Source of the DNA: a virus | Virus record (IMG/VR): IMGVR_UViG_3300008952_000003 | Span: 1 to 64,000 of that record | Length of the DNA: 64,000 nt | Direction: 5' to 3' (one strand) | Part shown: positions 1 to 64,000 of the stretch, one piece after another | Numbering within the stretch: position 1 is the stretch's first letter | Layout: each line of letters begins with the position of its first letter | Notes under the pieces: model-generated | Seen by the model: only the letters and a program-made list of their open reading frames with translations | The model's database searches: none | What the model was told of the DNA's origin: nothing | Translations under genes and position numbers: made by a program

Positions 1-155
1 GTGCTTACTCCGTCATAGTAAAGTGGGATAAACCTATCCCAGAAGGAAACCCAACGGGGTTGACAGAAGACACAAGTGATGATTATCTTGATGATCTAAT
101 TCTATTGGAGAGCGAAGAAGGATTGTTTATTTTGGAACAAAAGGTTTACACTTAG
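1..155 (+). CDS. C-terminal end of an unidentified protein (partial)
   Basis: An open frame enters from the left edge (first full codon at base 3) and stops at TAG 153-155, giving about 50 residues. The tail is acidic (TSDDYLDDLILLESEEG) and ends LEQKVYT. The start lies outside the window and the fragment is too short to assign a family. It reads in the same direction as the genes that follow. Confidence 0.5.
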   Translation, partial: AYSVIVKWDKPIPEGNPTGLTEDTSDDYLDDLILLESEEGLFILEQKVYT

Positions 156-176
156 AGCCAAATGGGGTAAATTTGT

Positions 177-200
177 GATTCCCGCCACCTCCACCATTTT
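177..200 (+). repeat. tRNA-Ala 3'-end remnant (direct repeat of 5561-5584 and flank)
   Basis: Twenty-two of 24 bases match the last part of the tRNA-Ala gene at 5509-5584 plus four flanking T residues: GATTCC, a variable base, G, a variable base, then CACCTCCACCATTTT. No matching 5' acceptor strand, D-arm or anticodon arm is visible upstream, so this is not an intact tRNA. It may mark old recombination at a tRNA gene. Confidence 0.6.
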
Positions 201-254
201 ATCGTCTTTAGCTGCATCGAGTTCCTACTTAGGAAAAGCAGGAGATAGTGATAT

Positions 255-851
255 ATGTCAGATTCCAACACAAATATAACAGAGCAGCTTGATAGGCTAT
301 ACACTGGTAATATTGTGCCTATCAGCGAAGGGGAAAAACCCGCTACTCACACATATGGGGAAATAACGAGAAAAGGGGTAGATACAGTCTTAAGGATATT
401 TGAATCAAGGTTCACGGAAGATGCGGTTTTTTATGATTTGGGTTGCGGGTTCGGGCGTATGTTGACTCATGTCGCTATCGAAAAGAAAATGAAAAAAGTT
501 TGTGGAATTGAGTTTGATCAAGAGCGCGCCGATTGGGCTTTGAGGAACTTTGAAAACTTTGAATATGCAGGGGCGAAGCCTGAAATAATAATTGGAGATA
601 TGTTTGAGCAAGACCTTTCTGATGCTACGATTGTCTACTTTGACAACACGGTGTATCCCAAGAAGGCCCTTGATTTTTTCAAGACTCTTCCTTCTGGGTG
701 TTTGTTTGTTTATAAGTCTTGGGGCTTAGTAACAGGAGACCCATTCTTCAATCTTGAAACTACCTACAATAGGTATTCTGGCCGGCCCGAACTCAAATCT
801 GATCTTTCTGAGTTTTGGTTTGTTAAAGCTTCTTGGCGCATAATTCCGTAA
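255..851 (+). CDS. Class I SAM-dependent methyltransferase (DOT1-like fold)
   Basis: The 198-aa product has a Rossmann-type methyltransferase core. The SAM-binding motif I is DLGCGFGRM at about residues 61-69, an acidic motif II follows (GIEFDQERA), then a GDMF segment and the strand TIVYFDN. The pattern recalls the small DOT1-like methyltransferases common in phages; the substrate cannot be read from sequence. The ATG at 255 is preceded by an AGGAG ribosome site at 240-244. It is a stand-alone gene between the tRNA remnant and the 831-aa gene. Family fold is well supported, target unknown. Confidence 0.75.
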   Translation: MSDSNTNITEQLDRLYTGNIVPISEGEKPATHTYGEITRKGVDTVLRIFESRFTEDAVFYDLGCGFGRMLTHVAIEKKMKKVCGIEFDQERADWALRNFENFEYAGAKPEIIIGDMFEQDLSDATIVYFDNTVYPKKALDFFKTLPSGCLFVYKSWGLVTGDPFFNLETTYNRYSGRPELKSDLSEFWFVKASWRIIP

Positions 852-898
852 TTTAGAAAAACAGTGATGTTGTTTTTTTTTATTTTAATAACATTTTA

Positions 899-911
899 AA
901 ACTATTTATAG
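899..911 (+). promoter_or_regulatory. AAAACTATTTATA motif, candidate late promoter
   Basis: This 13-base motif ends four bases before the ATG at 916 and recurs (one variant) before the - strand gene starting at 8677 and before the gene at 14592. No ribosome site lies between motif and ATG here. If it is a -10-type element, transcription would start at or near the ATG and give a nearly leaderless mRNA. Function is inferred from recurrence only. Confidence 0.45.
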
Positions 912-915
912 TATT

Positions 916-3411
916 ATGATGAAGAACCTCATTTTAAATTGGAGAGCATCCGTTCAAAAGGACGCCCTCAATGAAAATAAGATCATGCATGAGGCAACCG
1001 ACGAGGAGATCGAGGTCCTCTCGGATGTTCTTTCGAATTTGGATCCCGAGAACCTCCCACTGAACGGGGCTTTCGGAGGAAAACTGCGAAAAGTAATCCC
1101 TCTCGAAGCGGTTGGTGGAAAGGTTGGCGATTTGGTCAATACGCTGGAAGACGGAGGTTATACTGTCAATCTTAAAGACGGCACGGCTTCATATGAGACA
1201 AGAAGAGAGCACGAAGGAAAGGTTTATAAAGGCAAGAAAACCCTCAAGATTAATAAAATTTTAAACGGACTTCTCAAGCACAAAGAGAAAGAGAGAGACG
1301 TAGACGAGAAAATGTCTGCGGCAAGAGCCAAATACTACACCGAGCGAAGTAAGAGCGGCGCAGGCGAAGAGGTTGAGGGCGAGTATGAACAAGCCATGCA
1401 AGATTGGGATGAAGAAAAGGCGCGACTTAAAGAAGTAGGAAAGAAAGCGTTCAGAGGAATGGATCGATGGGTCCACATCAGGAATCTCGTAAAATATATC
1501 AAAGCGTGGGAAGAGAATGCTGGATTTTTTAAAAACGATCCAGCGGCTCTTTCTGGGTTTTCTATTATTCTAAGCAGGCACCCAGCCGATGTTCTCAGGA
1601 TGTCCGATTTTGATAATATTACCTCGTGTCACACACTTTCTTCGAGGTCTAGGGAGCAGGGATCTTTTATTAAGTGCGCCTATGCAGAGGCCATCGACGG
1701 TGGTGCAATTGCCTATGTTGTTCCCACTGAAGAAATAAGGGACTGGGAGGCGGAAAATGATCAACCAATAGAGGACACTGATGAAGAAGTGCTAAGCGAC
1801 TCAGCCCGAGGTATTGGTGATATAGAGCCGGTATCAAGAATCCGAGTCCGAGTTGGAAGATTTGATGATGATGACCGACGATGGTACATCGGAGTTCCTG
1901 ACGCTCGCATATATGGCGCGAACACTTCAAACTTTTATGAAACCCTTAAAGCGTGGTTAGTTGATAATCAAGAGGGCACGATCCAGCATCTTCCCAAAGT
2001 TCTTGAAAAAGATGTTGGAGAAACGGATCCGGGAATGAGGTACAGATATACAGAGCGTGATGTCGGAAAAGTAGATGCTGGAAAAATGACTCTGGTCGGA
2101 GGCAGACACCAGGATAATCCGCTTGAACAAATCTTGGCGCGAATGCTAGATCCAGAAGCCAAAAGGTCTGGCGACTACGCGGGGGATCAACTCGTTGTCG
2201 GAAACCCAAGAAAGGAATCCTCTGAAGATGATGTTGATGTTCCAAGTAATCGCTACCAACAAGTAGAAGAAGAGATTGAGGCGCTAGTTGATTACTACAA
2301 TGATAGATATGAGTACTGCACCATTTACGGTGATGTTGAGGATTACGGCGACGGACCAACGATTAATGCTTATGCGGCGCTCAGCTTTGATTTAGACGTC
2401 GGCAATTGGAGCCCGGAGTACACGGGAGGAGACGACGGGAAACTTTCAGAAGATGGAGTTTATCTTCTAAACGGAGATAGGGACGCAGATAGGGACGCAT
2501 ATGGCGAGTCAATTGTACAGGATTTTTATGATATCGGGGGACTGATGTGGGCCGAACCGCGAGGCGAAGAAATGTATCGCGCAATAGCATTTTATTCGGA
2601 GCACGCTGGCGCCATCAGGCTCCAGGTGGATCTCAGACCGGGGCCGGCCCTCGGCGATGGATACATTTATGATTCACAAACTTTTGAAGAATTTGCTGAT
2701 GCTATTGAGTCCGATATAGAAGATAAAGTGGATCCATGGCTAAAAGTTATGATGAAAAGAACTCTCATAAGAGAGGGTATTCTTGAAGCCTCTCCATTCC
2801 AAGAGTTCATGAAGCAGGCAGAAGAGGAAGAATTCGAAGATTTCGAAGATACTGATTGGAGTTTTGACGTCATAATGGACGAAAACCGCGTCGATATTGA
2901 TATAAGCGTCGAGTTTAAAATAGACGAGATCCAGGGTTTGGAGGATGTCTTTTATACAGATCAAGCAATCAAAGACATTGGGATGTCAAGAAATTTCGCC
3001 GCGACGTTTAAAAAAATGCTCTTTGATCAAGTCCCTGGTTTTGTCTATGAAGAATCCATGTATCCTAAGTTCACGCGCAGATATGTAAGTACTTATGGCT
3101 CTAGCGCCAACCGAGTACCAAACCTGGGACTGTCTTTCACTGTTGACGGCAATGACCCGCCGGAAGTCCTCCCGCCCACGATGAGTATGATCGAACACAT
3201 CAAGAAAAAAGACGTCGAAGAAATAGCTAAGCAGGCGTATAACGCTGTCGTGCGAAAAGGCACAGCGCCCTTGGTGACTCGTTATTCAGACAGTGCGAGA
3301 CAACAAGCATTGCCGTTCGGAGATAAAAAGCCTGAACCTGAGCCCGAATCCGAGAAGTCTTTAAATGAAAGAATTCACAGAAACTGGTCTGGCTTTTTAA
3401 ATAGCAAATAA
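916..3411 (+). CDS. Large hypothetical phage protein with tag-like termini
   Basis: The 831-aa product is acidic and has no enzyme fold I can name securely. The N-terminus (MKNLILNWRASVQKD) resembles that of the 799-aa - strand protein (MKKLLESWQRTLEQD), and the C-terminus ends in a similar NWSGFLNSK. Around residues 214-265 lies a conserved-looking segment with RHPADVLRMSD, SCHTL, a later Cys and AIAYVV; I have an impression of similar segments in other marine phage hypotheticals. A Lys/Glu-rich segment (about 100-190) probably forms helices or coiled coil. ATG codons at 916 and 919 are both possible starts; neither has a clear ribosome site, but a candidate late promoter abuts them. A virion-associated role is a guess. 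Confidence 0.6.
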   Translation: MMKNLILNWRASVQKDALNENKIMHEATDEEIEVLSDVLSNLDPENLPLNGAFGGKLRKVIPLEAVGGKVGDLVNTLEDGGYTVNLKDGTASYETRREHEGKVYKGKKTLKINKILNGLLKHKEKERDVDEKMSAARAKYYTERSKSGAGEEVEGEYEQAMQDWDEEKARLKEVGKKAFRGMDRWVHIRNLVKYIKAWEENAGFFKNDPAALSGFSIILSRHPADVLRMSDFDNITSCHTLSSRSREQGSFIKCAYAEAIDGGAIAYVVPTEEIRDWEAENDQPIEDTDEEVLSDSARGIGDIEPVSRIRVRVGRFDDDDRRWYIGVPDARIYGANTSNFYETLKAWLVDNQEGTIQHLPKVLEKDVGETDPGMRYRYTERDVGKVDAGKMTLVGGRHQDNPLEQILARMLDPEAKRSGDYAGDQLVVGNPRKESSEDDVDVPSNRYQQVEEEIEALVDYYNDRYEYCTIYGDVEDYGDGPTINAYAALSFDLDVGNWSPEYTGGDDGKLSEDGVYLLNGDRDADRDAYGESIVQDFYDIGGLMWAEPRGEEMYRAIAFYSEHAGAIRLQVDLRPGPALGDGYIYDSQTFEEFADAIESDIEDKVDPWLKVMMKRTLIREGILEASPFQEFMKQAEEEEFEDFEDTDWSFDVIMDENRVDIDISVEFKIDEIQGLEDVFYTDQAIKDIGMSRNFAATFKKMLFDQVPGFVYEESMYPKFTRRYVSTYGSSANRVPNLGLSFTVDGNDPPEVLPPTMSMIEHIKKKDVEEIAKQAYNAVVRKGTAPLVTRYSDSARQQALPFGDKKPEPEPESEKSLNERIHRNWSGFLNSK

Positions 3412-3414
3412 GAC

Positions 3415-3443
3415 TTGACATATTCTTTACATTATGTTATATT
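3415..3443 (+). promoter_or_regulatory. Sigma70-type promoter
   Basis: TTGACA at 3415-3420, 17-bp spacer and TATATT at 3438-3443, with TATG just upstream of the -10. It sits in the short gap before the 218-aa gene at 3464, which has a strong AGGAGG ribosome site. It probably drives that gene and those after it, up to tRNA-Thr. Confidence 0.75.
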
Positions 3444-3463
3444 AGTATTTACAGGAGGATACC

Positions 3464-4120
3464 ATGGATAAAAAATCTATAAATAAATGGAAGGATTTTA
3501 AGGACTCTCCAAAATATGTTCTGTCTGAATCTGGATTAAGTCGTGTTTGGGGCCATATTACGGCTCACGATACAGCTATCATTACTGCATTTCGAAACGA
3601 TCCTCTTGATAATTCTGAATGTGCTTTCGAGTCTGATCGCGAAGAAGAGGGAAATACGGCACTGCAAACGAATAAAGATAGAAATAGTGATTTAAAGGCA
3701 GCTTTATTGTATAGCAGATACGGCGTGACAAAAGTAGACGGAGCCTATATTGAAAACTACCTCGATCCAGAAAAACAAATCGAAGTAAAAGAGGATAGCC
3801 TCCTTGTTGTTAATCTAGGTGACGATCCTGAATTCTTCTCAAATATAGAGAAACTAGGGCAAATGTTTTGTCAAGATTCTGTCTTGATAATCCCCCAAGG
3901 TGGAGAGGGTGCCTATCTTCTTGGTACAAACAATAGTGAATGGCCAGGGTTAGGAAATAGAGAGATGGTTGGCAAATTTAGAGCCGGCGAAGAGTCAGAG
4001 TTCATGACAAAAGTAAAGAAACGCCCATTTACATTCAGTGAAAATCTACAAACTTTCTCCGACCTTCCTAGAAATTCTAAATGGGTTGTGTCACTCAGGG
4101 GAAGAAAACTATTAGAATAA
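3464..4120 (+). CDS. Hypothetical protein, DUF3293-like
   Basis: 218 aa, starting with a strong AGGAGG site eight bases before ATG and a consensus promoter upstream. The sequence has a short N-terminal helix (INKWKDFKD) similar to the terminal tags seen in other large proteins here. A block follows with SRVWGHITAHD, then RNSDLKAALL and DGAYIENYL, and later LGQMFCQDSVLIIPQGG. This layout resembles the DUF3293 family of uncharacterised phage and bacterial proteins, from memory of the pattern only. No catalytic motif or membrane segment is visible. Confidence 0.6.
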   Translation: MDKKSINKWKDFKDSPKYVLSESGLSRVWGHITAHDTAIITAFRNDPLDNSECAFESDREEEGNTALQTNKDRNSDLKAALLYSRYGVTKVDGAYIENYLDPEKQIEVKEDSLLVVNLGDDPEFFSNIEKLGQMFCQDSVLIIPQGGEGAYLLGTNNSEWPGLGNREMVGKFRAGEESEFMTKVKKRPFTFSENLQTFSDLPRNSKWVVSLRGRKLLE

Positions 4121-4133
4121 TGGAAATATTGAT

Positions 4134-4484
4134 ATGCCAACAAAGAAAACACTAAGTTTAAAACATGATGATATTCGAAAAATCATCAATCACCAAAGTG
4201 ATTTGGCGAGAGAAGAAGTTTTAAAAGAAAAGAGAAAGAAATTAAGAAAGAATCCAAAAAAACTTAAAGAAGATTTAAAAAAACCGATATCGGTATTGCA
4301 GCAGGCATATAAAACCGAAGCGGATATTCATAAAAGAAAAAAAGGAAAATCACTAATGAGACTCATTAAAGAAACATACGAACTTTGTAAAGAGTTTATA
4401 ACACTCCAATCACCAATTGAGGTATATATTTTTACTGCGGCTGTCTGGGCCAAGGGCGCCCTATTCGGCCATTTATTCCTGTAA
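4134..4484 (+). CDS. Small basic hypothetical protein
   Basis: 116 aa, very rich in lysine through residues 1-75 (KEKRKKLRKNPKKLKED and KRKKGKS). A more hydrophobic C-terminal part (residues 85-116, PIEVYIFTAAVWAKGALFGHLFL) could be a single membrane-associated helix. The basic N-half could bind nucleic acid or phospholipid. It lies 13 bases after the preceding gene and just upstream of tRNA-Thr, so it probably shares the promoter at 3415. I do not recognise a family. Confidence 0.55.
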   Translation: MPTKKTLSLKHDDIRKIINHQSDLAREEVLKEKRKKLRKNPKKLKEDLKKPISVLQQAYKTEADIHKRKKGKSLMRLIKETYELCKEFITLQSPIEVYIFTAAVWAKGALFGHLFL

Positions 4485-4492
4485 TATTTTAA

Positions 4493-4569
4493 GCCGCTTT
4501 AGCTCAGTTGGTCAGAGCAGTTGCTTTGTAAGCATCAGGTCGTCAGTTCGAATCTGACAAGTGGCTCCA
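4493..4569 (+). tRNA. tRNA-Thr (UGU)
   Basis: The full cloverleaf can be drawn: acceptor GCCGCTT with AAGTGGC, D-arm TAGCTCAGTTGGTCAGAGCA, anticodon loop TTTGTAA (anticodon TGT, codon ACA), T-arm GTCAG TTCGAAT CTGAC, discriminator T and an encoded CCA at 4567-4569. The anticodon stem GTTGC/GCATC holds one T-T mismatch. It would supply an A-ending codon suited to the AT-rich phage. Confidence 0.93.
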
Positions 4570-4585
4570 CTTGAGACCTCAAACT

Positions 4586-5500
4586 ATGCCTGTATCTTAC
4601 GAAACATTCCAAAATTTATTTTCAAAAGAAAGAGATAAAAATGAGGATGTACTTGAGGGGATATATCATCGAGGGCAGGATAATATATGGAATGGCCAAA
4701 AGGTTCTAGAAGAACTAACAAGCAAATATGGCGTTCCCGAACCAGATCCAGATAAGTTAGAATCTGTTAAGAACATATTTTCCATCATACTGTGGGGTGA
4801 GTATGCCGCCTGGAATGTCTCTTCCCAGTTATCATTTATGTTGGACGATTATGGTGCCAAAATAGCCGCCGTATCTCAGGCGCACGATGAAGCCAGGCAC
4901 TTCTATGTAATGAGGGATTATCTCAGGCTCCTCAATTACGAACCACAAGAATTACCAAAGCATGTTTCATATATCTTGAGAGAGGTGTGTGATACTAAAG
5001 ACCTGGCTAGGAAGCTGCTTGGTATGCAACTTATGATAGAGCCTATAGCGCTGACTATCTTTCGTTTCGTCAGGAGAGCCAACATCGATCCTGTATTATC
5101 CAATCTGCTCGGATATTTTGAAATAGATGAGTCAAGACATATAGCCTTGGGTATAAAGTATCTACCCGGCCTTCTCAGGGAAATGAACAGGTTTGAGTTG
5201 GCCAGATTCCTTGTTTGGCAAGCAAAACTGATAAATGCGGAAATATCTGGTCTTAAAATTTTAGAAAAAGATCTGGTTGCTCTGGGGCTTGATCCTTTGG
5301 AAGTTTTTGAGTTTGCCGAAAGTAAGCAATTAGAGTGTTTGAGGTTGGTTGCAGTGGAGATGGGAATTAGCGAGAATATTTGGAAGCCAATCGTGAAAGT
5401 CATACAGTTTAAGAAAAGAATGACTTTCTATCCAAACAAGCAGGATAATTTTATAAAGAGGGTCAGCACTTCTCTTTTTGATGTTTTTGCCACTACTTAA
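4586..5500 (+). CDS. Ferritin-like di-iron oxygenase-family protein
   Basis: 304 aa. It shows the complete carboxylate-bridged di-iron ligand pattern on four helices: E72 (GEYAAWN), E102-x-x-H105 (DEARH), E152 (MIEPIAL) and E182-x-x-H185 (DESRH). Such proteins (AurF-type N-oxygenases, R2-like oxidases, MiaE-type hydroxylases) activate O2 to oxidise amines, lipids, or tRNA bases. The gene sits between tRNA-Thr and tRNA-Ala and just before a VOC-family gene, so a small-molecule or tRNA-modifying role is possible but unproved. I take ATG 4586 rather than the TTG at 4571, which abuts the tRNA; there is no strong ribosome site at either. Confidence 0.75.
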   Translation: MPVSYETFQNLFSKERDKNEDVLEGIYHRGQDNIWNGQKVLEELTSKYGVPEPDPDKLESVKNIFSIILWGEYAAWNVSSQLSFMLDDYGAKIAAVSQAHDEARHFYVMRDYLRLLNYEPQELPKHVSYILREVCDTKDLARKLLGMQLMIEPIALTIFRFVRRANIDPVLSNLLGYFEIDESRHIALGIKYLPGLLREMNRFELARFLVWQAKLINAEISGLKILEKDLVALGLDPLEVFEFAESKQLECLRLVAVEMGISENIWKPIVKVIQFKKRMTFYPNKQDNFIKRVSTSLFDVFATT

Positions 5501-5508
5501 CTTCAAAG

Positions 5509-5584
5509 GGGGGTGTAGCTCAGTAGGGAGAGCAATAGCTTTGCAAGCTATAGGTCGCAGGTTCGATTCCTGTCACCTCCACCA
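5509..5584 (+). tRNA. tRNA-Ala (UGC)
   Basis: Acceptor GGGGGTG pairs with CACCTCC (one G-T), D-arm TAGCTCAGTAGGGAGAGCA, anticodon stem ATAGC/GCTAT around TTTGCAA (anticodon TGC), T-arm GCAGG TTCGATT CCTGT, discriminator A and encoded CCA 5582-5584. Its 3' end plus TTTT is repeated at 177-200. Confidence 0.95.
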
Positions 5585-5601
5585 TTTTGGATCTAATAAG
5601 A

Positions 5602-6150
5602 ATGAGAATTGATCATATCGCATATCGAGTGAAAGACAAAGAAAAGACTGCACAATTTTTTATTGACTTCTTTGGATACCGTAAACCGAAAGATCTCCAA
5701 GAGGGATTCGATATCCAGTTCGAAGACAACACTTGGGCAAAATGCCTAGTATTGGAACCACCAGAAAAAACAAACGATTTAATGCCGTGGAAGCTTTTTG
5801 ATATATTTGGTTTGGAATTTCACACCGCTCCAGAGATATTTGTATCATCTGGCTGTAAAGGCTCGATCGTTGCAGATTGGGTTGATTCCCACAATGGAGG
5901 AAATGGAGGCATCCATCACATAGCGTATCAAGTGGGCTCAGTTGAGGATACCATGGATGAATGGAAAGACAGGGGGTTCTTTGAGTTTTCCTCTGAGTTG
6001 CCTCTGTCTTGTGAGGGTTTAACTCAAATATTCACGAAACCACTTGAAGAAACTGGCGTCATATACGAGTTCATAGAAAGAGAGAAGCAAGGATTCTGTG
6101 CTAGTAACGTCCGAGATTTGATGAACAGCACAAAGAATAATAAATTCTAA
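5602..6150 (+). CDS. VOC-superfamily (glyoxalase/dioxygenase-like) protein
   Basis: 182 aa with two beta-alpha-beta-beta-beta modules of the vicinal oxygen chelate fold. Module 1 begins RIDHIAYRVKDKEK (H5), module 2 HHIAYQVGSVED (H106), and a C-terminal GVIYEFIER supplies E156; these match the usual metal ligands. Members include methylmalonyl-CoA epimerase, glyoxalase I and 4-hydroxyphenylpyruvate dioxygenase-type enzymes. ATG 5602 is chosen over a TTG at 5587 that touches the tRNA-Ala end. Its 3' end overlaps the 3' end of a - strand gene by four bases. It may work with the di-iron protein upstream; the substrate is unknown. Confidence 0.75.
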   Translation: MRIDHIAYRVKDKEKTAQFFIDFFGYRKPKDLQEGFDIQFEDNTWAKCLVLEPPEKTNDLMPWKLFDIFGLEFHTAPEIFVSSGCKGSIVADWVDSHNGGNGGIHHIAYQVGSVEDTMDEWKDRGFFEFSSELPLSCEGLTQIFTKPLEETGVIYEFIEREKQGFCASNVRDLMNSTKNNKF

Positions 6151-6281
6151 AGTTTTCCACACTTCTCTATTATAATGTTCGTCTGTTGTAGTAGTCGTTC
6201 TGTTTCGTGCTGGACGAAAGCATAGAGCATGATTGCAATCGCGAATGATAAAATAAATAATATAAAATTGTTATTGATCAC
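6147..6281 (-). CDS. 44-aa single-span membrane protein
   Basis: On the - strand a GTG at 6281-6279 overlaps the TGA of the 799-aa gene (GTGA junction) and the frame runs to TAG at 6149-6147. The product has a polar start, one hydrophobic helix at about residues 6-23 (FILFILSFAIAIMLYAFV), and a polar C-terminal helix ending EKCGKL. Translational coupling to the preceding gene and the clean membrane segment argue that it is real. The GTG start and small size keep confidence moderate; spanin- or holin-like roles are only guesses. Confidence 0.6.
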   Translation of the reverse strand: MINNNFILFILSFAIAIMLYAFVQHETERLLQQTNIIIEKCGKL

Positions 6282-8677
6282 AATATTGCCCTTTTCCACA
6301 TTCGAATTGTTGCCTCATCAAGTTTATCTTCTGGGAACTTTTTCTTTATCATATTTATGAATGCTTTCTCTGCTACATCTGTTATTTTATCTTTGGTATC
6401 TATTTTTGAGACGATATGAAGGAAATCTTTAGCAATGGAATCTTTCGTGTCGGGTTCAATCTCTAATGCCCAATCTATGGCGAAGACATAAGGTCTTGAT
6501 TCATATGGATTCTTGGAAAATAGATATAATTGATTTGGGGCTTCACCTCGCTCATATTCAGTTTCAGATCCAGCTTCGTCGAGCATCTCTTTCATTAATT
6601 CTGCTCCAAAAACATTGAAATTAAACAAGGCTTTTATTCCAGCCAACCCTCCTGGGACTGACGGTATATCGTGCTCATCCAGGAGTGCGGCAGTGTTCAA
6701 AATAATGGTTGGTATGGTGGCTGTGATGTTTTCTAATATATCATTTTCTTCGTCTATTGCTCTTTCAAGCTCCCAGTCCGTTGGAAGATTGCGATAATCG
6801 CTCGGATCAGTACCGGCAGGAAGGGTTCCTCTAGTATAAAGCTCCCTGTGGATAATACTTTGATCTATGTCGTTGAACATTGCGCCCTCGATATAATTTC
6901 TATCAAGCATCGCTGACCTTATTGCTTCTTTCATACCTTCGGCTTCCTGCGCAGAGACCCCCTTCATTACTTGGAAGAAATTCGCGAAAGACGCCGGATC
7001 ACTACGGTCGCTTGGAATTGCGGCACTCCCATCCCAGATCCACTCCGGATATCCAAGTACCTTTCCAATATCAATGGGCGTCACAACAAAGAGCTTCGCA
7101 TCATAAAAACTACTGAATTCGCGAGTCCATGCCGCATTATGTTTCCCCCGGCGCGCGCCGGGTCCAACAATATTTTCATCAATTTCTGGATCTTCATCTT
7201 TATAATAGAAATCATGTATTGTTGATGATTTTTCCGGCGCGTATTTGTACATTTCGTTGCCTACTAGACTAATCGCGATATTCTCTCCAAACTTTTGACC
7301 GAATACTTGGGATCCGCCTCCCTCAGTTCTTTTTGTCAGTGCCTTCTTTCCGTGTTCATTAAGTATATCTGCCGGAAAGTCCGTCCCGAATAATGCGAGA
7401 GGGAAATACCGAATAACGCCGTCTTCGTCTTTTTCCATTCTAAAGCCTATAGAAATCCCGCGATAAGGTACTTCTTCCTGGAATTTATTTACCCAATTCG
7501 TCAATTCTTTTTTAATTTCATCCCACGCGGCTTCTCCTAGTTGTAGTTCTGACATTAGCCATGTGCGAAAATCAAGAAAACCTTCTTTGTTGTTGGCATG
7601 TTGTCCTCGCTCTTCTATTTTTTTAACGTCGATAGCGCCAAGAAGATCAACAATCTTTTGCCAATACTTTTTATCAGGAAGCTCATTCATTTGTCCTTTG
7701 ATCTGAAGCACTTCTTTTTTCTTCTCATTATATGCGACAGTAACCCAGTGGTCTCGACCAAACTCAACATTTGGATCTTTATTCGGGCTTCTTAGGGAAT
7801 ACAGGGTCGTGGCGCCAGGTCCGGTTCCACAATGCTTCATCTTTCTACCCTCAATATCACAGGAAGCATGTCCGATATCATACCAATAATAACCATCATT
7901 ATATTTCTTAATAACTTGATCTGGATTTTCTCTTCCTGCTAATTCATTTATAGCGCCCTGCGCCGCATCGGGAAGTTTGTCATATTTTTTTATGAACTCA
8001 TAGTGCTTGCCGTCTGGATCATCGTTGAGATAATCAAATAATCTTTCATAATCGCTCGCGGTTGACAGGGTAACAGCCCCCCTTTGGATCGCCTCGCCAA
8101 AGGTAATATTGTGAGCTATCCTATAAGGGCCCTCGGGAATCGTACCGTTGATGCCTTTCTTAAAAAATCTTTGCGCCATTTTCTCGGCTTTCATGAGATC
8201 TGCGCCAGTTGCGTCTCTTGCTCCGATTAGGTCTCTAAAGTTGCGTATTATTTGCCCTGCCTTGTCGGAAGTGGCTTGCCATAGATCTGATTTTTCTGGA
8301 TCCAGGGGCCATTCCTTTGCGTCCTCGGCGCCCTGTTCCCGCGTGTGTTCCATCGCAGTGACGACAACGGCTGTTGAGAAGTTGTCGATTAGGGTTCCAT
8401 CGGCAGACCCCCCTTTTCGGTCGTCATAGCGACCAATAGCATTCAGAGCGTGTTGACCCATTGTCTGTGCGATTCGGGTGTCCTTCCACATTTGACCGAC
8501 CTTGACTTTAGCTTCTCTCGATGCGTTACCCAGTCGCGCATTTATAAATTCTGCGATCTCTGCGGGTAATCCCAGTTGAAGAACGGTAACTTCATTAAGA
8601 ATCTCTGGAGTCGATAGTTTGAATTCATCTTGTTCTAGAGTTCTCTGCCAAGATTCCAATAGCTTTTTCATACTCAT
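6278..8677 (-). CDS. Large PcfJ-like protein
   Basis: 799 aa on the - strand. Around residues 265-345 it carries a block with ASCDIEGRKMKHCG, TLYSLRSPN, a short beta hairpin and EVLQIKGQMNELP, matching the PcfJ-like domain of phage and conjugative-element proteins. The N-terminus (MKKLLESWQRTLEQD) is related to that of the 831-aa protein at 916. The remainder is acidic and unassigned. ATG codons at 8677 and 8671 are possible starts; no ribosome site is seen, but the motif AAAACTATTTACA lies two bases upstream. It is the only large gene on the - strand and is followed, with a GTGA overlap, by a small membrane protein. The role of PcfJ-like domains is unknown. Confidence 0.7.
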   Translation of the reverse strand: MSMKKLLESWQRTLEQDEFKLSTPEILNEVTVLQLGLPAEIAEFINARLGNASREAKVKVGQMWKDTRIAQTMGQHALNAIGRYDDRKGGSADGTLIDNFSTAVVVTAMEHTREQGAEDAKEWPLDPEKSDLWQATSDKAGQIIRNFRDLIGARDATGADLMKAEKMAQRFFKKGINGTIPEGPYRIAHNITFGEAIQRGAVTLSTASDYERLFDYLNDDPDGKHYEFIKKYDKLPDAAQGAINELAGRENPDQVIKKYNDGYYWYDIGHASCDIEGRKMKHCGTGPGATTLYSLRSPNKDPNVEFGRDHWVTVAYNEKKKEVLQIKGQMNELPDKKYWQKIVDLLGAIDVKKIEERGQHANNKEGFLDFRTWLMSELQLGEAAWDEIKKELTNWVNKFQEEVPYRGISIGFRMEKDEDGVIRYFPLALFGTDFPADILNEHGKKALTKRTEGGGSQVFGQKFGENIAISLVGNEMYKYAPEKSSTIHDFYYKDEDPEIDENIVGPGARRGKHNAAWTREFSSFYDAKLFVVTPIDIGKVLGYPEWIWDGSAAIPSDRSDPASFANFFQVMKGVSAQEAEGMKEAIRSAMLDRNYIEGAMFNDIDQSIIHRELYTRGTLPAGTDPSDYRNLPTDWELERAIDEENDILENITATIPTIILNTAALLDEHDIPSVPGGLAGIKALFNFNVFGAELMKEMLDEAGSETEYERGEAPNQLYLFSKNPYESRPYVFAIDWALEIEPDTKDSIAKDFLHIVSKIDTKDKITDVAEKAFINMIKKKFPEDKLDEATIRMWKRAIL

Positions 8678-8679
8678 GT

Positions 8680-8692
8680 TGTAAATAGTTTT
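8680..8692 (-). promoter_or_regulatory. AAAACTATTTACA motif, candidate late promoter
   Basis: On the - strand this 13-base motif ends two bases before the ATG at 8677. It differs at one base from the motifs at 899 and 14537. The closeness to the start codon and lack of a ribosome site imply a leaderless message if the motif is a -10-type element. Confidence 0.4.
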
Positions 8693-8750
8693 AAATAAAC
8701 TTAAGTTTTCAAAAAAACGCAGTAGTTATTAATAGTGGAGGTGTTTATAG

Positions 8751-9332
8751 ATGAAAAGAAAATATTGGATTAGATTGTTTGTTTTGGCCCTGATAGCATG
8801 CGTTGCCGTTTGCTCTAGTTGTGCGCCAAAATTTAATCCGGATAACCCTCCATGGAATATATGTAGTTCGGCGGAGGGGGAGCATCCTTGTGATTTTACT
8901 CTAATGGATCAAAACGGAGATCAAGTGAGATTGTACGATTTTCACGGAAAAGTGATCGTCCTAGACTTCAGCGTCATATGGTGCGGGCCTTGTCGAATGG
9001 CCGCGATGACGGCAGATTCAACAGTTCTTAAATACGGCCCTGATGAGGTCGTGTATATTACCATATTGATAGAAAACTCCTTCGGAAGAGATCCTGATCT
9101 GCGCGATTTAGAAAACTGGGCTAATTCTTACGGAATAAATATCAATCCAGTTCTCGCGGGTAGCAGAGATTGGCTCAATACTAGCAATTGGCATATATCA
9201 GGTTGGCCGACATTTTTCATAATTGATAAAGATATGGTCTTGCGATCAACTCAGGTTGGATACAACAAATATGATATCGAAAATGTCATAGAGTATTTAT
9301 TGTCAGAGCAGAATCCAGATGCTGGTAGCTGA
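8751..9332 (+). CDS. Thioredoxin-fold (TlpA-like) lipoprotein
   Basis: 193 aa. Residues 1-17 form a lipoprotein signal: positive KRK, a hydrophobic stretch, and lipobox LIAC; a second Cys-rich SSC lies just after. The rest is a TlpA/ResA-type thioredoxin domain with FTLMDQNGDQVRL, the redox site W77-CGPC (C78, C81) and the cis-proline loop GWPTFFIID. The family reduces or exchanges disulfides outside the cytoplasmic membrane. A TGGAGG ribosome site precedes ATG 8751. Export plus lipidation suggests it acts in the host periplasm during infection, perhaps on envelope or virion disulfides; the partner is unknown. Confidence 0.82.
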   Translation: MKRKYWIRLFVLALIACVAVCSSCAPKFNPDNPPWNICSSAEGEHPCDFTLMDQNGDQVRLYDFHGKVIVLDFSVIWCGPCRMAAMTADSTVLKYGPDEVVYITILIENSFGRDPDLRDLENWANSYGININPVLAGSRDWLNTSNWHISGWPTFFIIDKDMVLRSTQVGYNKYDIENVIEYLLSEQNPDAGS

Positions 9333-9435
9333 AGCGCCATATTGGCACCTATGAGGCATCTTGATTCAAATGAGCGTAAGTTACACTGTTATCGACAGAT
9401 TGTTGATATACGGCTAATATAAGGAGTTTTTTTTA

Positions 9436-9624
9436 ATGACAGAAAACAGGATCAACGGATGGCTAATATTTTGGGCAGTCTTACTCTCGATCAACTTTGT
9501 TTCATATGCTTCCGCGATAATAATAGGAGATATTTTTTCTGGAATTCTTAGTGCATTTATGATCTTGTATTGCTCCATAGGGCTTTGGCAAAACTTCAAT
9601 AAAAACAACAAAGATGAAAGGTAG
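9436..9624 (+). CDS. Small two-span membrane protein
   Basis: 62 aa with AAGGAG just before ATG. Two hydrophobic segments, about residues 8-28 (GWLIFWAVLLSINFVSYASAI shortened here) and 32-50, are separated by a short GDIFSG turn, and the C-terminus is polar and charged. It resembles small phage inner-membrane proteins in general but no family is recognised. The next gene starts inside its last codons (ATG 9614), suggesting coupling. Confidence 0.6.
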   Translation: MTENRINGWLIFWAVLLSINFVSYASAIIIGDIFSGILSAFMILYCSIGLWQNFNKNNKDER

Positions 9625-9958
9625 ATTGATCAAGTATGTACCAGGTTGGACCGGTGATTCTTATTTTCTAGGTATAATAATCGACTATCTGGATGGATTT
9701 CATATCCGAAAAAGCTGGTCAGAAAATAGAACTTTTATAAAACAAGAGATGATTCGAGTATATTGGCTTAATGATCCTGGCTCGTGGCCAGCTTCAGCCG
9801 TTAGTCAAATCGCAAGAAAATGGCACACTCATGATCAATTTGTGCCAAACTTAGTTGATAATACCAATTCAGTAATCGACGAGTGGAGTAAAATAAATGA
9901 GGAAGAGGGTTGGTATTTTCCAGATTCTTTCAGCTTCTTGGACCACAACGATGAATAG
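9614..9958 (+). CDS. Small protein with SH3-like start
   Basis: 114 aa, overlapping the previous gene by 11 bases. The first 50 residues (GRLIKYVPGWTG, FLGIIIDY, MIRVYWLND) fit a small beta-barrel pattern also seen in the products at 9951 and 11418, in which a G-x-hydrophobic-hydrophobic start is followed by a GIVL/FLGI strand and a YV/VYW strand. The C-terminal half is helical and acidic. Such little barrels are common in T4-like phage accessory regions and have no known role. Confidence 0.55.
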   Translation: MKGRLIKYVPGWTGDSYFLGIIIDYLDGFHIRKSWSENRTFIKQEMIRVYWLNDPGSWPASAVSQIARKWHTHDQFVPNLVDNTNSVIDEWSKINEEEGWYFPDSFSFLDHNDE

Positions 9959-10184
9959 GGGCTTTTATTATGATCGCGGTGATCTTGTAGAGTTCGAAAG
10001 GAGCGAATATTTTCCAACATCTGACGGAGATATTCAAAGACATACGACAAAAAAAATTGCTTTATTTATAAAGTTCTGGGATTCAACGACCTGTGACGGA
10101 TGTCAAATATATGTGTTCGAGGGTAATAAATTTATGACAGTTTCTTCTTTTGAGCTATCTTTGTTGTCCAAAAACGAAAAATAA
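9951..10184 (+). CDS. Small SH3-like barrel protein
   Basis: 77 aa from ATG 9951, which overlaps the stop of the preceding gene (ATGAATAG); an upstream TTG at 9897 is in frame but less likely. The sequence has YDRGDLVEF, a KIALFIKFWD strand, GCQIYVFEG and a final FELSLLSK. This is the same layout as the product at 11418 (GSIVRW, GIVLEIY, AKIYVMGE, LTIIS). It is probably a paralogous mini-barrel; function unknown. Confidence 0.55.
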   Translation: MNRGFYYDRGDLVEFERSEYFPTSDGDIQRHTTKKIALFIKFWDSTTCDGCQIYVFEGNKFMTVSSFELSLLSKNEK

Positions 10185-10208
10185 TATCTACTTACTTTAG
10201 AGGTGAAA

Positions 10209-10520
10209 ATGTCATTTAGAAACAAAGATTTAGAGTTATCAGATTTGTTTGATGAGCTTTTAGGAGACATCAGAAAAGAAAAAGAAAAGTCAACAAAGAG
10301 AGAATATTCGGTCTCTTATGAGGTTTTTTGCTTTCCGGACGATTTGGGAAGCGAAGCGTGGCTGTATGATACTATAAGCAGGAGTATGATTCGGGCTCAT
10401 AATCATGCTGAAGTTGTCAGGGTCACAGATCCAGATAAGGACAACAAGATATTGGTTCGATATGCTGGCACTTTTGTCAAAGTTCCTTCGGATTATGTTT
10501 GCGAAATAGGTTTCAATTAA
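10209..10520 (+). CDS. Hypothetical protein
   Basis: 103 aa from ATG 10209 with an AGAGGTG site just upstream (the GTG of that site at 10203 is in frame but would leave no ribosome site). The N-terminus is charged and helical (LSDLFDELLGDIRKEKEKS); the C-terminal half is beta-rich with EVVRVTD, KILVRYAG and VPSDYVCEIG, again suggesting a small barrel. No family recognised. Confidence 0.5.
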   Translation: MSFRNKDLELSDLFDELLGDIRKEKEKSTKREYSVSYEVFCFPDDLGSEAWLYDTISRSMIRAHNHAEVVRVTDPDKDNKILVRYAGTFVKVPSDYVCEIGFN

Positions 10521-10581
10521 CTAATTATCTTAAAGAACTCAACTCTGTGAAGATCGATTTTGAGGACATGAGGTGACTACA

Positions 10582-10956
10582 ATGAAAGATTTAACAAAAG
10601 AAGAACTAATGCAAATCATTAAAGAATCAAACAAGGATATCTTGGATGAATTTAGTGGATATGCCGACCAACTTGGAGTTGCCAAGCGCGCAGCCCTAGA
10701 AAAATATGCTGATTTCATCTCTCAAGTGAGATTTATTTTATTGGATAATATGCTCGAACAAGTGAAGGCAGATTATCATCACGGTGCCATCTCTAAAGGA
10801 GATGTCCAGCATCTAATAACAAAGCAGTGCAACGAGAGACTTATGCTGATCGCAAGCACTTTAGAAAAATCTTTATCAGATTTAATAGGCGAGGGCTATG
10901 AGGAAGAGGAAGAGAAAGCACCAATACCATTGCCGCCCAGCCGGACACAAGAATAA
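10582..10956 (+). CDS. Hypothetical helical protein
   Basis: 124 aa from ATG 10582, with a GAGGTGA ribosome site that also holds an in-frame GTG at 10573. The N-terminus LTKEELMQIIKESNKDI is reminiscent of a short helical tag (TKSQLKQIIKEE-like) that I have seen at the start of many marine phage proteins. The rest is predicted helical, with an acidic run (YEEEEEK) and a Pro-rich end. No enzyme motif. Confidence 0.55.
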   Translation: MKDLTKEELMQIIKESNKDILDEFSGYADQLGVAKRAALEKYADFISQVRFILLDNMLEQVKADYHHGAISKGDVQHLITKQCNERLMLIASTLEKSLSDLIGEGYEEEEEKAPIPLPPSRTQE

Positions 10957-10959
10957 GAT

Positions 10960-11421
10960 ATGTGGCACACTGGCTCTGGTTATGAAATAGGATTTGATCA
11001 GATTCTTATTCAAATAATGAAACACACAGGCGATAATGGGAAGGTGTTCATAGGTTGCGACAGTCAAATAGTGAAAAATAAATGCATATTCTCAACCGTC
11101 ATATGTTTGCATGGTGCATCCGGTCAACGGGGGGGATATTATTTTTTTAACAGGGAAAGACTCATAGCAAAGGAATTTCCAACAGTGCTCATGAGACTCA
11201 CCAAGGAAGTCGAAAAATCTATAGAAATGGCCTCAGTAATATCAGAAATTGGACAAGAAATAGATATTGAAATTCACATTGATGCTAGCTCAAAAGAGGG
11301 TGAGAAAAGCAGCAAAATAGCCGATATGTTAATAGGATATGCCAGAGGCGCCGGTTTTAAATGTAGAATAAAGCCAGAAGCATGGGCTTCTAACTCGGTG
11401 GCAGACAAGCACTCAAAATGA
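10960..11421 (+). CDS. YkuK/DUF458 family, RNase H-fold protein
   Basis: 153 aa. The pattern VFIGCDSQ near residue 30, a strand-rich TVICLHG, the second acidic strand EIHIDASS at about 103-110, and a final SVADKHSK match the DUF458 (YkuK) family, predicted to have an RNase H-like fold. The acidic residues in CDSQ and IDAS could bind metal. It starts three bases after the previous stop and its own last bases overlap ATG 11418 of the next gene. A nucleic-acid-processing role is inferred from the fold only. Confidence 0.7.
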   Translation: MWHTGSGYEIGFDQILIQIMKHTGDNGKVFIGCDSQIVKNKCIFSTVICLHGASGQRGGYYFFNRERLIAKEFPTVLMRLTKEVEKSIEMASVISEIGQEIDIEIHIDASSKEGEKSSKIADMLIGYARGAGFKCRIKPEAWASNSVADKHSK

Positions 11422-11666
11422 GCTTCTCGGATATAGATCCTGATAGGGTGCCAATCATAGGAGAAGATCTTATGGGAGAGTTTGATGTTGGGTCAATTGT
11501 CCGGTGGATTCATGATTTGAGGCACGAAAAGGTTGGTATTGTTTTAGAGATATATACCCAAAGGATGGCTAATCGACTTTTTCCTCACGCTAAAATATAT
11601 GTTATGGGGGAAGATAGGCATGAAGAGGTGCTTTTATCTAGTTTGACGATTATTTCCAATAATTGA
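11418..11666 (+). CDS. Small SH3-like barrel protein
   Basis: 82 aa, overlapping the DUF458 gene by four bases (ATGA). Beta-rich pattern: FDVGSIVRW, KVGIVLEIY, AKIYVMGED and LSSLTIIS. Same layout as the product at 9951. Function unknown; adaptor-like roles are possible. Confidence 0.55.
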   Translation: MSFSDIDPDRVPIIGEDLMGEFDVGSIVRWIHDLRHEKVGIVLEIYTQRMANRLFPHAKIYVMGEDRHEEVLLSSLTIISNN

Positions 11667-11698
11667 AACTAATTACTGTCACAAGGGGTATTGATTGT

Positions 11699-12970
11699 AT
11701 GTCGGATTATGATTTCAAAAAGACACTAAAAGAGTCCTTGGAGTACAAAAACTCTCTAAAAAATGAGGCCTCGACTGATTATGGCGCTGCGATGAGAAAA
11801 GGTGCAGAGTCGGGAAAGGGCTGGCTTAATAAACTATTTGGCGGAGATGAATCAAATAATACAAACCTCAAGGGCACAAAGAATTTAGACACAAACGACG
11901 AAGAAAGTAGTGAGGAGAGTTCCGATGATCTATATAGCAACCTGACATCAAACTTGAATGCTATAGTTGACGATGAATCAAGTGAGAAAAAAACTAAAAG
12001 AAATGCCACAAAGGCCTTGCGTGCATTAAAGAAGGCCTATAAACTAAAAGGATCTGTTGGAGAAGAGATATTTAAGACTGCAATTGGAAAGATTGCAGAC
12101 GAAATGAGCGATACAATGAAGGTAACTGAGCCAGAAGGAGAATCAGAAGTTGATATGGCGGTCGACAAGGGCGAAGAGGCTACTGTCGCCGCCGACGAAA
12201 CAGAGGCCGAATCTACAACACTATCAAATCTCCTGCTGGACCCTGTAAATCCAAAAGATAGAACGAAAGGATTTAAGCCAAAAGAATACGAACCTGGATC
12301 TATGGAAAGTAGAATTAATATTGCCCTTAACAATCTTTCAGATCCGGGATTGAGATCCAACTATTTAAAGTTTAAACAAAATCCGAACTCGGCAAATAGA
12401 AAAAGTTTCATGAGTAACCTCAATAATCTTAAGCATGCCCTAGACAAAGCAAATGTTAAAATAGAAAGCAAAGAAAAAAATAATAAAAAACTTATTTCAG
12501 AAATGAGAATAATAAATAAATCCAAAATAAATACATCTCCGATAGAAGAGATGCTCAGCGATTTTTATCCGTTTGCAAAAAATAGGTTTGGCTTTGACCA
12601 AGATCCTGTGCTGGAATTCGTGTCAGATGAACAGAACTCAAACAACATATTGGGAAAAACTGCTTATTATGATCCTGCGAACATGAACATTACAGTTTTT
12701 GTCGATAAGAGGCACCCGAAAGATATTATGAGGTCATTCTCTCACGAGTTGGTGCATCACACCCAAAATTGCAACGGCGAACTTGATTTATCTCAAGAAA
12801 CTGGCGAGGGTTATGCTCAAGAAAATCCACATTTAAGAAAAATGGAAGAGCGAGCAAATCTGGAAGGGAATATGTGTTTCCGCGATTGGGAAGATGGATA
12901 TAAGAAATCAAACCCGCTTCGCGAGCGCAGAGAGAGATTATATTACGACTTGATGAAGAGACTGTGGTGA
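11699..12970 (+). CDS. HExxH metallopeptidase-like protein
   Basis: 423 aa from ATG 11699, with an AAGGGG site upstream; a TTG at 11663 is an alternative. The C-terminal third contains SFSHELVHHTQ (H349-E350-x-x-H353), the zinc-binding motif of gluzincin-type peptidases, followed by a conserved-looking region with EERANLEGNMCFRDWE that could give the third ligand. The N-terminal 200 residues are acidic, Ser/Asp-rich and low-complexity (ESSEESSDDLYSN), suggesting a flexible or scaffold-like part. A role in processing virion proteins is a reasonable guess, not shown. It precedes a probable virion-surface protein. Confidence 0.65.
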   Translation: MSDYDFKKTLKESLEYKNSLKNEASTDYGAAMRKGAESGKGWLNKLFGGDESNNTNLKGTKNLDTNDEESSEESSDDLYSNLTSNLNAIVDDESSEKKTKRNATKALRALKKAYKLKGSVGEEIFKTAIGKIADEMSDTMKVTEPEGESEVDMAVDKGEEATVAADETEAESTTLSNLLLDPVNPKDRTKGFKPKEYEPGSMESRINIALNNLSDPGLRSNYLKFKQNPNSANRKSFMSNLNNLKHALDKANVKIESKEKNNKKLISEMRIINKSKINTSPIEEMLSDFYPFAKNRFGFDQDPVLEFVSDEQNSNNILGKTAYYDPANMNITVFVDKRHPKDIMRSFSHELVHHTQNCNGELDLSQETGEGYAQENPHLRKMEERANLEGNMCFRDWEDGYKKSNPLRERRERLYYDLMKRLW

Positions 12971-12989
12971 TCACAGGGGAATAAATATT

Positions 12990-14513
12990 ATGGCACTAAC
13001 TGATGATATGATAGCGTGGTGGCAGGGATTCGATAATCTTGATTCTACCGGGAGTTATGATCTTGTTTTTAAGAACGGTGCAACCACCAGCACTGCGGGG
13101 GATAATTTCTGTGGGTCTTATTTCACCTTTCCGCAGGCTCCTGCTCAAGCGTCTTTTTTGCAGGTTGGTAACGATAATTGGGGAACAAAACAGTTGATGA
13201 GATTCAATAGTGGCATTGGCTTTACCATGTCCATGTGGGTCTATAATATTGACACGAATGGTGGCCCGACATGGCTGTTAGAGTCGCCGAACTCGAAGCC
13301 GTTCTATATTGAGGCAAACGGAAACATAATATTTAAGGAAGATTGTTATGGCTATTCCGATCGAGATACTGGATATGATTTAAGGAGCAACCTCTCTTCA
13401 GATACATGGCACCACTTAGTCATGCAAATATACCAATCCCCATTCGCTGCCCCATTTGCAAGATATTATTTAGATGGAGTGCTTGTAGCTTTTGCGCAGA
13501 TGGGTGGAAATTGTAAGCCAGTGACTGGATATATCAGGTGGATAGGGAACGAACACAGCAACGGCGGGATGTATCCAGCATTCGAAAGATTGACTGATAT
13601 TGCAGTATGGGATCGTACATTGACTCCCTCGGAAATTGAAACACTATCTGAGAAGTGTTTATATAACATTTTAAATCCTCAGCCAGAAATAAGCACAAGC
13701 GCTGCGGCAATAGATTTTGGATCCGTCTTCCAGGGGGAAACCAATTCTGCGACGTTGACAGTTTCGAATATTGGAGAAGGGGACCTGCACATAACTGATA
13801 TACAACTCGGATTAGAAAAGCGGTTTACTAGGACTGGCGATCTTTGGGTTGCTGACACGTTAAGCCAAAATGAGAGTAAGAATATTGAAATATCTTATAC
13901 GCCGGCACAATGGACAGGATCACATACTGGAAATATAACTATTTTTTCGAACGATGAAGACGAGCCAGAAAAGCAAGTTTCTCTCTCCGGAGAGTGTCTG
14001 CAGGCGCCTCAGCCAGAAATAGATGTTAACACGGGGGCACTAGACTTCGGAACTGTCACGGGTGGTGATTCTGAGACTATGACTCTCACAATAACAAACA
14101 TCGGGCCCGGAGATCTCAATATAACTGATATCCAACTCACGTCTCAACATTCATTTACAAAAGTCACGCCAGGAACTGAATTTTCTATTGTCGAGAATGC
14201 AACCAAGGATATAGATATTGAATTTGAACCACAAGGAAACATAAACTTCGATCCTTATTTGACAATCTATTCTAATGACGAAGATGAACCAGAAATTCAG
14301 ATAGATCTTCTTGGAAAGTGGGCTAAGCCCCCGCCACCTATTATAACAAAAGATTTTAAAAATAAAGTGCCGCTTGTATCGGCAAGGCACGTAACAAATA
14401 ATTTTGCTAAAGCTTCCAATCAGAGGGCGAGAAGAGTAGCTCAAGTACCTTTCGTAATAGGAACTAGAACAAATATTGCGCGCCGTCGAGGGTCTGATTC
14501 TGATTTTGAATAA
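12990..14513 (+). CDS. LamG-like plus choice-of-anchor D repeat protein
   Basis: 507 aa. Residues about 1-220 form a concanavalin A/LamG-type jelly roll (MSMWVYN, WHHLVMQIYQ, YLDGVLVAFA, ERLTDIAVWDRTLTPSE). Two Ig-like repeats of about 105 residues follow, each with DFGSV/DFGTV, SNIGEGDL/TNIGPGDL, ITDIQL and IFSNDEDEPE/IYSNDEDEPE, the pattern of choice-of-anchor D domains. A basic tail of about 60 residues ends the protein. No signal peptide is visible, so it is probably a virion protein (head decoration or fibre) that binds sugars. AGGGG lies before ATG 12990. Confidence 0.72.
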   Translation: MALTDDMIAWWQGFDNLDSTGSYDLVFKNGATTSTAGDNFCGSYFTFPQAPAQASFLQVGNDNWGTKQLMRFNSGIGFTMSMWVYNIDTNGGPTWLLESPNSKPFYIEANGNIIFKEDCYGYSDRDTGYDLRSNLSSDTWHHLVMQIYQSPFAAPFARYYLDGVLVAFAQMGGNCKPVTGYIRWIGNEHSNGGMYPAFERLTDIAVWDRTLTPSEIETLSEKCLYNILNPQPEISTSAAAIDFGSVFQGETNSATLTVSNIGEGDLHITDIQLGLEKRFTRTGDLWVADTLSQNESKNIEISYTPAQWTGSHTGNITIFSNDEDEPEKQVSLSGECLQAPQPEIDVNTGALDFGTVTGGDSETMTLTITNIGPGDLNITDIQLTSQHSFTKVTPGTEFSIVENATKDIDIEFEPQGNINFDPYLTIYSNDEDEPEIQIDLLGKWAKPPPPIITKDFKNKVPLVSARHVTNNFAKASNQRARRVAQVPFVIGTRTNIARRRGSDSDFE

Positions 14514-14536
14514 TATTTTTTATTTATTGCAATATC

Positions 14537-14549
14537 AAAACTATTTATA
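14537..14549 (+). promoter_or_regulatory. AAAACTATTTATA motif, candidate late promoter
   Basis: Identical to the motif at 899-911. Here it lies 42 bases before ATG 14592, which has its own GAAGGAG ribosome site, so the motif is more likely a promoter than a translation signal. Confidence 0.45.
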
Positions 14550-14591
14550 TTTAAAATACAATACTTTTCGTATTTGAAGGAGATTCGTAAA

Positions 14592-14936
14592 ATGAGTTGG
14601 AAAAGAAAAGTCAGAAGAGCACAAAAAAATTTGAGATCATCTAACAAGAAAGCCCTGCTAGCAAAAAAAGAAGAAGAAGCAAAAGCAGCAAGAATTGCTC
14701 AAGAGGTTGAGAGGTTGAGGCTCCTTAAGGTCGAGGACGCTGCTAAAAGGGCCCTCGCTGCTAAGAAAGCAAGAGAAGCGCGGGCCGCAGCAGAGAAAGA
14801 TGCCATCGCCGCAGCAGTGGCTGCGGGAAACAGCGACGAGACGGTTGCTCCCGCACCGAAAAGAAGCAGGATGAGGAAAAAGGTCGAAACCCCCGCTCCA
14901 GTCGATAACCCTACAGATGATGTTAAAGAAGGGTAA
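14592..14936 (+). CDS. Basic Ala/Lys-rich coiled-coil protein
   Basis: 114 aa from ATG 14592 with GAAGGAG upstream. The first 35 residues are strongly basic (SWKRKVRRAQKNLR), residues 25-80 are a heptad-like Ala/Lys/Glu helix with repeated AKKA and EARAAAE, and the tail is Pro/Asp-rich. The composition recalls histone H1-like or scaffold-core proteins. It may bind DNA in the head or scaffold assembly; neither is shown. Confidence 0.55.
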   Translation: MSWKRKVRRAQKNLRSSNKKALLAKKEEEAKAARIAQEVERLRLLKVEDAAKRALAAKKAREARAAAEKDAIAAAVAAGNSDETVAPAPKRSRMRKKVETPAPVDNPTDDVKEG

Positions 14937-14939
14937 AGC

Positions 14940-15212
14940 GTGGATTTTAATAAAATAACAAGAAAATTTCTCATGGGAGAATGGAAGCAGTCCGTTTCTA
15001 TTCTGTCGCGCACACGTGCTATCAAGGAAGCTCTTGAGAGTCTAAAGCCAAGAACGATTAAGGAAAGGCAGAGAATCGAACTGGCTCTTGAAAATTTAAA
15101 TCACGTTCGCAGGGGATATAGAAAACTCGAAGAACAAAATAATTTCCTAACGGAAGAAAATAAAAATCTACAAGAAAGATTACAAGTTCTGGAAGAAAAC
15201 AAGGAAGAATAA
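14940..15212 (+). CDS. Small coiled-coil protein
   Basis: 90 aa, using GTG 14940 three bases after the previous stop. N-terminal FLMGEWKQSVSIL resembles the W-containing tag of the proteins at 916 and 8677. Residues 40-90 form a long coiled coil (QNNFLTEENKNLQERLQ). There is no clear catalytic motif. Tight spacing to the genes on both sides indicates one transcript. Confidence 0.55.
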   Translation: MDFNKITRKFLMGEWKQSVSILSRTRAIKEALESLKPRTIKERQRIELALENLNHVRRGYRKLEEQNNFLTEENKNLQERLQVLEENKEE

Positions 15213-15213
15213 T

Positions 15214-17469
15214 ATGGGTGGTCTTGCTGGTCACATGAGTCATCTCTATGAGAATCCTCGACTAACTTTCAACAAGCTGAAGGAAATATTTCAGGCGGCT
15301 GCAGAGGGTGAGATCGAAGGAACAGAAAAGACAGATGGACAAAATCTCTATCTTTCGTTTTCTGTACCAGACCAAAAAATGGAATTCACAGATGGTGATG
15401 GTCCTGGGCGCGCCGCCAGAAACAAGACGAATATAAAGTCCGGAGGGCTTACTGTCAAGCAGGTCGTCGATAAGTTTGCAGATCACCCAAATCAAAAGTT
15501 GAAAAAATCTTTTTCGCAGGCACTCAGAGCTTTCGAGCGAGTAGTTCAATCTTTTCCGAGAGAAAAACAGGTTGAGATATTTGGACCAGATACAAACATA
15601 TATTATAATGCAGAAATAATTAACCCAGACACTCCGAATGTGATTTCTTACGATAAGAAGCTCGTCACCATCCACCGCGGCGGCGGTGGCTATTTCGACA
15701 AAGAGACTGGATCTCCAGAAGAAATCGAAGAAAGGGATCCGGAAACTGGAGAACTGGTAAGAAAAGAAAGAGACATCTCAAAAAATGCTGATATTCTCTC
15801 TCAAGAATTGGAAAACATAATTCAAGATATGGAAAGTCAAAGTGGATTCGAAGTTGTTATGGACGCCGTACAAAAACTGAAGTCTCTCGATAATAAAGAA
15901 GCTTTGAGAGTTGCCATGGCAGATCTAGATTCAGAAATATCTTCTGAAGGTGTTTCTGATGATCAAATGATTATTGAATATGTTATGGCAAGAATTCTAA
16001 CTATTTTGAGAGAAAAGGGAATAAATCTAGATACTGAAACAGAGAGTGTCGTTCTAAAAAGGTTATTGCTGAAAAATCTAACATATAGACAGGCATATGG
16101 ATATGATAAAATACCATCGGAGCTTCGGCCATCAAAGATATTGAAAGATTTGCCCCCAAGAGAAAAAAATAAAGTTATCGATGTCTTAAATAATTCTCGT
16201 GAGATACTAAAGCAGGCCATTCGGCCAATTGAGCACATCGTTCACAATTTTTCAGTAGCGATGCTTGAGGGGCTAGAAAGTCTTTTTATATTAGATAATA
16301 AAAAGGGCGTAGAAAAAATAAGACAAAAGGTTCTAGCAGCGAAAAAAGAAATAGAAGAGGGAGGGGTGAAAGAAAATATTAAAACCCTCTTACAACAGAT
16401 GGACAAACTCAAGAGTATTGAAAACATCTCTACTGCAGCAGAAGGATTCGTTTTTGATTATGATGGCTGGACATATAAATTTACTGGCAATTTTGCACCA
16501 ATCAATCAAATACTTGGTATTGGAAAATACGACAATCGAGGCAAACTACCAACTCTAGAGGAGTCCCTGGCTAGTGAAGTCGTGGATCTCTTGTTAAAAG
16601 AAGAGAAAGACAGTCCAGAATTTATATACATTCCAGGCGGCTTTAAGCCCCCGCATAAAGGACACTGGAATCTGGTAGAAGCATCATCGGTGGAGCATCC
16701 AGGCGTTCCTATTCGCATAATTACTGGAGAAAAGGAGCGCGGTCTCGTTGATTTCGCGACTGCCAAAAATATTTGGGATATATATATAAACAGTTCGAAC
16801 TTGGATGATGTTGAAGTAATTAATTTTACTGAATCTGGAGCGCGTAATCCTTGGAATTGGATAGGGGAAAATGCTCCGGGATCTTTTGGAATAGCTTATA
16901 GCAGCAAAGATCAAGCCTATGGAAGAATTGTTGATGCTATGAATGCTATACCGATTGAGGTTGAAGCATGCAAAGATGAGGATAAATCATGCGCATTGAG
17001 TGCTACCAACTTTCGAGATATGGGACTTAAAGATAGGAAAATATTTAAGAGCTTTATGCCGACACATATTAGCGATGAAGATGAAGACAGAATTTGGAAT
17101 ATCTTGGGAGGGTCTGAAGATGATGTCAAATTTAATATTTCAGAAGAGATCTTCTCACTCATAGAAGAGATTCTAGAAGAAAAGTATGAATCTGGCGGAT
17201 GTACTCACAAAAAGACTGGAAAATCTGGATGTAAAGTAACATTCAAAACTGGAAAAAAGAAGGGAGACACTGCATGCTACAAAGATTGTGGCACTGCAAG
17301 GTTGGCCACTAGTGGTAATATAAAAGAAGAAGAATTAGAAGAAACATCCGGCTCTGGAGCGGCTGGTGGTTTTGCTCTTCCCATGGGGCAAAAACCTGAT
17401 TACTTCAAGAGTGATCACCCCAAAGTCAAAGGGATTGAAGTTTATATCAGAGAAAGAAAAAACAACTAA
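15214..17469 (+). CDS. Fusion of ligase-type nucleotidyltransferase and NMNAT-like cytidylyltransferase
   Basis: 751 aa. The N-terminal part has the motifs of covalent nucleotidyltransferases (DNA/RNA ligases): motif I EKTDGQN with K39 as the likely adenylylated lysine, YYNAEII near residues 130-140 as motif III, E410-GFVF as motif IV and K422-FTG as motif V. The spacing between motifs III and IV is long, with helical inserts. A second domain begins near residue 470: GGFKPPHKGH (476-484) is the HxGH-type signature of NMNAT/cytidylyltransferases, with SATNFR (596-601) as the C-terminal motif. A Cys-rich patch (CTHKKTGKSGC, CYKDCG) lies near 663-695. The two halves could link NAD or nucleotide synthesis to nucleic acid joining; this is inference. 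AAGGAAG precedes ATG. Confidence 0.75.
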   Translation: MGGLAGHMSHLYENPRLTFNKLKEIFQAAAEGEIEGTEKTDGQNLYLSFSVPDQKMEFTDGDGPGRAARNKTNIKSGGLTVKQVVDKFADHPNQKLKKSFSQALRAFERVVQSFPREKQVEIFGPDTNIYYNAEIINPDTPNVISYDKKLVTIHRGGGGYFDKETGSPEEIEERDPETGELVRKERDISKNADILSQELENIIQDMESQSGFEVVMDAVQKLKSLDNKEALRVAMADLDSEISSEGVSDDQMIIEYVMARILTILREKGINLDTETESVVLKRLLLKNLTYRQAYGYDKIPSELRPSKILKDLPPREKNKVIDVLNNSREILKQAIRPIEHIVHNFSVAMLEGLESLFILDNKKGVEKIRQKVLAAKKEIEEGGVKENIKTLLQQMDKLKSIENISTAAEGFVFDYDGWTYKFTGNFAPINQILGIGKYDNRGKLPTLEESLASEVVDLLLKEEKDSPEFIYIPGGFKPPHKGHWNLVEASSVEHPGVPIRIITGEKERGLVDFATAKNIWDIYINSSNLDDVEVINFTESGARNPWNWIGENAPGSFGIAYSSKDQAYGRIVDAMNAIPIEVEACKDEDKSCALSATNFRDMGLKDRKIFKSFMPTHISDEDEDRIWNILGGSEDDVKFNISEEIFSLIEEILEEKYESGGCTHKKTGKSGCKVTFKTGKKKGDTACYKDCGTARLATSGNIKEEELEETSGSGAAGGFALPMGQKPDYFKSDHPKVKGIEVYIRERKNN

Positions 17470-17503
17470 CTAATTATAATATTAACTCTGGAGAAAAGCA
17501 TAT

Positions 17504-18316
17504 ATGTTTGATAGAAAAGATATCTTAGAAGAGCAACTTCTGAGGGAGAATATCCGAAAAGCTATTCGAATTATCAAGAATAGACGATTAAATGAAGAAA
17601 AATCAATTCGCACAATTGTTAGATCTTTGCTTAAAGAAACAAAGAACTTCAAATATCCGATTACCGCCCTGAACCAGTTGGCACACTTAGTGGAAGAGCA
17701 AATTTGGAACAATGATTCAAAGAGCAAATTGACTTTTAAGGATACTTATACTGATATCGCCTCCAACAAAAGAGATAGAGATGAGTATGTTAAATGGATT
17801 TTGCATTTTTCCAATATAGATTTCGATACTATCGATGCCGATCTTTCTCCTGAAGAGGTCGAATCAGATATAGAACAGACCACCACAGAGGAAGAGCCAG
17901 ATATTCTCACGGTTAGCCTTGATGATCTAGAGAGAAACGGTGGTGATATCACCATGGAGCCAGAATCAGAGGAAGGTTTCTTAGGAGAAGATGCTCCCGA
18001 AGTCGAAGAAGAGGAGTCCACAGGTACCAAGAGGATGGCAGAAGATGCATATGCAAAAATAGGGCCGGCATTGCGAAGATACTATCCAAAACCAGATGCC
18101 CCAGTGGAAATTTCTGTGGAAGTTGATGGCGTTATACATCCACCAGGAGAAGTAACGGAACGTTGGATATTCAGAGTATATTACGAGAAAAATGTAAAAT
18201 TAGCAGCAGATAAATACGAAGAGGAATATTTCGATAAAACCCCAGATTCGATCGAAAGCGACTTTGGTGAAGAGATCCCCTCAGAAGAAGAAGTGGAATT
18301 TGATTTAGGGCTTTAA
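17504..18316 (+). CDS. Hypothetical acidic protein with basic helical N-terminus
   Basis: 270 aa with CTGGAG before ATG 17504. Residues 1-60 are basic and helical (LLRENIRKAIRIIKNRRL, IRTIVRSLLKET), recalling the helical tags of other marine phage proteins. Residues 120-175 are a long acidic linker (EEEPD, EVEEEEST), and residues 175-240 look like a small alpha-beta domain (RMAEDAYAKIGPALRRYYP, RWIFRVYYE). Possibly a virion or assembly protein. It ends a co-directional run; the next gene has its own promoter. Confidence 0.55.
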   Translation: MFDRKDILEEQLLRENIRKAIRIIKNRRLNEEKSIRTIVRSLLKETKNFKYPITALNQLAHLVEEQIWNNDSKSKLTFKDTYTDIASNKRDRDEYVKWILHFSNIDFDTIDADLSPEEVESDIEQTTTEEEPDILTVSLDDLERNGGDITMEPESEEGFLGEDAPEVEEEESTGTKRMAEDAYAKIGPALRRYYPKPDAPVEISVEVDGVIHPPGEVTERWIFRVYYEKNVKLAADKYEEEYFDKTPDSIESDFGEEIPSEEEVEFDLGL

Positions 18317-18353
18317 TATTTGACAGCGTGACATAAAGTTACATTTATCCCCC

Positions 18354-18382
18354 TTGACAAAAAACAGATATTTGGTTACAAT
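18354..18382 (+). promoter_or_regulatory. Sigma70-type promoter
   Basis: TTGACA at 18354-18359, 17-bp spacer ending TTTGGT and TACAAT at 18377-18382. Predicted transcription would begin near 18389, exactly where a 131-base G-free repeat tract begins. It drives the gene at 18530. Confidence 0.8.
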
Positions 18383-18386
18383 GTAG

Positions 18387-18517
18387 TTACTAATACTTCA
18401 ATCACTCTAATCATACTAAACATACTAATACTTCAATCACTCTAATCACTCTAATCACTCTAATCACTCTAATCATACTAATACTTCAATCATACTAAAC
18501 ATACTAAACATACTAAT
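18387..18517 (+). repeat. G-free tandem 9-base repeat leader
   Basis: For 131 bases the + strand has no G. It is built from about 14 units of 8-9 bases: ACTTCAATC, ACTCTAATC, ATACTAAAC and ATACTAAT, with ACTCTAATC four times in a row in the middle. No open frame with a start codon crosses it, and the units have no dyad symmetry, so it is neither coding nor CRISPR. It lies between a consensus promoter and ATG 18530, so it would form an unstructured 5' leader of about 140 bases. Confidence 0.85.
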
Positions 18518-18529
18518 GTATAAGAATCG

Positions 18530-18910
18530 ATGATATCTTGGAAACGAAAAAAGAACTATAATGGAAAGAATAAAGATTATAGTATCATTAATAAGCTAAG
18601 AAAAGAGCGCAAATCTAATGAAGAATTTGAAATTATGCTTAGCAATATTACGCTGGAGGAGACAATAGCGCTCCGATTAGAATTGGCTAGCCGATCGATT
18701 TCCAATCGATTATATGGTTTTCCTTTATGGTATTCCATAAGTGATATAATTAAAGACGCCGTTGTTAAATATGCATTTTCGGCGACGAGAACAAAACTTG
18801 AGGCCATGCGATTTTTGGGCCTTAAAGAAAACTCTCATCACGAATTGAATAAAAAATATAATGTTGAAGATTATTTTTCCAATAAACAAAATTTAGATAT
18901 TGACGAATAG
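18530..18910 (+). CDS. Hypothetical protein behind the repeat leader
   Basis: 126 aa. The N-terminus is basic (SWKRKKNYNGKNKDY), the middle is helical (LEETIALRLELASRS), followed by LWYSISDIIKDAVVKYAF and EAMRFLGLKEN. The last part might include a helix-turn-helix-like segment but this is weak. ATG 18530 has only a poor ribosome site (AAGAA). It may depend on the unusual leader for translation. No family recognised. Confidence 0.55.
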   Translation: MISWKRKKNYNGKNKDYSIINKLRKERKSNEEFEIMLSNITLEETIALRLELASRSISNRLYGFPLWYSISDIIKDAVVKYAFSATRTKLEAMRFLGLKENSHHELNKKYNVEDYFSNKQNLDIDE

Positions 18911-18928
18911 ACGAAACGGTGTTATACT
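18900..18928 (+). promoter_or_regulatory. Sigma70-type promoter
   Basis: TTGACG at 18900-18905, 17-bp spacer and TATACT at 18923-18928, with a TG-like extension (GGTGT) before the -10. It overlaps the 3' end of the preceding gene and reads into a 230-base stretch with no long gene. It shares GGTGTTATA with the promoter at 39286. Confidence 0.65.
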
Positions 18929-19033
18929 TACTATAGAAATAGGGTGTTATTTATGATATAGGGAGAAGAACGAATATAAGGTCAAGGTTCAATGTCTCTA
19001 ACGAACCTGAAGATGAGGGGAGGATACATATAT

Positions 19034-19165
19034 ATGATTTCGTTATTACTCACAAAACTTCGAATTACAGGGAGGCTAGGAAGCTGGACATCTGAGTTAA
19101 CCAGCATTTCTCCCTATATAATAAATAACATACACCTCAAAAATAGAGAGCATCAAAACATATGA
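19034..19165 (+). CDS. Possible 43-aa small protein in an otherwise empty 250-base gap
   Basis: The stretch 18911-19161 holds no long gene. A GGGGAGGA ribosome-like site at 19017-19024 precedes ATG 19034, and the frame (which also extends back to ATG 18992) ends at TGA 19163-19165, overlapping ATG 19162 of the next gene by four bases. The product would be hydrophobic at its start (ISLLLTKLRI) and polar after. The coupled stop favours a real gene; the odd composition leaves a leader RNA or small RNA as an alternative. Confidence 0.35.
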   Translation: MISLLLTKLRITGRLGSWTSELTSISPYIINNIHLKNREHQNI

Positions 19166-19404
19166 CCGTAGAAGAAGTAATAGATTTAGCATATTCGGAA
19201 TATTCTAGCATGCTTAAGTCGGGAGATTCTCTCGAAATTATTCGTGGAACCGACGATGGCGGTAAATCACTGGACTTCATTGTTGTTGGTGATGAGAATG
19301 CCACTCTCCTGAGAAATGCGCTCCCAAACACATATAATGGATATCGAACTGTTGTAGTATATAGCTACGAGCCAGAATACGAACTAAACGACGAAGAGTT
19401 CTAA
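19162..19404 (+). CDS. Hypothetical acidic protein
   Basis: 80 aa with helix-then-strand pattern: TVEEVIDLAYSEYSSML, SLEIIRGTD, SLDFIVVGDENATLL, YRTVVVYSYEPE. No family recognised. The next gene starts one base after its stop, so the two are probably translated together. Confidence 0.5.
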   Translation: MTVEEVIDLAYSEYSSMLKSGDSLEIIRGTDDGGKSLDFIVVGDENATLLRNALPNTYNGYRTVVVYSYEPEYELNDEEF

Positions 19405-19405
19405 T

Positions 19406-20068
19406 GTGAAAAGGCTCGTAATCTCAGATACTCATATCGGATCTAGATTTTGTAGAAAAAAAGAGCTTTTGGAGCTTATCCGCACAGCCGAGTATGATCA
19501 ATTGATCTTAAATGGTGATATTATAGAGTTCTTGAAAGTTCCCACTTTCACTCCGCTGGCCCTGGATATAATAAAGTCTATAGATTATACTAAGGATATA
19601 ATTTATGTTGTTGGCAATCACGATGTTGCATTAGCTAATTTTGTCGGTCAGGATCTCCATGGAGTAAGATTTGTCAATGAATACTGCTTCGAGGAATCCG
19701 GAAGGATATTCAGGGTAGAACATGGCGACAAATATGAGACTGGCCTAGTTCACAGAAAAAATATTATGAGATTCATTTCCCTCTTTCAGGACTTTTTGGA
19801 GAGGGCGTTTAATATAGATTTAGCTTCTTGGTTGACAAATTTAAAAATCAAAAAAAGAAAATTAAAAAAACTTTGGGATATAATGGACATCAATGATGAC
19901 GTGGACGTTCTGGTCATTGGCCACTTACATATACCAGAAGTTGTTATTTGGATCGATGAAGACGAGAATATTAAAACATACGTCAACAGTGGCGATTGGG
20001 TCCAGCACGCAACTTATGTTGAAATCAATGATGGTGTTGTCCGATTAAGAAATTTTTTAAAAAAATAG
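19406..20068 (+). CDS. Calcineurin-like metallophosphoesterase (LpxH/YfcE-type)
   Basis: 220 aa from GTG 19406. All motifs of the family are present in order: SDTHIGS (I), NGDIIEF (II), GNHDVA (III), EHGDKYETG (IV) and GHLHIPE (V), ending in VNSGDWVQH. These bind two metal ions and hydrolyse phosphoesters or pyrophosphates. The length and HGDKYE pattern resemble UDP-2,3-diacylglucosamine hydrolase-like proteins, but lipid A specificity is not established. A fatty-acid-hydroxylase-like gene follows, which may hint at envelope lipid changes. Confidence 0.8.
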   Translation: MKRLVISDTHIGSRFCRKKELLELIRTAEYDQLILNGDIIEFLKVPTFTPLALDIIKSIDYTKDIIYVVGNHDVALANFVGQDLHGVRFVNEYCFEESGRIFRVEHGDKYETGLVHRKNIMRFISLFQDFLERAFNIDLASWLTNLKIKKRKLKKLWDIMDINDDVDVLVIGHLHIPEVVIWIDEDENIKTYVNSGDWVQHATYVEINDGVVRLRNFLKK

Positions 20069-20111
20069 AAATTAAAAATAATTAATAATAATTATTTTCG
20101 GAGTCTTTGAT

Positions 20112-20546
20112 ATGAGCGCTGTTTTTCTTGTCGTGGCTGGATTTTTTGCCACATCTTTTCTCTTTTATTTGAACCACAGGTTTGTTGGTCACGGCCCACT
20201 TGGAAGGCTTCCGCTATTAAAATATATAAGAAAGATGCATTTGATTCACCACAAGAACGACTATAACGAGAAAAGAAACGATCACCTGTTTTTGCCATTC
20301 TGGGCAAAGTTGCTATTCCTTTCAGTGTTCGGCATAATCTCTTTAATGTCAATTTCTTTTGCTGTGGGGTACATTTCTTATGTGCTTTATTATGAATGGA
20401 TGCACCACAAAATACACAATCACGATAAAAGCTCAAGGTGTTATAAGCATCATTATGTCCATCACAGAAAATCTATAAAACACAATTTCTCAGGTACGAT
20501 GCCCTTTATCGATAAGCTCTTTGGTACCGATCTAAAAAAAGCTTGA
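20112..20546 (+). CDS. Fatty acid hydroxylase/sterol desaturase-superfamily membrane protein
   Basis: 144 aa with a hydrophobic first segment (VFLVVAGFFATSFLFY) and a second at about residues 72-98. The superfamily's histidine clusters are visible: HRFVGH, HLIHH, HH-x-IHNH and HHYVHH. These bind the di-iron centre of membrane hydroxylases that act on acyl chains, carotenoids or sterols. Compared with bacterial members it is short, so it may be a compact form. CGGAG precedes ATG. Phage copies are unusual; the likely target is a host membrane lipid, by inference. Confidence 0.75.
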   Translation: MSAVFLVVAGFFATSFLFYLNHRFVGHGPLGRLPLLKYIRKMHLIHHKNDYNEKRNDHLFLPFWAKLLFLSVFGIISLMSISFAVGYISYVLYYEWMHHKIHNHDKSSRCYKHHYVHHRKSIKHNFSGTMPFIDKLFGTDLKKA

Positions 20547-20571
20547 CAAAGAAAGCCATAGGTGATATATT
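20543..20571 (+). promoter_or_regulatory. Sigma70-type promoter of the tRNA cluster
   Basis: TTGACA at 20543-20548, 17-bp spacer and TATATT at 20566-20571. It starts inside the last codons of the hydroxylase gene and lies 25 bases before tRNA-Met, so it should drive the three tRNAs and possibly the genes after them. Confidence 0.78.
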
Positions 20572-20596
20572 ATTAGTATGGAAAAGAAAATTAATA

Positions 20597-20673
20597 GGAC
20601 CTATAGCTCAGTTGGTCAGAGCACCCGGCTCATAACCGGAATGTCCCAGGTTCAAGTCCTGGTGGGTCCACCA
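20597..20673 (+). tRNA. tRNA-Met (CAU), elongator type
   Basis: Acceptor GGACCTA pairs with TGGGTCC, D-arm TAGCTCAGTTGGTCAGAGCA, anticodon stem CCCGG/CCGGA around CTCATAA (CAT), T-arm CCAGG TTCAAGT CCTGG, discriminator A, encoded CCA. The paired G1-C72 argues against an initiator tRNA. A tRNA-Ile2 with modified CAU anticodon is the alternative. Confidence 0.9.
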
Positions 20674-20679
20674 TTCAAT

Positions 20680-20752
20680 TGGGATGTAGTACAATTGGCA
20701 GTACGTCAGACTGTTAATCTGAAAGTTGTTGGTTCGAGTCCAACCGTCCCAG
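20680..20752 (+). tRNA. tRNA-Asn (GUU)
   Basis: Acceptor TGGGATG pairs with CGTCCCA, anticodon stem TCAGA/TCTGA around CTGTTAA (GTT), T-arm GTTGG TTCGAGT CCAAC, discriminator G. Unlike its neighbours it does not encode CCA (followed by TTTTT), so CCA must be added by a nucleotidyltransferase. Confidence 0.9.
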
Positions 20753-20757
20753 TTTTT

Positions 20758-20834
20758 GCGCCCTTAGCTCAACTGGATAGAGCAACAGCCTTCTAAGCTG
20801 TAGGTTTCAGGTTCGAGTCCTGAAGGGCGTGCCA
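20758..20834 (+). tRNA. tRNA-Arg (UCU)
   Basis: Acceptor GCGCCCT pairs with AGGGCGT (G-T at the end), D-arm TAGCTCAACTGGATAGAGCA, anticodon stem ACAGC/GCTGT around CTTCTAA (TCT, codon AGA), T-arm TCAGG TTCGAGT CCTGA, discriminator G, encoded CCA. AGA is frequent in the genes of this window. Confidence 0.93.
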
Positions 20835-20853
20835 CTTCACGATAGGAGAGAGA

Positions 20854-21111
20854 ATGACAAAAGCATCTAGTATAATTTTTATATTCCTTGTTGCGTGTTC
20901 AACCCATTCTGATATGGATGTCAGGGATGCGAATATCTTAAAGCAAGAAAATATTGCCTACTCTAAAGTGATTAATCACTGGATAGATGGAGAATATATT
21001 GGAAATGGGAAAAATAAACAATGGATTCCTGGCCATTGGGAAAAGAGATTAGCTAATCCTATTTTCGATTCTGAGTATGTGTGGGAATCTGGAGAGTGGA
21101 GGAAAGAATGA
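20854..21111 (+). CDS. Small lipoprotein
   Basis: 85 aa. A short signal (SSIIFIFLVAC) ends in the lipobox LVAC, predicting cleavage and lipidation at Cys15. The mature part is polar and Trp-rich, with a repeated pattern HWIDGEY and WIPGHWEKR and a final VWESGEWRKE, resembling small W-x-PGHW lipoproteins. An Rz1-type spanin is one alternative, but no partner with the expected overlap is seen. AGGAGA precedes ATG; the next gene overlaps by four bases. Confidence 0.65.
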   Translation: MTKASSIIFIFLVACSTHSDMDVRDANILKQENIAYSKVINHWIDGEYIGNGKNKQWIPGHWEKRLANPIFDSEYVWESGEWRKE

Positions 21112-21719
21112 AAAGTGATATGTATTGGTGCGCTCAAAAACCAACTGAAATTTGTGGATCTGAGTTAGCATCTGCAGATGACAACAACACAGTGGAGAAA
21201 AAGAATAATAAAATATATTTTTACACTGAAGTCTCAAGGGGAAAAAATCTAAAATTGAATTTGGCGATTAATGATATTTCTAATGAATTGCTCAACAGGG
21301 CAAATGTTTTGGGAGTAGATCCAGGCACGATTGATCTCCATATCAACTCTTATGGTGGATCCGTTCATGCCGGATTTTCCAGCGTCGACTATATCCTGAA
21401 TTCAAAGGTTCCAGTAACAACAATCATCGATGGGTGTGCCGCGTCTGCAGCTACTATTATGAGTGTTTGCGGAGCACACAGGAAGATGAATAAACACGCT
21501 TATATGTTAATCCATCAGTTGTCATCTGGTATGTGGGGGAAGTATGCTGAGATGCAAGACAAGATGGAAAATTGCGACAGATTCATGGATATGATAATCG
21601 ATGTCTATAAAGAACACACGAAGATTCCTAAAAAAGAGCTTAATAATATATTGAAGCACGATCTTTGGTGGGACGCGCAAACTTGTTTGAAATATGGATT
21701 GGTAGATGAGATTATTTAA
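21108..21719 (+). CDS. clpP: ClpP-family serine protease
   Basis: 203 aa from ATG 21108 (ATGA overlap, GGAGG upstream). The crotonase-type fold and catalytic triad are clear: S113 in CAASAAT, H136 in YMLIHQLSSG and D189 in WWDAQT, with the glycine-rich INSYGGSVHAG loop before. ClpP forms a tetradecameric chamber fed by AAA+ unfoldases. Phage copies may process head proteins or act with host ClpX/ClpA; no phage ATPase partner is seen here. The N-terminal 40 residues are polar and poorly conserved-looking. Confidence 0.85.
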   Translation: MKSDMYWCAQKPTEICGSELASADDNNTVEKKNNKIYFYTEVSRGKNLKLNLAINDISNELLNRANVLGVDPGTIDLHINSYGGSVHAGFSSVDYILNSKVPVTTIIDGCAASAATIMSVCGAHRKMNKHAYMLIHQLSSGMWGKYAEMQDKMENCDRFMDMIIDVYKEHTKIPKKELNNILKHDLWWDAQTCLKYGLVDEII

Positions 21720-21891
21720 TTTGATAAGTGGATTCGCAAAGTCCTATGCTATTTTTGGCTTAGGGGTCCTGTTTGGATCGGTGATCGCCTCAGTCACCAC
21801 CTATGCCGTCATGACAGCGTGTTACGGAATCCCAGATACAATAAAAATTTTGGAAATACAAGAGTGCTTGCAGGAGAAAATTTATGAGTGA
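21706..21891 (+). CDS. Small membrane protein
   Basis: 61 aa, starting inside the last codons of clpP. One or two hydrophobic segments (about residues 12-40: YAIFGLGVLFGSVIA and TTYAVMTACYGI) are followed by a charged tail (ILEIQECLQEKIYE). It overlaps the next gene by eight bases, indicating tight coupling. No family recognised. Confidence 0.55.
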   Translation: MRLFNLISGFAKSYAIFGLGVLFGSVIASVTTYAVMTACYGIPDTIKILEIQECLQEKIYE

Positions 21892-22309
21892 TGAGAAAAC
21901 AATAATGGTCAGCGGCGGTTTTGACCCTATTCACGTTGGCCATGTGAGGATGATTCGGGAAGCTGCGAATCATGGAGATGTAATAGTCGTGGCAAATTCG
22001 GATGATTGGCTATTTCGAAAAAAAGGGTATAATTTTATGGCCTTTAAGGAGAGAAAAGAGATTCTGATGGCTATTAAAGGTGTTGTTGATGTGGTCCCGG
22101 TTCACGATGAGGACGGAACTGTTTGTAGTGCCCTAATCGAACATAAGCCAACTTATTTTGCAAACGGCGGAGATCGCAAGAAAGACAATACTCCCGAGAA
22201 AATCGTTTGCGAGGAATTGGGAATAGAGATGCTGTGGAACATCGGAGGGGAGAAAATTCAATCCTCTTCAGAATTAGTAGAGAAATCAGGTGAGAAAAAA
22301 GATATTTAG
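21884..22309 (+). CDS. Cytidylyltransferase-fold enzyme (HldE C-domain/TagD-like)
   Basis: 141 aa. The N-terminal signature GGFDPIHVGHVRMI carries the HxGH nucleotide-binding motif, and ANSDDW, KERKEIL and a following NGGDRKK match the heptose-1-phosphate adenylyltransferase and glycerol-3-phosphate cytidylyltransferase group. It would link a phosphorylated sugar or alcohol to AMP or CMP. Which substrate is used cannot be decided, but a sugar-nucleotide role fits the glycan cluster downstream. The canonical ISSTxxR motif is replaced by QSSSELV. Confidence 0.75.
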   Translation: MSDEKTIMVSGGFDPIHVGHVRMIREAANHGDVIVVANSDDWLFRKKGYNFMAFKERKEILMAIKGVVDVVPVHDEDGTVCSALIEHKPTYFANGGDRKKDNTPEKIVCEELGIEMLWNIGGEKIQSSSELVEKSGEKKDI

Positions 22310-22433
22310 AAAGGTGGTATCAAGAACCATCAGGACGACTTACTGGGCAACCATCGCCGCAGCAGTTATTTTACATTTTGTTTACTATGGTATCTTACCG
22401 ATAGAAAATAACTCAAATAACTATAGTTCATAA
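22290..22433 (+). CDS. 47-aa membrane protein
   Basis: A GTG at 22290 inside the end of the previous gene opens a frame to TAA 22431-22433. The product has a basic N-terminus (RKKIFRKVVSRTIRTTY), one hydrophobic helix (WATIAAAVILHFVYYGIL) and a polar Asn-rich tail. Positive-inside charge and the overlap support a real small gene. The GTG start has only a weak ribosome site. Confidence 0.55.
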   Translation: MRKKIFRKVVSRTIRTTYWATIAAAVILHFVYYGILPIENNSNNYSS

Positions 22434-22444
22434 TAGTTACTAGT

Positions 22445-22726
22445 ATGAACTGGTTCTTATATGAAGTAACAGAAGATTTTTTAGATGAAGATGGCGAGAT
22501 AACACGATCGGGCCAATCCGGCGTAGGAGAGTGTTCTATGCAGCCAGGTATTATGGAGGCACCGTATGGAACCATGTACGTTGTGTCTGGCAAAGATATT
22601 AAATCATATTTTACAAAACACAACATAAGACACATTAATGCCCACAGTGTAAAGAGGGCCATTTTGGATTATTATTTTAGAAAAGAAGAACCACTCAAGG
22701 ATGAAGATGAATTCATCTTTGATTAA
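22445..22726 (+). CDS. Hypothetical acidic protein
   Basis: 93 aa. Beta-rich start (MNWFLYEVTEDFLDEDGE) and a middle with QPGIMEAPYGTMYVVSGKDIKSYF, then helical HINAHSVKRAILDYYF and an acidic end. No family recognised. It precedes a strong-RBS small membrane protein. Confidence 0.5.
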   Translation: MNWFLYEVTEDFLDEDGEITRSGQSGVGECSMQPGIMEAPYGTMYVVSGKDIKSYFTKHNIRHINAHSVKRAILDYYFRKEEPLKDEDEFIFD

Positions 22727-22756
22727 GGGCTCCACACAAGGAGCCAAGGAGGATAG

Positions 22757-22930
22757 ATGTTAGAATCAATTAAATATGCACTCGGTATTTTGTGGGACGC
22801 ATTTCGACAAGTGTTATCGGACCCCTTGAAGCATGCTGCCGATGCAGCTTATTGGATGCTAAGTCTCGGAGCAGCTACCTGGCTGATCTTGTTCACGGCT
22901 AACTTCGTATTGAGAATATTGGGTTTTTAA
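22757..22930 (+). CDS. 57-aa single-span membrane protein
   Basis: A perfect AAGGAGG site (22745-22751) precedes ATG 22757, and the frame ends at TAA 22928-22930. The first 35 residues are an amphipathic helix (LESIKYALGILWDAFRQV) and residues 36-55 a membrane helix (LGAATWLILFTANFVLRIL). A strong terminator follows at once. A holin or membrane-anchor role is possible; no direct evidence. Confidence 0.65.
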   Translation: MLESIKYALGILWDAFRQVLSDPLKHAADAAYWMLSLGAATWLILFTANFVLRILGF

Positions 22931-22951
22931 AAAAAGCCTTAAATAAAATTA

Positions 22952-22977
22952 AAAACCACCTCTCCTGGGGTGGTTTT
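22952..22977 (+). terminator. Rho-independent terminator
   Basis: AAAACCACCTC pairs with GGGGTGGTTTT over 11 bp (one G-T) around a TCCT loop, and the stem ends in a run of T. It lies between the small membrane protein and phoH. The A/T flanks make it likely to work in both directions. Confidence 0.85.
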
Positions 22978-23006
22978 CTAGTTTATTGATCTAGTTACTG
23001 GTGTCT

Positions 23007-24335
23007 ATGACGGAAAAGATTTATATAATTGATACTAGTGCCTGTTTGACTGATTTTCGATGCATATATCACTATGGAAAGAATAACATTGTTATCCCCA
23101 TGAAGGTCTTGGAAGAGATAGATAAGCATAAAAAGAGGCAAGATGCCGTCGGAACAAATGCTAGAAATATAATAAGAGAATTTGATCTCTTAAGAAGTCG
23201 AGGATCTCTACAAAATGGTGTCTCTCTTGGTGAAACTCTCGGAATCTTGAGGGTTTCTAGAATAGATGTCAAAGACATCCCACCAGATTTTAGTCAGTCA
23301 GATTCTGATCACATTATTATGACAGCCGCTATTAGCGAACAAAAGAAGAATCCCGATAAAAAGATAATTATTGTATCACGAGATATAAATATGCGGGTCA
23401 TGACAGACTCGCTGGGTATTTTATCAGAGGATTATATTGAGAATCAAATCATAGGAGCGCAATCTGATTTATATACCGGATTTGATACCATCGAGGTATC
23501 TGACTCTGATATAGATGAGGTGTATTCCAATAACCTGTTCCCAGAAAACCTTAAATATATGGAGATACACAATAATCAATCAGTCATGCTAACTTCAGAA
23601 ATTAATGAAAAAAAATCAGTCTTATGTCGCTATCGTAATGGAAAATTTAGAAAAGTATTTGATTTGAATAAGAAGGGGGTATGGGGAATTAAGCCAAGAA
23701 ATAAGGAGCAAGTTTTCGCCCTTGATTTGTTGCTGGACTCGAAGGTCCCCCTTGTGACTCTAGTCGGACGCGCTGGAAGCGGTAAAACGCTTATGGCTAT
23801 CGCAGCAGGAATAGCACAAACCATCAACGATCCATTCAAAACAAATGATGAGCCAATGTATAAAAAATTAGTAATCTCAAGGCCGATACAGCCAATGGGT
23901 AATGATATTGGATATCTTCCTGGCACCATGGAAGAGAAAATGCACCCATGGTTGATGCCAATACAAGATAACTTGCAATATATTCTTGGGAACGATAAAG
24001 CAACCCTAGAGGAGTATATGGAGAAAGGAATCATAGAGGTAGAAGCTCTTACTTATATTAGAGGCAGATCAATATCTAACGCTTATATTATAATTGACGA
24101 AGCCCAAAATCTCTCCTTGCATGAAATAAAAACAATACTGACCCGCGTCGGAGAAAATACAAAGATAGTTCTGACTGGCGATATTGATCAGATTGATAAT
24201 ATGTTTCTTGATGAAACTTCGAATGGCCTTGTTCATATTGTGGAGAATTTTAAAACATACGATATATCTGGCCACATAACTTTGTCAAAAGGCGAGCGGT
24301 CAGCACTTGCCACCCTCGCTTCTGAGATATTGTAG
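23007..24335 (+). CDS. phoH: PIN domain-PhoH ATPase fusion
   Basis: 442 aa from ATG 23007 (an in-frame GTG at 23001 is possible). The N-terminal PIN nuclease domain has IIDTSACL with D9 and later acidic residues (QSDSDHIIMTAA, SRDINMR). The C-terminal PhoH domain has Walker A GRAGSGKT (254-261), the family signature GYLPGTMEEKMHPW, EALTYIRGRS, Walker B IIIDEAQN (D364-E365) and LTGDIDQID. PIN-PhoH (PhoH2/YlaK) proteins are thought to be RNA helicase-nucleases; phoH is a frequent gene in marine phages. It follows a terminator and so has its own transcript. Confidence 0.88.
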   Translation: MTEKIYIIDTSACLTDFRCIYHYGKNNIVIPMKVLEEIDKHKKRQDAVGTNARNIIREFDLLRSRGSLQNGVSLGETLGILRVSRIDVKDIPPDFSQSDSDHIIMTAAISEQKKNPDKKIIIVSRDINMRVMTDSLGILSEDYIENQIIGAQSDLYTGFDTIEVSDSDIDEVYSNNLFPENLKYMEIHNNQSVMLTSEINEKKSVLCRYRNGKFRKVFDLNKKGVWGIKPRNKEQVFALDLLLDSKVPLVTLVGRAGSGKTLMAIAAGIAQTINDPFKTNDEPMYKKLVISRPIQPMGNDIGYLPGTMEEKMHPWLMPIQDNLQYILGNDKATLEEYMEKGIIEVEALTYIRGRSISNAYIIIDEAQNLSLHEIKTILTRVGENTKIVLTGDIDQIDNMFLDETSNGLVHIVENFKTYDISGHITLSKGERSALATLASEIL

Positions 24336-24343
24336 TTTTTTTC

Positions 24344-24372
24344 TTGACAATTTTGATATTATAGGTTATAAT
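24344..24372 (+). promoter_or_regulatory. Perfect-consensus sigma70 promoter
   Basis: TTGACA at 24344-24349, 17-bp spacer and TATAAT at 24367-24372, both hexamers exact. It sits in the gap after phoH and probably drives the genes from 24402 through the nuclease at 25720 and perhaps into the glycan cluster. Confidence 0.88.
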
Positions 24373-24401
24373 TACTATATTGTTATGTTTAGGAGTATGT
24401 C

Positions 24402-24662
24402 ATGACTACGAGAGAAGAGATTGAAAGTGGGATATTAAATCAAATAGTTGTTTCAGATAGCGGGATGAGAGAATTAATAGTAGAATATATTGGAAATAAA
24501 CTAAATCCAGAAAATGATGAAGTGACACTGGAAATGATAATAGGTGTCTTAGCTGAAGAATTTCCGGAGATTGTTCTCGCCATTGCAGAAGAAAACTTTC
24601 TTAGGGGATATTCTGCGGGACTTGATGATGTATCTGCCCTGGATATTCAAGAGATAAAATAA
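24402..24662 (+). CDS. Hypothetical acidic protein
   Basis: 86 aa with TAGGAG before ATG. Mostly helical: TREEIESGILNQIV, GMRELIVEYIGNKL, LEMIIGVLAEEFPEIVLAIAEENFLRGY. No motif or family seen. First gene after a consensus promoter, so probably early-expressed. Confidence 0.5.
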   Translation: MTTREEIESGILNQIVVSDSGMRELIVEYIGNKLNPENDEVTLEMIIGVLAEEFPEIVLAIAEENFLRGYSAGLDDVSALDIQEIK

Positions 24663-24663
24663 A

Positions 24664-25356
24664 ATGTATAATCTAGATTATTTAAAAAAATCAAACCGGG
24701 AGGCGAAAGAGCAGCAAGCAGAATATGATATGGGCGGCTCCATTCAGATTTTCATAAAAGACAAAATTGAAAGCAATATTGACGTCGAAGATGTAGTGTC
24801 AAAAATAAGCACTTCAATACCACCCCACTTACTTAGGGAGATTGATGTAATCTATATAGGTATGTTTGAGGAATTCGAGAAAATGGACACAAACGCGATG
24901 TACAAAGATGGCGCTATATACGTCAGCAATGAACAGGAAGATGAGCAAGATCTGATTGATGATATATGCCACGAAATAGCTCACTCCTTAGAGTCTCCGT
25001 ATGGCGATATTTTATATGCCGACGGCGCCCTGGAACATGAATTTTTATTAAAAAGAAAGAGATTATATAACATCTTAGAAGCCGAGGGAGAGAATCCATC
25101 GCTTGCTCTTTTTGAGGACCCAGATTATAATTATGAGTTAGATAAATATTTGTACGAAGAGATAGGATACGACAAACTTAATTTGATAGCAGCATCTTAT
25201 GGACTGTTTACTTCAGCATATTGTGCTACCGCCTTGAGGGAATATTTTGCCAATGGTTTCGAATATTATTTTTTAGATGATAGACAATATCTAGGTGAGA
25301 TCTGCCCAGTATTATATAAAAAAATAAAGGAAATTTACGAAAATGATACGCAATGA
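24664..25356 (+). CDS. HExxH metallopeptidase-like protein
   Basis: 230 aa, one base after the previous stop. The zinc motif CHEIAHSLES (H103-E104-x-x-H107) is followed after about 20 residues by ALEHEFLLKRKRL, and later ALREYFANGFEYYF, a layout seen in phage-encoded gluzincin-like domains. A strand-loop before it (GAIYVSNEQEDEQDLIDD) matches the usual edge strand. The substrate is unknown; it is not related by obvious sequence to the 11699 protein beyond the motif. Confidence 0.62.
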   Translation: MYNLDYLKKSNREAKEQQAEYDMGGSIQIFIKDKIESNIDVEDVVSKISTSIPPHLLREIDVIYIGMFEEFEKMDTNAMYKDGAIYVSNEQEDEQDLIDDICHEIAHSLESPYGDILYADGALEHEFLLKRKRLYNILEAEGENPSLALFEDPDYNYELDKYLYEEIGYDKLNLIAASYGLFTSAYCATALREYFANGFEYYFLDDRQYLGEICPVLYKKIKEIYENDTQ

Positions 25357-25720
25357 AAATGTAGAGATAGAAAATGGTAAAGTGAGAGTTACAGTAGAAC
25401 TTAAAAAATATTGTAACAGGAATAACAAAAAGGTCGTTACATGTAAAACAAAAGATGTTGAATCTGCCTTGACAGAAATGGGGATTGATTTTGGGAAGTG
25501 CGTAGAGTCTTCAAATCTATCAAATAAGCACCACAACTATTGTTCTGGTACTTGGATCTTTGAGAAGAAAGAAAAACCAAAAACAACAAAAAGAAAGAGT
25601 TATTCCAAATCGAAGGAAGAAAGTTCAAAAAAATCAGAAAAAACGCTTGACAAATCCGCTGAGGATGTTATAATAGTAGAGAACGTTAAACTAGATAACC
25701 TTTTATCCGAAGAGGGGTAA
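25343..25720 (+). CDS. Hypothetical protein
   Basis: 125 aa overlapping the previous gene by 14 bases. Beta-rich N-terminal half (VEIENGKVRVTVELKKY, TCKTKDVESALTE) with several Cys, then a Lys/Ser-rich linker (KPKTTKRKSYSKSKEES) and a short C-terminal helix. A consensus promoter lies inside its 3' part. No family recognised. Confidence 0.5.
   Translation: MIRNENVEIENGKVRVTVELKKYCNRNNKKVVTCKTKDVESALTEMGIDFGKCVESSNLSNKHHNYCSGTWIFEKKEKPKTTKRKSYSKSKEESSKKSEKTLDKSAEDVIIVENVKLDNLLSEEG
25647..25674 (+). promoter_or_regulatory. Internal sigma70-type promoter
   Basis: TTGACA at 25647-25652, 16-bp spacer and TATAAT at 25669-25674, inside the 3' end of the preceding gene and about 45 bases before the nuclease start at 25720. 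It may drive the nuclease and the glycan cluster. Confidence 0.7.
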
Positions 25721-26481
25721 TGCCACATATATCATTTTCAGAACTTAAGAATTGGACATTTTGTCCATTTTATCATAAGCTGACTTATATCGATAAAATT
25801 AGAGCATTTCTGGGAAATGAGTATACTGCTTTTGGCACAGCTATTCACACTGTTTGTGAGAGCAAGCTTCTCAAAAAGAATACGGATTCTTTTGAAGAGT
25901 TCAAAGCTGAGTTTATCAAGGAAATTTCAAACCTCCCAGAAGAAGTGGAGCTTAACGAAAAGCTCATCGTAGAAATGGGAAAGCAAGCAAAGAATATCAT
26001 CCCAAAAATCGAACCGGAATTTGAAAATTATTTTGGTAATTGTGAGATTGTTTCGACAGAGGAACAATTGATGGAGCCACTGGAAGATACTGGATATAAT
26101 TTTAAAGGATATATCGATGCGGTAGTAAAGACTGAAGATGGGAAATACCACATCATCGATTGGAAATCTTGTTCTTGGGGCTGGGATTCCAGAAGGCGTT
26201 CCGATCCGATGGTGACATATCAACTTACTTTGTATAAAATCTTTTTCGCACAAAAGCACGGATTAGATTTGTCTGATATCGAGACTCACTTCGCACTATT
26301 GAAGAGGACTGCGAAAAAAGATCAAGTAGAGATATTCAGAGTTACTAGTGGGAACAAGAAGATGCAAAATGCTAAAAGCCTATTGGATAAGGCGATTTAC
26401 AATATAGATAAAAAGAATTTCATAAAAGATAAGAGATCATGTGCTAAATGTGAATTTCACAAAACTAAGCACTGTCCCTAG
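25720..26481 (+). CDS. Cas4/RecB-like PD-(D/E)XK nuclease
   Basis: 253 aa starting in a TAATG overlap. The RecB-nuclease pattern is clear: SFSELKNWTFCPFYHK, GTAIHTVCE (helix with the His), GYIDAVVKT (Asp) and IIDWKSCS (D-x-K). Near the C-terminus CAKCEFHKTKHC and the early Cys of FCPF give the four cysteines of Cas4-type Fe-S nucleases. Such enzymes resect DNA ends in phage recombination. It is not linked to a CRISPR array or cas1 here. Confidence 0.82.
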   Translation: MPHISFSELKNWTFCPFYHKLTYIDKIRAFLGNEYTAFGTAIHTVCESKLLKKNTDSFEEFKAEFIKEISNLPEEVELNEKLIVEMGKQAKNIIPKIEPEFENYFGNCEIVSTEEQLMEPLEDTGYNFKGYIDAVVKTEDGKYHIIDWKSCSWGWDSRRRSDPMVTYQLTLYKIFFAQKHGLDLSDIETHFALLKRTAKKDQVEIFRVTSGNKKMQNAKSLLDKAIYNIDKKNFIKDKRSCAKCEFHKTKHCP

Positions 26482-26489
26482 AGGTGTGA

Positions 26490-27755
26490 ATGTCAGAAAC
26501 AGAAAAGAAGAAAATATTGGTCATCAGTGACCATCCGATGGCTCCATCCGGAGTAGGAACACAGACTAAATATGTTATTGAAGCCCTGATAAAGACAGGT
26601 CGATATAAATTTATCTGTCTTGGTGGCGCAATGAAGCACTCCAACTATAAGGCAATTAAAGTAGAGCCTTGGGGCTCTGACTGGATCATAGCACCAGTTA
26701 ATGGCTATGGAACACAAGAGGTTGTAAGATCACTGATACACCAGGAGAAGCCAGACTTGTTGTGGTTCATGACAGACCCCAGATTTTACGGGTGGCTGTG
26801 GGATATTGAAAATGAAATAAGGTGCAATGTCCCGATGTTATACTATCATGTGTGGGATAACTATCCATATCCAACATACAATAAAAGATTTTATGAGTCG
26901 ACAGATGTTATAGCTTCTATCTCGAAAGTTACTCACGATATCGTTAACAAGGTGGCCCCCGGAGTAGAGAATCACTATGTTCCCCATGCCGTTGATACGG
27001 AGTCGTTCTATCCATTTCCGGACGAGACCATCAAAGGAATAAAGAGGGAGCACTTTGGAGAGAACGATTCAAAAGTGACTTTCTTTTGGAACAACAGAAA
27101 TGCCAGGAGAAAGATGAGCGGCTCTCTTATTTTTTGGTTTAATGAATTCGCGAAAGAAGTGGGTCCAGATAATGTTCGCCTGATAATGCATACCGACCCA
27201 AAAGACCAGCATGGTCAAAATCTGGAAAAGATAATAAAGTCCTTGAATGCTGACGATGGCCGCATAATGTTGTCTACCAAGAAAGTATCTTCGAGGGATT
27301 TAGGAGCATTTTATAATATTGCTGATTGTACGGTCAATATTGCAGACGCCGAAGGTTTTGGGTTGGCTACGCTAGAATCTCTGTCGTGTGGGACACCAAT
27401 TATTGTTAGTATGACTGGCGGACTCCAAGAGCAAGTAACTGACGGAGAAGAGTGGTTCGGAGTAGGCATTGAGCCAGCCTCAAAAGCCGTAATAGGGTCT
27501 CAGGAGGTTCCATTTATTTATGAGGATCGGGTCTCGAAAGAGGATTTTATCACCGCATTAAAGAAGATATATAATATGACGAAAGAGGAGAGGAAGCTCT
27601 TGGGAATGAAGGGTCGCAACCATGTAACTAAGAACTATAATTTTTCCGAGTTCAATAAAAGATGGGTCGATTTGGTTGACTCTGTTATCGAAAAGCGTGG
27701 ATCTTGGAGTACGAGAAAGGGGTACCAACCTTGGGAGTTGAGAGAAATAAAATGA
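26490..27755 (+). CDS. Glycosyltransferase, GT4-type (GT-B fold)
   Basis: 421 aa with an AGAGGTG site. The N-terminal Rossmann domain starts KILVISDHPMAPSGVGTQTKY. The C-terminal donor-binding domain has FFWNNRNARRKM, then NIADAEGFGLATLESLSCGTPIIVS, the E-x7-E type signature of GT4 enzymes, and GLQEQVTDG. It would transfer a sugar from a nucleotide sugar in the cytoplasm. It opens the 12.8-kb glycan cluster; the next gene overlaps by four bases. Confidence 0.82.
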   Translation: MSETEKKKILVISDHPMAPSGVGTQTKYVIEALIKTGRYKFICLGGAMKHSNYKAIKVEPWGSDWIIAPVNGYGTQEVVRSLIHQEKPDLLWFMTDPRFYGWLWDIENEIRCNVPMLYYHVWDNYPYPTYNKRFYESTDVIASISKVTHDIVNKVAPGVENHYVPHAVDTESFYPFPDETIKGIKREHFGENDSKVTFFWNNRNARRKMSGSLIFWFNEFAKEVGPDNVRLIMHTDPKDQHGQNLEKIIKSLNADDGRIMLSTKKVSSRDLGAFYNIADCTVNIADAEGFGLATLESLSCGTPIIVSMTGGLQEQVTDGEEWFGVGIEPASKAVIGSQEVPFIYEDRVSKEDFITALKKIYNMTKEERKLLGMKGRNHVTKNYNFSEFNKRWVDLVDSVIEKRGSWSTRKGYQPWELREIK

Positions 27756-29020
27756 AACAAAAGATAGTCTTAAGGGGTCCGGTCTTATCTCAATCCGGAT
27801 ACGGTGAACAAGCTCGATTCGCCCTCAGATCACTCAGATCAAGGGAGGATATTTTTGATATTTATGTTATTCCAATTGCTTGGGGAAAAACTGGCTGGGT
27901 TAGTCTTGATAATGAGGAACGCCGCTGGCTCGACTCAGCCATAGCCAAGACGAATGTGTTTTTATCAAACAAGGGTACTTTTGATTTATCTCTGCAGGTC
28001 ACTATACCTAATGAGTGGGAGAAGATAGCGCCTATCAACATCGGGTACACTGCAGGAATTGAGACAACCAAAGTGGCCCCAATTTGGCTCCAAAAAGCAA
28101 ACGAAATGGATAAAATCATAGTTGTATCAAATCACGCAAAAGATGTATTTGAGAAAACAATTTACCAAGGAACAGATAAGAATACTGGCGCCCAAATAAC
28201 ATTGCGATGTTTTACTCCCATTGATGTGGTTAACTACCCAGTTCGTATTTTTGAGAAAGAAAAATTGAGACTCAAGTTGGATCATGATTTTAACTATCTC
28301 GCAGTCTCTCAGTGGGGCCCTAGAAAAAATTTAGACAACTTGATTAACTGGTTTATTGAAGAGAATTTCGATCAAGAAGTTGGGCTAGTTTTAAAGATTT
28401 CTACTAAAAATAATTCTTTGATGGATAGGAATAATACAGAGAATAGGCTTAAGCATCTTCTGGAAAAGCATAAAGATAGGAAATGCAAGGTTTATCTCCT
28501 CCATGGAGACTTGTCAGACGGCCAGATGACCTCTCTGTATCAAAATTCTAAAATCAAGTGCCTGATCTCAACCACTCATGGCGAGGGTTATGGCCTGCCA
28601 TTGTTCGAAGCAGCTTACAACGGAATTCCAGTCGTGGTCTCAGCGTGGTCCGGACATACTGATTTCTTATATATTCCAGATCCCAAAAGAGAGGGAAAAA
28701 AGAAGCCAATGTTCGCATCCGTGAACTATGAGTTAAAAGAGGTTCAAAAGTACGCAGTCTGGGAAGGCGTTATCCAGCCAGATTCACAGTGGTGTTATCC
28801 AGAAGAGGGCAGCTTTAAGAGGCGATTGAGAGAGGTTCGAACTCAGTATTCTCGCTTTAAGAGGAATGCGACTAAGCTGAAGAAGCATCTTATTGAGAAT
28901 TTTACAGAAGAGAAGCAATATGGTGAATTTGTTAGTGCGATTCCTGGCATTGATTCGAGTCCATTTGACGCAAAATCCTGGTTTGATGAGTTGAATAGTG
29001 ATATTAAAGAGGTAGAATGA
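27752..29020 (+). CDS. Glycosyltransferase, GT-B fold
   Basis: 422 aa from ATG 27752 (ATGA overlap). N-terminal GPVLSQSGYGEQARFALRSL resembles the GT4 opening loop; AVSQWGPRKNLDNLI starts the second domain, and TTHGEGYGLPLFEAAYNGIPVVVSAW is the donor-binding signature. A paralogue of the upstream enzyme in fold, with low visible identity. Probably a second sugar transfer in the same glycan. Confidence 0.82.
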   Translation: MKQKIVLRGPVLSQSGYGEQARFALRSLRSREDIFDIYVIPIAWGKTGWVSLDNEERRWLDSAIAKTNVFLSNKGTFDLSLQVTIPNEWEKIAPINIGYTAGIETTKVAPIWLQKANEMDKIIVVSNHAKDVFEKTIYQGTDKNTGAQITLRCFTPIDVVNYPVRIFEKEKLRLKLDHDFNYLAVSQWGPRKNLDNLINWFIEENFDQEVGLVLKISTKNNSLMDRNNTENRLKHLLEKHKDRKCKVYLLHGDLSDGQMTSLYQNSKIKCLISTTHGEGYGLPLFEAAYNGIPVVVSAWSGHTDFLYIPDPKREGKKKPMFASVNYELKEVQKYAVWEGVIQPDSQWCYPEEGSFKRRLREVRTQYSRFKRNATKLKKHLIENFTEEKQYGEFVSAIPGIDSSPFDAKSWFDELNSDIKEVE

Positions 29021-29856
29021 GCTTTGTATTTGTAGCAGACTTTTTTGCAGATGAAATATTGGGAGGAGGGGAACTAAACAATGAGGAATTGATCTCTCTT
29101 CTCTCTGTAGAATCATCAGTCATTAGGGTAAAAAGTACTGCAGCTACTTTGGACTTTTTGCGAGAACACAAAGAAAAACACTTTATCATATCTAATTTTA
29201 TCGGCCTTAAGGAAGAGTGCAAATCTTATTTATCAGAAGTGAAATACGTGATTTATGAACACGATCACAAATATATAAGATCAAGAAATCCTGCGATGTA
29301 TGAAGACTATTTAGCTCCGAAATCAGAAATCGTAAATTATGAATTTTATAAGAATGCCCAAGCAGTATTTTGTCAATCAGCTTTTCACGCTGAAATAGTT
29401 AGAAAAAATCTAGATTTAGAAAACATAGTAAACTTGGGTGGAAATCTGTGGTCTGAAGAGTCCCTAGAGAGGATGCTGGAATACTCCAAGAAGAAAAAAT
29501 TGAAAAAGTGTTCCATCATGGCATCGAACATAGAGCATAAAAATACTCGGGAAGCAGTTCAATATTGCGAATATAAGAGGATTCCTTATGAACTAATTCA
29601 CAGTTCTCCATATTACGAGTTCTTGGACAAACTGAGCAATAATCTTAAATTGGTGTTTTTCCCAAAGACTCCGGAAACACTATCGAGAATAGTCGTAGAA
29701 GCCAGAATGATGGACATGGGAGTGACCACAAACTCCAGAGTCGGAGCATCGAGTGAGGACTGGTTTGAGAAAAAGGGTGAAGAACTGATCAGTATTATGA
29801 GGTTGAAGCGACAAGAAATCTTAGAAAAAGTATTGGCGGCATTTGAAAATGAGTAA
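29017..29856 (+). CDS. Glycosyltransferase-like protein (GT-B, divergent)
   Basis: 279 aa overlapping upstream by four bases. The start SFVFVADFFADEILGGGELNNEELI has the glycine-rich loop of GT-B proteins, YVIYEHDHKYIRSRNP and AVFCQSAFHAEIV resemble GT4 acceptor-domain motifs, and FFPKTPETLSRIVVEARMM sits where the donor signature would be. It is shorter than usual and the E-x7-E motif is imperfect (PETLSRIVVE). Likely a glycosyltransferase but activity is uncertain. Confidence 0.62.
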   Translation: MSFVFVADFFADEILGGGELNNEELISLLSVESSVIRVKSTAATLDFLREHKEKHFIISNFIGLKEECKSYLSEVKYVIYEHDHKYIRSRNPAMYEDYLAPKSEIVNYEFYKNAQAVFCQSAFHAEIVRKNLDLENIVNLGGNLWSEESLERMLEYSKKKKLKKCSIMASNIEHKNTREAVQYCEYKRIPYELIHSSPYYEFLDKLSNNLKLVFFPKTPETLSRIVVEARMMDMGVTTNSRVGASSEDWFEKKGEELISIMRLKRQEILEKVLAAFENE

Positions 29857-30598
29857 CCATTTTAAAATTATTATTCCACTATATAACGTGGAAGAATGGA
29901 TAAAAATCTGCTTGAGATCTGTAAAAGCTCAGACCTATCAGGATTACCAATGTATCATAGTTGATGATATTTCTACAGATGGTAGTGCTGATGTTATAAA
30001 GAAAGAAATTGCGTCAGACGACCGCTTTCTGCTCGTTGAAAATAAAGAAAAGAAGTATGCCCTAAGAAATATTTACGAAGCCATAGAGCTATCAAATCCG
30101 GCCAAAGAAGACATAATTGTTACCTTAGATGGCGATGATTGGCTGGCTAGCCGCGATGTGCTATCAACATTGAATGATGTTTACTCTAAGAACGATTGTT
30201 GGATTACTTATGGTAGCTATGCAGAATATCCTTCTGGAAGAAGAGGCAAATTTTCAAAACAAATCCCACAGCATATCATAAATGAATCTTCTTATCGGAG
30301 AAATCCGTGGAGCGCCTCTCATTTGAGGACTTTCAAATATAAGCTTTGGAGTAAAATAGAAAGAGAAGATCTTTTAGATTCTGATGGAAATTTTTATGAA
30401 ATGGCTTGGGATCTGTCTTTTATGTTTCCTATGTTAGAGATGGCCGGCCCCAGAAGTCTCTATGTGCAAGATATTCTTTACAGTTATAATCTATCGAACC
30501 CGCTAAACGACCACAAAAAAGATCACTCCAAGCAGCTTAGACTCGAATCAGAGATAAGAAGAAAAAAGCCATACGACCCATGGAATGGGGTAGTATGA
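29849..30598 (+). CDS. Glycosyltransferase family 2 (GT-A)
   Basis: 249 aa from ATG 29849. Classic GT2 motifs: IIIPLYNVEEWIKICLRSVKAQTYQDYQCIIV shortened here to its ends, VDDISTDGS, and the metal-binding TLDGDDWL (DxD). A later W-rich acceptor region has MAWDLSFMFPMLEMAG. It transfers a sugar, probably with inversion, to a lipid- or protein-linked chain. The next gene starts within its stop codon. Confidence 0.85.
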   Translation: MSNHFKIIIPLYNVEEWIKICLRSVKAQTYQDYQCIIVDDISTDGSADVIKKEIASDDRFLLVENKEKKYALRNIYEAIELSNPAKEDIIVTLDGDDWLASRDVLSTLNDVYSKNDCWITYGSYAEYPSGRRGKFSKQIPQHIINESSYRRNPWSASHLRTFKYKLWSKIEREDLLDSDGNFYEMAWDLSFMFPMLEMAGPRSLYVQDILYSYNLSNPLNDHKKDHSKQLRLESEIRRKKPYDPWNGVV

Positions 30599-31371
30599 TA
30601 ACGGCATATCTTCAGGGTGGGCTTGGAAATCAAATGTTTCAGATTTCTGCGGCAGTAGCACTAGCTCTAAAAAATGACGACCAGGCTGTATTTGATGTGA
30701 GTAAGCATCACTTGCCACTGCAGGGCAGACGTTGTGAAAATTATGCAGATAATATTTTTAGAAATATTAAATTTGCAAATATACAAAATATAGAAAACAT
30801 ATATAATGAGCCATCCTTGAGTTATTCAAAGATTCCCTACAAGAATAATCTGCAAATACGAGGATACTTTCAGAGTGAGAAGTATTTTGTCAATCACGAG
30901 AAAGAAATAAGAAATCTGTTTGCCTCATCTTTGGAAATTGAAAAATATATTGACTCAAAATATGGGCACGACTTATCAAAAAGCAATATTACTTCAATTC
31001 ATATTCGAAGAGGAGACTATTTAAAATTTAGCGACACTCACCCGCCTTGTACAAAGGAGTATTATGCTGCTTGTTTTAGAGAGTTACCTTCCGATACTAC
31101 TTATCTTGTTTTTAGTGATGATCCCGTTTGGTGTGAAGGGAATTTTAAGTCTGATAGATTTAAAGTTATAAGCGGAGAAGAGGATTATATTGATCTTTAT
31201 TTGATGTCTAAGTGTCAAAACAACATCATTGCTAACAGCAGTTTTAGTTGGTGGGCAGCATGGCTCAATAACAATGAGAGCAAGAGGGTTTTCGCACCAA
31301 AAAGATGGTTCGGATCTTCCGGCCCAACTGATACGAGCGATATTATTCCAGGCGCCTGGGAGCTAAGATGA
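30595..31371 (+). CDS. GT11-type alpha-1,2-fucosyltransferase
   Basis: 258 aa from ATG 30595. GT11 motifs are in order: LQGGLGNQMFQISAAVAL at the start, GYFQSEKYF, SIHIRRGDYL (the HxRRGD GDP-fucose-binding motif), VFSDDPVWC and ANSSFSWWAAWLN. These enzymes transfer L-fucose from GDP-fucose to a galactose-type acceptor. The genes for GDP-fucose synthesis are 5 kb downstream in the same run, which makes the assignment coherent. Confidence 0.88.
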   Translation: MITAYLQGGLGNQMFQISAAVALALKNDDQAVFDVSKHHLPLQGRRCENYADNIFRNIKFANIQNIENIYNEPSLSYSKIPYKNNLQIRGYFQSEKYFVNHEKEIRNLFASSLEIEKYIDSKYGHDLSKSNITSIHIRRGDYLKFSDTHPPCTKEYYAACFRELPSDTTYLVFSDDPVWCEGNFKSDRFKVISGEEDYIDLYLMSKCQNNIIANSSFSWWAAWLNNNESKRVFAPKRWFGSSGPTDTSDIIPGAWELR

Positions 31372-32015
31372 TTTCTCATAAGTATCGATTTATGTGTCCG
31401 AGAATAGGAAAAAACGCATCCTCTACGTTGGTTGAGTATTTTAGAAAGTTTGATAATAATTTGATAGATGAGGGCCACGAATCAGTCTTAGGTCGCGGTT
31501 TTGAATCATTCGTGAACAGCCGATATATGGCGGAAAGAGATCACAATAAGTATTATAAATTTGCATTCGCAAGAAATCCCTATGATCGCCTAGTCTCAGC
31601 ATATTACGAGTTCAAAAAACCAGAACAATTTCATGACATCAAGAGTTTGGTGAAAAAAGATGAAGAAATCTCTTTGGATGATGTTTTGGAAGGTTTTTCT
31701 AGTTTTGTCGCGATGACCAAAAAATATCCACACATTCACTGGAAAAGCCAGAGAGATATGATTCATGACTCGCAGGGAAACATCCTTGTCCACTACATTG
31801 GGAAGGTTGAGAACATAAAGTTAGACCTTTTCAATATTTGTAATGTCGTGGGTATAAAAAATAAAGACTATTTCATACCAAATGCCAGGAAATCATTGGA
31901 CAAGAAGCATTATGTCGAATATTATGATGACAAGCTGCACAAAGAAGTAGAAAAGATATACAAAAATGACTTAGATTTTTTTGGATACAGGTTTAGAATT
32001 TTGGAGAAGAATTGA
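31368..32015 (+). CDS. Carbohydrate sulfotransferase (family 2)
   Basis: 215 aa overlapping the fucosyltransferase by four bases. The PAPS-binding 5'-phosphosulfate loop is PRIGKNASSTLVEYF near residue 10, and the 3'-phosphate motif is FARNPYDRLVSAYYEF near residue 66. YIGKVENIKLDLF near residue 140 is typical of the family. It would move sulfate from PAPS to a sugar hydroxyl. First of five sulfotransferases here. Confidence 0.84.
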   Translation: MISHKYRFMCPRIGKNASSTLVEYFRKFDNNLIDEGHESVLGRGFESFVNSRYMAERDHNKYYKFAFARNPYDRLVSAYYEFKKPEQFHDIKSLVKKDEEISLDDVLEGFSSFVAMTKKYPHIHWKSQRDMIHDSQGNILVHYIGKVENIKLDLFNICNVVGIKNKDYFIPNARKSLDKKHYVEYYDDKLHKEVEKIYKNDLDFFGYRFRILEKN

Positions 32016-32842
32016 AGATAAGCTTTGCATGCAATTGGGGCGAAAACTCAGCAGGGTTGCTAGAAAAATATAGAAAACAGACACCAAATGATTCGGGAGT
32101 TTGGGGTGAAATATCTGCCACTGAAAACCATTCGGAATCTGATTTTGTTGTTTTTTTAGGTAACGGCCCGCGCGGCCTTGGGCACTCCCTTGGTAAAACA
32201 ATTCACTTCCGTAGAGAGCCAGATTTTATAGAGAGGCATTTTCCTATTTCCGATGCCTACAAAGCTTTCGATTATGATAGGTGCGGCTACCATGTTTCAA
32301 CTTGGTTTATAGAGAAATCATTTGATGAACTTTCTGAGATGGAATATCCAACAAAAACAAGAAAAATAAGCGCGATATCCTCATCAAAGTGGTCTCATAG
32401 AAATCATTTTTTACACTCCACCAGCGCCTTGTTTGGTCGTGGGGAGATTGATTTCTATGGTCGAGGCCTCGCCGCTGTCGTAGGTCCAGAAAACTATAAG
32501 GGCCTGTTGAACTATAATAAAAATTGCAAGTTTAACGGGCTCGTTGATTATGAATATTCTGTAGCCATAGAGAACTCATCGCAGAGAAATTACTTTACAG
32601 AAAAAATAATCGATTGCTTCTTGTCCTGGACAATTCCGCTTTATTGGGGGTGTCCAAATATTTCAGAATACTTCCCAGAGGGGTCTTATTATCTAATAAA
32701 TGAGCCAAGGGATGTTCTGGAGGCCATTGAGAGGCCAATAGAAAAGGGAAACATTGAAGCCCTCAAAGAAGCTCGCAACTTGGTACTCAATGAATACAAT
32801 ATATGGCCAACAATTGGAAACATTTTATCAGGAGAATACTAA
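32012..32842 (+). CDS. GT10-type alpha-1,3/4-fucosyltransferase-like
   Basis: 276 aa, using TTG 32012 within a TTGA overlap. The C-terminal domain shows the GT10 signature: DYEYSVAIENSSQRNYFTEK, where AIENS and YFTEKI are diagnostic, then IPLYWGCPNISEYFP. The N-terminal half is divergent. It probably adds a second fucose from GDP-fucose. The non-ATG start and the overlap suggest low coupled translation. Confidence 0.82.
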   Translation: MKISFACNWGENSAGLLEKYRKQTPNDSGVWGEISATENHSESDFVVFLGNGPRGLGHSLGKTIHFRREPDFIERHFPISDAYKAFDYDRCGYHVSTWFIEKSFDELSEMEYPTKTRKISAISSSKWSHRNHFLHSTSALFGRGEIDFYGRGLAAVVGPENYKGLLNYNKNCKFNGLVDYEYSVAIENSSQRNYFTEKIIDCFLSWTIPLYWGCPNISEYFPEGSYYLINEPRDVLEAIERPIEKGNIEALKEARNLVLNEYNIWPTIGNILSGEY

Positions 32843-33574
32843 ATGATAGCTATTTTATCTTTTCCAAGATCTGGAAACCACTTTACGAGATACATAATTG
32901 AGTTTTTGACTGGGCGCCCAACTATTGGTTGCATGAAAAGTATGTCAACCGATCCAGCAAAAGATTCTCCCATATGTTGCAGAATCGGTCCAAAATTACT
33001 AAAACATGTCAAGTTGAATGACCCGATCGCTAGCAAATATCATTTTGTTTCCGGCTCACCCATTCCTGATTCTTTTGTGCCCATTGAAAGCACAGAAAAG
33101 CTTATTTTAATTTTGCGTCATCCGATAGAGACATGGTTATCACACAGATACGATAAATCTGGAGAAATATTTTCACCATCTACATTTTCAGAGGGTATGG
33201 AAGAGATAGCCACAAAAGACAGTGATAGGTTTTTAGATAATTTAAAGTTTTATGACAAATATGAAAAGCAGAAAATTTGCATTTTTTACGAGGATCTAAT
33301 ATCTTCAAGTCCGCAAGGAACTATTAAGAAAATAGCTGAATTTTTAGATATAGAGGGAGACATTGTTGAACATTTTATAAATAATATTGAAAAATTTAGA
33401 TTCGATAGCCTCAAATCAACCCACAGAAAACCAATATCAGCATTTTCAAATAACTCATCCAATTTCTACTCAGACAGACTTATGCAAGTCGACGAAGGGA
33501 AATATAGAGGCCTAAAGAGGATTTTCGAAAAAACTTTAGAACACCACTTGATCGAGGACAGATATGGACAATAG
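32843..33574 (+). CDS. Sulfotransferase (family 1-like)
   Basis: 243 aa starting immediately after the GT10 stop. The PAPS loop SFPRSGNHFTRYII sits at residues 5-18 and the 3'-phosphate motif LILRHPIETWLSHRY near residue 90, followed by IFYEDLISSSP and IAEFLDIEGD, a typical sulfotransferase C-half. It differs from the four family-2 enzymes, so it probably acts on a different position or acceptor. Confidence 0.82.
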   Translation: MIAILSFPRSGNHFTRYIIEFLTGRPTIGCMKSMSTDPAKDSPICCRIGPKLLKHVKLNDPIASKYHFVSGSPIPDSFVPIESTEKLILILRHPIETWLSHRYDKSGEIFSPSTFSEGMEEIATKDSDRFLDNLKFYDKYEKQKICIFYEDLISSSPQGTIKKIAEFLDIEGDIVEHFINNIEKFRFDSLKSTHRKPISAFSNNSSNFYSDRLMQVDEGKYRGLKRIFEKTLEHHLIEDRYGQ

Positions 33575-34178
33575 GGAAAATCTTATAAATATCCCCCCCA
33601 GTTGGCATTATTATAGATGTATTTTCGTTCCGATACCAAAAACAGGAACCACAAGCATAAGTCGGTTCATCGCAAAGCCCCACAACCATCCACATCCGGA
33701 TATTTTAGAAATAAAAGAAAATATGATACCAGAAAGATTTGAATCATATTTTAAATTTTCATTTGTGAGAAATCCATGGTCTCGCGCTGTTTCTATTTTT
33801 AAATCTAGGCCATATACGGAGAGGGCATGGTGGGGGCATAAAAGTGGGAATTTTGAAGAATTTGTGGACTCATATGATATGGCTTCTAAATATTGCAGAT
33901 TTCCTTCTGAAAAAAAGAATCAATTAGATTGGCTGTGTGACGAGAATGGTGACTTGCTGGTTGACTATGTGGGTAGGTTCGAGGACTTTGAAAGTGACGC
34001 CCTTGCGATATTCAAAAAGCTTGGGTTCACAAAGGAAAACCTCATAGTTCCACACGAAAACAAGCTGCACGGAAACAAAGATCACTATACATCCCTGTAC
34101 ACCGAGAAGACTATAGAGAAAATATATGAAAATTTTAAAAAAGACATTGAGTATTTTGGATACAAATTTGGAGATTAG
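33564..34178 (+). CDS. Carbohydrate sulfotransferase (family 2)
   Basis: 204 aa overlapping upstream by 11 bases. PAPS loop FVPIPKTGTTSISRFI, 3'-phosphate motif FSFVRNPWSRAVSIFKS and YVGRFEDFESD. The layout matches the first sulfotransferase closely but with low visible identity, suggesting an old duplication or separate capture. Sulfate acceptor not known. Confidence 0.84.
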   Translation: MDNRENLINIPPSWHYYRCIFVPIPKTGTTSISRFIAKPHNHPHPDILEIKENMIPERFESYFKFSFVRNPWSRAVSIFKSRPYTERAWWGHKSGNFEEFVDSYDMASKYCRFPSEKKNQLDWLCDENGDLLVDYVGRFEDFESDALAIFKKLGFTKENLIVPHENKLHGNKDHYTSLYTEKTIEKIYENFKKDIEYFGYKFGD

Positions 34179-34183
34179 GGCGC

Positions 34184-34807
34184 ATGATAATATCACACAA
34201 GCATAAATATATCTTTTGGAAGCCTGGCAAGGTTGGGGGATCGAGTGTATTACAGATGTTGGGGGAATTTTGTGGCCCACAAGATGTCGTCGGCCAACCC
34301 GGAGACCTTGAGGGCCATCAGGCCCGTGGAAAGAATCGCATAGGTGGAAATCACGTACTCCCAGGCCTCATCCGAAGAAACGTAACCAAAAAGCAGTGGG
34401 ACTCTTATTATAAATTTACAATTGTTCGGAATCCGTGGGATGAGATAGTTTCTAGATTCTGGCATGATATACAGAAAGGTAGAATAGAAAATATCGATCT
34501 AAATAGGTTTAGTGAGGTACGGGAGCGTTTTGAGGGTTTTTTACCAAATCAATATAATATAAATTTACAATATTATATTAGTGAATCTAAGCTCCTGGCG
34601 GATCATTATATGAGATTTGAAAATTTATCCGAAGAATATAGATTGATTTGTGATAAAATAAATATACCATACAAAACAATGATAAGAATGAAGTCTCACT
34701 ACAGAAAAGACAAAAGGCCATATCCTGAATATTATTCAGAATCAGGAAAGGAGATGGTCTATGACAGATTTAGGGAGACGATTGACATATTTGGATACGA
34801 ATTCTAG
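34184..34807 (+). CDS. Carbohydrate sulfotransferase (family 2)
   Basis: 207 aa. PAPS loop FWKPGKVGGSSVLQML, then a longer Gly/Pro-rich insert, the 3'-phosphate motif FTIVRNPWDEIVSRFWHD and YMRFENLSEEY. The C-terminus DRFRETIDIFGYEF resembles those of the neighbours (EYFGYKF, DFFGYRF). Third family-2 enzyme in the run. Confidence 0.82.
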   Translation: MIISHKHKYIFWKPGKVGGSSVLQMLGEFCGPQDVVGQPGDLEGHQARGKNRIGGNHVLPGLIRRNVTKKQWDSYYKFTIVRNPWDEIVSRFWHDIQKGRIENIDLNRFSEVRERFEGFLPNQYNINLQYYISESKLLADHYMRFENLSEEYRLICDKINIPYKTMIRMKSHYRKDKRPYPEYYSESGKEMVYDRFRETIDIFGYEF

Positions 34808-34819
34808 GGAAAAAAGCAG

Positions 34820-35173
34820 ATGAAATTACATATTGGGTGCGGAAGTCGATACATACCAGGATGGACAAATTTAGATATAAATCAAAATGTAAAGGTTGAT
34901 ATATCTGACGATGCTCGTATTTTAAATAAGGTACCAAATTTGTCCTGCGATGTAAATGGCGCAGAAAGAGAATTCATATCTGGGGCGATTGAGGCTCTCA
35001 AAAAAACAAAATATCTTTATATTGAGTTTTGCAAGACGGATAATGGTGAGTTGTTTGAAGGTGCAGTATCTAGAGAGGAAATTTTAGAATTATTGCCATT
35101 TTTTGAAGAAATGTCGGTATATTCATTTTTGGGAAATTATGGAAACACTTTACTTAGGAATAGGACATTATGA
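34820..35173 (+). CDS. Chimeric methyltransferase fragment (internal deletion)
   Basis: 117 aa. Residues 1-20 (KLHIGCGSRYIPGWTNLDI) are the start of a SAM-dependent methyltransferase of glycan clusters. From about residue 44 the sequence switches to the C-terminal part of an FkbM-type methyltransferase (DVNGAEREFISGAIEALKK, YLYIEFCKTDNGELFEGA, FLGNYGNTLL). The core between is missing, so the product probably lacks activity. It looks like the join of two former genes after a deletion, though the frame stays open. Confidence 0.6.
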   Translation: MKLHIGCGSRYIPGWTNLDINQNVKVDISDDARILNKVPNLSCDVNGAEREFISGAIEALKKTKYLYIEFCKTDNGELFEGAVSREEILELLPFFEEMSVYSFLGNYGNTLLRNRTL

Positions 35174-35877
35174 TTGATTTGAGAGAGTATGCAGAAAAAA
35201 TTTGGAGCCAAAAAGGAGAAGATGGCATTATAAATAAGATATTTGAAGTCCTCAAGATAGAGCACGGACATGCTGTAGAACTGGGCGCGTGGGATGGCAT
35301 AAAATATAGCAATGTCTATAATTTAATTCGACAAGGCTGGTCGGCAACCTTGATTGAGGGTGATCCAGAGAAATATAAGATTCTTTGTGAAAATATGAAA
35401 CAATATTTGTCCGTAACTCCTGTTTTGAGGATGGTCAATCTAAAGCAGGAGAGTAATCTGGGCAATATATTGAACTCCTTTGGTGTCCCGGATGATTTCG
35501 GCATCCTGTCTCTAGATCTCGATGGTTGTGATTACTGGATATGGAGAGATTTGCAACTCAATCCGAAACTAGTAGTTGTTGAATACAACTCCAATTGGGA
35601 AGAGAGCGTTACTGTACCATATAGAGATGAGCATATTTGGGATGGTACGCAATATTACGGCGCGAGCGCCACTGCATTTTTTGAGTTGGCTAAGTCCAGG
35701 GGCTATGATTTGGTTGGCCACACTCCATACGCTAATCTGTTCTTTCTGAAGAGTGACTTAAATAACGAAAGGTTCAAGACGTTAGATTTAGAAACTGGAT
35801 TTCATATATCCAAAAATCATCACAATCCGATGAGTAGAGAACAGATTGATAGCTTGATATATAATCCGCCAATTTAG
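35170..35877 (+). CDS. SAM-dependent methyltransferase-like protein (FkbM-related)
   Basis: 235 aa, overlapping upstream by four bases. KIWSQKGEDGIINKIFEVL, HAVELGAWDGIKYSN (SAM loop), TLIEGDPEKYKILCENM and FGILSLDLDGCDYWIW are the motifs of the FkbM-like O-methyltransferases often found in surface-glycan gene clusters. It may cap or methylate a sugar. Complete length, unlike the gene before it. Confidence 0.7.
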   Translation: MIDLREYAEKIWSQKGEDGIINKIFEVLKIEHGHAVELGAWDGIKYSNVYNLIRQGWSATLIEGDPEKYKILCENMKQYLSVTPVLRMVNLKQESNLGNILNSFGVPDDFGILSLDLDGCDYWIWRDLQLNPKLVVVEYNSNWEESVTVPYRDEHIWDGTQYYGASATAFFELAKSRGYDLVGHTPYANLFFLKSDLNNERFKTLDLETGFHISKNHHNPMSREQIDSLIYNPPI

Positions 35878-35892
35878 AACAAGAGGTGAAGA

Positions 35893-36822
35893 GTGAAAAT
35901 TCTAATAACTGGGGGCTCCGGAATGGTTGGCTCTGCATTTAAAGATCTCCAAACAAGGCACGATCTAATTTTAGTTGGATCGAGAGAATATGATCTAACT
36001 TCATGGAAAGATTCTTTCTACATGGTGGAGAAAAATAAACCAGATGCTATAATACATCTCGCAGCTAAAGTTGGCGGCATAAAAGCAAATATGGAAAATC
36101 AGGGAGATTTTTATACAATTAACTCTCTGATTAATACAAATGTTTTAAAAGCCGCAAAAGATTTGGGAGTAGAAAAAGTAGTATCTCTTTTGAGCACCTG
36201 CATTTATCCAGACAAAGTAGAGTACCCCCTGACGGAAGACCAGATTCATAATGGGCCCCCCCATTCATCAAACTACGCATATGCTCATGCCAAAAGAATG
36301 TTGGATATTCAATCGAGAGCATACAGGGATCAATATGGGTGCAATTTCATAACCGCAGTTCCAAATAATCTTTTTGGAGAAAATGATAATTTTGATCTAG
36401 AAAATTCCCATGTAATACCAGCAATAATAAGAAAAATACATGAAGCTAATTTGAGGAAAGAAGACATTGTATTATGGGGAGATGGAACTCCACTTCGTGA
36501 GTTTACATATTCTAGGGACTTAGCAGAAATTTTGTTATTTTTAACTGAACATTACAATCACCCTTCTCCGATTAATGTTGGGAACACTCACGAAATATCA
36601 ATAAAAGAAGTTGCTGAAACAATCTGTGAAATTTTAAATTTTAGTGGCCGAATCGTTTGGGACCCTACGAAGCCAAAAGGACAGCTCAGAAAGCCCTCGG
36701 ACAACTCAAGGCTTATTAAACTCGGTTGGCGCCAGGAAAATTATACAGATTTTAAAAAAGCCTTGACAGAAACTTGTAAATGGGTTATAATGAATTATCC
36801 GAATATAAGAGGAGTAACATGA
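35893..36822 (+). CDS. fcl: GDP-L-fucose synthase
   Basis: 309 aa from GTG 35893 with AAGAGG upstream. It is a short-chain dehydrogenase with the NADP loop TGGSGMVGSAF, HLAAKVGGIKANM, STCIYPD (catalytic Ser and Cys region), Y-x3-K in YAYAHAKRM, and NLFGENDNF. It matches the GDP-4-keto-6-deoxymannose 3,5-epimerase/4-reductase, the last step of GDP-fucose synthesis, and full family length. Works with the dehydratase at 37481. A consensus promoter lies in its last codons. Confidence 0.92.
   Translation: MKILITGGSGMVGSAFKDLQTRHDLILVGSREYDLTSWKDSFYMVEKNKPDAIIHLAAKVGGIKANMENQGDFYTINSLINTNVLKAAKDLGVEKVVSLLSTCIYPDKVEYPLTEDQIHNGPPHSSNYAYAHAKRMLDIQSRAYRDQYGCNFITAVPNNLFGENDNFDLENSHVIPAIIRKIHEANLRKEDIVLWGDGTPLREFTYSRDLAEILLFLTEHYNHPSPINVGNTHEISIKEVAETICEILNFSGRIVWDPTKPKGQLRKPSDNSRLIKLGWRQENYTDFKKALTETCKWVIMNYPNIRGVT
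36763..36791 (+). promoter_or_regulatory. Internal perfect-consensus sigma70 promoter
   Basis: TTGACA at 36763-36768, 17-bp spacer and TATAAT at 36786-36791, both exact, inside the end of fcl. It lies 27 bases before the sulfotransferase start at 36819 and would boost that gene, gmd and the epimerase. Confidence 0.75.
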
Positions 36823-37484
36823 ATAGTCGATATGAAGAGCAGCACCACATAAATCACCCAATATCGTCAGCAACAAAGTGTTTTGTCAACCACAGTGAAA
36901 AATATCTCTACATAAATGTTCCAAAAAATGCTTCCACTTCTTTGCGTTCTACTATTTTATTTGAAGAATTTGCGCCATATAAATCATTTGAGGCTAGTGA
37001 ATATATAAAATTTATCGTATTTCGGAATCCTTTTGATAGGGTGGTATCCTCTTTCATGGAGTTAAAAAAACTCCGTCCAGATGGCCCCCGCAATATCACC
37101 CTAAACTCTGAATGGTATTTAGAAAAAAATTTACAGAAAAGTTTTGAGAAGTTTTTATATTTTATAGAGGATAATTTTTATGATGGTCATGTATTTCCAC
37201 AAGTCACTTTTTTGGATCATAAGGGCATTTCATTGAGTGATGTTGATGAGATACTGTTATTTGATACTCTTGAGGCCGATTGTGAGAATCTGATCAAAAA
37301 ATATTCACAAATAGTAAGCAAGTCAAAAAAATTGCAGCATCGAAGAAAATCTAGCCCCGCTCAGGTTGCGATATTGAGAAAGATGATCAATTCAAATACC
37401 GACATACACGAACACATTAAGCGTATTTATATAAAAGATTGTGAAATTTATGACAAATTAAATAAAACGAGGATCACCACATGA
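36819..37484 (+). CDS. Carbohydrate sulfotransferase (family 2)
   Basis: 221 aa from ATG 36819 (ATGA overlap, AAGAGGAG upstream). PAPS loop [16 protein letters not shown], 3'-phosphate motif [18 protein letters not shown]. The rest is helical with basic residues near the C-terminus. It lies between the two GDP-fucose genes, which argues that sulfation is part of the same pathway. Fifth sulfotransferase of the cluster. Confidence 0.84.
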
Positions 37485-38452
37485 AGACAGCATTGATAAC
37501 CGGAGTAACTGGCCAAGATGGATCATATCTGGCAGAATTATTATTGAAAAAGGGATATAAAGTAATTGGCGTAAAAAGAAGAACATCACTTATTACAACA
37601 GATAGGGTGGATCATCTTTTTGATCACGAGAACTTCGAGTTGGTTTATGGAAACCTTATAGATGGTGGAAATATCCATAGACTACTGTTGGAGTATAAGC
37701 CGGCTGAAATCTATAATTTGGGCGCACAATCTCACGTCCGAGTCTCCTTCGAAACACCAGAAGAAACATCAGAAATTGTTGCCATGGGGACATTGAGATT
37801 GTTGGAAGCCATTAGAAATGTCTGCCCAGAAGCTAAATTTTATCAGGCGTCTTCATCTGAAATGTTTGGAGATAATCCCCAAAATCCACAAAGTGAAAAA
37901 ACGAGATTAATGCCCGCATCACCTTATGCATGCGCGAAAGTTTTTGCACACAATATAGTTAGAAATTACCGAGAAAGCTATGGGCTCCATGCTTCATCTG
38001 GGATCTTGTTTAATCACGAATCTCCTCGTCGTGGAGAAACTTTTGTAACAAGGAAAATAACATTGGCCGCAGCAAGAATCAAGCTCGGATTGCAGGACAA
38101 GTTATATCTTGGTAATCTAGATGCAAAAAGAGACTGGGGATATGCAGGAGACTATGTGGAAGCGATGTGGCTAATGCTTCAGCAGGAAGATCCTGATGAT
38201 TATGTCATAGCCACTGGAAAAAGTTATAGTGTTAAGCAGTTTTTAGAAACGGTATTTAAATATGCTGGTTTGGATGTCGAGAAGTATGTTAAAATAGATG
38301 AAAGATTGTTTAGGCCGCATGAAGTCCCACTATTGCTTGGCGATGCCTCGAAGGCAGAAAAGTTGCTTGGGTGGAAAAATAAAACTAGCATGCGTGACTT
38401 AGCTATAATGATGTATGAGTCTGATTTGGAAAGTCTAAGAAACAATGAGTAA
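37481..38452 (+). CDS. gmd: GDP-mannose 4,6-dehydratase
   Basis: 323 aa overlapping upstream by four bases. NADP loop [50 protein letters not shown], the SSSEMFG and YACAK (Y-x3-K) catalytic motifs, [16 protein letters not shown] and [16 protein letters not shown] are all diagnostic. It converts GDP-mannose to GDP-4-keto-6-deoxymannose, feeding the GDP-fucose synthase. A host source of GDP-mannose is assumed. Confidence 0.95.
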
Positions 38453-39272
38453 GATTTTAGTTACGGGACATCGAGGATATATTGGCTCTCACGTCTATGC
38501 AGAATTGTCGGATATGGGACACGATGTTTCTGGAATCGATTTGAAAGAGGGAGACGATATAATACACCGCCTTCCAGATGGGGAATTTGATTATGTTTTT
38601 CATCTCGCTGCTCTCCCAAGAGTCGAATATTCAGTTGAGAATCCATACTACACTGCAAAACAAAACGTTTTGGTTACCTCGAAGATATTAGAATGGTCCA
38701 AAAATCATGGCGTGAAAGCAGTTATTTTTTCATCATCATCAGCAGTCTATGGAGAGGGCCTCGGCCCAAAATCTCCGTATGGATTGCACAAATTAATGTC
38801 AGAAATGGAGTGTGATCTATATTCTGAACTATATGGGCTGAAGTGTGTGTGTCTTCGATATTTCAATGCTTATTCGGAAGATCAGGAATATGGAGGATCT
38901 TACTCTACTGTGGTCGCTGCTTGGATGCAAATGATAAGGGATGGAAAATCGCTTAGGATTGACGGCGATGGAGAGCAAAGTCGCGACTTCATTCATGTAT
39001 CAGACATAGTTAGTGCTAATATATGGTGTATGGAAAACATAGAAAAAATAGATAAACTGTGGTACGACGTCGGATACGGCGAGACGTGCAGCCTAAACGA
39101 TATAAAAGAGATAGTAGATAGGTTCAACGACGTAGTGTGGACAAAGGCACCAGAAAGAAGTGGAGACGTGAGGCACACAAAGATCGGCAATCAAAGGCTT
39201 CAGACGACTGGTTGGTCTCCCAAAATCTCAATCGATGAAGGGTTGAGTAGATGTTTTAAAAATTTAAAATAA
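38445..39272 (+). CDS. NAD-dependent sugar epimerase/dehydratase
   Basis: 275 aa overlapping gmd by eight bases. [14 protein letters not shown] is the NAD-binding loop, [15 protein letters not shown] and [11 protein letters not shown] carry the Ser motif, YGLHK the Y-x3-K pair, and [12 protein letters not shown] and [10 protein letters not shown] follow as in GalE-like enzymes. It is a little shorter than GalE (about 330 aa). It may epimerise UDP-sugars for another residue in the glycan; the exact substrate is unknown. Confidence 0.82.
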
Positions 39273-39285
39273 TTTACTTTTTTCC

Positions 39286-39314
39286 TTGACAATCGACAAA
39301 ATGGGTGTTATAAT
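39286..39314 (+). promoter_or_regulatory. Perfect-consensus sigma70 promoter
   Basis: TTGACA at 39286-39291, 17-bp spacer and TATAAT at 39309-39314, with TG (GGTGT) before the -10. It lies in the gap between the glycan cluster and the genes leading to the late sigma factor, which are therefore likely transcribed before late genes. Confidence 0.88.
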
Positions 39315-39344
39315 ATACATAACATTTATAGGAGGAGTGTGATT

Positions 39345-39530
39345 ATGAAATTGTCCAATCAAGCGCTAGGCGCAATTATGATGGCTTTGCAAAAGTCCCT
39401 AATGGAGCAGTCGGATATTGTCCCGGTACTTCAAGGTTTTGTTCTCAATGAGGCTGAAGATGGCCTCGTAGTTGAGAACCCGCCAATCTTGGAATTTGAA
39501 AATCAAGAAGAAACAGATGCCGAGGTATGA
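39345..39530 (+). CDS. Small conserved-looking phage protein
   Basis: 61 aa from ATG 39345 with GGAGG nine bases upstream; an in-frame GTG at 39339 is rejected because the ribosome site would be too close. Helical start KLSNQALGAIMMALQKSLMEQ, then an acidic beta-like GFVLNEAEDGLVVENPPILE. The pattern seems familiar from marine T4-like phages, without a known role. Confidence 0.55.
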   Translation: MKLSNQALGAIMMALQKSLMEQSDIVPVLQGFVLNEAEDGLVVENPPILEFENQEETDAEV

Positions 39531-39783
39531 TTATTATTGCGAGGAGTGTGATGAATATTTTGAAATCATCCATTCAATGACTGAGAGCCTGGAGAATTGC
39601 GAGGAGTGTGATTCACAGGCTTTTAGCCGTGTTCCATCAGCACCCACTTACATTCAAAAGAAAAAAAAATCAAAAATTGAAAAAAAAGCTGGGTCATTAG
39701 TGGAAGAATATATAAGAAAGAACAAAGAGTCGATCAATGAAGAGAAGAGTCGATTGAAAAGTCAGGAATATAAAGATGAGTAG
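39517..39783 (+). CDS. FmdB-type zinc-ribbon protein
   Basis: 88 aa from ATG 39517, overlapping the previous gene by 14 bases. YDYYCEECDEYFEI and ENCEECDSQAFSRV supply the two C-x2-C pairs of an FmdB-like zinc ribbon at residues 7-35. The C-terminal half is Lys/Glu-rich and helical (KKKSKIEKKAGSLVEEYI). Such small ribbons often bind DNA or RNA polymerase; position just before the late sigma factor makes a co-activator role possible. Confidence 0.7.
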   Translation: MPRYDYYCEECDEYFEIIHSMTESLENCEECDSQAFSRVPSAPTYIQKKKKSKIEKKAGSLVEEYIRKNKESINEEKSRLKSQEYKDE

Positions 39784-40096
39784 TGTCGTAATCGCATTAT
39801 CTTTGGTTATTTGTTTATCTGTTTCTATACTGATGAATGTATTTCTAATATGGTATATGTGGCGCGCCTTGCAGCAAATAAATTATTATGACTTAGAGTT
39901 GAGAGAGATTGTTGGTGTCATACAGAATTTCACAAACCATTTGGAAGTGGTATATGAGATGGAAATGTTTTATGGCGACGAGACCTTGAGACATCTGCTA
40001 CAGCACGCCAGAGATCTGACCGAAGCGTTTAGTCAATATGACTCGCACCCACAGGAAGAACCAGAAGAGGAATTTTATGACGACAAAGCAGAATAA
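39776..40096 (+). CDS. Single-span membrane protein
   Basis: 106 aa, overlapping both neighbours. The first 30 residues are a clear membrane helix (VIALSLVICLSVSILMNVF, then LIWYMW); the rest is helical and acidic (IVGVIQNFTNHLEVVYEMEM). Overlap with the sigma factor start by 20 bases suggests coupled expression. No family recognised. Confidence 0.55.
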   Translation: MSSVVIALSLVICLSVSILMNVFLIWYMWRALQQINYYDLELREIVGVIQNFTNHLEVVYEMEMFYGDETLRHLLQHARDLTEAFSQYDSHPQEEPEEEFYDDKAE

Positions 40097-40802
40097 GCCC
40101 AAAAAGAAGAGGAGGAGAATCAGAAGAAGCAAGAATCCTCGAAATTATTTCACTCAAGTTCATGAAGATGCAATCATAGAATTTAATAACACAGATAATT
40201 TCAAAAGAAGAGAGGAGCTATATACAAAATTAATAGGCCCAGCACTCAGCGAAATGGTGGATAAAATTGTTTTAACTTATAGGTTCACCTCTCTTCCGAA
40301 CATAGATTCCCTAAGAGATGAGTGCAAAATCTGGCTCGTCACAATATTGGGAAAGTTTAATCCCGAAAAGGGTTCAAAGGCTTTTTCTTACTTTTCGGTT
40401 GTCACGAAGAACTGGTTTATCCAAAAAGTCAAGAAAAACAAGAAGAAGTTCAAAAGAGAAATGGATTTTGAGGATCTATCAAAAGAACTTCACTTGAAGT
40501 ATGTCTCTGTTGAAAATGATTATGACGAGACCAGAGAAAAAGATGAATTCTGGTCCCACCTTGTCAATGAAATAGATAATTGGGATGTCGATAAACTAAA
40601 AGAAAATGAGAAAAAAGTTCTTAAAGCTGTGAAAATTTTAGTTAGTAACTGCGAAGATATAGAAATTTTTAATAAAAAAGCTATTTATCTATACATGAGA
40701 GAAATCACTGGACTGAGTACTAAACAGGTCGTCAATAGTCTTACCAAAATGAGAAAAAAATATGATATTTTCAAAGTCAAGTGGGATCGAGGAGATGTAT
40801 AG
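40077..40802 (+). CDS. 55: Late-transcription sigma factor (T4 gp55-like)
   Basis: 241 aa from ATG 40077. A Lys/Arg-rich start (KPKKKRRRIRRSKN) is followed by NYFTQVHEDAIIEFNNTDN, EELYTKLIGPALSEMVDKI, FNPEKGSKAFSYFSVVTKNWFIQKV (shortened to its ends), and a C-terminal helical region with STKQVVNSLTKMRKK. The GSKAFSYFSVVTKNWF block matches the sigma-2-like core of gp55-type factors, which direct host RNA polymerase to late promoters. Its likely target here is the AAAACTATTTATA motif, by inference. Confidence 0.82.
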   Translation: MTTKQNKPKKKRRRIRRSKNPRNYFTQVHEDAIIEFNNTDNFKRREELYTKLIGPALSEMVDKIVLTYRFTSLPNIDSLRDECKIWLVTILGKFNPEKGSKAFSYFSVVTKNWFIQKVKKNKKKFKREMDFEDLSKELHLKYVSVENDYDETREKDEFWSHLVNEIDNWDVDKLKENEKKVLKAVKILVSNCEDIEIFNKKAIYLYMREITGLSTKQVVNSLTKMRKKYDIFKVKWDRGDV

Positions 40803-40804
40803 TT

Positions 40805-41101
40805 TTGAATGATAAATTAGAAAAATATATATTAGAGGCAGTAAAAAACATAAGAAACGATAGAGATATTACCAAAAGGCTCCTCGATGACGTGATAGTA
40901 TATTTAAGTAAAGACGAACAACGTCATCGAGAAGTTGGAATTACTGCTGCCAAATATGTCGAAACACTACAGAGATCAAACGAACAACTGGTTAAGATTT
41001 CGACACTTTTGCAAAAGAAAGAGACAAAAGATATTGGATTATCCGATATCGACAAGAAAGACATCTTCGACATTATCCAGTCCGGAGGGATAGATGAATA
41101 A
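40805..41101 (+). CDS. Small hypothetical protein
   Basis: 98 aa. I choose TTG 40805 with AGGAG ten bases upstream; GTG 40781 is possible. Helical: LEKYILEAVKNIRNDRDITKRLL, VIVYLSKDEQRHREVGITAAKYVETL, and an acidic end. Its stop overlaps ATG 41101 (TAATG). No family recognised. Confidence 0.5.
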   Translation: MNDKLEKYILEAVKNIRNDRDITKRLLDDVIVYLSKDEQRHREVGITAAKYVETLQRSNEQLVKISTLLQKKETKDIGLSDIDKKDIFDIIQSGGIDE

Positions 41102-42480
41102 TGACATCAAAAAGTATAAACAACAACACATCACTTGTCACTCCGGGCGCCCTTAATCGCAAGAATAGTAGGAGAAAAAAGCCATTTCGAGCCGAGTCTC
41201 ATGGCAAAGGAATCTGGCAAGTAAAGGAGTCAATAAACTCTTTTCTTGAATTTCTAACGAGCGGAGAGGAATTATCAGAACTTGTGGGACAAGTGGTGTC
41301 ACCACCAGTAGTCATCCAAGGCGCCGCCCTGATAAATAATTATGTGAGTAATCCGTCATCTGAAGAGTCGGTCAAACAGTACTTAAAGGTTTATGTTAGA
41401 ATACCACTGGAGCACATGGCCAGCCCCATTACAAATTCTCTCCTAGCCGCCGGCGCGAATGCGGTGAGTCAAGCATTTTTTCCGAATTTGAAGTTTTCTG
41501 ATGAGGTCCTCTCATTATTCTATCCCTACTTTTTAATGCCGCTTGATGACAATATGTCAGAACAACTTCCAAAAGTTGGTGACCAGGTGAGGGTTTCTTA
41601 TGATGATGCCCTTAAGACATACGGCCGCCTATTGGGGATAGAGAGTCGGTACGATGGGGTTACTGCTCCTTCTGATCCGAACAATCCAAACGCGGCACAC
41701 AATTCGGCAACGAGCGCCTTTAGCGACTTGTCAAGGCCAATTAGTAGTATTTTCAAGGCAGACCAGGGCCCCATCGCAAAGCTCTCAGACAATCCTGCAG
41801 ATATTTCAAATTTGTGCCCAGGCCCAGATATCACTTCGTCAAATGGTGATCTGCTTGAGACGGTGATAATCGATAATCGCCTAGTGAATATAGAGATAGC
41901 GCCACACTTGGTCTCTCTTTTGAGGGACGCTAAGGCCGCTGGCTCTCCAACTCGCCTCAATAGCGGGTTTCGAATCCCATTTGAAAAAGATAAACTCACC
42001 AAAGAGGAATTTAATGCCCTAACTCAAGGAACTCAGTGTGTCAACTGGGACGGCAATCCTTTACCACCGAGAACCAGAGATGATAAAACACAAGAAAAGC
42101 TAAGAGTGGACAACTGCAGTCCTCCCCCTCTGCAGCCGGGAGTATACTGCAATCCAGCAACCGCCCTTCCGGGCTCTTCTGGCCACCAACGCGGTACCGC
42201 AGCAGACATGAGCACTGGAATGGGAACCATAAAGTACTCAGCACCAAATAAGATTACGAAACAATATCGATGGCTATCCCTGAACGCCTGGAAATACGGT
42301 TTTATAAGAACAGTTAGTTCCGAACGGTGGCATTGGGAATTTAAGCCCGGCCTCGGACAATTTTCGATCGTATCTAGGGATAATCCACTTTGGGACTCTC
42401 AATTTAGCGGCCGAGCAGTGTATGACGAGGAAGAAGAATTCGTACAACAAGAACTGACAGCGAATTCGCTCTCCTCTTAA
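41101..42480 (+). CDS. Baseplate hub-like protein with M15 (VanY-type) peptidase domain
   Basis: 459 aa. The N-terminal half includes a beta segment LPKVGDQVRVSYDD that could be a gp5-type OB fold. The C-terminal half is a D-Ala-D-Ala carboxypeptidase/endopeptidase domain: RLNSGFRIPFEKD, GSSGHQRGTAADMS (H-x2-G-x-A-x-D zinc ligands) and SERWHWEFKP (WH-x-E). It would cleave peptidoglycan cross-links as the tail penetrates. It starts the baseplate block. Confidence 0.78.
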   Translation: MTSKSINNNTSLVTPGALNRKNSRRKKPFRAESHGKGIWQVKESINSFLEFLTSGEELSELVGQVVSPPVVIQGAALINNYVSNPSSEESVKQYLKVYVRIPLEHMASPITNSLLAAGANAVSQAFFPNLKFSDEVLSLFYPYFLMPLDDNMSEQLPKVGDQVRVSYDDALKTYGRLLGIESRYDGVTAPSDPNNPNAAHNSATSAFSDLSRPISSIFKADQGPIAKLSDNPADISNLCPGPDITSSNGDLLETVIIDNRLVNIEIAPHLVSLLRDAKAAGSPTRLNSGFRIPFEKDKLTKEEFNALTQGTQCVNWDGNPLPPRTRDDKTQEKLRVDNCSPPPLQPGVYCNPATALPGSSGHQRGTAADMSTGMGTIKYSAPNKITKQYRWLSLNAWKYGFIRTVSSERWHWEFKPGLGQFSIVSRDNPLWDSQFSGRAVYDEEEEFVQQELTANSLSS

Positions 42481-42490
42481 GGAAAATCGC

Positions 42491-43429
42491 GTGAAAAAAC
42501 TAAGACAAATAGAAAATCTCTCAGAACTACAGAAAGAAAAGACCGATATAAGCAATCCCTCGATAGGGATGAATAATAGTCACATTCCAGATTCTCATCC
42601 AAAGTTGGACCGCGCACCCAATTCTACAGTGATCAAGAATGACTATAGTGCCATGACGATATATGGTAAAGATCGCCCATCTAACGTGGGTTCTGGTTAT
42701 GGCGGCGCCGGATGCACAGCATGCGCCTCGATCGATACAATAGTTGGCCTCCAGTCAATGGCGCCCAACGGCCCAACGAACGATTCAATTGCAAATCCGA
42801 GCATGATGATGGATTCTGCTAGAATGTTGATATCTCAAATGTCAGATATAGACTATAATCTTGGAATTGTAGCTGGTAAGATAGGCGACTCAATCGGCGA
42901 ATCCGCCGCCCTCCTGAAAGCAGACGCGACCCGAATCGTCGCCAGATCCGGAGGGATAAAACTTGTTACTGGAACCGATCCCAAGAATTCTCTTGGAGCA
43001 AACCTGTATTCAACCCCCGGTATCGAACTTAATGCTGGAAATGACGATAAACGAAGAAAAGTAATAGGCTTGCAAAAGGAGGTGGAAAGTCTGCAGCCGA
43101 TCCCAAAGGGGGACAATCTGGTGCTATTCCTTGAGGGTCTGGTGGATAGGGTCGATAAGTTATCATCAATATTAGATGATTTTATGAAAACGCAAAGCAG
43201 CTACAACAAATTGCTTTCGGCTCATGTTCACATTACTACGATCCCTGGCGTTCCGACAACTCCATCCATCGAGCTTCTAGTTGGCACCCCGCTTGTTGGC
43301 ATAGTTAACACAGCTTTTGTAAAAATACCAAACCTAATGAATAGATTTAATCTGAGCACAACAAAGATTAATTATTTAAAAAATATCGGCCCAATCAACA
43401 TCAATAGTCGATACAACAGGACAACATAA
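42491..43429 (+). CDS. Putative baseplate/tail structural protein
   Basis: 312 aa from GTG 42491. It has a Gly/Cys patch (GYGGAGCTACAS), then GIKLVTGTDPKNSLG and GIELNAGNDDKRR, a coiled-coil VDRVDKLSSILDDFM and the C-terminal AHVHITTIPGVPTTPS, which resembles the GHTHxxTxxG-type ends of phage baseplate spikes. It lies between the hub-like peptidase and the 1716-aa gene. Function inferred from position. Confidence 0.6.
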   Translation: MKKLRQIENLSELQKEKTDISNPSIGMNNSHIPDSHPKLDRAPNSTVIKNDYSAMTIYGKDRPSNVGSGYGGAGCTACASIDTIVGLQSMAPNGPTNDSIANPSMMMDSARMLISQMSDIDYNLGIVAGKIGDSIGESAALLKADATRIVARSGGIKLVTGTDPKNSLGANLYSTPGIELNAGNDDKRRKVIGLQKEVESLQPIPKGDNLVLFLEGLVDRVDKLSSILDDFMKTQSSYNKLLSAHVHITTIPGVPTTPSIELLVGTPLVGIVNTAFVKIPNLMNRFNLSTTKINYLKNIGPININSRYNRTT

Positions 43430-46400
43430 TGCCCATTTCCGACAAAAACAAGAAAACTCAGAAGAAAAAGAATCCAAACGCTGCCATTCCAGACTGGACA
43501 AAAATGTGTGATAAGGCGGCATTTTTTAATGAGAGGGATAACGAATATTCTGTTGTTATTTTCGCTGATGAAGAAGCCGAAGATGAGATATTATCATCTG
43601 CATTGTTTGAGCTTTATGATCAAGAGGGACTGACGAAAAAGATTACAGCCTCTGACGTTAAAAAATATATATCAAACAAAGATATTGAAATAAAAGACAT
43701 CTTTGTCCCAACGAAAAACAATCAAAGCAAGAAAATATTGTGCTCGATTCCATTTAAAAAATATCAAAAAATAAGCGAACAACTGGGAAAAAAAGATAAA
43801 ACAGTTCCAGAATCAGATCGCGCTTTTCAAGAAGAAGAAGAGAATAGTGGATATTTTGTGGAAATTTCAAGACAAGATTATGATAAATATTTCAATGGTC
43901 TGGAGAACATATTAACGAAAGTTGGCAAGGATTATGAGTTTGCATATCGCGCTGGAAAATATAATGTTCCAAACCTGAGATTTTTGAGCGAAATAAAAAA
44001 ACTTAAGATTTTTAAAAAACAATTGGGGGATTTTCTAAAGGATAATGATGTCTCCATGAAAGATAAATCCCTAGACAAAATTGGGCTTCTATACAAGTCA
44101 GACCCAAAAGAGACGTACAGTAATCTTGGTTCAATATGGTTCAAAAATAAGACACAACCATGGGAAAAGACAGAAAAAGGATTCAAGGCATTCTCAACAA
44201 AGAGTCCAGCAAATGATAAAACAACACTAGCTTTCGTTCTAAACATGCCAAATATCAATAGGAAATACTCTTCAGAGAATTCTCCACCCTTTAGTCAGTT
44301 TATCGAGGATTATGTATATCCATCTAGAAACCCCAAGGACACATCCTCGCCAACGCTGAGTTCGAATAATAATGCCGGATATCAGCAAACAACGCCTGGA
44401 AACGAAGTAAAGGGCTATCTGACGAACTTTGGGCAATCATTCAATGAAAGTATCTCACCCGAGTTTGATACTGGTTATACGTGGGAACAGAAGAAGAAAT
44501 TAGACAAGACCCTGAATGATCCGGCAGTCCTCCGTAGAAGAACTCAAGATTCCCTCAATCGTGTCATCAAGACAGTCGACCCAATAGTTGACAAGATTCA
44601 GGACGCGCTTGAGATGGCCGAAGATTTAGATGATTTATATACAAATATTCTCAACCCACTCGGCACAGAAGGCCTAGCAGCACTATTATCCGAGGGCATT
44701 TTAAAGAAAATAAAGTCACTACCACTAGACAAAGTGATGAAGCAGACAGTATCGTCGATCCTGGCAGTCATACCAGATGAACAATTATACGAAATATACT
44801 CAAGCACTATCGGTGGCGACTTTTTGAGTGACATTGCGAAGCAGATTGAGGAAATCTTCGTGGATATTGCATGGCCAGAATTACATCCGGATCTGCCAAT
44901 TCCAAATATTGATGATCTGGAAATCCCAAGCTTGGTTCGCAATGGGATATTTGATCCCCTCTCCCTCCCTGCAGATGTTTGTTTGGGAATCCCAGGCCTG
45001 CAAAAAAATAAAGATTTTGAAAGAATAAAAAAGACTTTTGTACACATAGTCGAAAGAGACCTAGTTCCCCCGGGGGACTTCGTAGATTTAATAGAAAAGA
45101 CCGGTACAGCCGCCGATAAAGATGTCATCAAAAAGATATTTAAATTTAACTTAAACTTGAATCCAAATTCATCCATCTCCAGGTCATCTCGTGCATCTTC
45201 CGGCCCATCTACGGATTCTTCCCGAGGCCGCGCCTCCTCCAGAAGGGGTGGTACTCGCAGCAAAAACAACACAGACTCTATAGATACAAAATCTCATTAT
45301 ATAAAGAATAGAACCCGAAAAAAAGCAAAGTTAAACGATGTGACGCTCCCGTACATACCGGAAATACCTTCTCTAAGTTTGGGTGATTTTGGCAAAATAG
45401 CCATAAATATAGCAGAATCGAAGCTAGAAAAAATCAGCATGAAGATAATAAAGGTTTTGCTGAAAAAGGTATTATCGGCAATTTTTGGAGGCGCCAATGG
45501 AGCCAGCCCGGATGATATTGTTGGCGCAAAGCACGATAAAGTAAAAAATATTTTAAAGAGAGATTTAACTCGACCAGGAGCATCTGACAAAGAGGTGAAT
45601 GAGTCTATTAACAAACTATTGGGATCTTTTTCTATTTGGGACCCGACGAAGAAGAAACCAACCGATAAAGATGTCGGAGATTTTATCGATTCTATTTCTA
45701 TGTCGCTGAGCAATCAGCAGATTATAGACCTTTTTAGTGGCACAGCGAACAATGAGGCCCTATGTCAGGTAAGGCAATCCATAAACAGTCTACCAAATAG
45801 CAATATAGCGGACTCTTTGTCGTCCGACGGAGACATAGATAATATGTTCTCCAGTCTCGGAACGCTCATTGATAGAAACGCACTTCAGGCTCAAGAAGAC
45901 ATAGATTCGGTGCTAAATTCTCCAAGAATAACCACCGATTTGTGCAGTCTCCCCTCTCAGATTGAGGTTGCCAACCGACTCAAAGCCGCCGCCCTAGCGA
46001 ACAAGGGCCTTTCTCCAGATGAGATAAATAATCAACTGCAGAAAGCGGAGGATCTTGCACTAGAGGACCTCGGGGACCTGGTGAAAGCCCTCGCCAGCCC
46101 TGAAAACTTATTGGCAAATTTGGGAGACATCCCGATAAAACAGACCCCTGAAGGTCCCGTCGTTTCTCCAATATCAAGCGATCCACGAAATCCAGATGAT
46201 GGTCTATATCCCATGGAAGATGAATCTACATCCAAAGCCATATCAGATACATACGAAAATTTATATAATTCTATGAATACTATTGCGATTTCTGATATGA
46301 CGGTTGGGAACCCAAGCAACATCACTAGTCGAGGATTTTTAGATATGGTGTTGGCATCAAAGAAGGGGCGCCCATTTTCGAAGATAGCTGATGATTTGAT

Positions 46401-48579
46401 GGTTGATGAGGAGTTTACATTGTTCGGGAAACCTTCCCTTCCGGATACAATTTCCAATTTAGGAGGAGAAGACGGGACGTTGGTTTCTAGTTCCTTTGAC
46501 ATTTTTCGCTCTTCGCCATATAGGATTAGTAGCTTGTATAGTGGCGAAAATAATTATGATTTGACTCTGCAGTATGAGCTTGGAGAAAATTTGTTTTTCA
46601 ATGGAAGTGATTACAAAGAAGAGAAAGAGGTGGTCGTTAGGTATGAAAAAGACAGCCAAGTTGATGACTTTGTAGGTGATTTCTCCTCCACGAAGCGCTC
46701 ACCTTCGGACATTTTTGGCGATTGGGTGTCTGAGATATGGAGTGATCATCTGGGTGAGGATCTGGACGCCTCCGTAAAAGCAAACGTATTATCCTCCATA
46801 AAAACATATTCCGAAGACTCTCTATATAAGAGTGTTGTTGGATCGATGATTAGAAAGATAACAAAAAGAATGAGAGACAACGAGCGAGCCTGGTCTCCCG
46901 GAAATCCGGCAGACGACGTAGGTAAGCCAGAGAGGATCTTTTTAGACGAAGATGCTTACGGAGAAGAATCCTTCTATATCGACTTCGCCCCGACTTCAGG
47001 ATTTAAAAATTGGGTACAAATTTATACAGAAGTCGCGCAAATGGAGATTCTTGGTGACAAGCCCCCATTGATAGACTTTAGAGATTTAGCATCTAAGAGT
47101 CAAGAATATTTTGATAATATGCCTGATGATCCGAGAATCTCTCTGCCAAATATTCCGAAAATTAAAGAATCGCCATTTTGTAGAATAAACACTCGCCTAA
47201 ATAACGCCGGATTAGCCGGACTGATGAAATCAACTATCAGAGTATATTTATACGAAGCCCTTCTAAAAGGGACGCCAGCATTTCAAATTTACGCGATGGA
47301 TAATGATAACTATCGCGATGTATTTGTCTCCTATATTGTCGACAAGGTGCTGGAAGGGGTCCTGGATGAGAGTAGGAAATCCACAAAACTTATTCCAGGA
47401 ACTCTAGGAAAGAAGGGGTATTATTACTTATTTCTGGAACAAGTTGTTCAAAGTTATTCAAACTTAACCAATCTTGGCCTAGAGGAGCTAGATGTTGACA
47501 CGGAGAAATCTCTAGAATCCATAAAGAAGAGTTTAAAATTCTGGGATCCATCGGGAAATCGCAACAATAAATTCAAAGAATTTCTTGATGAAAGATTGCC
47601 AGATATAAAAACAATAATATCGAAAATGGTGAAAGAAGAGATGGAAGTCGTCTTCACCAAAACTGAAAATATTTATGATCCAAAAGTCAAAAACATTGTT
47701 TCAGATATGGTCATAAAAGAGGATTGGATTTTTGGATCGGTAGATACTGGGGTGCCTATTTTCGTACCATCTTCTACTACCGATGACTATCTTGGCGATT
47801 TGGATTTTATTTTCGAGACAGATGAGAAGAAAAATGAAGAAAAAAGTAAATATTTTTATCCATTTGTTCTGGAAAAATATGTAAAATTGGTCAACAAGGA
47901 GACCGGAACAACAACAATAGAGAGTCCGTCAACCATCAATCCCCTAGAGATAGACAAGTTTGATACCTTTGCAGGCACTCGCATTTCGATGGTGATGTCG
48001 GCTGACTTCTCTTCGATTTTTGAAATATCTGAAATCGCACCACTCAATACTATACTCTCTTCAAAATTTGATAAGATAAAATCATTTATCATTGAGGGGA
48101 AAAAGCAAACATACTACGTCTTTCCTATGGTATTTGAGGAGCAAGCCGCTACCCTGGACGACCTCGCTAATCAGGATTTATATGAGGAATTGGCAAAGAA
48201 GATGCGAAACAATAGCGAGTTTAAGACTTTGTTCGAAAAATGCTTTCCAATCTCTGATATCTTGACTTACTTGACTATTTATGTAATAGAAAACTTCATC
48301 GAATCTTTAACCCCCAGAGACACTATCTTTCCATCTGCTTTTGGCCTTTGGAACGGAGAGGTCCTGGAGATGAGCAAGAAATATCTTAAATCAACGTCGC
48401 AACAGTTTTATTATGGAAGAACTTCTGAGTTTATTGAACAAATATCTGCCGAAGTGAAGCCTGACAAGAAGATTGGATCTGGAATTACTGGGGGAATTAT
48501 GAAATCAGCACTCAACGAACTTGGTCTTACGAGAAAAGAAAAAAGAAATTTAAGACAAAAGCCAGATGATTTAGAATAA
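43429..48579 (+). CDS. Giant structural protein, probably tail/baseplate
   Basis: 1716 aa, starting in a TAATG overlap. No enzyme motif stands out. A Ser/Arg-rich low-complexity segment at residues 578-618 (SRSSRASSGPS, RGRASSRRGG) separates a helical N-half from a longer second half. Repeated weak patterns of IPDWTK, PIPNIDDLEIPSL and SLPNIPKIKES suggest Pro-rich linkers. Size and location between hub and gp25-like genes suggest a baseplate or tail-length role. Not assigned to a family. Confidence 0.62.
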   Translation: MPISDKNKKTQKKKNPNAAIPDWTKMCDKAAFFNERDNEYSVVIFADEEAEDEILSSALFELYDQEGLTKKITASDVKKYISNKDIEIKDIFVPTKNNQSKKILCSIPFKKYQKISEQLGKKDKTVPESDRAFQEEEENSGYFVEISRQDYDKYFNGLENILTKVGKDYEFAYRAGKYNVPNLRFLSEIKKLKIFKKQLGDFLKDNDVSMKDKSLDKIGLLYKSDPKETYSNLGSIWFKNKTQPWEKTEKGFKAFSTKSPANDKTTLAFVLNMPNINRKYSSENSPPFSQFIEDYVYPSRNPKDTSSPTLSSNNNAGYQQTTPGNEVKGYLTNFGQSFNESISPEFDTGYTWEQKKKLDKTLNDPAVLRRRTQDSLNRVIKTVDPIVDKIQDALEMAEDLDDLYTNILNPLGTEGLAALLSEGILKKIKSLPLDKVMKQTVSSILAVIPDEQLYEIYSSTIGGDFLSDIAKQIEEIFVDIAWPELHPDLPIPNIDDLEIPSLVRNGIFDPLSLPADVCLGIPGLQKNKDFERIKKTFVHIVERDLVPPGDFVDLIEKTGTAADKDVIKKIFKFNLNLNPNSSISRSSRASSGPSTDSSRGRASSRRGGTRSKNNTDSIDTKSHYIKNRTRKKAKLNDVTLPYIPEIPSLSLGDFGKIAINIAESKLEKISMKIIKVLLKKVLSAIFGGANGASPDDIVGAKHDKVKNILKRDLTRPGASDKEVNESINKLLGSFSIWDPTKKKPTDKDVGDFIDSISMSLSNQQIIDLFSGTANNEALCQVRQSINSLPNSNIADSLSSDGDIDNMFSSLGTLIDRNALQAQEDIDSVLNSPRITTDLCSLPSQIEVANRLKAAALANKGLSPDEINNQLQKAEDLALEDLGDLVKALASPENLLANLGDIPIKQTPEGPVVSPISSDPRNPDDGLYPMEDESTSKAISDTYENLYNSMNTIAISDMTVGNPSNITSRGFLDMVLASKKGRPFSKIADDLMVDEEFTLFGKPSLPDTISNLGGEDGTLVSSSFDIFRSSPYRISSLYSGENNYDLTLQYELGENLFFNGSDYKEEKEVVVRYEKDSQVDDFVGDFSSTKRSPSDIFGDWVSEIWSDHLGEDLDASVKANVLSSIKTYSEDSLYKSVVGSMIRKITKRMRDNERAWSPGNPADDVGKPERIFLDEDAYGEESFYIDFAPTSGFKNWVQIYTEVAQMEILGDKPPLIDFRDLASKSQEYFDNMPDDPRISLPNIPKIKESPFCRINTRLNNAGLAGLMKSTIRVYLYEALLKGTPAFQIYAMDNDNYRDVFVSYIVDKVLEGVLDESRKSTKLIPGTLGKKGYYYLFLEQVVQSYSNLTNLGLEELDVDTEKSLESIKKSLKFWDPSGNRNNKFKEFLDERLPDIKTIISKMVKEEMEVVFTKTENIYDPKVKNIVSDMVIKEDWIFGSVDTGVPIFVPSSTTDDYLGDLDFIFETDEKKNEEKSKYFYPFVLEKYVKLVNKETGTTTIESPSTINPLEIDKFDTFAGTRISMVMSADFSSIFEISEIAPLNTILSSKFDKIKSFIIEGKKQTYYVFPMVFEEQAATLDDLANQDLYEELAKKMRNNSEFKTLFEKCFPISDILTYLTIYVIENFIESLTPRDTIFPSAFGLWNGEVLEMSKKYLKSTSQQFYYGRTSEFIEQISAEVKPDKKIGSGITGGIMKSALNELGLTRKEKRNLRQKPDDLE

Positions 48580-48592
48580 GGAAATATAAAAA

Positions 48593-48988
48593 ATGCCAGG
48601 AATATCGCCAAAATTGCCACTCACTATTGATAAGATAGACGGACCCTACAAACTAACGAAAACGGTAGAGGAGGCGATGGTTCAGAATTTGAAGATGATA
48701 ATATTGACAAATCCTGGTGAAAGAATGATGGATCCCTTCTTCGGCGTAGGGATTCGAAAGTTCTTGTTCGAACAGGGGACATCGGTTGTATATGGGGATT
48801 TAAGTTCGAGAATCTATGAACAGGTGGCGAAATACTTACCACAAATAAATATAAAAAACATAATATTCAATGAGTCGCCGCTTCTGGCATCCGATGAGAT
48901 GGTCGATAATAACATTTTATCAGTGTCTATTGAGTTCTCCATCAAGCCCGCTGCAAAAGTTAAAACATTAGTCGTTCCAATAACGTAG
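48593..48988 (+). CDS. 25: Baseplate wedge protein, gp25/GPW family
   Basis: 131 aa. MVQNLKMIILTNPGERMMDPFFGVGIRKFLFEQ (residues about 29-61, cited by its ends) is the hallmark of the gp25/GPW family, including the TNPGER-x-M-x-P and GVGIRKFLFE elements. gp25-like proteins join the baseplate wedge to the sheath in all contractile tails. Good length for the family. It supports a myovirus assignment. Confidence 0.9.
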   Translation: MPGISPKLPLTIDKIDGPYKLTKTVEEAMVQNLKMIILTNPGERMMDPFFGVGIRKFLFEQGTSVVYGDLSSRIYEQVAKYLPQINIKNIIFNESPLLASDEMVDNNILSVSIEFSIKPAAKVKTLVVPIT

Positions 48989-49018
48989 GAGAAACTAATT
49001 AATATAGGAAAAAAATAA

Positions 49019-50815
49019 ATGGCAAAAAAGAAAACACCAATAAATTATACTAGTAGAGATTTTGAGTCGATAAAGAGAGACTTGGTTAATCATGCCAAAA
49101 GAAGTTACCCTTCTGTATATAGGGACTTTAATGAGGCTAGTTTCGGATCTTTGATGCTTGATACTGTTGCCTATATTGGCGATATAATGTCATTTTATTT
49201 GGATTATCAAGCCAACGAATCCTTTATGGATTCTGCAGTTGAATTCAAGAATGTAACCAGACACGCCAGGCAATACGGATACAAAGATAACGGATATCCA
49301 TCATCAACCGGAATAGTGGAATTGTATTTGACGGTCCCCGCAAATTCTACCGGTCTCGGACCAGACTTGCGATACGCTCCAATCCTAAAGAGGGATGCTG
49401 AGTTTTCTTCTAATGGGGGCGCACCCTATCTTTTGATAGAGGACGTTAATTTTGAGAATCCAAATAACGAAATTATTGTAGCTAAAGTAAATAATTCGAC
49501 AGGTTTGCCTACTTCCTATGCAATAAGGGCAAAAGGACGAGTGATATCTGGAAAAATAGTGGCAGAAAACTTTCAGCTAGGTTCATATCAGAGATTTAGG
49601 AGAGTATTTTTGTCTATGCCAAGAGTAGCAGAAGTTTTGGCCGTTTTCGATGCCGATGGAAATGAGTATTATGAAGTAGAACACCTCTCTCAGGATGTAA
49701 TCTATAAAGACGTGACAAACAGAAAATCAGATAATGACACTGTTCCTTCTTTGATTCGCCCTTTTTCGGTGCCAAGAAGATTCACCCTCGAAAGAGACGG
49801 CATAAGTAGCTTTTTACAGTTTGGGTATGGATCGCAAGATGAAGCATCTTCAGAAACAGATATTGCTGAACCGTCCAACGTAGTTTTGCAGCTAAATGGA
49901 AGAGGGTATATATCAGATTTTAATTTCGATCCCTCCAAACTCTTGGAGACTGATAAGTTTGGAGTCGCTCCGGTGAACACCTCTCTAAATGTAAAATATA
50001 GGATCAACAAGGTTGATAATGTGAACTCTCCTGTTGGAACTTTAGTGAATGTTGGAAGTACAAACTTTTCCTATAGAAATGTCCGCCAACTAAACACAGG
50101 CCTTATTCAACAAGTGAATAAGTCTCTGGAAGTATATAATCCGACACCTATCGTCGGTGACGTCTCCAATCCAACATCGGAAGAATTAAAGATACGCACC
50201 TTGAATGTTTTTGCAACACAAAACCGCGCCGTCACAAAAACTGATTACGAATCTATGGTTTATGCAATGCCAGCAAAGTTCGGAGCAATCAAGAGATGCA
50301 AGATAACAAGAGACCCAGATTCATTTAAGAGGAATCTAAATTTATATATTCTGGCAGAAGACTCAAATGGGAACTTGACTATGGCGAACTCCACACTAAA
50401 GGATAATCTCAAAGTGTGGCTAAATAATATTAAAATGATAAATGATACTATTGACATCATCGATGGAAAAATAGTAAATCTAGCTATTGATTTCAAGGTT
50501 ATCGCAGACCCAGATAAGAACAAATATGATGTTTTGACCGCCTGTGTCAACGCTCTTAAGAAGAAATTTAATCAGCCGCTCTTATTGGGAGAGTCATTTT
50601 ACATCACAGATATTTATAATATCCTAAATGATGTAGTCGGGGTTGTTGACACACAGGGTGCCAAGGTTACTATCAAAAATGGGGCACTGTATTCGGATAC
50701 TCGCTTTAATCTAAACGATCAGAAGTCCGCAGACGGAAGATATATAAAAGCCCCAGACAATGTTTCTTTTGAAATCAAGTTTGCTGATAAAGATATTAAA
50801 GGGACTATTAAATAA
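49019..50815 (+). CDS. 6: Baseplate wedge protein, gp6/J-like
   Basis: 598 aa. YTSRDFESIKRDLVNHAKR, then DFNEASFGSLMLDTVAYIGDIMSFYLDYQANESFM (cited by ends) and RHARQYGYK match the baseplate J/gp6 family, and the later AVTKTDYESMVYAMPAKFGAIKRCK segment is the conserved central motif. The protein would form the ring of the wedge. It is about the length of T4 gp6. No clear ribosome site is seen before ATG 49019, which follows an A-rich stretch. Confidence 0.85.
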   Translation: MAKKKTPINYTSRDFESIKRDLVNHAKRSYPSVYRDFNEASFGSLMLDTVAYIGDIMSFYLDYQANESFMDSAVEFKNVTRHARQYGYKDNGYPSSTGIVELYLTVPANSTGLGPDLRYAPILKRDAEFSSNGGAPYLLIEDVNFENPNNEIIVAKVNNSTGLPTSYAIRAKGRVISGKIVAENFQLGSYQRFRRVFLSMPRVAEVLAVFDADGNEYYEVEHLSQDVIYKDVTNRKSDNDTVPSLIRPFSVPRRFTLERDGISSFLQFGYGSQDEASSETDIAEPSNVVLQLNGRGYISDFNFDPSKLLETDKFGVAPVNTSLNVKYRINKVDNVNSPVGTLVNVGSTNFSYRNVRQLNTGLIQQVNKSLEVYNPTPIVGDVSNPTSEELKIRTLNVFATQNRAVTKTDYESMVYAMPAKFGAIKRCKITRDPDSFKRNLNLYILAEDSNGNLTMANSTLKDNLKVWLNNIKMINDTIDIIDGKIVNLAIDFKVIADPDKNKYDVLTACVNALKKKFNQPLLLGESFYITDIYNILNDVVGVVDTQGAKVTIKNGALYSDTRFNLNDQKSADGRYIKAPDNVSFEIKFADKDIKGTIK

Positions 50816-52305
50816 TGAGTATTAAAAGATATGTTGCGAACGCAGACAATACGATTACTAGCGCATTTAAATCAAATTTGAGGAATCGCGGCACTGATGC
50901 AAACATGGGCGCCTCCGATGTCCTAGAAACTTTCTCCATTTATGGGCAGGCCTCATCGGACTCAACGGAATTAACCAGGATTTTGATAAATTTTCCAGTA
51001 AACAAAATCTCAGCAGATCGATCGGCAGGAATAATTCCCGAAGTTGGAAATGTAAACTTTTATCTGAAAATGCACAACGCCGAACACAGTCAAACGACCC
51101 CCAGGGACTTGATTTTGAATGTTCAGGCAGTCTCTAGATCCTGGCAGGAAGGAACTGGCCTGGATATGGATGAGTACAAAGATGTTGTAGAGCCCGGAGA
51201 TATTGGATCCACATGGATGAGTGCTTCCAGCACAGAAGCCTGGACCAGGACTGGGGGAGATTATCATATTACGCCCGCATATCAACAAACATTCGATAAT
51301 GGAACAGAAGATCTCAGCATTGATATCACATCTGTTGTCGAAGAGTGGCTCGACGGCACAAAAGGCAGGTATGGCCTGGGTGTACACATCACTTCCAGCC
51401 AGGAGGCATACTACTCTGGATCCGCTGGGTCAGATTCTACTGACGGGGAATTAAATAATTTAGTAGGATCCAGAACAAGTTATTATACAAAGAAATTTTT
51501 TGGCAGAGGATCCGAGTTCTTTTTCAAGAGGCCGACAATTGAGGCTCGTTGGGACAGTTCGATCAAAGACGACAGAGGGAATTTCTTCGCCAGTAGTTCA
51601 TTATTGCCAGCAGGCGAAAATATAAGATCTCTATTCCTCTATAACGAGTTCAATGGCAGGCTTTTTGATTTGCCAGGACTCCCTACAGATACAGCGAGCG
51701 TGCGGCTATATACGACCGTGGGTGGCACTGAACAAATCGGCGCCGATATATCGGCCCCAAAGATATCAAGAGGGATATACGAAGCCTCCTTTGCAGTAGA
51801 CACTACTGCTAGTGTTTTGTATGATAGATGGTTCAACCCCACATTCACCGAGTGTTATCACACGGGAGCAGTGAAGATAAAGCAGCACAAGGCACACAAC
51901 TATAACCCATATCCAGCATATGTTACAAATATCACGAATTTAAGACCAATATACTACACACACGAAGCGCCAAGATTCAGGCTTTATGTGAGAGAAAAAG
52001 AATGGTGCCCAACTATTTATACAATAGCAAACAAGGCTAATGACACTCTCACCATTCAGAGCGCTTCCTATCAGATTCACAGGAATATAGATGATCTCAT
52101 AATCATCCCTTTCGGGACTGGAAGTGAAAAGAGCACAGGAATGTCCTTTGATGTGAGTGGGAATTATTTTGACTTAAGCATGGACCTTTTTGAACCTGGA
52201 TATTCATATGCAATAAAGGTTGCTTATTATAGCGACACAGTACAGAGTCACATTGAACAACCTTATGAGTGGAAATTTAGAGTAGAAAATCTGGAAACAC
52301 AATGA
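50815..52305 (+). CDS. DNRLRE-like baseplate or fibre protein
   Basis: 496 aa. The first half has DNTITSAF, RNRGTDANMGASDVLE, TRILINFPVNKI, LNVQAVSRSWQEGTGLDMD and SIDITSVVEEWLDGT, the pattern of DNRLRE-type beta domains that occur in cell-surface proteins. The second half is beta-rich. The gene overlaps the 3550-aa gene by four bases. Probably part of the baseplate periphery or a fibre; unusual in phage. Confidence 0.65.
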   Translation: MSIKRYVANADNTITSAFKSNLRNRGTDANMGASDVLETFSIYGQASSDSTELTRILINFPVNKISADRSAGIIPEVGNVNFYLKMHNAEHSQTTPRDLILNVQAVSRSWQEGTGLDMDEYKDVVEPGDIGSTWMSASSTEAWTRTGGDYHITPAYQQTFDNGTEDLSIDITSVVEEWLDGTKGRYGLGVHITSSQEAYYSGSAGSDSTDGELNNLVGSRTSYYTKKFFGRGSEFFFKRPTIEARWDSSIKDDRGNFFASSSLLPAGENIRSLFLYNEFNGRLFDLPGLPTDTASVRLYTTVGGTEQIGADISAPKISRGIYEASFAVDTTASVLYDRWFNPTFTECYHTGAVKIKQHKAHNYNPYPAYVTNITNLRPIYYTHEAPRFRLYVREKEWCPTIYTIANKANDTLTIQSASYQIHRNIDDLIIIPFGTGSEKSTGMSFDVSGNYFDLSMDLFEPGYSYAIKVAYYSDTVQSHIEQPYEWKFRVENLETQ

Positions 52306-55300
52306 CAATAAGAGATCTTTTCGATAGCGCAAATTCTTATAAAATCTTATCTAATGAAAATCTTGAAAATCTCGGAGCGAATGTTGAATCTTCGGGAAAC
52401 ATGCAACAAAGATTGGAAGAAAAAGATAGATTCGTTCCAATAGTAAATTTTAGATATCCTGAAAACTTTGCTAGATACGGGAAAGCAGAAAAATATTATA
52501 AAGATTCTCTTAGTAGGATTTATAATGATTATCCATATGATGGATCACTAAAAGAGCGAGCCCAGTTTAGAAATGAATCTTCCTATCTGGACCTCTATCT
52601 TTTAGATAACAAGTATCCGAGATCGACAGGTTATTCGATCTTTTCTCCAAATGGCTGGGGAACACAAGTAGACTCCGCTTCTTTCGGCGGCGATCCGACA
52701 AACATCATCGCCAAACCGAGCACTTTAGAATATATTCAGGTAATCGGCGGGCCCCACGAATCACCATCTGAATTCATAAGTAGTTCTCTGAGAAGCCAGT
52801 TTGAACATGCGAATAAGTATGATTCTTCAACCCACCGCGAATCAAATTTAAAATGTGATTTTGACGAAGGCGTTTCAATTGAATTTTGGATGAAAAAATC
52901 CACCTTGATGACCGGAAGTACCTCTTTCGAGGTCCCAGCTATGCTATCAAACGAAGATAGTGGATCAGTTCAGATATTGTTGTCGACCAGAGACGCTGCC
53001 GACCCCACACAAACCAGATTTACAACCGTATTCACATCTGGCTCAATCGTCGGCTTCGATGATACCGCTCCGCTAACAAACACAGAGATCCTAGACGATA
53101 AATGGCATCATTATGCATTCACTTTTCAGAATTCTGCAAGCGTCGTTGAAATAAAAACTTACTACGATGGGGCCTTGGTCCAACAAGCACCTGCGTCTTA
53201 TCCGCTAGGCGTCCCATCGACTATTAGTGAGATTACCGGCGCCCTAAAATTAAACGTCGGAGCCTCCAGGAAGGCTTTATATAACTTGGCGCCCGGCGTA
53301 AATGTAGACTGGCCAGAAGATGGCTGGGGAAAACTCTCTGGGTCACTCGATGAATTCCGCTACTGGAAAACAGCAAGGACATCGGAAGAAATAGGAAAAT
53401 ATTGGTTCACACAGTATGGTGGAGGAACAAACAGGGATGATGCTAATGTGGACTTGGGCGTCTATTTGAAGTGGAACGAGGGGATAACCGGAATCAACTC
53501 TATCGACTCGACGGCGCTTGACTATTCTGGGAGGATATCCAACGGAAGTTGGACAGGATACACTCCAGAGGCCCGATCCACTGGCTCTGCCATGGACGAA
53601 TACCTGAAAAAAGAGAGTGAATTTAGAGATCCAATAATATATTCGTTTCACCCAAGGGTAGTAAGTCTTGAAAATTCACTAATAGAGTCAGGCTCAGCAT
53701 ATGATTTAGAGAATAACGCTTCAATATATAATTCGATTCCATCGTGGATTACAGAAGATGACGAAATAGGATCCGAGGACGTATTAAATCTCACACAGAT
53801 ATTAGCAAGCTATTTCGATACTCTGCAGTTGCAAATGGAAGCACTCCCTGCCCTAAAAGATAAAACATATAATGATCCAAATATAATAAAGCCAAAAACA
53901 TTTAGCAGCCGCCTATTAGAATCTCAGGGTTTCATAGCGCCAGAGATCTTTGCCGATGTTGATGCATTGGCCCAAATAATGAACCGCGATGACGACAGGA
54001 AATATGAACTAGATCTGACAGATATTAAAAATACGATATATCAGAATGTTTACAATAACTTGATCAACATATATAAATCGAAGGGAACTGAAAAGGGTTT
54101 TAGAAATATTGTTCGATGCTTCGGCGTTGATGACGAGCTAATACGATTAAATATTTATGGAAATAATGTAAGCTATGACTTAAAAGATAACTATAGAACG
54201 ACCACTCTGAAAAAGAGATATGCAGATTTTAATCACACTGATAGATTTTCAGCCACTGTCTATCAACAAACAGCTAGCGGAAATCCAAATACAGTTTCAT
54301 TTATTAGTGCCTCTTCTGATAGTGAATATGTTCCCTTTACGTTAGAGGCTGAAGTGATCTTTCCCAAGAAGTTGGGAAAGGATAATCCTCTCTATTTTGA
54401 TACCCCATTTTTATCTTCTTCTCTTTTTGGATTCCACGGCGGCATCGATGATATAAATTTTGCATGGCCCCCACTAGCAGACGATAGAAACTTACAGGTA
54501 TACGCTGTTCGAGAAGAGTTGGAGTCTAAAAATGTATTCTTCCAACTTAGAAATAGAGATGCATCAATCAATTTAACGACTGACATATTTGAGGATGTAT
54601 ATGATAATCAAAAATGGAATTTCGCCCTAAGATACAGATTTCCAGTCACGGGGGTAGATTTGGTCAGCGGCTCCGATACTGCAACACCAATCGTGGAGCT
54701 TTATGGGGTAAATTCTGATGCTGGTATAGTAAGTAACGAATTCCTCCTGACAGCCTCAGTCGCTAGTTCTTTCGGGACTTCCCCAAAGAGGATATACCTG
54801 GGAGGACATAGGCTCAATTTTACTGGGTCGATTATCGATCATGCTGACACAAAAATATCATCTTTGAGGTACTGGACGAGTTATCTAGATAATGATGTTA
54901 TCAAAGTTCACGCACGAGATCCTTCAAACTATGGCACCAAGTCCCCATACGAGAGTACATATTTATATATTACATCGCTGACCGGAGTCGCAGTCCCCCA
55001 GGCAGAAACACTAGCTTTGAACTGGGATTTCTCAACAGTAACTTCATCGGATGGCGGAATATCTGGAGTCCCAACCATATCAGATGCTGGATACACGGTG
55101 CAGGATTTCTCTTCTGGGTCTCTGAATCTGATCGATCGATACAAGTGGCTTGGAAATATAGTAAAAAGACAACATACTGGTCGAGGAGATTTCCTCCTCC
55201 CAGATGACAAAAAGGTTGTAGATGTAAAATATGTATACAGCGGAAAACAAGTCGCCCCAGAAGTTATTCAGTCTTCTGATGCGATCAGTGTTCTTGGCGA

Positions 55301-58300
55301 ATCTGACATATATTTTAATAGAGATACTCGCCCCGTAAACTTCTTTTACGCACTTGAGAAAAGCATGTATCAGACAATCTCTGATGAGATGTTGAATATT
55401 TTCTCTACAATCGTTGATTTTAATAACCTAATTGGAGATCCAGTTAACAGATATCGACAAAAATACAAATCCATGGAAAAATTGAGACAACTCTTTTTTG
55501 AAAGAGTTCAAAATACTCCGGATTTAGATAAATATGTCGAATTCTATAAGTGGATAGATGCCTCTCTAAACATAATGCTTCAGCAGCTTGTGCCAATGTC
55601 TGCAGATGTCTCGAAAGAGATCAGAACTATGATAGAGAGCCACATTCTTGAGAGAAATAAATATTGGACAAAATTCCCAACTCTAGAGATGGTGCCGACC
55701 GACCCGGAATCAGGGGCCAAGGGAATAAATGAGCTATTATATGATTGGAAAAGAGGCCACCACCCAGTAAACAATCAGCAAGATACGAATTGTCCATGGT
55801 GGAAGCAGAGAGCAGATAGGGTTGGCGATACGATCGCCTCTCCGGTCATATCTTCTGGCGACCCAAAGGTTGACGCCGGAAGGCAAAAGATACTTGACGT
55901 ATCAGTGAGTGCCCTTAACCGATCTTATTCGACCCCCTATAGACTGGGAACCGCCCAATCCAAAGTGCTGAAAGGGGGCTCAAATGTCCCAGGCGCGAAA
56001 AAGCAGAATTTTTTAAGAACTACTTTAAATTTTGGCACCACTAACGGCCTCCTCCTACTTGATGGCCCAAAATATGTTATTGACTGCGTAGAGGATGATG
56101 TATATCAACTAAACTATCGCTCATTTGTGAAAAAGATCCCATTTACTGATGATTATACTACAAATAACTTTAATTTCTTGGCACCCGGCACTCTCGTCGG
56201 ATTCCCAGATAAAGGATCAGTACCAACGGCAGATTATCACCAGGATTCGTATGGTCCAGATATAGAGGTGCCCGCTCAGAGCCCCTTTACGGAGGCCCAC
56301 GTTGGAGGTTTGCAATTCCGACACGCTCCAGCAAATGACGGGCTTGATGATGCAAATAGTAGGCCCGAAGGGTGGAAGGTGGACTTTAGCCCCAGTGGCG
56401 TAATTCTTACACATCCAGATGTTGACAAGCCTCGTGCAATGTATTATCGCGACGAGACAGCGAAAAGACCGCTAAATATCAGAAATATCAAGGGCTCATA
56501 TGGAAATTACACGAAAGATCACCAAGTTGTTCAATCTGCTGGTAGGTATATCAACAATCATGCATGGGTCCAAGCTGGAGGGTGGGATTTAAATCCTGCT
56601 GGCGCGCCGTCAATTTATGTAGCTGGTCTGATAGATATCCCAAGGATACAAAGAGGAAGACACGAATCTACTATAGTGTCGAGATTTTCAGCTCCAGGTG
56701 GTCCAGAGACCATGGGAGACTCAAATGGTGGCCCCGGATTAGATAGATATTCGGCAGAACTTTCATTCAATAACGACCTAAACGCCAGAAACTACACAGT
56801 TAGGAGCATAGAAAACAAGCTTTTGACATCTCACGTCAATCAATTCGGATATTTTTCGAATACTGGAGATATTGTTGATGGACCCTCATCTTCGGTTAAT
56901 CCACTAGACTATTCTGGGACTGGATCAATATATCAAGTCAATAGGAATATAAGAAGAAGACTAGAATTAAGCGGAACTGCTGTAATAACTGGATCACTTT
57001 ATGACAATTATTGGGTAAATCACCCAATCCCGCAAAGTGATTTGCAATATGCGTGGATAAATAGCTCATACGAGTCGGTAGATCCATCTGGGCTTGGATA
57101 CTGGCACGAAGCCATGTTTGAATTTACAACAAGAGAAAAGGTTGTTCTATCTGAGTCATTTACATCAAGCTTGGATCCGACAAAATGGACATCACAATCA
57201 GTCACGATGAGACAGAGTGATGATTCAGATAACTGGATAGCACGAATGGGGACAAACTTGGGAGTTGGATCAGATCCGAGATTGTTGACAACTGCAAAAG
57301 ATTATAATCTTCCTTTTAGGGTCGACTATTCCTATGCAAGGGGAGGCTTTCAGAACCCTACAAGTCGGATGTACCTGGAGTTTGATGGAAATTCTCTGTT
57401 GTATGGTTCTGCAGCCGCAGTTAGTGCGTCTGATGGGAGAAATTCTATTTCATTTTGGCTCAAGTTTCAGGGCCCCATCGGATCCGATAGGAGAATTATG
57501 TGTACTGGAAATTCTCAAGATAAAAGACTATACCTTGATCTTGTCACTCCCACTAACTACAGCCTACGGTACATCCGCCGATTCACTGGCACCGATAAGT
57601 CATTCCGCGTTACTTTGACTGATCTTTATGATTCCGACTATTTTTTAGAAAATTTTGTACATATATGTTTGGTGGATGATGAGAATGATCCTGTATTTGA
57701 GCCAGTGCTTTATGTCGATGGAATGAATGCCACAACTTTTAGTTCACCATCTTTCTTCAGCGCCACAGGAACACCAGAAATCATTCTTCCATCTGAACGG
57801 TTTCATATTGGTGAAAATTTCTTGGGAACTTCCACCGAGGCCTTTTCCGGCTCCATGGACTCAATAAGTTGGTTCAACAAGTTATTAACAGAAGCACAGG
57901 CGCAAGAGTTATACAACAACGGAACACCAGGCGCTGTCCAAAATGTCTCTTTTTGGCCAACTAGCATAACGGCGTCAAATCAAGTTCATTATTGGCAATT
58001 GGGTGATGCAAATAATGACGAAATTCTCCTTGGCGCGCCCCCGGTATCACCGAGCGTTTATGATGTGGGAGAAATCCCAGGCGCTCATGACGAAGACTTG
58101 TATGCCTGGGGTGCGGGAGATATGCAATTCCTGGAATATCCTGGCTACAATATGGCGTCACCTCAAGTGACTAACGATGAAACAATGTCTTTTGAAGTCA
58201 GCTTGGATTCAGGCGCCACCTGGGTAACGGCAAGTGTTCTTGCTGATCTCGGTGATCTCGCCGGAAATAATGTCGGATTTCTCACAAAAAATCGAACTTT

Positions 58301-61300
58301 CCTACAAAATACCCCTGGCCAAACGGCTAGAATAAGATTTAGACAAGATAATTTTTCAAACCCCAAGAGAGACCACTGGGCACTTAATGAAGTTACAATA
58401 TCAGAAATAACATATGTAGACCCAGTAACTTTCTCGCCTTACGGTGATTTTGTTTCTAGATTGTGGACCGGTGGCCCAAATATTAGATTCGGCGCAAACT
58501 TAGAGGAAATCGCAGACACCCCGCTTTTCGAGGTGTATGTCCCAACTGTATATAATGGCTTAAACTACAATGTTTATGAGCCAATCGATACTGAAAACTC
58601 TCAAATCGGATATCCACTTTCAACCGATATAGGCGATTATCTGAATGAAGCCCTTGTACCAGGTTTTAGAAATAAGGTTGGAGACGTTCCCGCGCAACGC
58701 CTTGGAAGATCCAGCATGCTAAACGCCATTCTTCTAAAAAGAAACGGCCCATATCAATATCCCAACTGGAAGCAAATTAGGACGGGCGAGCATGCTCTAG
58801 CAAGATACTACAGAAACAACAACATTATCACTGTCACAAGAGAGCCCGGCCGAAGCTTGACACTAGATGGACAAGCTTATATAGAGCCATTTGGAGATAC
58901 ATTTTCCTTCAAGGAGCCAGCAGTTAATTCGAAATATGCTCCTGTTGAGTTCAGTCTCGGCATGAGAATGGAAACAATACCAGAAAATGGTGATCCATAT
59001 TATATTGTGCGCCCAGTGACAATCAAGACAAGCTATGGAAACAACTTGGGTTATTTTGATAGCCCCAAACTAAATAGGCTGGCAAAATTTGATGACGAAA
59101 ATGATGGTCTTGAAGAGCAGCCATACGATGTTATTAAAGATATGTATTTAAATGGCGCACTGAATAAGTTAGAAAGCCCAGTATACAGTCTGGTTAGCTT
59201 GAAATACGCAGAAAAAGTATATCCAGCAGTAAAAAACCTATATTCAAAACAAGTCCGCGAACGAATTGATTTTTCTAATACTTTCTGGCGCCAATCAAGA
59301 GTTGATAGAAACACGCTTGGTTCTGAAAAGTTCGGAGGAACAAACTCTCAAGGATTTGTTCGCGCCCAAAGCGCCTGGGCCCTAGATGGCCGCACTGATT
59401 TTACAAGAAACGCCAATGTTGCTAGAAACTATGATAGCCCCACCTCGACAAACGGAGAGTTGCAAAACGAATATACGATGGTGTGGAGAGAGAATCACAT
59501 CGTCGCCCCAGCTTTTGCTGAGGATCTCTTCCCGACAGTCATATACAGTAGGAGACAGGATCCAAATACTTTGTATTCAGTGGTGTCTCCAAATGGAATG
59601 GAGTTCATAAACACGAATTCAACAAGCTCTACATATGTCGCACAGATAGAATTCCAATCAGATTTCTCCAACTATCCAGGAACAGCATCCCATGGTTATA
59701 TTAACTCTGCAGTCGGCGATGCAAAATGGCAATCCGGAGAACTGGCTGGGAAAATTATCGATGGAAGTTTCGCATCTGCATCTACTACACCATATTACGA
59801 TGACTATGACAGATTCAATGAAGAACTGAGATTGAAAAACAAGGATTACTCAATAGTTCCAGAGTTCAGAATCAGCGAACACATGGATTTTTATTTCGAT
59901 GAGCATGGTGGTGATTTTCTAACAAACAACAAGAATATGCTTTCTATCTTTGGGTCACCGTCAGCAAGTTCTGGTCAGGAGGGTTTTTACAAAACTTACT
60001 CTCACGGCGATTTCATGAAGTTCTTTGAAGTCATCGATTCTGACCACAAAGAAATAAGTGATTTAGAGAAGACATTGACACTAAAGTGTAGTGCTTTGAA
60101 GAAGTTTGTACCTTATGATGGATTTTATCCAGCAGAAAGATGCCTAGAGATAGCTAATAAATTTTCTAGTTCATATTCGCAGTATGTGACCTCAAGTGGG
60201 AACTTTGAGTTCAAGGATACTCAAATTAGAATGAGACCTCTCATGGCACCATTTATGGCCCCTGGGATACTATTTAACACTATCAAGTCGGGTATCGCCG
60301 TAGATTATCCAGTATACACTGGCTCATATATTGCGGCGCGATATATACTGAAAAACTCAACCCCCGGAATACACGGTGGTGACACCTATTTAGAAGAAGA
60401 TTTTGTTTCTGGCAGCGGAGGAACATTCGAGAGAGGCGTGGACACAGCAGTGTGGGATTTTGATACTTCCAATGACGGGCCAGATGTCAGAGAAAATGTC
60501 GCACAAACAAACTGGATTTTCAGATTCAGGGGGACGCACTCGCCAGACAAGAGGTATTTAATAACTCAAGATGAATTTGAGACTCCATTCAGAGTGACTT
60601 TTAAATATTGCAGGGGAGACTTTGAAAATGGTCTAACTCCGGGCTATGATCTAGAGCGCCCGGAAGTTAACGATGATTTCATGTTTGGTTATAGCGTTGA
60701 TGGTGGCACAACATGGCTGACCCAATCTGTTTTTACCTCTGGATCTACCAAATCTGGAGATGACTTAGTTGCCCTCGGAGGTTCCGGATTCTTAGAGCAT
60801 ACGGCATCTTTCCCAGCAGGCTCCGGGTCTGTCAAATTGATGTGGAAGCAGATAGATTGGACTGGTGGAAATGCTGATAACTGGGCCATCGACGATGTGT
60901 CGATTGATGCCTATTTCCACCCAACTCCTTACTATGGACTCGGCCCAAAAAGCATAGATAAAGTTGGGTGGGATTACAGAGTTCCATTCGAGGCCGTATT
61001 ATATCCGGAAATGACAAATGGATTAGATTTCGTAGATATGGAAGTGAATCCACAAATTGCCCTGTCAAGCTCTCTTACGTTCGGAGTCATCATCGATCCA
61101 AGCATGCGGACAAGATTGGTTGCCCCATCTACTGATAATTTGTATAAACTCATGATCAATAATTTCTTAGCAGAAACGGTTGAGTTTTTTCTGAAAAATG
61201 GTCGCCTTTCATCATTTAGATCAAACGCGAGTGATACTGGATTCGAATTCAAGTCAGGATCCTACGGAATGAGGGTAAAGATCCGAAGAAGTATGAACAA

Positions 61301-62954
61301 AGAGAGAAAACACCCGACAGATTTCACACTTCCAGTTGATTGGTATGCCGATGAAGGGCTGCATGAAACCGTAACGATGTACAGTAAGCCATCTTCTTAT
61401 GGACCTCCTATGATGGGGTCGAATATTATTTATGATTCTGGAAGCTATGGTACCTCAAGGGATCGTCAACAAAACTCAGATAGTTTATTTGGAAGAAATC
61501 CCTCATTTACACCACCGTATTACGACGGAGAGTCATGGATTGACATAGTATATTCATCGGCTGTCGACAGGGTGTTGACTCTGGAAGAATTTTTTATGTC
61601 AGCTAGCGTCAATACTCAAAGAATACCAAACAATGAGGCCGCGTGGCCCAATATTCCAGGGGCGATCGGGGCTGTTGTCGCCGATGAATTTCCAATGCAC
61701 AGAAAGAATGCAGATGATTACGCTATGCAATTAAATTCGTCGATCAATCTATTTGGAAAGGCCTTCGACCGCTCAGTCACTTCGGATATCGAATCGTCAG
61801 CTAGGTGGACTATTGAACCTAAGATGGAGGTCCCGGTGTTGAATTTCGGAGATAAAACAAGGCGCCCCCTAACGTTTGAAAATATAGCCCTTCCGACTGG
61901 TGGAGACCCGCTAGACAACTCCGATCGTTTGGACGGATTTCTTGGAAAAACTGCCACACCGATTGGCATGTGGCATCAGTTTGGTTTAATCCCGGAAAAA
62001 GATGAAGGAATACATTTGAGTATAGAAGATATTCCTGTTGATTTTCTCAACAAACCAACATTAAATTCCTTTTATGTGGGCGGCCCAAATATGAAATCAC
62101 TCATCGATATAGTTGGGTTCAACAAGGGCGCCTCAAGAAAGATTGGGAAAGTGGCTGAATCAAAAACAGTTCACGAAGCAGTAGTCGCGATTCCGTACAT
62201 TATTAAGGACGGAGAGAGAAAATTCTTCAAAGTTTGCGGGAATTTAATCAAAAATGCACGCTCAGTTCTGGGAGATGGCACCGAAGCTGTTTCGGAAGAG
62301 CGCCCTGGCGACTCTATTATTGACATGGTATCAAAAATGAAGAGGTATATACTCCCTCCGAGAATGGATTTCGTAGCAAACGATAGTGTGGATCCATTTG
62401 CAATATACATATTTGAATTTTCGCACACTTTTGATCAAAATGATCTATCTTATATCTGGCAAAACACAATGCCAACCACGGGAACCTCCTTTGAGGAGGC
62501 TACAGCAGAGCTTTCCCACAAAATAATCAACAAAGAATTGCTAGAAACATTCAAAGATAAAATAAAATGGCTAGTATTTAAAGCAAAGCAAAGAGGCAAC
62601 AACAATTACTTCAGTCTCGTAAGTGGCCAGTCAGAAGAGGGTAGTGAACAACACAAATATAGTTACAATTGGCCTTATGATTACTTTTCAATGGTAGAAT
62701 TTATAAAAATAGAGTCCGAAATAGAGTATTCGACCGAACAAGCGATTGATATTAATGATTCGTTTGCAGAAGTCAACGAATCACTCCAAAAGGGAGTTAG
62801 ATCCACAAAACAACTCATACCATCACAAGAAAAAGACAGGGCATATACCTCTGAACTGACGATGACAGAGGCAAAAACTGAAAAAAGAGAGAAAGTAAAA
62901 GAAGACAGAGAAAAGAGAAAGATAAGGGGAGCCTTTAAGGCGAAGGACGATTAA
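52302..62954 (+). CDS. 3550-aa multidomain baseplate/tail protein with LamG and repeated beta-sandwich modules
   Basis: A giant protein. ConA/LamG-like domains lie at about residues 184-350 (VSIEFWMKK, WHHYAF, DEFRYWKTA), 677-852 (LEAEVIFP, IYLGGHRLNF, SSLRYW) and 1690-1855 (SISFWLKF, DSISWF). A helical segment near 1030-1130 (KSMEKLRQLFFERVQ) follows the second. A module ending WALNEVTI (about 1612-2030) is repeated near 2698-2868 (WAIDDVSI); the third LamG lies inside the first copy. The C-terminal 40 residues are Lys/Glu/Arg-rich. It probably forms a large fibre-like baseplate arm that binds surface glycans. Confidence 0.7.
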   Translation: MTIRDLFDSANSYKILSNENLENLGANVESSGNMQQRLEEKDRFVPIVNFRYPENFARYGKAEKYYKDSLSRIYNDYPYDGSLKERAQFRNESSYLDLYLLDNKYPRSTGYSIFSPNGWGTQVDSASFGGDPTNIIAKPSTLEYIQVIGGPHESPSEFISSSLRSQFEHANKYDSSTHRESNLKCDFDEGVSIEFWMKKSTLMTGSTSFEVPAMLSNEDSGSVQILLSTRDAADPTQTRFTTVFTSGSIVGFDDTAPLTNTEILDDKWHHYAFTFQNSASVVEIKTYYDGALVQQAPASYPLGVPSTISEITGALKLNVGASRKALYNLAPGVNVDWPEDGWGKLSGSLDEFRYWKTARTSEEIGKYWFTQYGGGTNRDDANVDLGVYLKWNEGITGINSIDSTALDYSGRISNGSWTGYTPEARSTGSAMDEYLKKESEFRDPIIYSFHPRVVSLENSLIESGSAYDLENNASIYNSIPSWITEDDEIGSEDVLNLTQILASYFDTLQLQMEALPALKDKTYNDPNIIKPKTFSSRLLESQGFIAPEIFADVDALAQIMNRDDDRKYELDLTDIKNTIYQNVYNNLINIYKSKGTEKGFRNIVRCFGVDDELIRLNIYGNNVSYDLKDNYRTTTLKKRYADFNHTDRFSATVYQQTASGNPNTVSFISASSDSEYVPFTLEAEVIFPKKLGKDNPLYFDTPFLSSSLFGFHGGIDDINFAWPPLADDRNLQVYAVREELESKNVFFQLRNRDASINLTTDIFEDVYDNQKWNFALRYRFPVTGVDLVSGSDTATPIVELYGVNSDAGIVSNEFLLTASVASSFGTSPKRIYLGGHRLNFTGSIIDHADTKISSLRYWTSYLDNDVIKVHARDPSNYGTKSPYESTYLYITSLTGVAVPQAETLALNWDFSTVTSSDGGISGVPTISDAGYTVQDFSSGSLNLIDRYKWLGNIVKRQHTGRGDFLLPDDKKVVDVKYVYSGKQVAPEVIQSSDAISVLGESDIYFNRDTRPVNFFYALEKSMYQTISDEMLNIFSTIVDFNNLIGDPVNRYRQKYKSMEKLRQLFFERVQNTPDLDKYVEFYKWIDASLNIMLQQLVPMSADVSKEIRTMIESHILERNKYWTKFPTLEMVPTDPESGAKGINELLYDWKRGHHPVNNQQDTNCPWWKQRADRVGDTIASPVISSGDPKVDAGRQKILDVSVSALNRSYSTPYRLGTAQSKVLKGGSNVPGAKKQNFLRTTLNFGTTNGLLLLDGPKYVIDCVEDDVYQLNYRSFVKKIPFTDDYTTNNFNFLAPGTLVGFPDKGSVPTADYHQDSYGPDIEVPAQSPFTEAHVGGLQFRHAPANDGLDDANSRPEGWKVDFSPSGVILTHPDVDKPRAMYYRDETAKRPLNIRNIKGSYGNYTKDHQVVQSAGRYINNHAWVQAGGWDLNPAGAPSIYVAGLIDIPRIQRGRHESTIVSRFSAPGGPETMGDSNGGPGLDRYSAELSFNNDLNARNYTVRSIENKLLTSHVNQFGYFSNTGDIVDGPSSSVNPLDYSGTGSIYQVNRNIRRRLELSGTAVITGSLYDNYWVNHPIPQSDLQYAWINSSYESVDPSGLGYWHEAMFEFTTREKVVLSESFTSSLDPTKWTSQSVTMRQSDDSDNWIARMGTNLGVGSDPRLLTTAKDYNLPFRVDYSYARGGFQNPTSRMYLEFDGNSLLYGSAAAVSASDGRNSISFWLKFQGPIGSDRRIMCTGNSQDKRLYLDLVTPTNYSLRYIRRFTGTDKSFRVTLTDLYDSDYFLENFVHICLVDDENDPVFEPVLYVDGMNATTFSSPSFFSATGTPEIILPSERFHIGENFLGTSTEAFSGSMDSISWFNKLLTEAQAQELYNNGTPGAVQNVSFWPTSITASNQVHYWQLGDANNDEILLGAPPVSPSVYDVGEIPGAHDEDLYAWGAGDMQFLEYPGYNMASPQVTNDETMSFEVSLDSGATWVTASVLADLGDLAGNNVGFLTKNRTFLQNTPGQTARIRFRQDNFSNPKRDHWALNEVTISEITYVDPVTFSPYGDFVSRLWTGGPNIRFGANLEEIADTPLFEVYVPTVYNGLNYNVYEPIDTENSQIGYPLSTDIGDYLNEALVPGFRNKVGDVPAQRLGRSSMLNAILLKRNGPYQYPNWKQIRTGEHALARYYRNNNIITVTREPGRSLTLDGQAYIEPFGDTFSFKEPAVNSKYAPVEFSLGMRMETIPENGDPYYIVRPVTIKTSYGNNLGYFDSPKLNRLAKFDDENDGLEEQPYDVIKDMYLNGALNKLESPVYSLVSLKYAEKVYPAVKNLYSKQVRERIDFSNTFWRQSRVDRNTLGSEKFGGTNSQGFVRAQSAWALDGRTDFTRNANVARNYDSPTSTNGELQNEYTMVWRENHIVAPAFAEDLFPTVIYSRRQDPNTLYSVVSPNGMEFINTNSTSSTYVAQIEFQSDFSNYPGTASHGYINSAVGDAKWQSGELAGKIIDGSFASASTTPYYDDYDRFNEELRLKNKDYSIVPEFRISEHMDFYFDEHGGDFLTNNKNMLSIFGSPSASSGQEGFYKTYSHGDFMKFFEVIDSDHKEISDLEKTLTLKCSALKKFVPYDGFYPAERCLEIANKFSSSYSQYVTSSGNFEFKDTQIRMRPLMAPFMAPGILFNTIKSGIAVDYPVYTGSYIAARYILKNSTPGIHGGDTYLEEDFVSGSGGTFERGVDTAVWDFDTSNDGPDVRENVAQTNWIFRFRGTHSPDKRYLITQDEFETPFRVTFKYCRGDFENGLTPGYDLERPEVNDDFMFGYSVDGGTTWLTQSVFTSGSTKSGDDLVALGGSGFLEHTASFPAGSGSVKLMWKQIDWTGGNADNWAIDDVSIDAYFHPTPYYGLGPKSIDKVGWDYRVPFEAVLYPEMTNGLDFVDMEVNPQIALSSSLTFGVIIDPSMRTRLVAPSTDNLYKLMINNFLAETVEFFLKNGRLSSFRSNASDTGFEFKSGSYGMRVKIRRSMNKERKHPTDFTLPVDWYADEGLHETVTMYSKPSSYGPPMMGSNIIYDSGSYGTSRDRQQNSDSLFGRNPSFTPPYYDGESWIDIVYSSAVDRVLTLEEFFMSASVNTQRIPNNEAAWPNIPGAIGAVVADEFPMHRKNADDYAMQLNSSINLFGKAFDRSVTSDIESSARWTIEPKMEVPVLNFGDKTRRPLTFENIALPTGGDPLDNSDRLDGFLGKTATPIGMWHQFGLIPEKDEGIHLSIEDIPVDFLNKPTLNSFYVGGPNMKSLIDIVGFNKGASRKIGKVAESKTVHEAVVAIPYIIKDGERKFFKVCGNLIKNARSVLGDGTEAVSEERPGDSIIDMVSKMKRYILPPRMDFVANDSVDPFAIYIFEFSHTFDQNDLSYIWQNTMPTTGTSFEEATAELSHKIINKELLETFKDKIKWLVFKAKQRGNNNYFSLVSGQSEEGSEQHKYSYNWPYDYFSMVEFIKIESEIEYSTEQAIDINDSFAEVNESLQKGVRSTKQLIPSQEKDRAYTSELTMTEAKTEKREKVKEDREKRKIRGAFKAKDD

Positions 62955-62956
62955 AA

Positions 62957-64000
62957 ATGGAGTTTTTTGACGATAAAGAAGAGGTATTGGATATACAATT
63001 GACTCAATTTGGGAAGCACTTGCTATCTCTTGGGAAGTGGAAGCCCACATATTATGCTTTTTTTGATGACAATATTCTTTATGACGGAAAATATGCCGAA
63101 TTAGTCGAAGAACAGAACGATATAGAGGGTAGAATACAAGATATCACCCCACAGATGCACACTCAGCATGTTTTTTCTGGCAGAGAAACGGATTTTTTAA
63201 GAATTCTGGAAGCAAAAGAAGAAAAAGACCTCAGTGAAGAGGAAAAGGTAAGGATTCAATCAACACCAGAAAGGGATTACTCACTAGTGTCCCCCCTTGG
63301 AAACTCAGAACTGGGAGTAGATAAAACACCAAGGTGGTCAATTAAGTCATTATCTGGCGAGATACAAAGTTCTTCTGAATTCCTCACAGGATCCTTTCAG
63401 AGTCTAAGGATTCCACAGATAAATATGCAAATATCATATCGAGCACTCGCCAGGAGTACGAGGGCATTCCCCGCAGGAGTGGAATCTTTTGGGCAGATTG
63501 AGGCAGAAGAGCTTAATCTGGGGGTTTTTTCTGATGGCACCTTCTTGGATATAATTAGTGATTCTCTATTGCTGGATATTTCTGAGCTTAATACGGAGTT
63601 TGATGTTGAGAATTTCGAAATAGAAGTCTTCAAAGTTGAAAATAGCGAGCTTCCGGGAACAAGTAATCCAAATATTAGCACTTTAAATCAACTTTTTTTC
63701 GAAAAAAGAAAAGAGCAAATACAAAACAATATTTTAATTTCTGATAGGCCATCCAACGAGATAATTCCCACTGATCCAACGTATGTGGAGTATTATTTTG
63801 ATGTATTTCTAGATGACGAAATCGATGAAAATACGATATGTGCCGCCGTAAGCAAGCTAAAATCAAACGGAATTTACATAGATACAGAGTTCGATTGTCC
63901 CGAGTCCCCACTCCAGGCTACAGCAGTTAATCCATATTTAGATCAGACTGAAACGACCCTGGTTGTGTGTAATGATGACGACATAAATACGCCTCCAAGG
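62957..64000 (+). CDS. Hypothetical phage structural protein (partial, runs off the window)
   Basis: ATG 62957 opens a frame with no stop to the last base (348 codons). Start: EEVLDIQLTQFGKHLLSLGK, then KPTYYAFFDDNILYD, QHVFSGRETDF, a Ser-rich middle and acidic beta-rich end. The beginning fits a conserved family seen next to baseplate genes in marine phages, by memory of the pattern. The 3' end is missing, so length and C-terminal domains are unknown. Confidence 0.62.
   Translation, partial: MEFFDDKEEVLDIQLTQFGKHLLSLGKWKPTYYAFFDDNILYDGKYAELVEEQNDIEGRIQDITPQMHTQHVFSGRETDFLRILEAKEEKDLSEEEKVRIQSTPERDYSLVSPLGNSELGVDKTPRWSIKSLSGEIQSSSEFLTGSFQSLRIPQINMQISYRALARSTRAFPAGVESFGQIEAEELNLGVFSDGTFLDIISDSLLLDISELNTEFDVENFEIEVFKVENSELPGTSNPNISTLNQLFFEKRKEQIQNNILISDRPSNEIIPTDPTYVEYYFDVFLDDEIDENTICAAVSKLKSNGIYIDTEFDCPESPLQATAVNPYLDQTETTLVVCNDDDINTPPR

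What the first reader, a model, noticed from the sequence alone, without database searches (positions are those of the whole stretch)
18354..18529. Promoter followed by a 131-base G-free repeat leader
A strong promoter is predicted to start transcription within two or three bases of a tract with no G on the transcribed-sense strand, built of about 14 units of 8-9 bases. The downstream gene has a poor ribosome site. An unstructured multi-site RNA leader could recruit an RNA-binding protein or ribosomal protein S1, or titrate a factor. I know of no named element like it.
Basis: partly seen in the sequence, partly recalled or inferred. Interest (0 to 1): 0.8.

Follow-up and report, generated by a model that had tools for sequence, protein, structure and literature searches.

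The report
Phage G-free repeat RNA leader
A marine phage and its relatives carry, right after a strong promoter, about 10-15 copies of a nine-letter G-free motif as the untranslated start of the mRNA for a small DNA-binding-like protein; the motif has survived long divergence, so it probably controls how that protein is made without the usual ribosome-binding signal.

Summary
A sigma-70-type promoter (TTGACA-17-TACAAT, 18354-18382) is followed by a 131-nt G-free tract (18387-18517); the longest run in 100 simulated 64-kb sequences was 58 nt. It is built of 9-nt units and ends 12 nt before a gene (126 aa) without Shine-Dalgarno. It occurs once in the 193-kb record. Seven related viral contigs keep the layout (promoter cut off in one) although flanking proteins have fallen to 36-47% identity in several. 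Unbiased motif fitting on eight leaders gives one unit, CA(C/T)(A/T)CTAA(A/T), 9-11 copies each; positions 1, 2, 5-8 are nearly fixed, 3, 4, 9 vary. More distant orthologues lack it. Best reading: an RNA-level, single-stranded multi-site leader for SD-independent translation of a weakly Fis-like protein, through S1/30S standby or a sequence-specific RNA-binding protein. A DNA-level repeat operator is not excluded. A dedicated Rho site, boxA, Hfq and R-loop readings fit poorly. Scans found G-free 9-nt repeat leaders in unrelated phages and a few bacteria, but a reversed-pattern control found some too, so unit specificity rests on the eight relatives. Closest kind: unstructured S1/standby enhancer leaders; the conserved long array is a new variant. 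No expression data exist.

The parts
18337..18353 (+). Conserved promoter-upstream box, AGTTACATTTATCCCCC, directly before -35 (consensus AAARTTACATYTTTTYC)
   Evidence: Present in 6 of 7 homologous promoters read (weak in L007); one copy in the window. Function unknown (UP element or activator site: inference).
18354..18382 (+). Sigma-70-type promoter TTGACA-17-TACAAT; predicted start about 18389
   Evidence: 11/12. TTGACA conserved in all homologues whose upstream DNA is present.
18387..18517 (+). 131-nt G-free tract = start of the predicted mRNA
18403..18517 (+). Array of 11 canonical 9-nt units CAYWCTAAW (18403, 18412, 18421, 18438, 18447, 18456, 18465, 18474, 18491, 18500, 18509) with two degenerate 8-nt fillers; further degenerate units at 18389-18402
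18518..18529 (+). Post-array segment GTATAAGAATCG; G returns at once, no SD
18530..18910 (+). 126-aa gene controlled by the leader; all-helical, weakly Fis/helix-turn-helix-like
   Evidence: No Pfam/PHROG hit; Fis structures dominate the Foldseek list but at E >= 1.4; profile match to a helix-turn-helix-like designed repeat at profile positions 85-117.

Best explanation
The tract is the untranslated 5' end of the mRNA for the 126-aa Fis-like protein. It is a long, single-stranded, multi-copy binding platform: 10-15 copies of YW-CUAAW-CA that cannot fold on themselves. It lets ribosomes start on a gene that has no Shine-Dalgarno sequence, most likely because 30S subunits are captured through protein S1 (ribosome standby) or through another RNA-binding protein that recognises the unit, and then reach the AUG 12 nt downstream. 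Shown: promoter consensus, G-freedom, lack of predicted structure, lack of SD, conservation of the unit, copy number and position in eight relatives. Inferred: that it is transcribed, that it acts as RNA, that it raises rather than represses translation, and who binds it.
For: In the six homologues with a complete promoter hit, 128-150 nt separate the -10 from the ATG and the G-poor array fills nearly all of it; G returns immediately after the array. Predicted unpaired fraction of the array 0.71-0.90 against 0.45-0.48 on average for random segments of the same loci; RNase E-type RNWUU sites below shuffled expectation in 7 of 8. EM without a preset unit recovers CAYWCTAAW, 83 sites, 9-11 per leader, spacing 9 or 15-18; fixed positions 1, 2, 5-8 (pooled heterozygosity 0.06-0.25) and freely varying 3, 4, 9 (0.51-0.54) across lineages, while neighbouring proteins have fallen to 36-47% identity in L004-L006: selection on the unit, not fresh slippage. 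One copy of the array in the 193-kb record. Unrelated phages and bacteria also place G-free 9-nt repeats just upstream of a start codon (L010, L022, L026, L029, L032, L034; L189, L181, L194). S1 binding to AU-rich single-stranded leaders of genes with no or weak SD, and standby sites, are established (PMC4611024, PMC5397173, PMC7708055).
Against: No transcript, 5' end, ribosome or binding data. Generic S1 or standby recruitment would not need a fixed CTAA core, so a more specific reader may be involved. The translation-start region itself is not predicted to be unusually open (0.38-0.59). The reversed-pattern control also found G-free repeats next to start codons, so the outside cases support 'G-free repeat leader', not this unit. 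The eight homologues descend from one event and are not independent for position.
Confidence: 0.45

Rival explanations
1. Autogenous or trans translational operator (or sponge): a sequence-specific RNA-binding protein of phage or host binds the units cooperatively and represses or times translation, as gp32 does on the A+U-rich gene 32 leader of T4; the multi-copy RNA might also titrate that protein.
For: Strongly position-specific conservation of the unit and conserved copy number look like specific multi-site recognition. T4 gene 32 precedent: cooperative binding along an unstructured A+U-rich leader with UUAA(A) repeats (PMC3014915).
Against: No reader is known; no Pfam SSB, RegA or S1-domain protein was found in the phage record (the RegA search had no positive control). 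The gene's own product looks like a DNA-binding rather than a single-strand-binding protein. The array stops 12 nt before the AUG instead of overlapping it.
Confidence: 0.2
2. DNA-level repeat array: an operator or iteron-like site bound as duplex DNA, most simply by the Fis-like product of the gene itself, regulating its own promoter (or a partition- or origin-like site).
For: The product is weakly Fis-like; direct-repeat arrays of 9-11 bp beside the promoter of a small DNA-binding protein are known for partition operons (from memory).
Against: All units lie downstream of the predicted start and upstream of the ATG, none within or above the promoter. 9-bp spacing with 15-18-bp jumps keeps no helical phase. 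The unit has no dyad and contains no G, unlike Fis sites (from memory). No array elsewhere in the record; no excess of single units elsewhere in the window (6 outside the array, about 6 expected). A T4-type R-loop origin is unlikely because the RNA has no G (general knowledge).
Confidence: 0.2
3. Neutral minisatellite produced by slippage in an untranslated spacer.
For: Similar 9-nt G-free repeats occur in coding, intergenic and leader DNA of unrelated genomes.
Against: Same consensus, same variable positions and similar copy number in eight lineages with strongly diverged neighbours; position always exactly between promoter and ATG.
Confidence: 0.1
4. Rho utilisation site: the C-containing, G-free leader loads Rho and terminates transcription when translation is slow.
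For: rut sites are C-rich, G-poor unstructured RNA, C>G bubbles (PMC9160355); the tract is an extreme C>G bubble.
Against: YC dinucleotides, the Rho contact, are at or below composition-shuffled expectation in all eight leaders (6 against 13.7 in L003); C is only 23-29%; half of the units have A before C5.
Confidence: 0.05

Closest known systems
S1-dependent ribosome standby sites and AU-rich translational enhancers in bacterial leaders
   Same: Long single-stranded, AU-rich 5' leader upstream of a start codon with no or weak SD (PMC4611024, PMC5397173, PMC7708055)
   Different: Known examples, as far as I know, are not tandem arrays of a conserved 9-nt unit, and standby as in tisB serves a sequestered RBS with a 5' structure; here there is no predicted structure and no SD
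Omega leader of tobacco mosaic virus, active in E. coli
   Same: From memory: G-free leader with short direct repeats that can replace an SD in E. coli (title of Gallie & Kado 1989, listed in PMC13205671)
   Different: Plant RNA virus leader, shorter, other repeats; no common origin
T4 gene 32 translational operator
   Same: Phage mRNA leader with an unstructured A+U-rich tract and short repeats bound cooperatively (PMC3014915)
   Different: Has a nucleating pseudoknot and controls the SSB gene; here neither is seen for this leader
Rho rut sites
   Same: G-poor, unstructured, C-containing RNA
   Different: YC dinucleotides not enriched; modest C content
boxA of rRNA and lambda-type antitermination leaders
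   Same: CTCT(T)AA-like core in a few units of L004 and L006
   Different: CTCTT absent from 6 of 8 leaders; no boxB or boxC seen

Membership tests
S1/standby-type enhancer leader | Single-stranded segment upstream of the start codon | tested here: met
   Predicted unpaired 0.71-0.90 against about 0.47 for random segments; prediction only
S1/standby-type enhancer leader | Gene with no or weak SD, or a sequestered RBS | tested here: met
   No SD motif at 18530; relatives likewise except an AGGA in L003
S1/standby-type enhancer leader | Leader binds S1/30S and raises translation | not testable with these tools
   Needs binding, toeprint and reporter assays
T4 gene 32-type autogenous operator | Gene product is a cooperative single-strand-binding protein | tested here: inconclusive
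   126 aa, helical, Fis-like rather than OB-like, but low-confidence model
T4 gene 32-type autogenous operator | Nucleating 5' pseudoknot | tested here: not met
   Leader folds to only -0.1 to -2.2 kcal/mol
Rho rut site | C>G bubble of at least about 78 nt | tested here: met
   131 nt without G
Rho rut site | Enriched, regularly spaced YC dinucleotides | tested here: not met
   YC at or below shuffled expectation in 8 of 8
boxA antitermination element | Conserved CTCTT(T)A core | tested here: not met
   Present once each in L004 and L006 only
Hfq distal-face site | Runs of A-R-N triplets | tested here: not met
   None in seven of eight leaders
DNA iteron or operator array of a Fis-like protein | Protein bound to the duplex repeats | not testable with these tools
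   Needs EMSA or footprinting
Any Rfam family | Covariance-model match | tested here: not met
   No Rfam match in 18300-18600

The most novel reading that the evidence does not exclude
The leader is a sequence-specific, 10-15-site single-stranded RNA operator (CUAAWCA-YW repeats) read by an undescribed phage or host RNA-binding protein, i.e. a new class of multi-site translational control element that may also act as a sponge.
Probability: 0.25. Interest if true: 0.8.

Novelty: new variant of a known kind. Interest (0 to 1): 0.55.

Why it matters
SD-independent initiation in bacteria is still poorly defined at sequence level. A natural leader with one short unit repeated 10-15 times and conserved over long divergence is a ready-made test object: the unit, its number and spacing can be varied one at a time in a reporter, and the RNA can be used as bait for its reader. 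It would also suggest why G-free repeat leaders recur in unrelated phages.

Tried and rejected
BLASTN of 16500-20100 and tblastn of the 126-aa protein against annotated phages: no match, so no annotated or cultured relative could be used. Search with the 751-aa neighbour: no relative. Rfam: no match to the leader. boxA, Hfq ARN and MazF ACA readings: not conserved. Rho rut: YC not enriched. Phage antisense partner RNA: no complementary copy with fewer than 2 mismatches over 17 nt elsewhere in the record. Pairing to the 16S 790 loop (CUAAUC) was considered by eye and dropped because W9 is A in over a third of the units. A scan for consensus promoter plus 70 G-free bases, not biased towards this unit, found one further real family (L055 and near-identical contigs) among 8 hits; the C-free control gave 45 hits, so long G-free transcript starts are not common in phages. 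The reversed-pattern control weakened the claim that the exact unit recurs outside this clade. The supposed Fis relation is not significant (E >= 1.4; the HTH_8 model gave no match).

Full report
OBSERVATION. The window is the first 64 kb of a 193,157-base virus record. At 18354-18382 there is TTGACA-17-TACAAT. From 18387 to 18517 the + strand has no G: 131 nt, against 44 nt for the next longest run, and a maximum of 58 nt in 100 simulated 64-kb sequences of the same dinucleotide make-up. Tandem Repeats Finder reports periods of 9, 35 and 53. The tract ends 12 nt before the ATG of a 126-aa ORF (18530-18910). The ATG has no SD-like motif, whereas 41 of 66 genes of the window have one at some plausible start. 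The array is the only one in the 193-kb record.

RELATIVES. The 126-aa protein finds seven viral contigs at 55-83% identity; a pattern scan adds L009. L002, L003, L004, L005, L006, L007 and L009 all carry the G-poor repeat leader directly before the same gene, and all except L003, whose contig starts inside the element, show TTGACA at the right place. Gene order 751 aa - 270 aa - leader - 126 aa - 80 aa - phosphoesterase is kept in the clade where the contigs reach; in L004-L006 the first two proteins are only 36-47% identical to the window's. More distant orthologues (L008, L113, L115-L125; about 48-57%) lack the array, and in those tested the downstream 80-aa and phosphoesterase genes were not found. 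In several of them (L120, L121, L124, L125) a TATAAT lies about 6 nt before the ATG, which suggests leaderless mRNA (inference). So the leader was most simply gained once, in the window's clade.

UNIT. EM fitting without a preset motif on eight leaders gave CA(C/T)(A/T)CTAA(A/T), 83 sites, 9-11 per leader, mostly 9 nt apart with jumps of 15-18. CTAA occurs 76 times against 14 expected from composition. With looser matching there are 11-15 units per leader; positions 1, 2, 5, 6, 7, 8 have pooled heterozygosity 0.06-0.25 and positions 3, 4, 9 have 0.51-0.54; positions 3 and 4 vary in every lineage and position 9 in nearly all. Fresh slippage would give units that are identical within and different between lineages; this is the opposite, so the unit is probably under selection. 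G is absent or single within each array but makes up about a sixth of the bases between array and ATG, so G-freedom belongs to the array rather than to the whole leader. In the window, single units outside the array are no more frequent than chance (6 against about 6).

RNA OR DNA. For RNA: the array starts at the predicted transcript start and stops before the ATG in all homologues, with no unit in or above the promoter; it is predicted to be single-stranded (0.71-0.90 unpaired against about 0.47; leader energies -0.1 to -2.2 kcal/mol); spacing is not helical. For DNA: the product resembles Fis weakly (Fis entries dominate the Foldseek list, best E 1.4; a helix-turn-helix-like profile match; model pLDDT 73). 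I judge RNA more likely, not proved.

OUTSIDE THE CLADE. A scan for the period-9 CTAA pattern returned 39 viral stretches. Apart from the clade, six unrelated families have the repeats just upstream of an ORF on the same strand (L010, L022, L026/L031/L044, L029/L036/L046, L032/L047, L034), some after a promoter-like sequence and most before an SD; other hits are mostly coding. A bacterial scan gave 17 stretches, among them leaders before an AbrB-like gene with TTGACA-17-TATACT (L189), before a gene I read by eye as rsmD (L181) and one read as transaldolase (L194); L187 has the array in the opposite sense, so orientation is not absolute. The reversed pattern, with the same composition and period, returned 55 stretches, some also directly before start codons (L126, L142, L173, L174, L130). 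So G-free 9-nt repeats recur in leaders, but specificity for CTAA is supported only inside the clade.

MECHANISM. Best reading: a single-stranded multi-site platform for SD-independent initiation, through S1/30S standby or a more specific RNA-binding protein (0.45 for the RNA translational platform; 0.20 for a repressor-type operator or sponge; 0.20 DNA array; 0.10 neutral; 0.05 Rho). S1's preference for AU-rich single-stranded leaders and standby are documented (PMC4611024, PMC5397173, PMC7708055); cooperative operator binding along an unstructured repeat-bearing phage leader is documented for T4 gp32 (PMC3014915). Rho sites are C-rich, G-poor RNA (PMC9160355), but YC dinucleotides are at or below chance in all eight leaders.

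VERDICT. Real, conserved, and probably functional; what it works like is known, but a long array of one conserved 9-nt unit in this role was not found in the papers searched. New variant of a known kind.

Noticed in passing
window 18900-19118: A second conserved promoter (TTGACG-17-TATACT inside the 3' end of the 126-aa gene) is followed by a structured RNA, 18983-19118, in front of the 80-aa gene: two hairpins plus a loop pseudoknot (CUCU with GGAG/GAGAG). All cells of the 14 tested pairs form standard pairs in seven sequences, 5 pairs with changes on both sides; slid controls give 36-57%. No Rfam match. A covariance model finds it in the window and L002-L007 and in none of the loci of distant orthologues (L008, L113, L115-L118, L120-L125; L009 is cut off before it), so it co-occurs with the repeat leader. 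Probably a new structured leader RNA.
   Followed up: partly
window 18337-18353 and homologues: Conserved AAARTTACATYTTTTYC box directly upstream of the -35 of the leader promoter in 6 of 7 homologues; possible UP element or phage activator site.
   Followed up: partly
L120, L121, L124, L125 around 3950-3980: Distant orthologues have TATAAT about 6 nt before the ATG of the same gene, suggesting leaderless transcripts.
   Followed up: no
L055:3547 and near-identical contigs L056, L057, L058, L060, L062: Unrelated viral family with TTGACA-TATAAT followed by a G-free repeat (ACACTTAAACTAAAAACTTAAACAA type) of about 95 nt and no clear ORF near; possible non-coding RNA.
   Followed up: partly
L189:503-529, L181:3956-3982, L194:7761-7787: Bacterial MAG contigs with 9-nt G-free repeats as leaders before an AbrB-like gene and genes read by eye as rsmD and transaldolase.
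   Followed up: partly
L054, L025: Long CAATCTAAT arrays about 190-230 nt upstream of a large-terminase-like gene; the two loci differ in an intein-like insertion in that gene (read by eye).
   Followed up: no
window 20543-20834: Strong promoter directly before a three-tRNA cluster (Met, Asn, Arg).
   Followed up: no

What the first reader, a model, noticed from the sequence alone, without database searches (positions are those of the whole stretch)
57140..60910. LamG domain inserted inside a repeated module of the giant tail protein
Module 2 (PFRVTFKYCRGDFENG, then GYDLERPEVNDD, DGGTTW, WAIDDVSI) runs without a break. In module 1 the matching parts PFRVDYSYARGGFQN and GYNMASPQVTND, DSGATW, WALNEVTI are split by about 250 residues that form a LamG domain. 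This is direct evidence of duplication followed by domain insertion.
Basis: seen in the sequence. Interest (0 to 1): 0.6.

Follow-up and report, generated by a model that had tools for sequence, protein, structure and literature searches.

The report
Lectin cassette inside phage baseplate domain
In a giant baseplate-linked protein of a large phage (relatives point to a Bacteroidota host), a sugar-binding-type (LamG) domain with sharply defined ends sits inside a second, reelin-like domain, and the same LamG unit is also found inside the neighbouring baseplate gene of related phages, so these phages appear to plug ready-made binding domains into the loops of existing domains.

Summary
The 3550-aa protein (52302-62954) has two copies of a reelin-subrepeat-B-like jelly roll. 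Module 2 (aa 2695-2870) is continuous. Module 1 (1613-2036) is split by 262 residues (1686-1947) that form one complete LamG unit. Its two halves match module 2 colinearly (3e-10, 4e-7).

'Insertion' is well supported. Uninterrupted reelin-B domains occur in about 90 Bacteroidota sequences and at other sites of the same phage protein family (L253, L231). The insert is also end-to-end homologous (1e-19) to a LamG cassette that splits the neighbouring baseplate gene in about 11 relatives, while about 140 homologs of that gene lack it.

'Duplication then insertion' is only partly supported. A tree puts modules 1 and 2 as sisters and the insertion on the module-1 stem. But L011 has module 1 with LamG and no module 2, L012 has neither, and other reelin-B copies sit at other scaffold sites. 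Modules 1 and 2 may therefore be separate arrivals.

The wider picture is a conserved scaffold with plug-in sites for LamG and reelin-B domains, including LamG nested in LamG. A binding role is inferred, not shown. New variant of known phage domain mosaicism.

The parts
52302..62954 (+). giant baseplate-linked structural protein, 3550 aa
   Evidence: ORF; second gene after a baseplate wedge subunit; 80% identical ortholog L007; about 80 fetched relatives share its core and most whole ones its scaffold
52857..53393 (+). N-terminal LamG domain, present in nearly all family members; in several relatives it is itself split by a second LamG
   Evidence: Pfam PF13385; family profile and nested cases
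56469..57101 (+). scaffold segment c1, left flank of plug-in site A
   Evidence: conserved across family
57138..57356 (+). module 1, N-terminal half of the reelin-B-like jelly roll (aa 1613-1685)
   Evidence: blastp to module 2; positions 3-86 of the phage reelin-B profile, E 1e-25 (profile built from these and sister sequences)
57357..58142 (+). inserted LamG cassette (aa 1686-1947), 786 bp; Pfam-recognised core 57423-57899, then a conserved tail
   Evidence: Pfam; end-to-end homology to the cassette in the neighbouring gene of relatives; sharp drop in conservation between phages inside it
58143..58409 (+). module 1, C-terminal half of the reelin-B-like jelly roll (aa 1948-2036)
   Evidence: Pfam PF21471 positions 53-127; blastp to module 2
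60384..60911 (+). module 2, continuous reelin-B-like jelly roll (aa 2695-2870), at plug-in site B
   Evidence: Pfam PF21471; reelin repeats are top PDB fold matches
50815..52305 (+). neighbouring conserved baseplate-region protein (496 aa); here without cassette; in relatives a LamG cassette sits after residue about 201-211 (window position about 51415-51447)
   Evidence: 150 homologous ORFs compared; cassette mapped
49019..50815 (+). baseplate wedge subunit (gp6-like)
   Evidence: PHROGs 219 and 6

Best explanation
The protein is a giant baseplate-associated protein with a conserved scaffold and several sites that accept extra domains. At site A (between c1 and c2) a reelin-B-like jelly roll was gained. 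Into one of its loops, between the strand ending at FRVDYSYARGG and the next strand, a complete LamG unit of about 240-260 residues was inserted in frame. The same LamG unit also sits in the interior of the adjacent upstream baseplate protein of related phages, so one cassette has been shared between interior sites of two neighbouring genes. Shown by sequence: the nesting, the cassette ends, the sites without it, and the fast divergence of the LamG core while both flanks stay conserved. Inferred: the LamG works as a glycan- or surface-binding head presented by the jelly roll, since LamG/ConA-like folds have their two ends close together (general knowledge, not tested here) and can sit in a loop without breaking the carrier; phages change binding by swapping or diversifying such heads while the baseplate scaffold stays fixed.
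For: Colinear split homology. Pfam LamG and Reelin-B. Insert aligns end to end with cassettes in the upstream gene of L014, L178, L182, L035 and L033 (E 1e-19 to 1e-12). A cassette profile finds full copies only at these two interior sites, in about 11 contigs plus window and L007. About 140 upstream-gene homologs lack it. Uninterrupted reelin-B domains in about 90 Bacteroidota sequences and in L253 and L231. Clean sites without module 1 in L012 and without module 2 in L011 and L012. Window versus L007: flanking jelly roll 89% and 78% identical, LamG core 38%. Nested LamG in LamG in six contigs. LamG is associated with jumbo-phage tail fibres and called a lectin/adhesion fold (PMC7824862).
Against: No binding was tested. 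The structure model of module 1 is poor (mean pLDDT 42), so the fold of the carrier around the insert is inferred from sequence and from module 2. No phage with module 1 lacking LamG at site A was found, so that site's history rests on homologs at other sites. Only three contigs carry module 1. dS is saturated, so positive selection in the LamG could not be tested.
Confidence: 0.8

Rival explanations
1. In-gene duplication exactly: one reelin-B module was copied within this gene before L011 split off, LamG then entered copy 1, and L011 later lost copy 2.
For: Modules 1 and 2 are sisters in the trees (98/90 with the two other phage copies included). LamG is on the module-1 stem only.
Against: Needs a loss of module 2 in L011, which has an ordinary short linker there. 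Modules are only about 33% identical, and module 2 is 38% identical to the L253 copy at another site.
Confidence: 0.4
2. Independent arrivals: modules 1 and 2 are two separate acquisitions of reelin-B domains from a shared phage/Bacteroidota pool, landing at two of several plug-in sites.
For: Presence/absence pattern (L011 only module 1; L012 none; L231 inside c3; L253 before c1). A module 2 + L253 grouping is not rejected (AU p 0.29).
Against: Best tree makes modules 1 and 2 sisters (98/90); both occur together in two phages.
Confidence: 0.45
3. LamG inside the jelly roll is ancestral and module 2 lost it.
For: L011 has module 1 with LamG and no module 2; a copy of module 1 could have lost LamG precisely.
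Against: All other reelin-B domains seen are uninterrupted; module 2 nested within module 1 is rejected in the fullest tree (AU p 0.029), weakly or not elsewhere (0.046, 0.31).
Confidence: 0.08
4. The LamG and reelin-B pieces are structural spacers or decoration of the baseplate, not receptor-binding heads.
For: The protein lies in a baseplate gene cluster; no binding data exist.
Against: The LamG core diverges far faster than its flanks and the inserts come and go between close relatives, as expected of surface-facing, host-interacting parts.
Confidence: 0.25

Closest known systems
Reelin subrepeat B (Pfam PF21471), as in the reelin protein and Bacteroidota proteins
   Same: Sequence profile match of both modules; reelin repeats are top fold matches for the module 2 model
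   Different: Sits singly in a phage baseplate-linked protein, and module 1 carries a LamG domain inside; no interrupted copy was seen elsewhere
LamG / Laminin_G_3 ConA-like lectin domain (PF13385)
   Same: Profile match above cut-off
   Different: Here part of a 230-260 residue cassette with an extra conserved tail, placed in the interior of two different carrier proteins
LamG domains of jumbo phage tail fibres (PMC7824862)
   Same: Large phages, tail/virion proteins with ConA-fold lectin domains
   Different: The passage read reports presence only; nesting inside another domain is not mentioned there
Domain mosaicism in phage receptor-binding and tail proteins (PMC10684548)
   Same: Shuffling of domains among tail proteins, linked by the authors to the arms race with hosts (abstract)
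   Different: Here insertion is inside folded domains, with the same cassette ends in two adjacent genes
Immutovirus protein immuto35A_161 (Flavobacterium phage)
   Same: Shares the core (aa 460-643) and the position shortly after a baseplate wedge gene
   Different: Only 1265 aa, with none of the LamG or reelin-B parts and no match to the other scaffold segments

Membership tests
Pfam Reelin_subrepeat-B (PF21471) | score above the curated cut-off | tested here: met
   Module 2 28.1 bits against 27; whole protein 41.3; module 1 alone 22.6, just below, with only its C-half matched
Pfam Reelin_subrepeat-B (PF21471) | reelin-type jelly-roll fold | tested here: inconclusive
   Module 2 model is low confidence (pLDDT 52) but its best PDB matches are reelin repeats, E 1.5e-4, Z about 10; module 1 model too poor
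LamG / Laminin_G_3 (PF13385) | score above the curated cut-off | tested here: met
   30.9 bits against 27.6
LamG / Laminin_G_3 (PF13385) | glycan or protein ligand binding | not testable with these tools
   needs protein
Nested domain insertion | carrier halves are colinear with uninterrupted homologs on both sides of the insert | tested here: met
Nested domain insertion | insert exists as an independent unit elsewhere | tested here: met
Diversity-generating retroelement target | reverse transcriptase in the phage | tested here: not met
   No RVT_1 match in the 193-kb record, which may be a fragment

The most novel reading that the evidence does not exclude
The LamG cassette is a genuinely portable unit that moves in frame, with fixed ends, between interior loop sites of adjacent baseplate genes by some dedicated or strongly favoured recombination route, giving these phages a plug-in system for binding heads.
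Probability: 0.2. Interest if true: 0.75.

Novelty: new variant of a known kind. Interest (0 to 1): 0.52.

Why it matters
Domain shuffling in phage tail proteins is well known. Here the same lectin-type cassette can be caught inside two different carriers in neighbouring genes, with empty sites, uninterrupted homologs and repeated LamG-in-LamG nesting available for comparison. That makes it a tractable natural series for asking how large structural proteins accept whole domains in loops and how phages might change binding without touching the baseplate scaffold. It also defines a large, unnamed family of giant phage proteins (no PHROG or NCBIfam match for those tested).

Tried and rejected
Phage GenBank search with the 1341-aa module region: no match. 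PDB sequence search with module 2: nothing or a chance nanobody hit. Reelin-B pattern scans with alignment A3: only the L011 contig, none in genomes; a second alignment led by the L091 domain worked. AlphaFold2 of module 1 with five sequences was too poor to show the nesting; its top Foldseek rows are unrelated large proteins at TM-score under 0.2, while the laminin LG5 row (1qu0) and the reelin row (2e26, 76 columns) agree with the sequence. Base composition of the insert is like its surroundings and no exact repeat longer than 7 bp was found at its two ends, so there is no mark of recent transfer or transposition. Diversity-generating retroelement considered: no reverse transcriptase found. 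dN/dS in the LamG: dS saturated. Shared carrier at site A in other phages considered: their site-A LamGs are not flanked by detectable reelin-B halves.

Full report
What was checked. The window is part of a 193-kb virus record. The ORF 52302-62954 encodes 3550 aa and lies two genes after the start of a gp6-like baseplate wedge subunit (49019-50815, PHROG 219/6). Blastp of module 1 against module 2 gives two colinear matches, 3e-10 and 4e-7, separated in module 1 by the insert. Pfam names the two parts: the repeated module is Reelin_subrepeat-B (PF21471) and the insert Laminin_G_3. With a profile made from reelin-B domains of Bacteroidota, the two halves of module 1 match positions 6-81 and 94-170 and the LamG lies between them (the N-half is weak, E 0.004, in that profile and strong in the phage profile, which was built partly from the same sequences).

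Is it an assembly accident? No. L007, from another metagenome, has the whole protein at 80% identity with the same layout, and L011 has module 1 with LamG, interrupted only by an ambiguous base and a frameshift.

Conservation. Between window and L007 the jelly-roll halves are 89% and 78% identical, the LamG core 38%, and the LamG tail 79%. The N-terminal LamG is also more variable (61%) than the scaffold around it. dS is saturated, so this shows fast divergence, not proven positive selection.

The family. A core segment (aa 460-643) finds at least 249 relatives in viral contigs (80 kept). They share a scaffold (N-terminal part, N-terminal LamG, core, c1-c5) with variable material between. No PHROG or NCBIfam model describes the members tested. 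Immutovirus phages of Flavobacterium share only the core. The gap between c1 and c2 (site A) is 19-93 residues in most relatives but 160-490 in a subset; where a LamG sits there in other phages, the flanks show no reelin-B. The gap between c3 and c4 (site B) is mostly 20-106, and 216-217 in window and L007 where module 2 sits.

Empty sites. L012 (core 74% identical) runs from c1 to c2 with a short linker, so it lacks module 1 and its LamG, and it lacks module 2; L011 has module 1 with LamG and no module 2. Among 50 records searched with PF21471 only window, L007 and L011 matched. Later scans found two more reelin-B copies in the family, both uninterrupted and at other places: L231 within c3 and L253 before c1.

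The insert is a cassette. A LamG tree groups the inserts of window, L007 and L011 and puts next to them the LamGs of the gene directly upstream in other phages (FastTree, distances only). Alignment shows homology over nearly the whole insert (window insert residues 4-258 against L014 residues 206-441, E 1e-19), including a tail D-x-I-x-LG-T/A-PP...S-x-Y/F-D...LYA-x-G-x-G outside the Pfam domain. The upstream gene has 150 homologous ORFs, many from the same contig fetched twice; nearly all whole ones are 470-535 aa and colinear with the window's 496 aa, while L014, L033, L035, L178 and L182 (and further contigs among L252-L262) carry the cassette after residue about 201-211. So the ends of the unit, defined independently in two unrelated carriers, agree. 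The three phages with module 1 lack the cassette in the upstream gene, and L014 (cassette upstream) lacks module 1; sampling is too clustered to call this exclusive. The upstream carrier may be a disaggregatase-type repeat (L014 120-210, E 0.016, below cut-off), which is only a hint.

Nesting is recurrent. In L013, L053, L062, L069, L070 and L085 the N-terminal LamG is itself split by a complete LamG, for example L053: profile 2-91, then 2-164, then 82-163; some of these contigs are close to each other.

Order of events. Reelin-B domains of about 30 Bacteroidota-type sequences and the phage copies give trees in which module 1 (window, L007, L011) is one clade, sister to module 2 (98/90 with L253 and L231 included; 99/93 for the module-1 clade). 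Since every other copy is uninterrupted, the LamG entered on the module-1 stem, after its split from module 2. Trees with module 2 inside module 1 are rejected at p 0.029, 0.046 or not (0.31). Long branches make all this moderate evidence. Whether the module 1/2 split was a duplication in this gene is open: module 2 is 38% identical to L253 and 33% to module 1, and a module 2 + L253 group is not rejected (p 0.29).

Structure. Module 2 modelled with five sequences has low confidence (pLDDT 52, pTM 0.55), yet its top solved matches include reelin repeats first (Foldseek E 1.5e-4; VIA Z about 10, with Elapor1 tied and gingipain adhesin, meprin/MAM and Eph domains close behind). The insertion point falls in the loop between model strands 74-84 and 104-109.

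Function. Inference only: LamG domains of jumbo phages are described as lectin-type domains associated with tail fibres (PMC7824862), and domain shuffling in receptor-binding and tail proteins is linked by its authors to the arms race with hosts (PMC10684548). The most likely role is a surface- or glycan-binding head carried on a jelly-roll pedestal. Likely hosts are Bacteroidota, from the Flavobacterium phage relatives and the reelin-B kin; this is also an inference.

Verdict. Observation confirmed; insertion well supported; duplication in this gene plausible but not shown. The finding extends to a family-wide habit of placing LamG cassettes inside other domains.

Noticed in passing
window 50815-52305; L014, L033, L035, L178, L182, L252-L262: Neighbouring baseplate gene carries the same LamG cassette at one interior site in about 11 relatives; other relatives have non-LamG inserts at residues about 139 (L069, L085) and 77 (L190).
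   Followed up: yes
L053 7838-17296 (aa 181-619); also L013, L062, L069, L070, L085: N-terminal LamG domain of the giant protein is itself interrupted by a complete second LamG.
   Followed up: partly
L231 7860-13958 (aa 910-1095); L253 7589-12682 (aa 1335-1522): Uninterrupted reelin-B domains at two further scaffold positions (inside c3; before c1).
   Followed up: partly
window 12990-14513 (LamG at 13215-13637) and G000:C1 78938-81615: Further LamG domains in other genes of the same phage, several in a row outside the window.
   Followed up: no
L091 7833-11453 (LR745206.1): A 635-kb record labelled uncultured phage encodes a repeat-rich protein like Bacteroidota surface proteins that starts with a reelin-B domain; the record may be bacterial or carry a host gene.
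   Followed up: no
L011 13384-17339 and 17257-18834: Giant gene broken by frameshifts and an ambiguous base in the L011 contig, probably sequencing or assembly error.
   Followed up: no
window 43429-48579: 1716-aa protein before the baseplate wedge gene with no Pfam or PHROG match.
   Followed up: no
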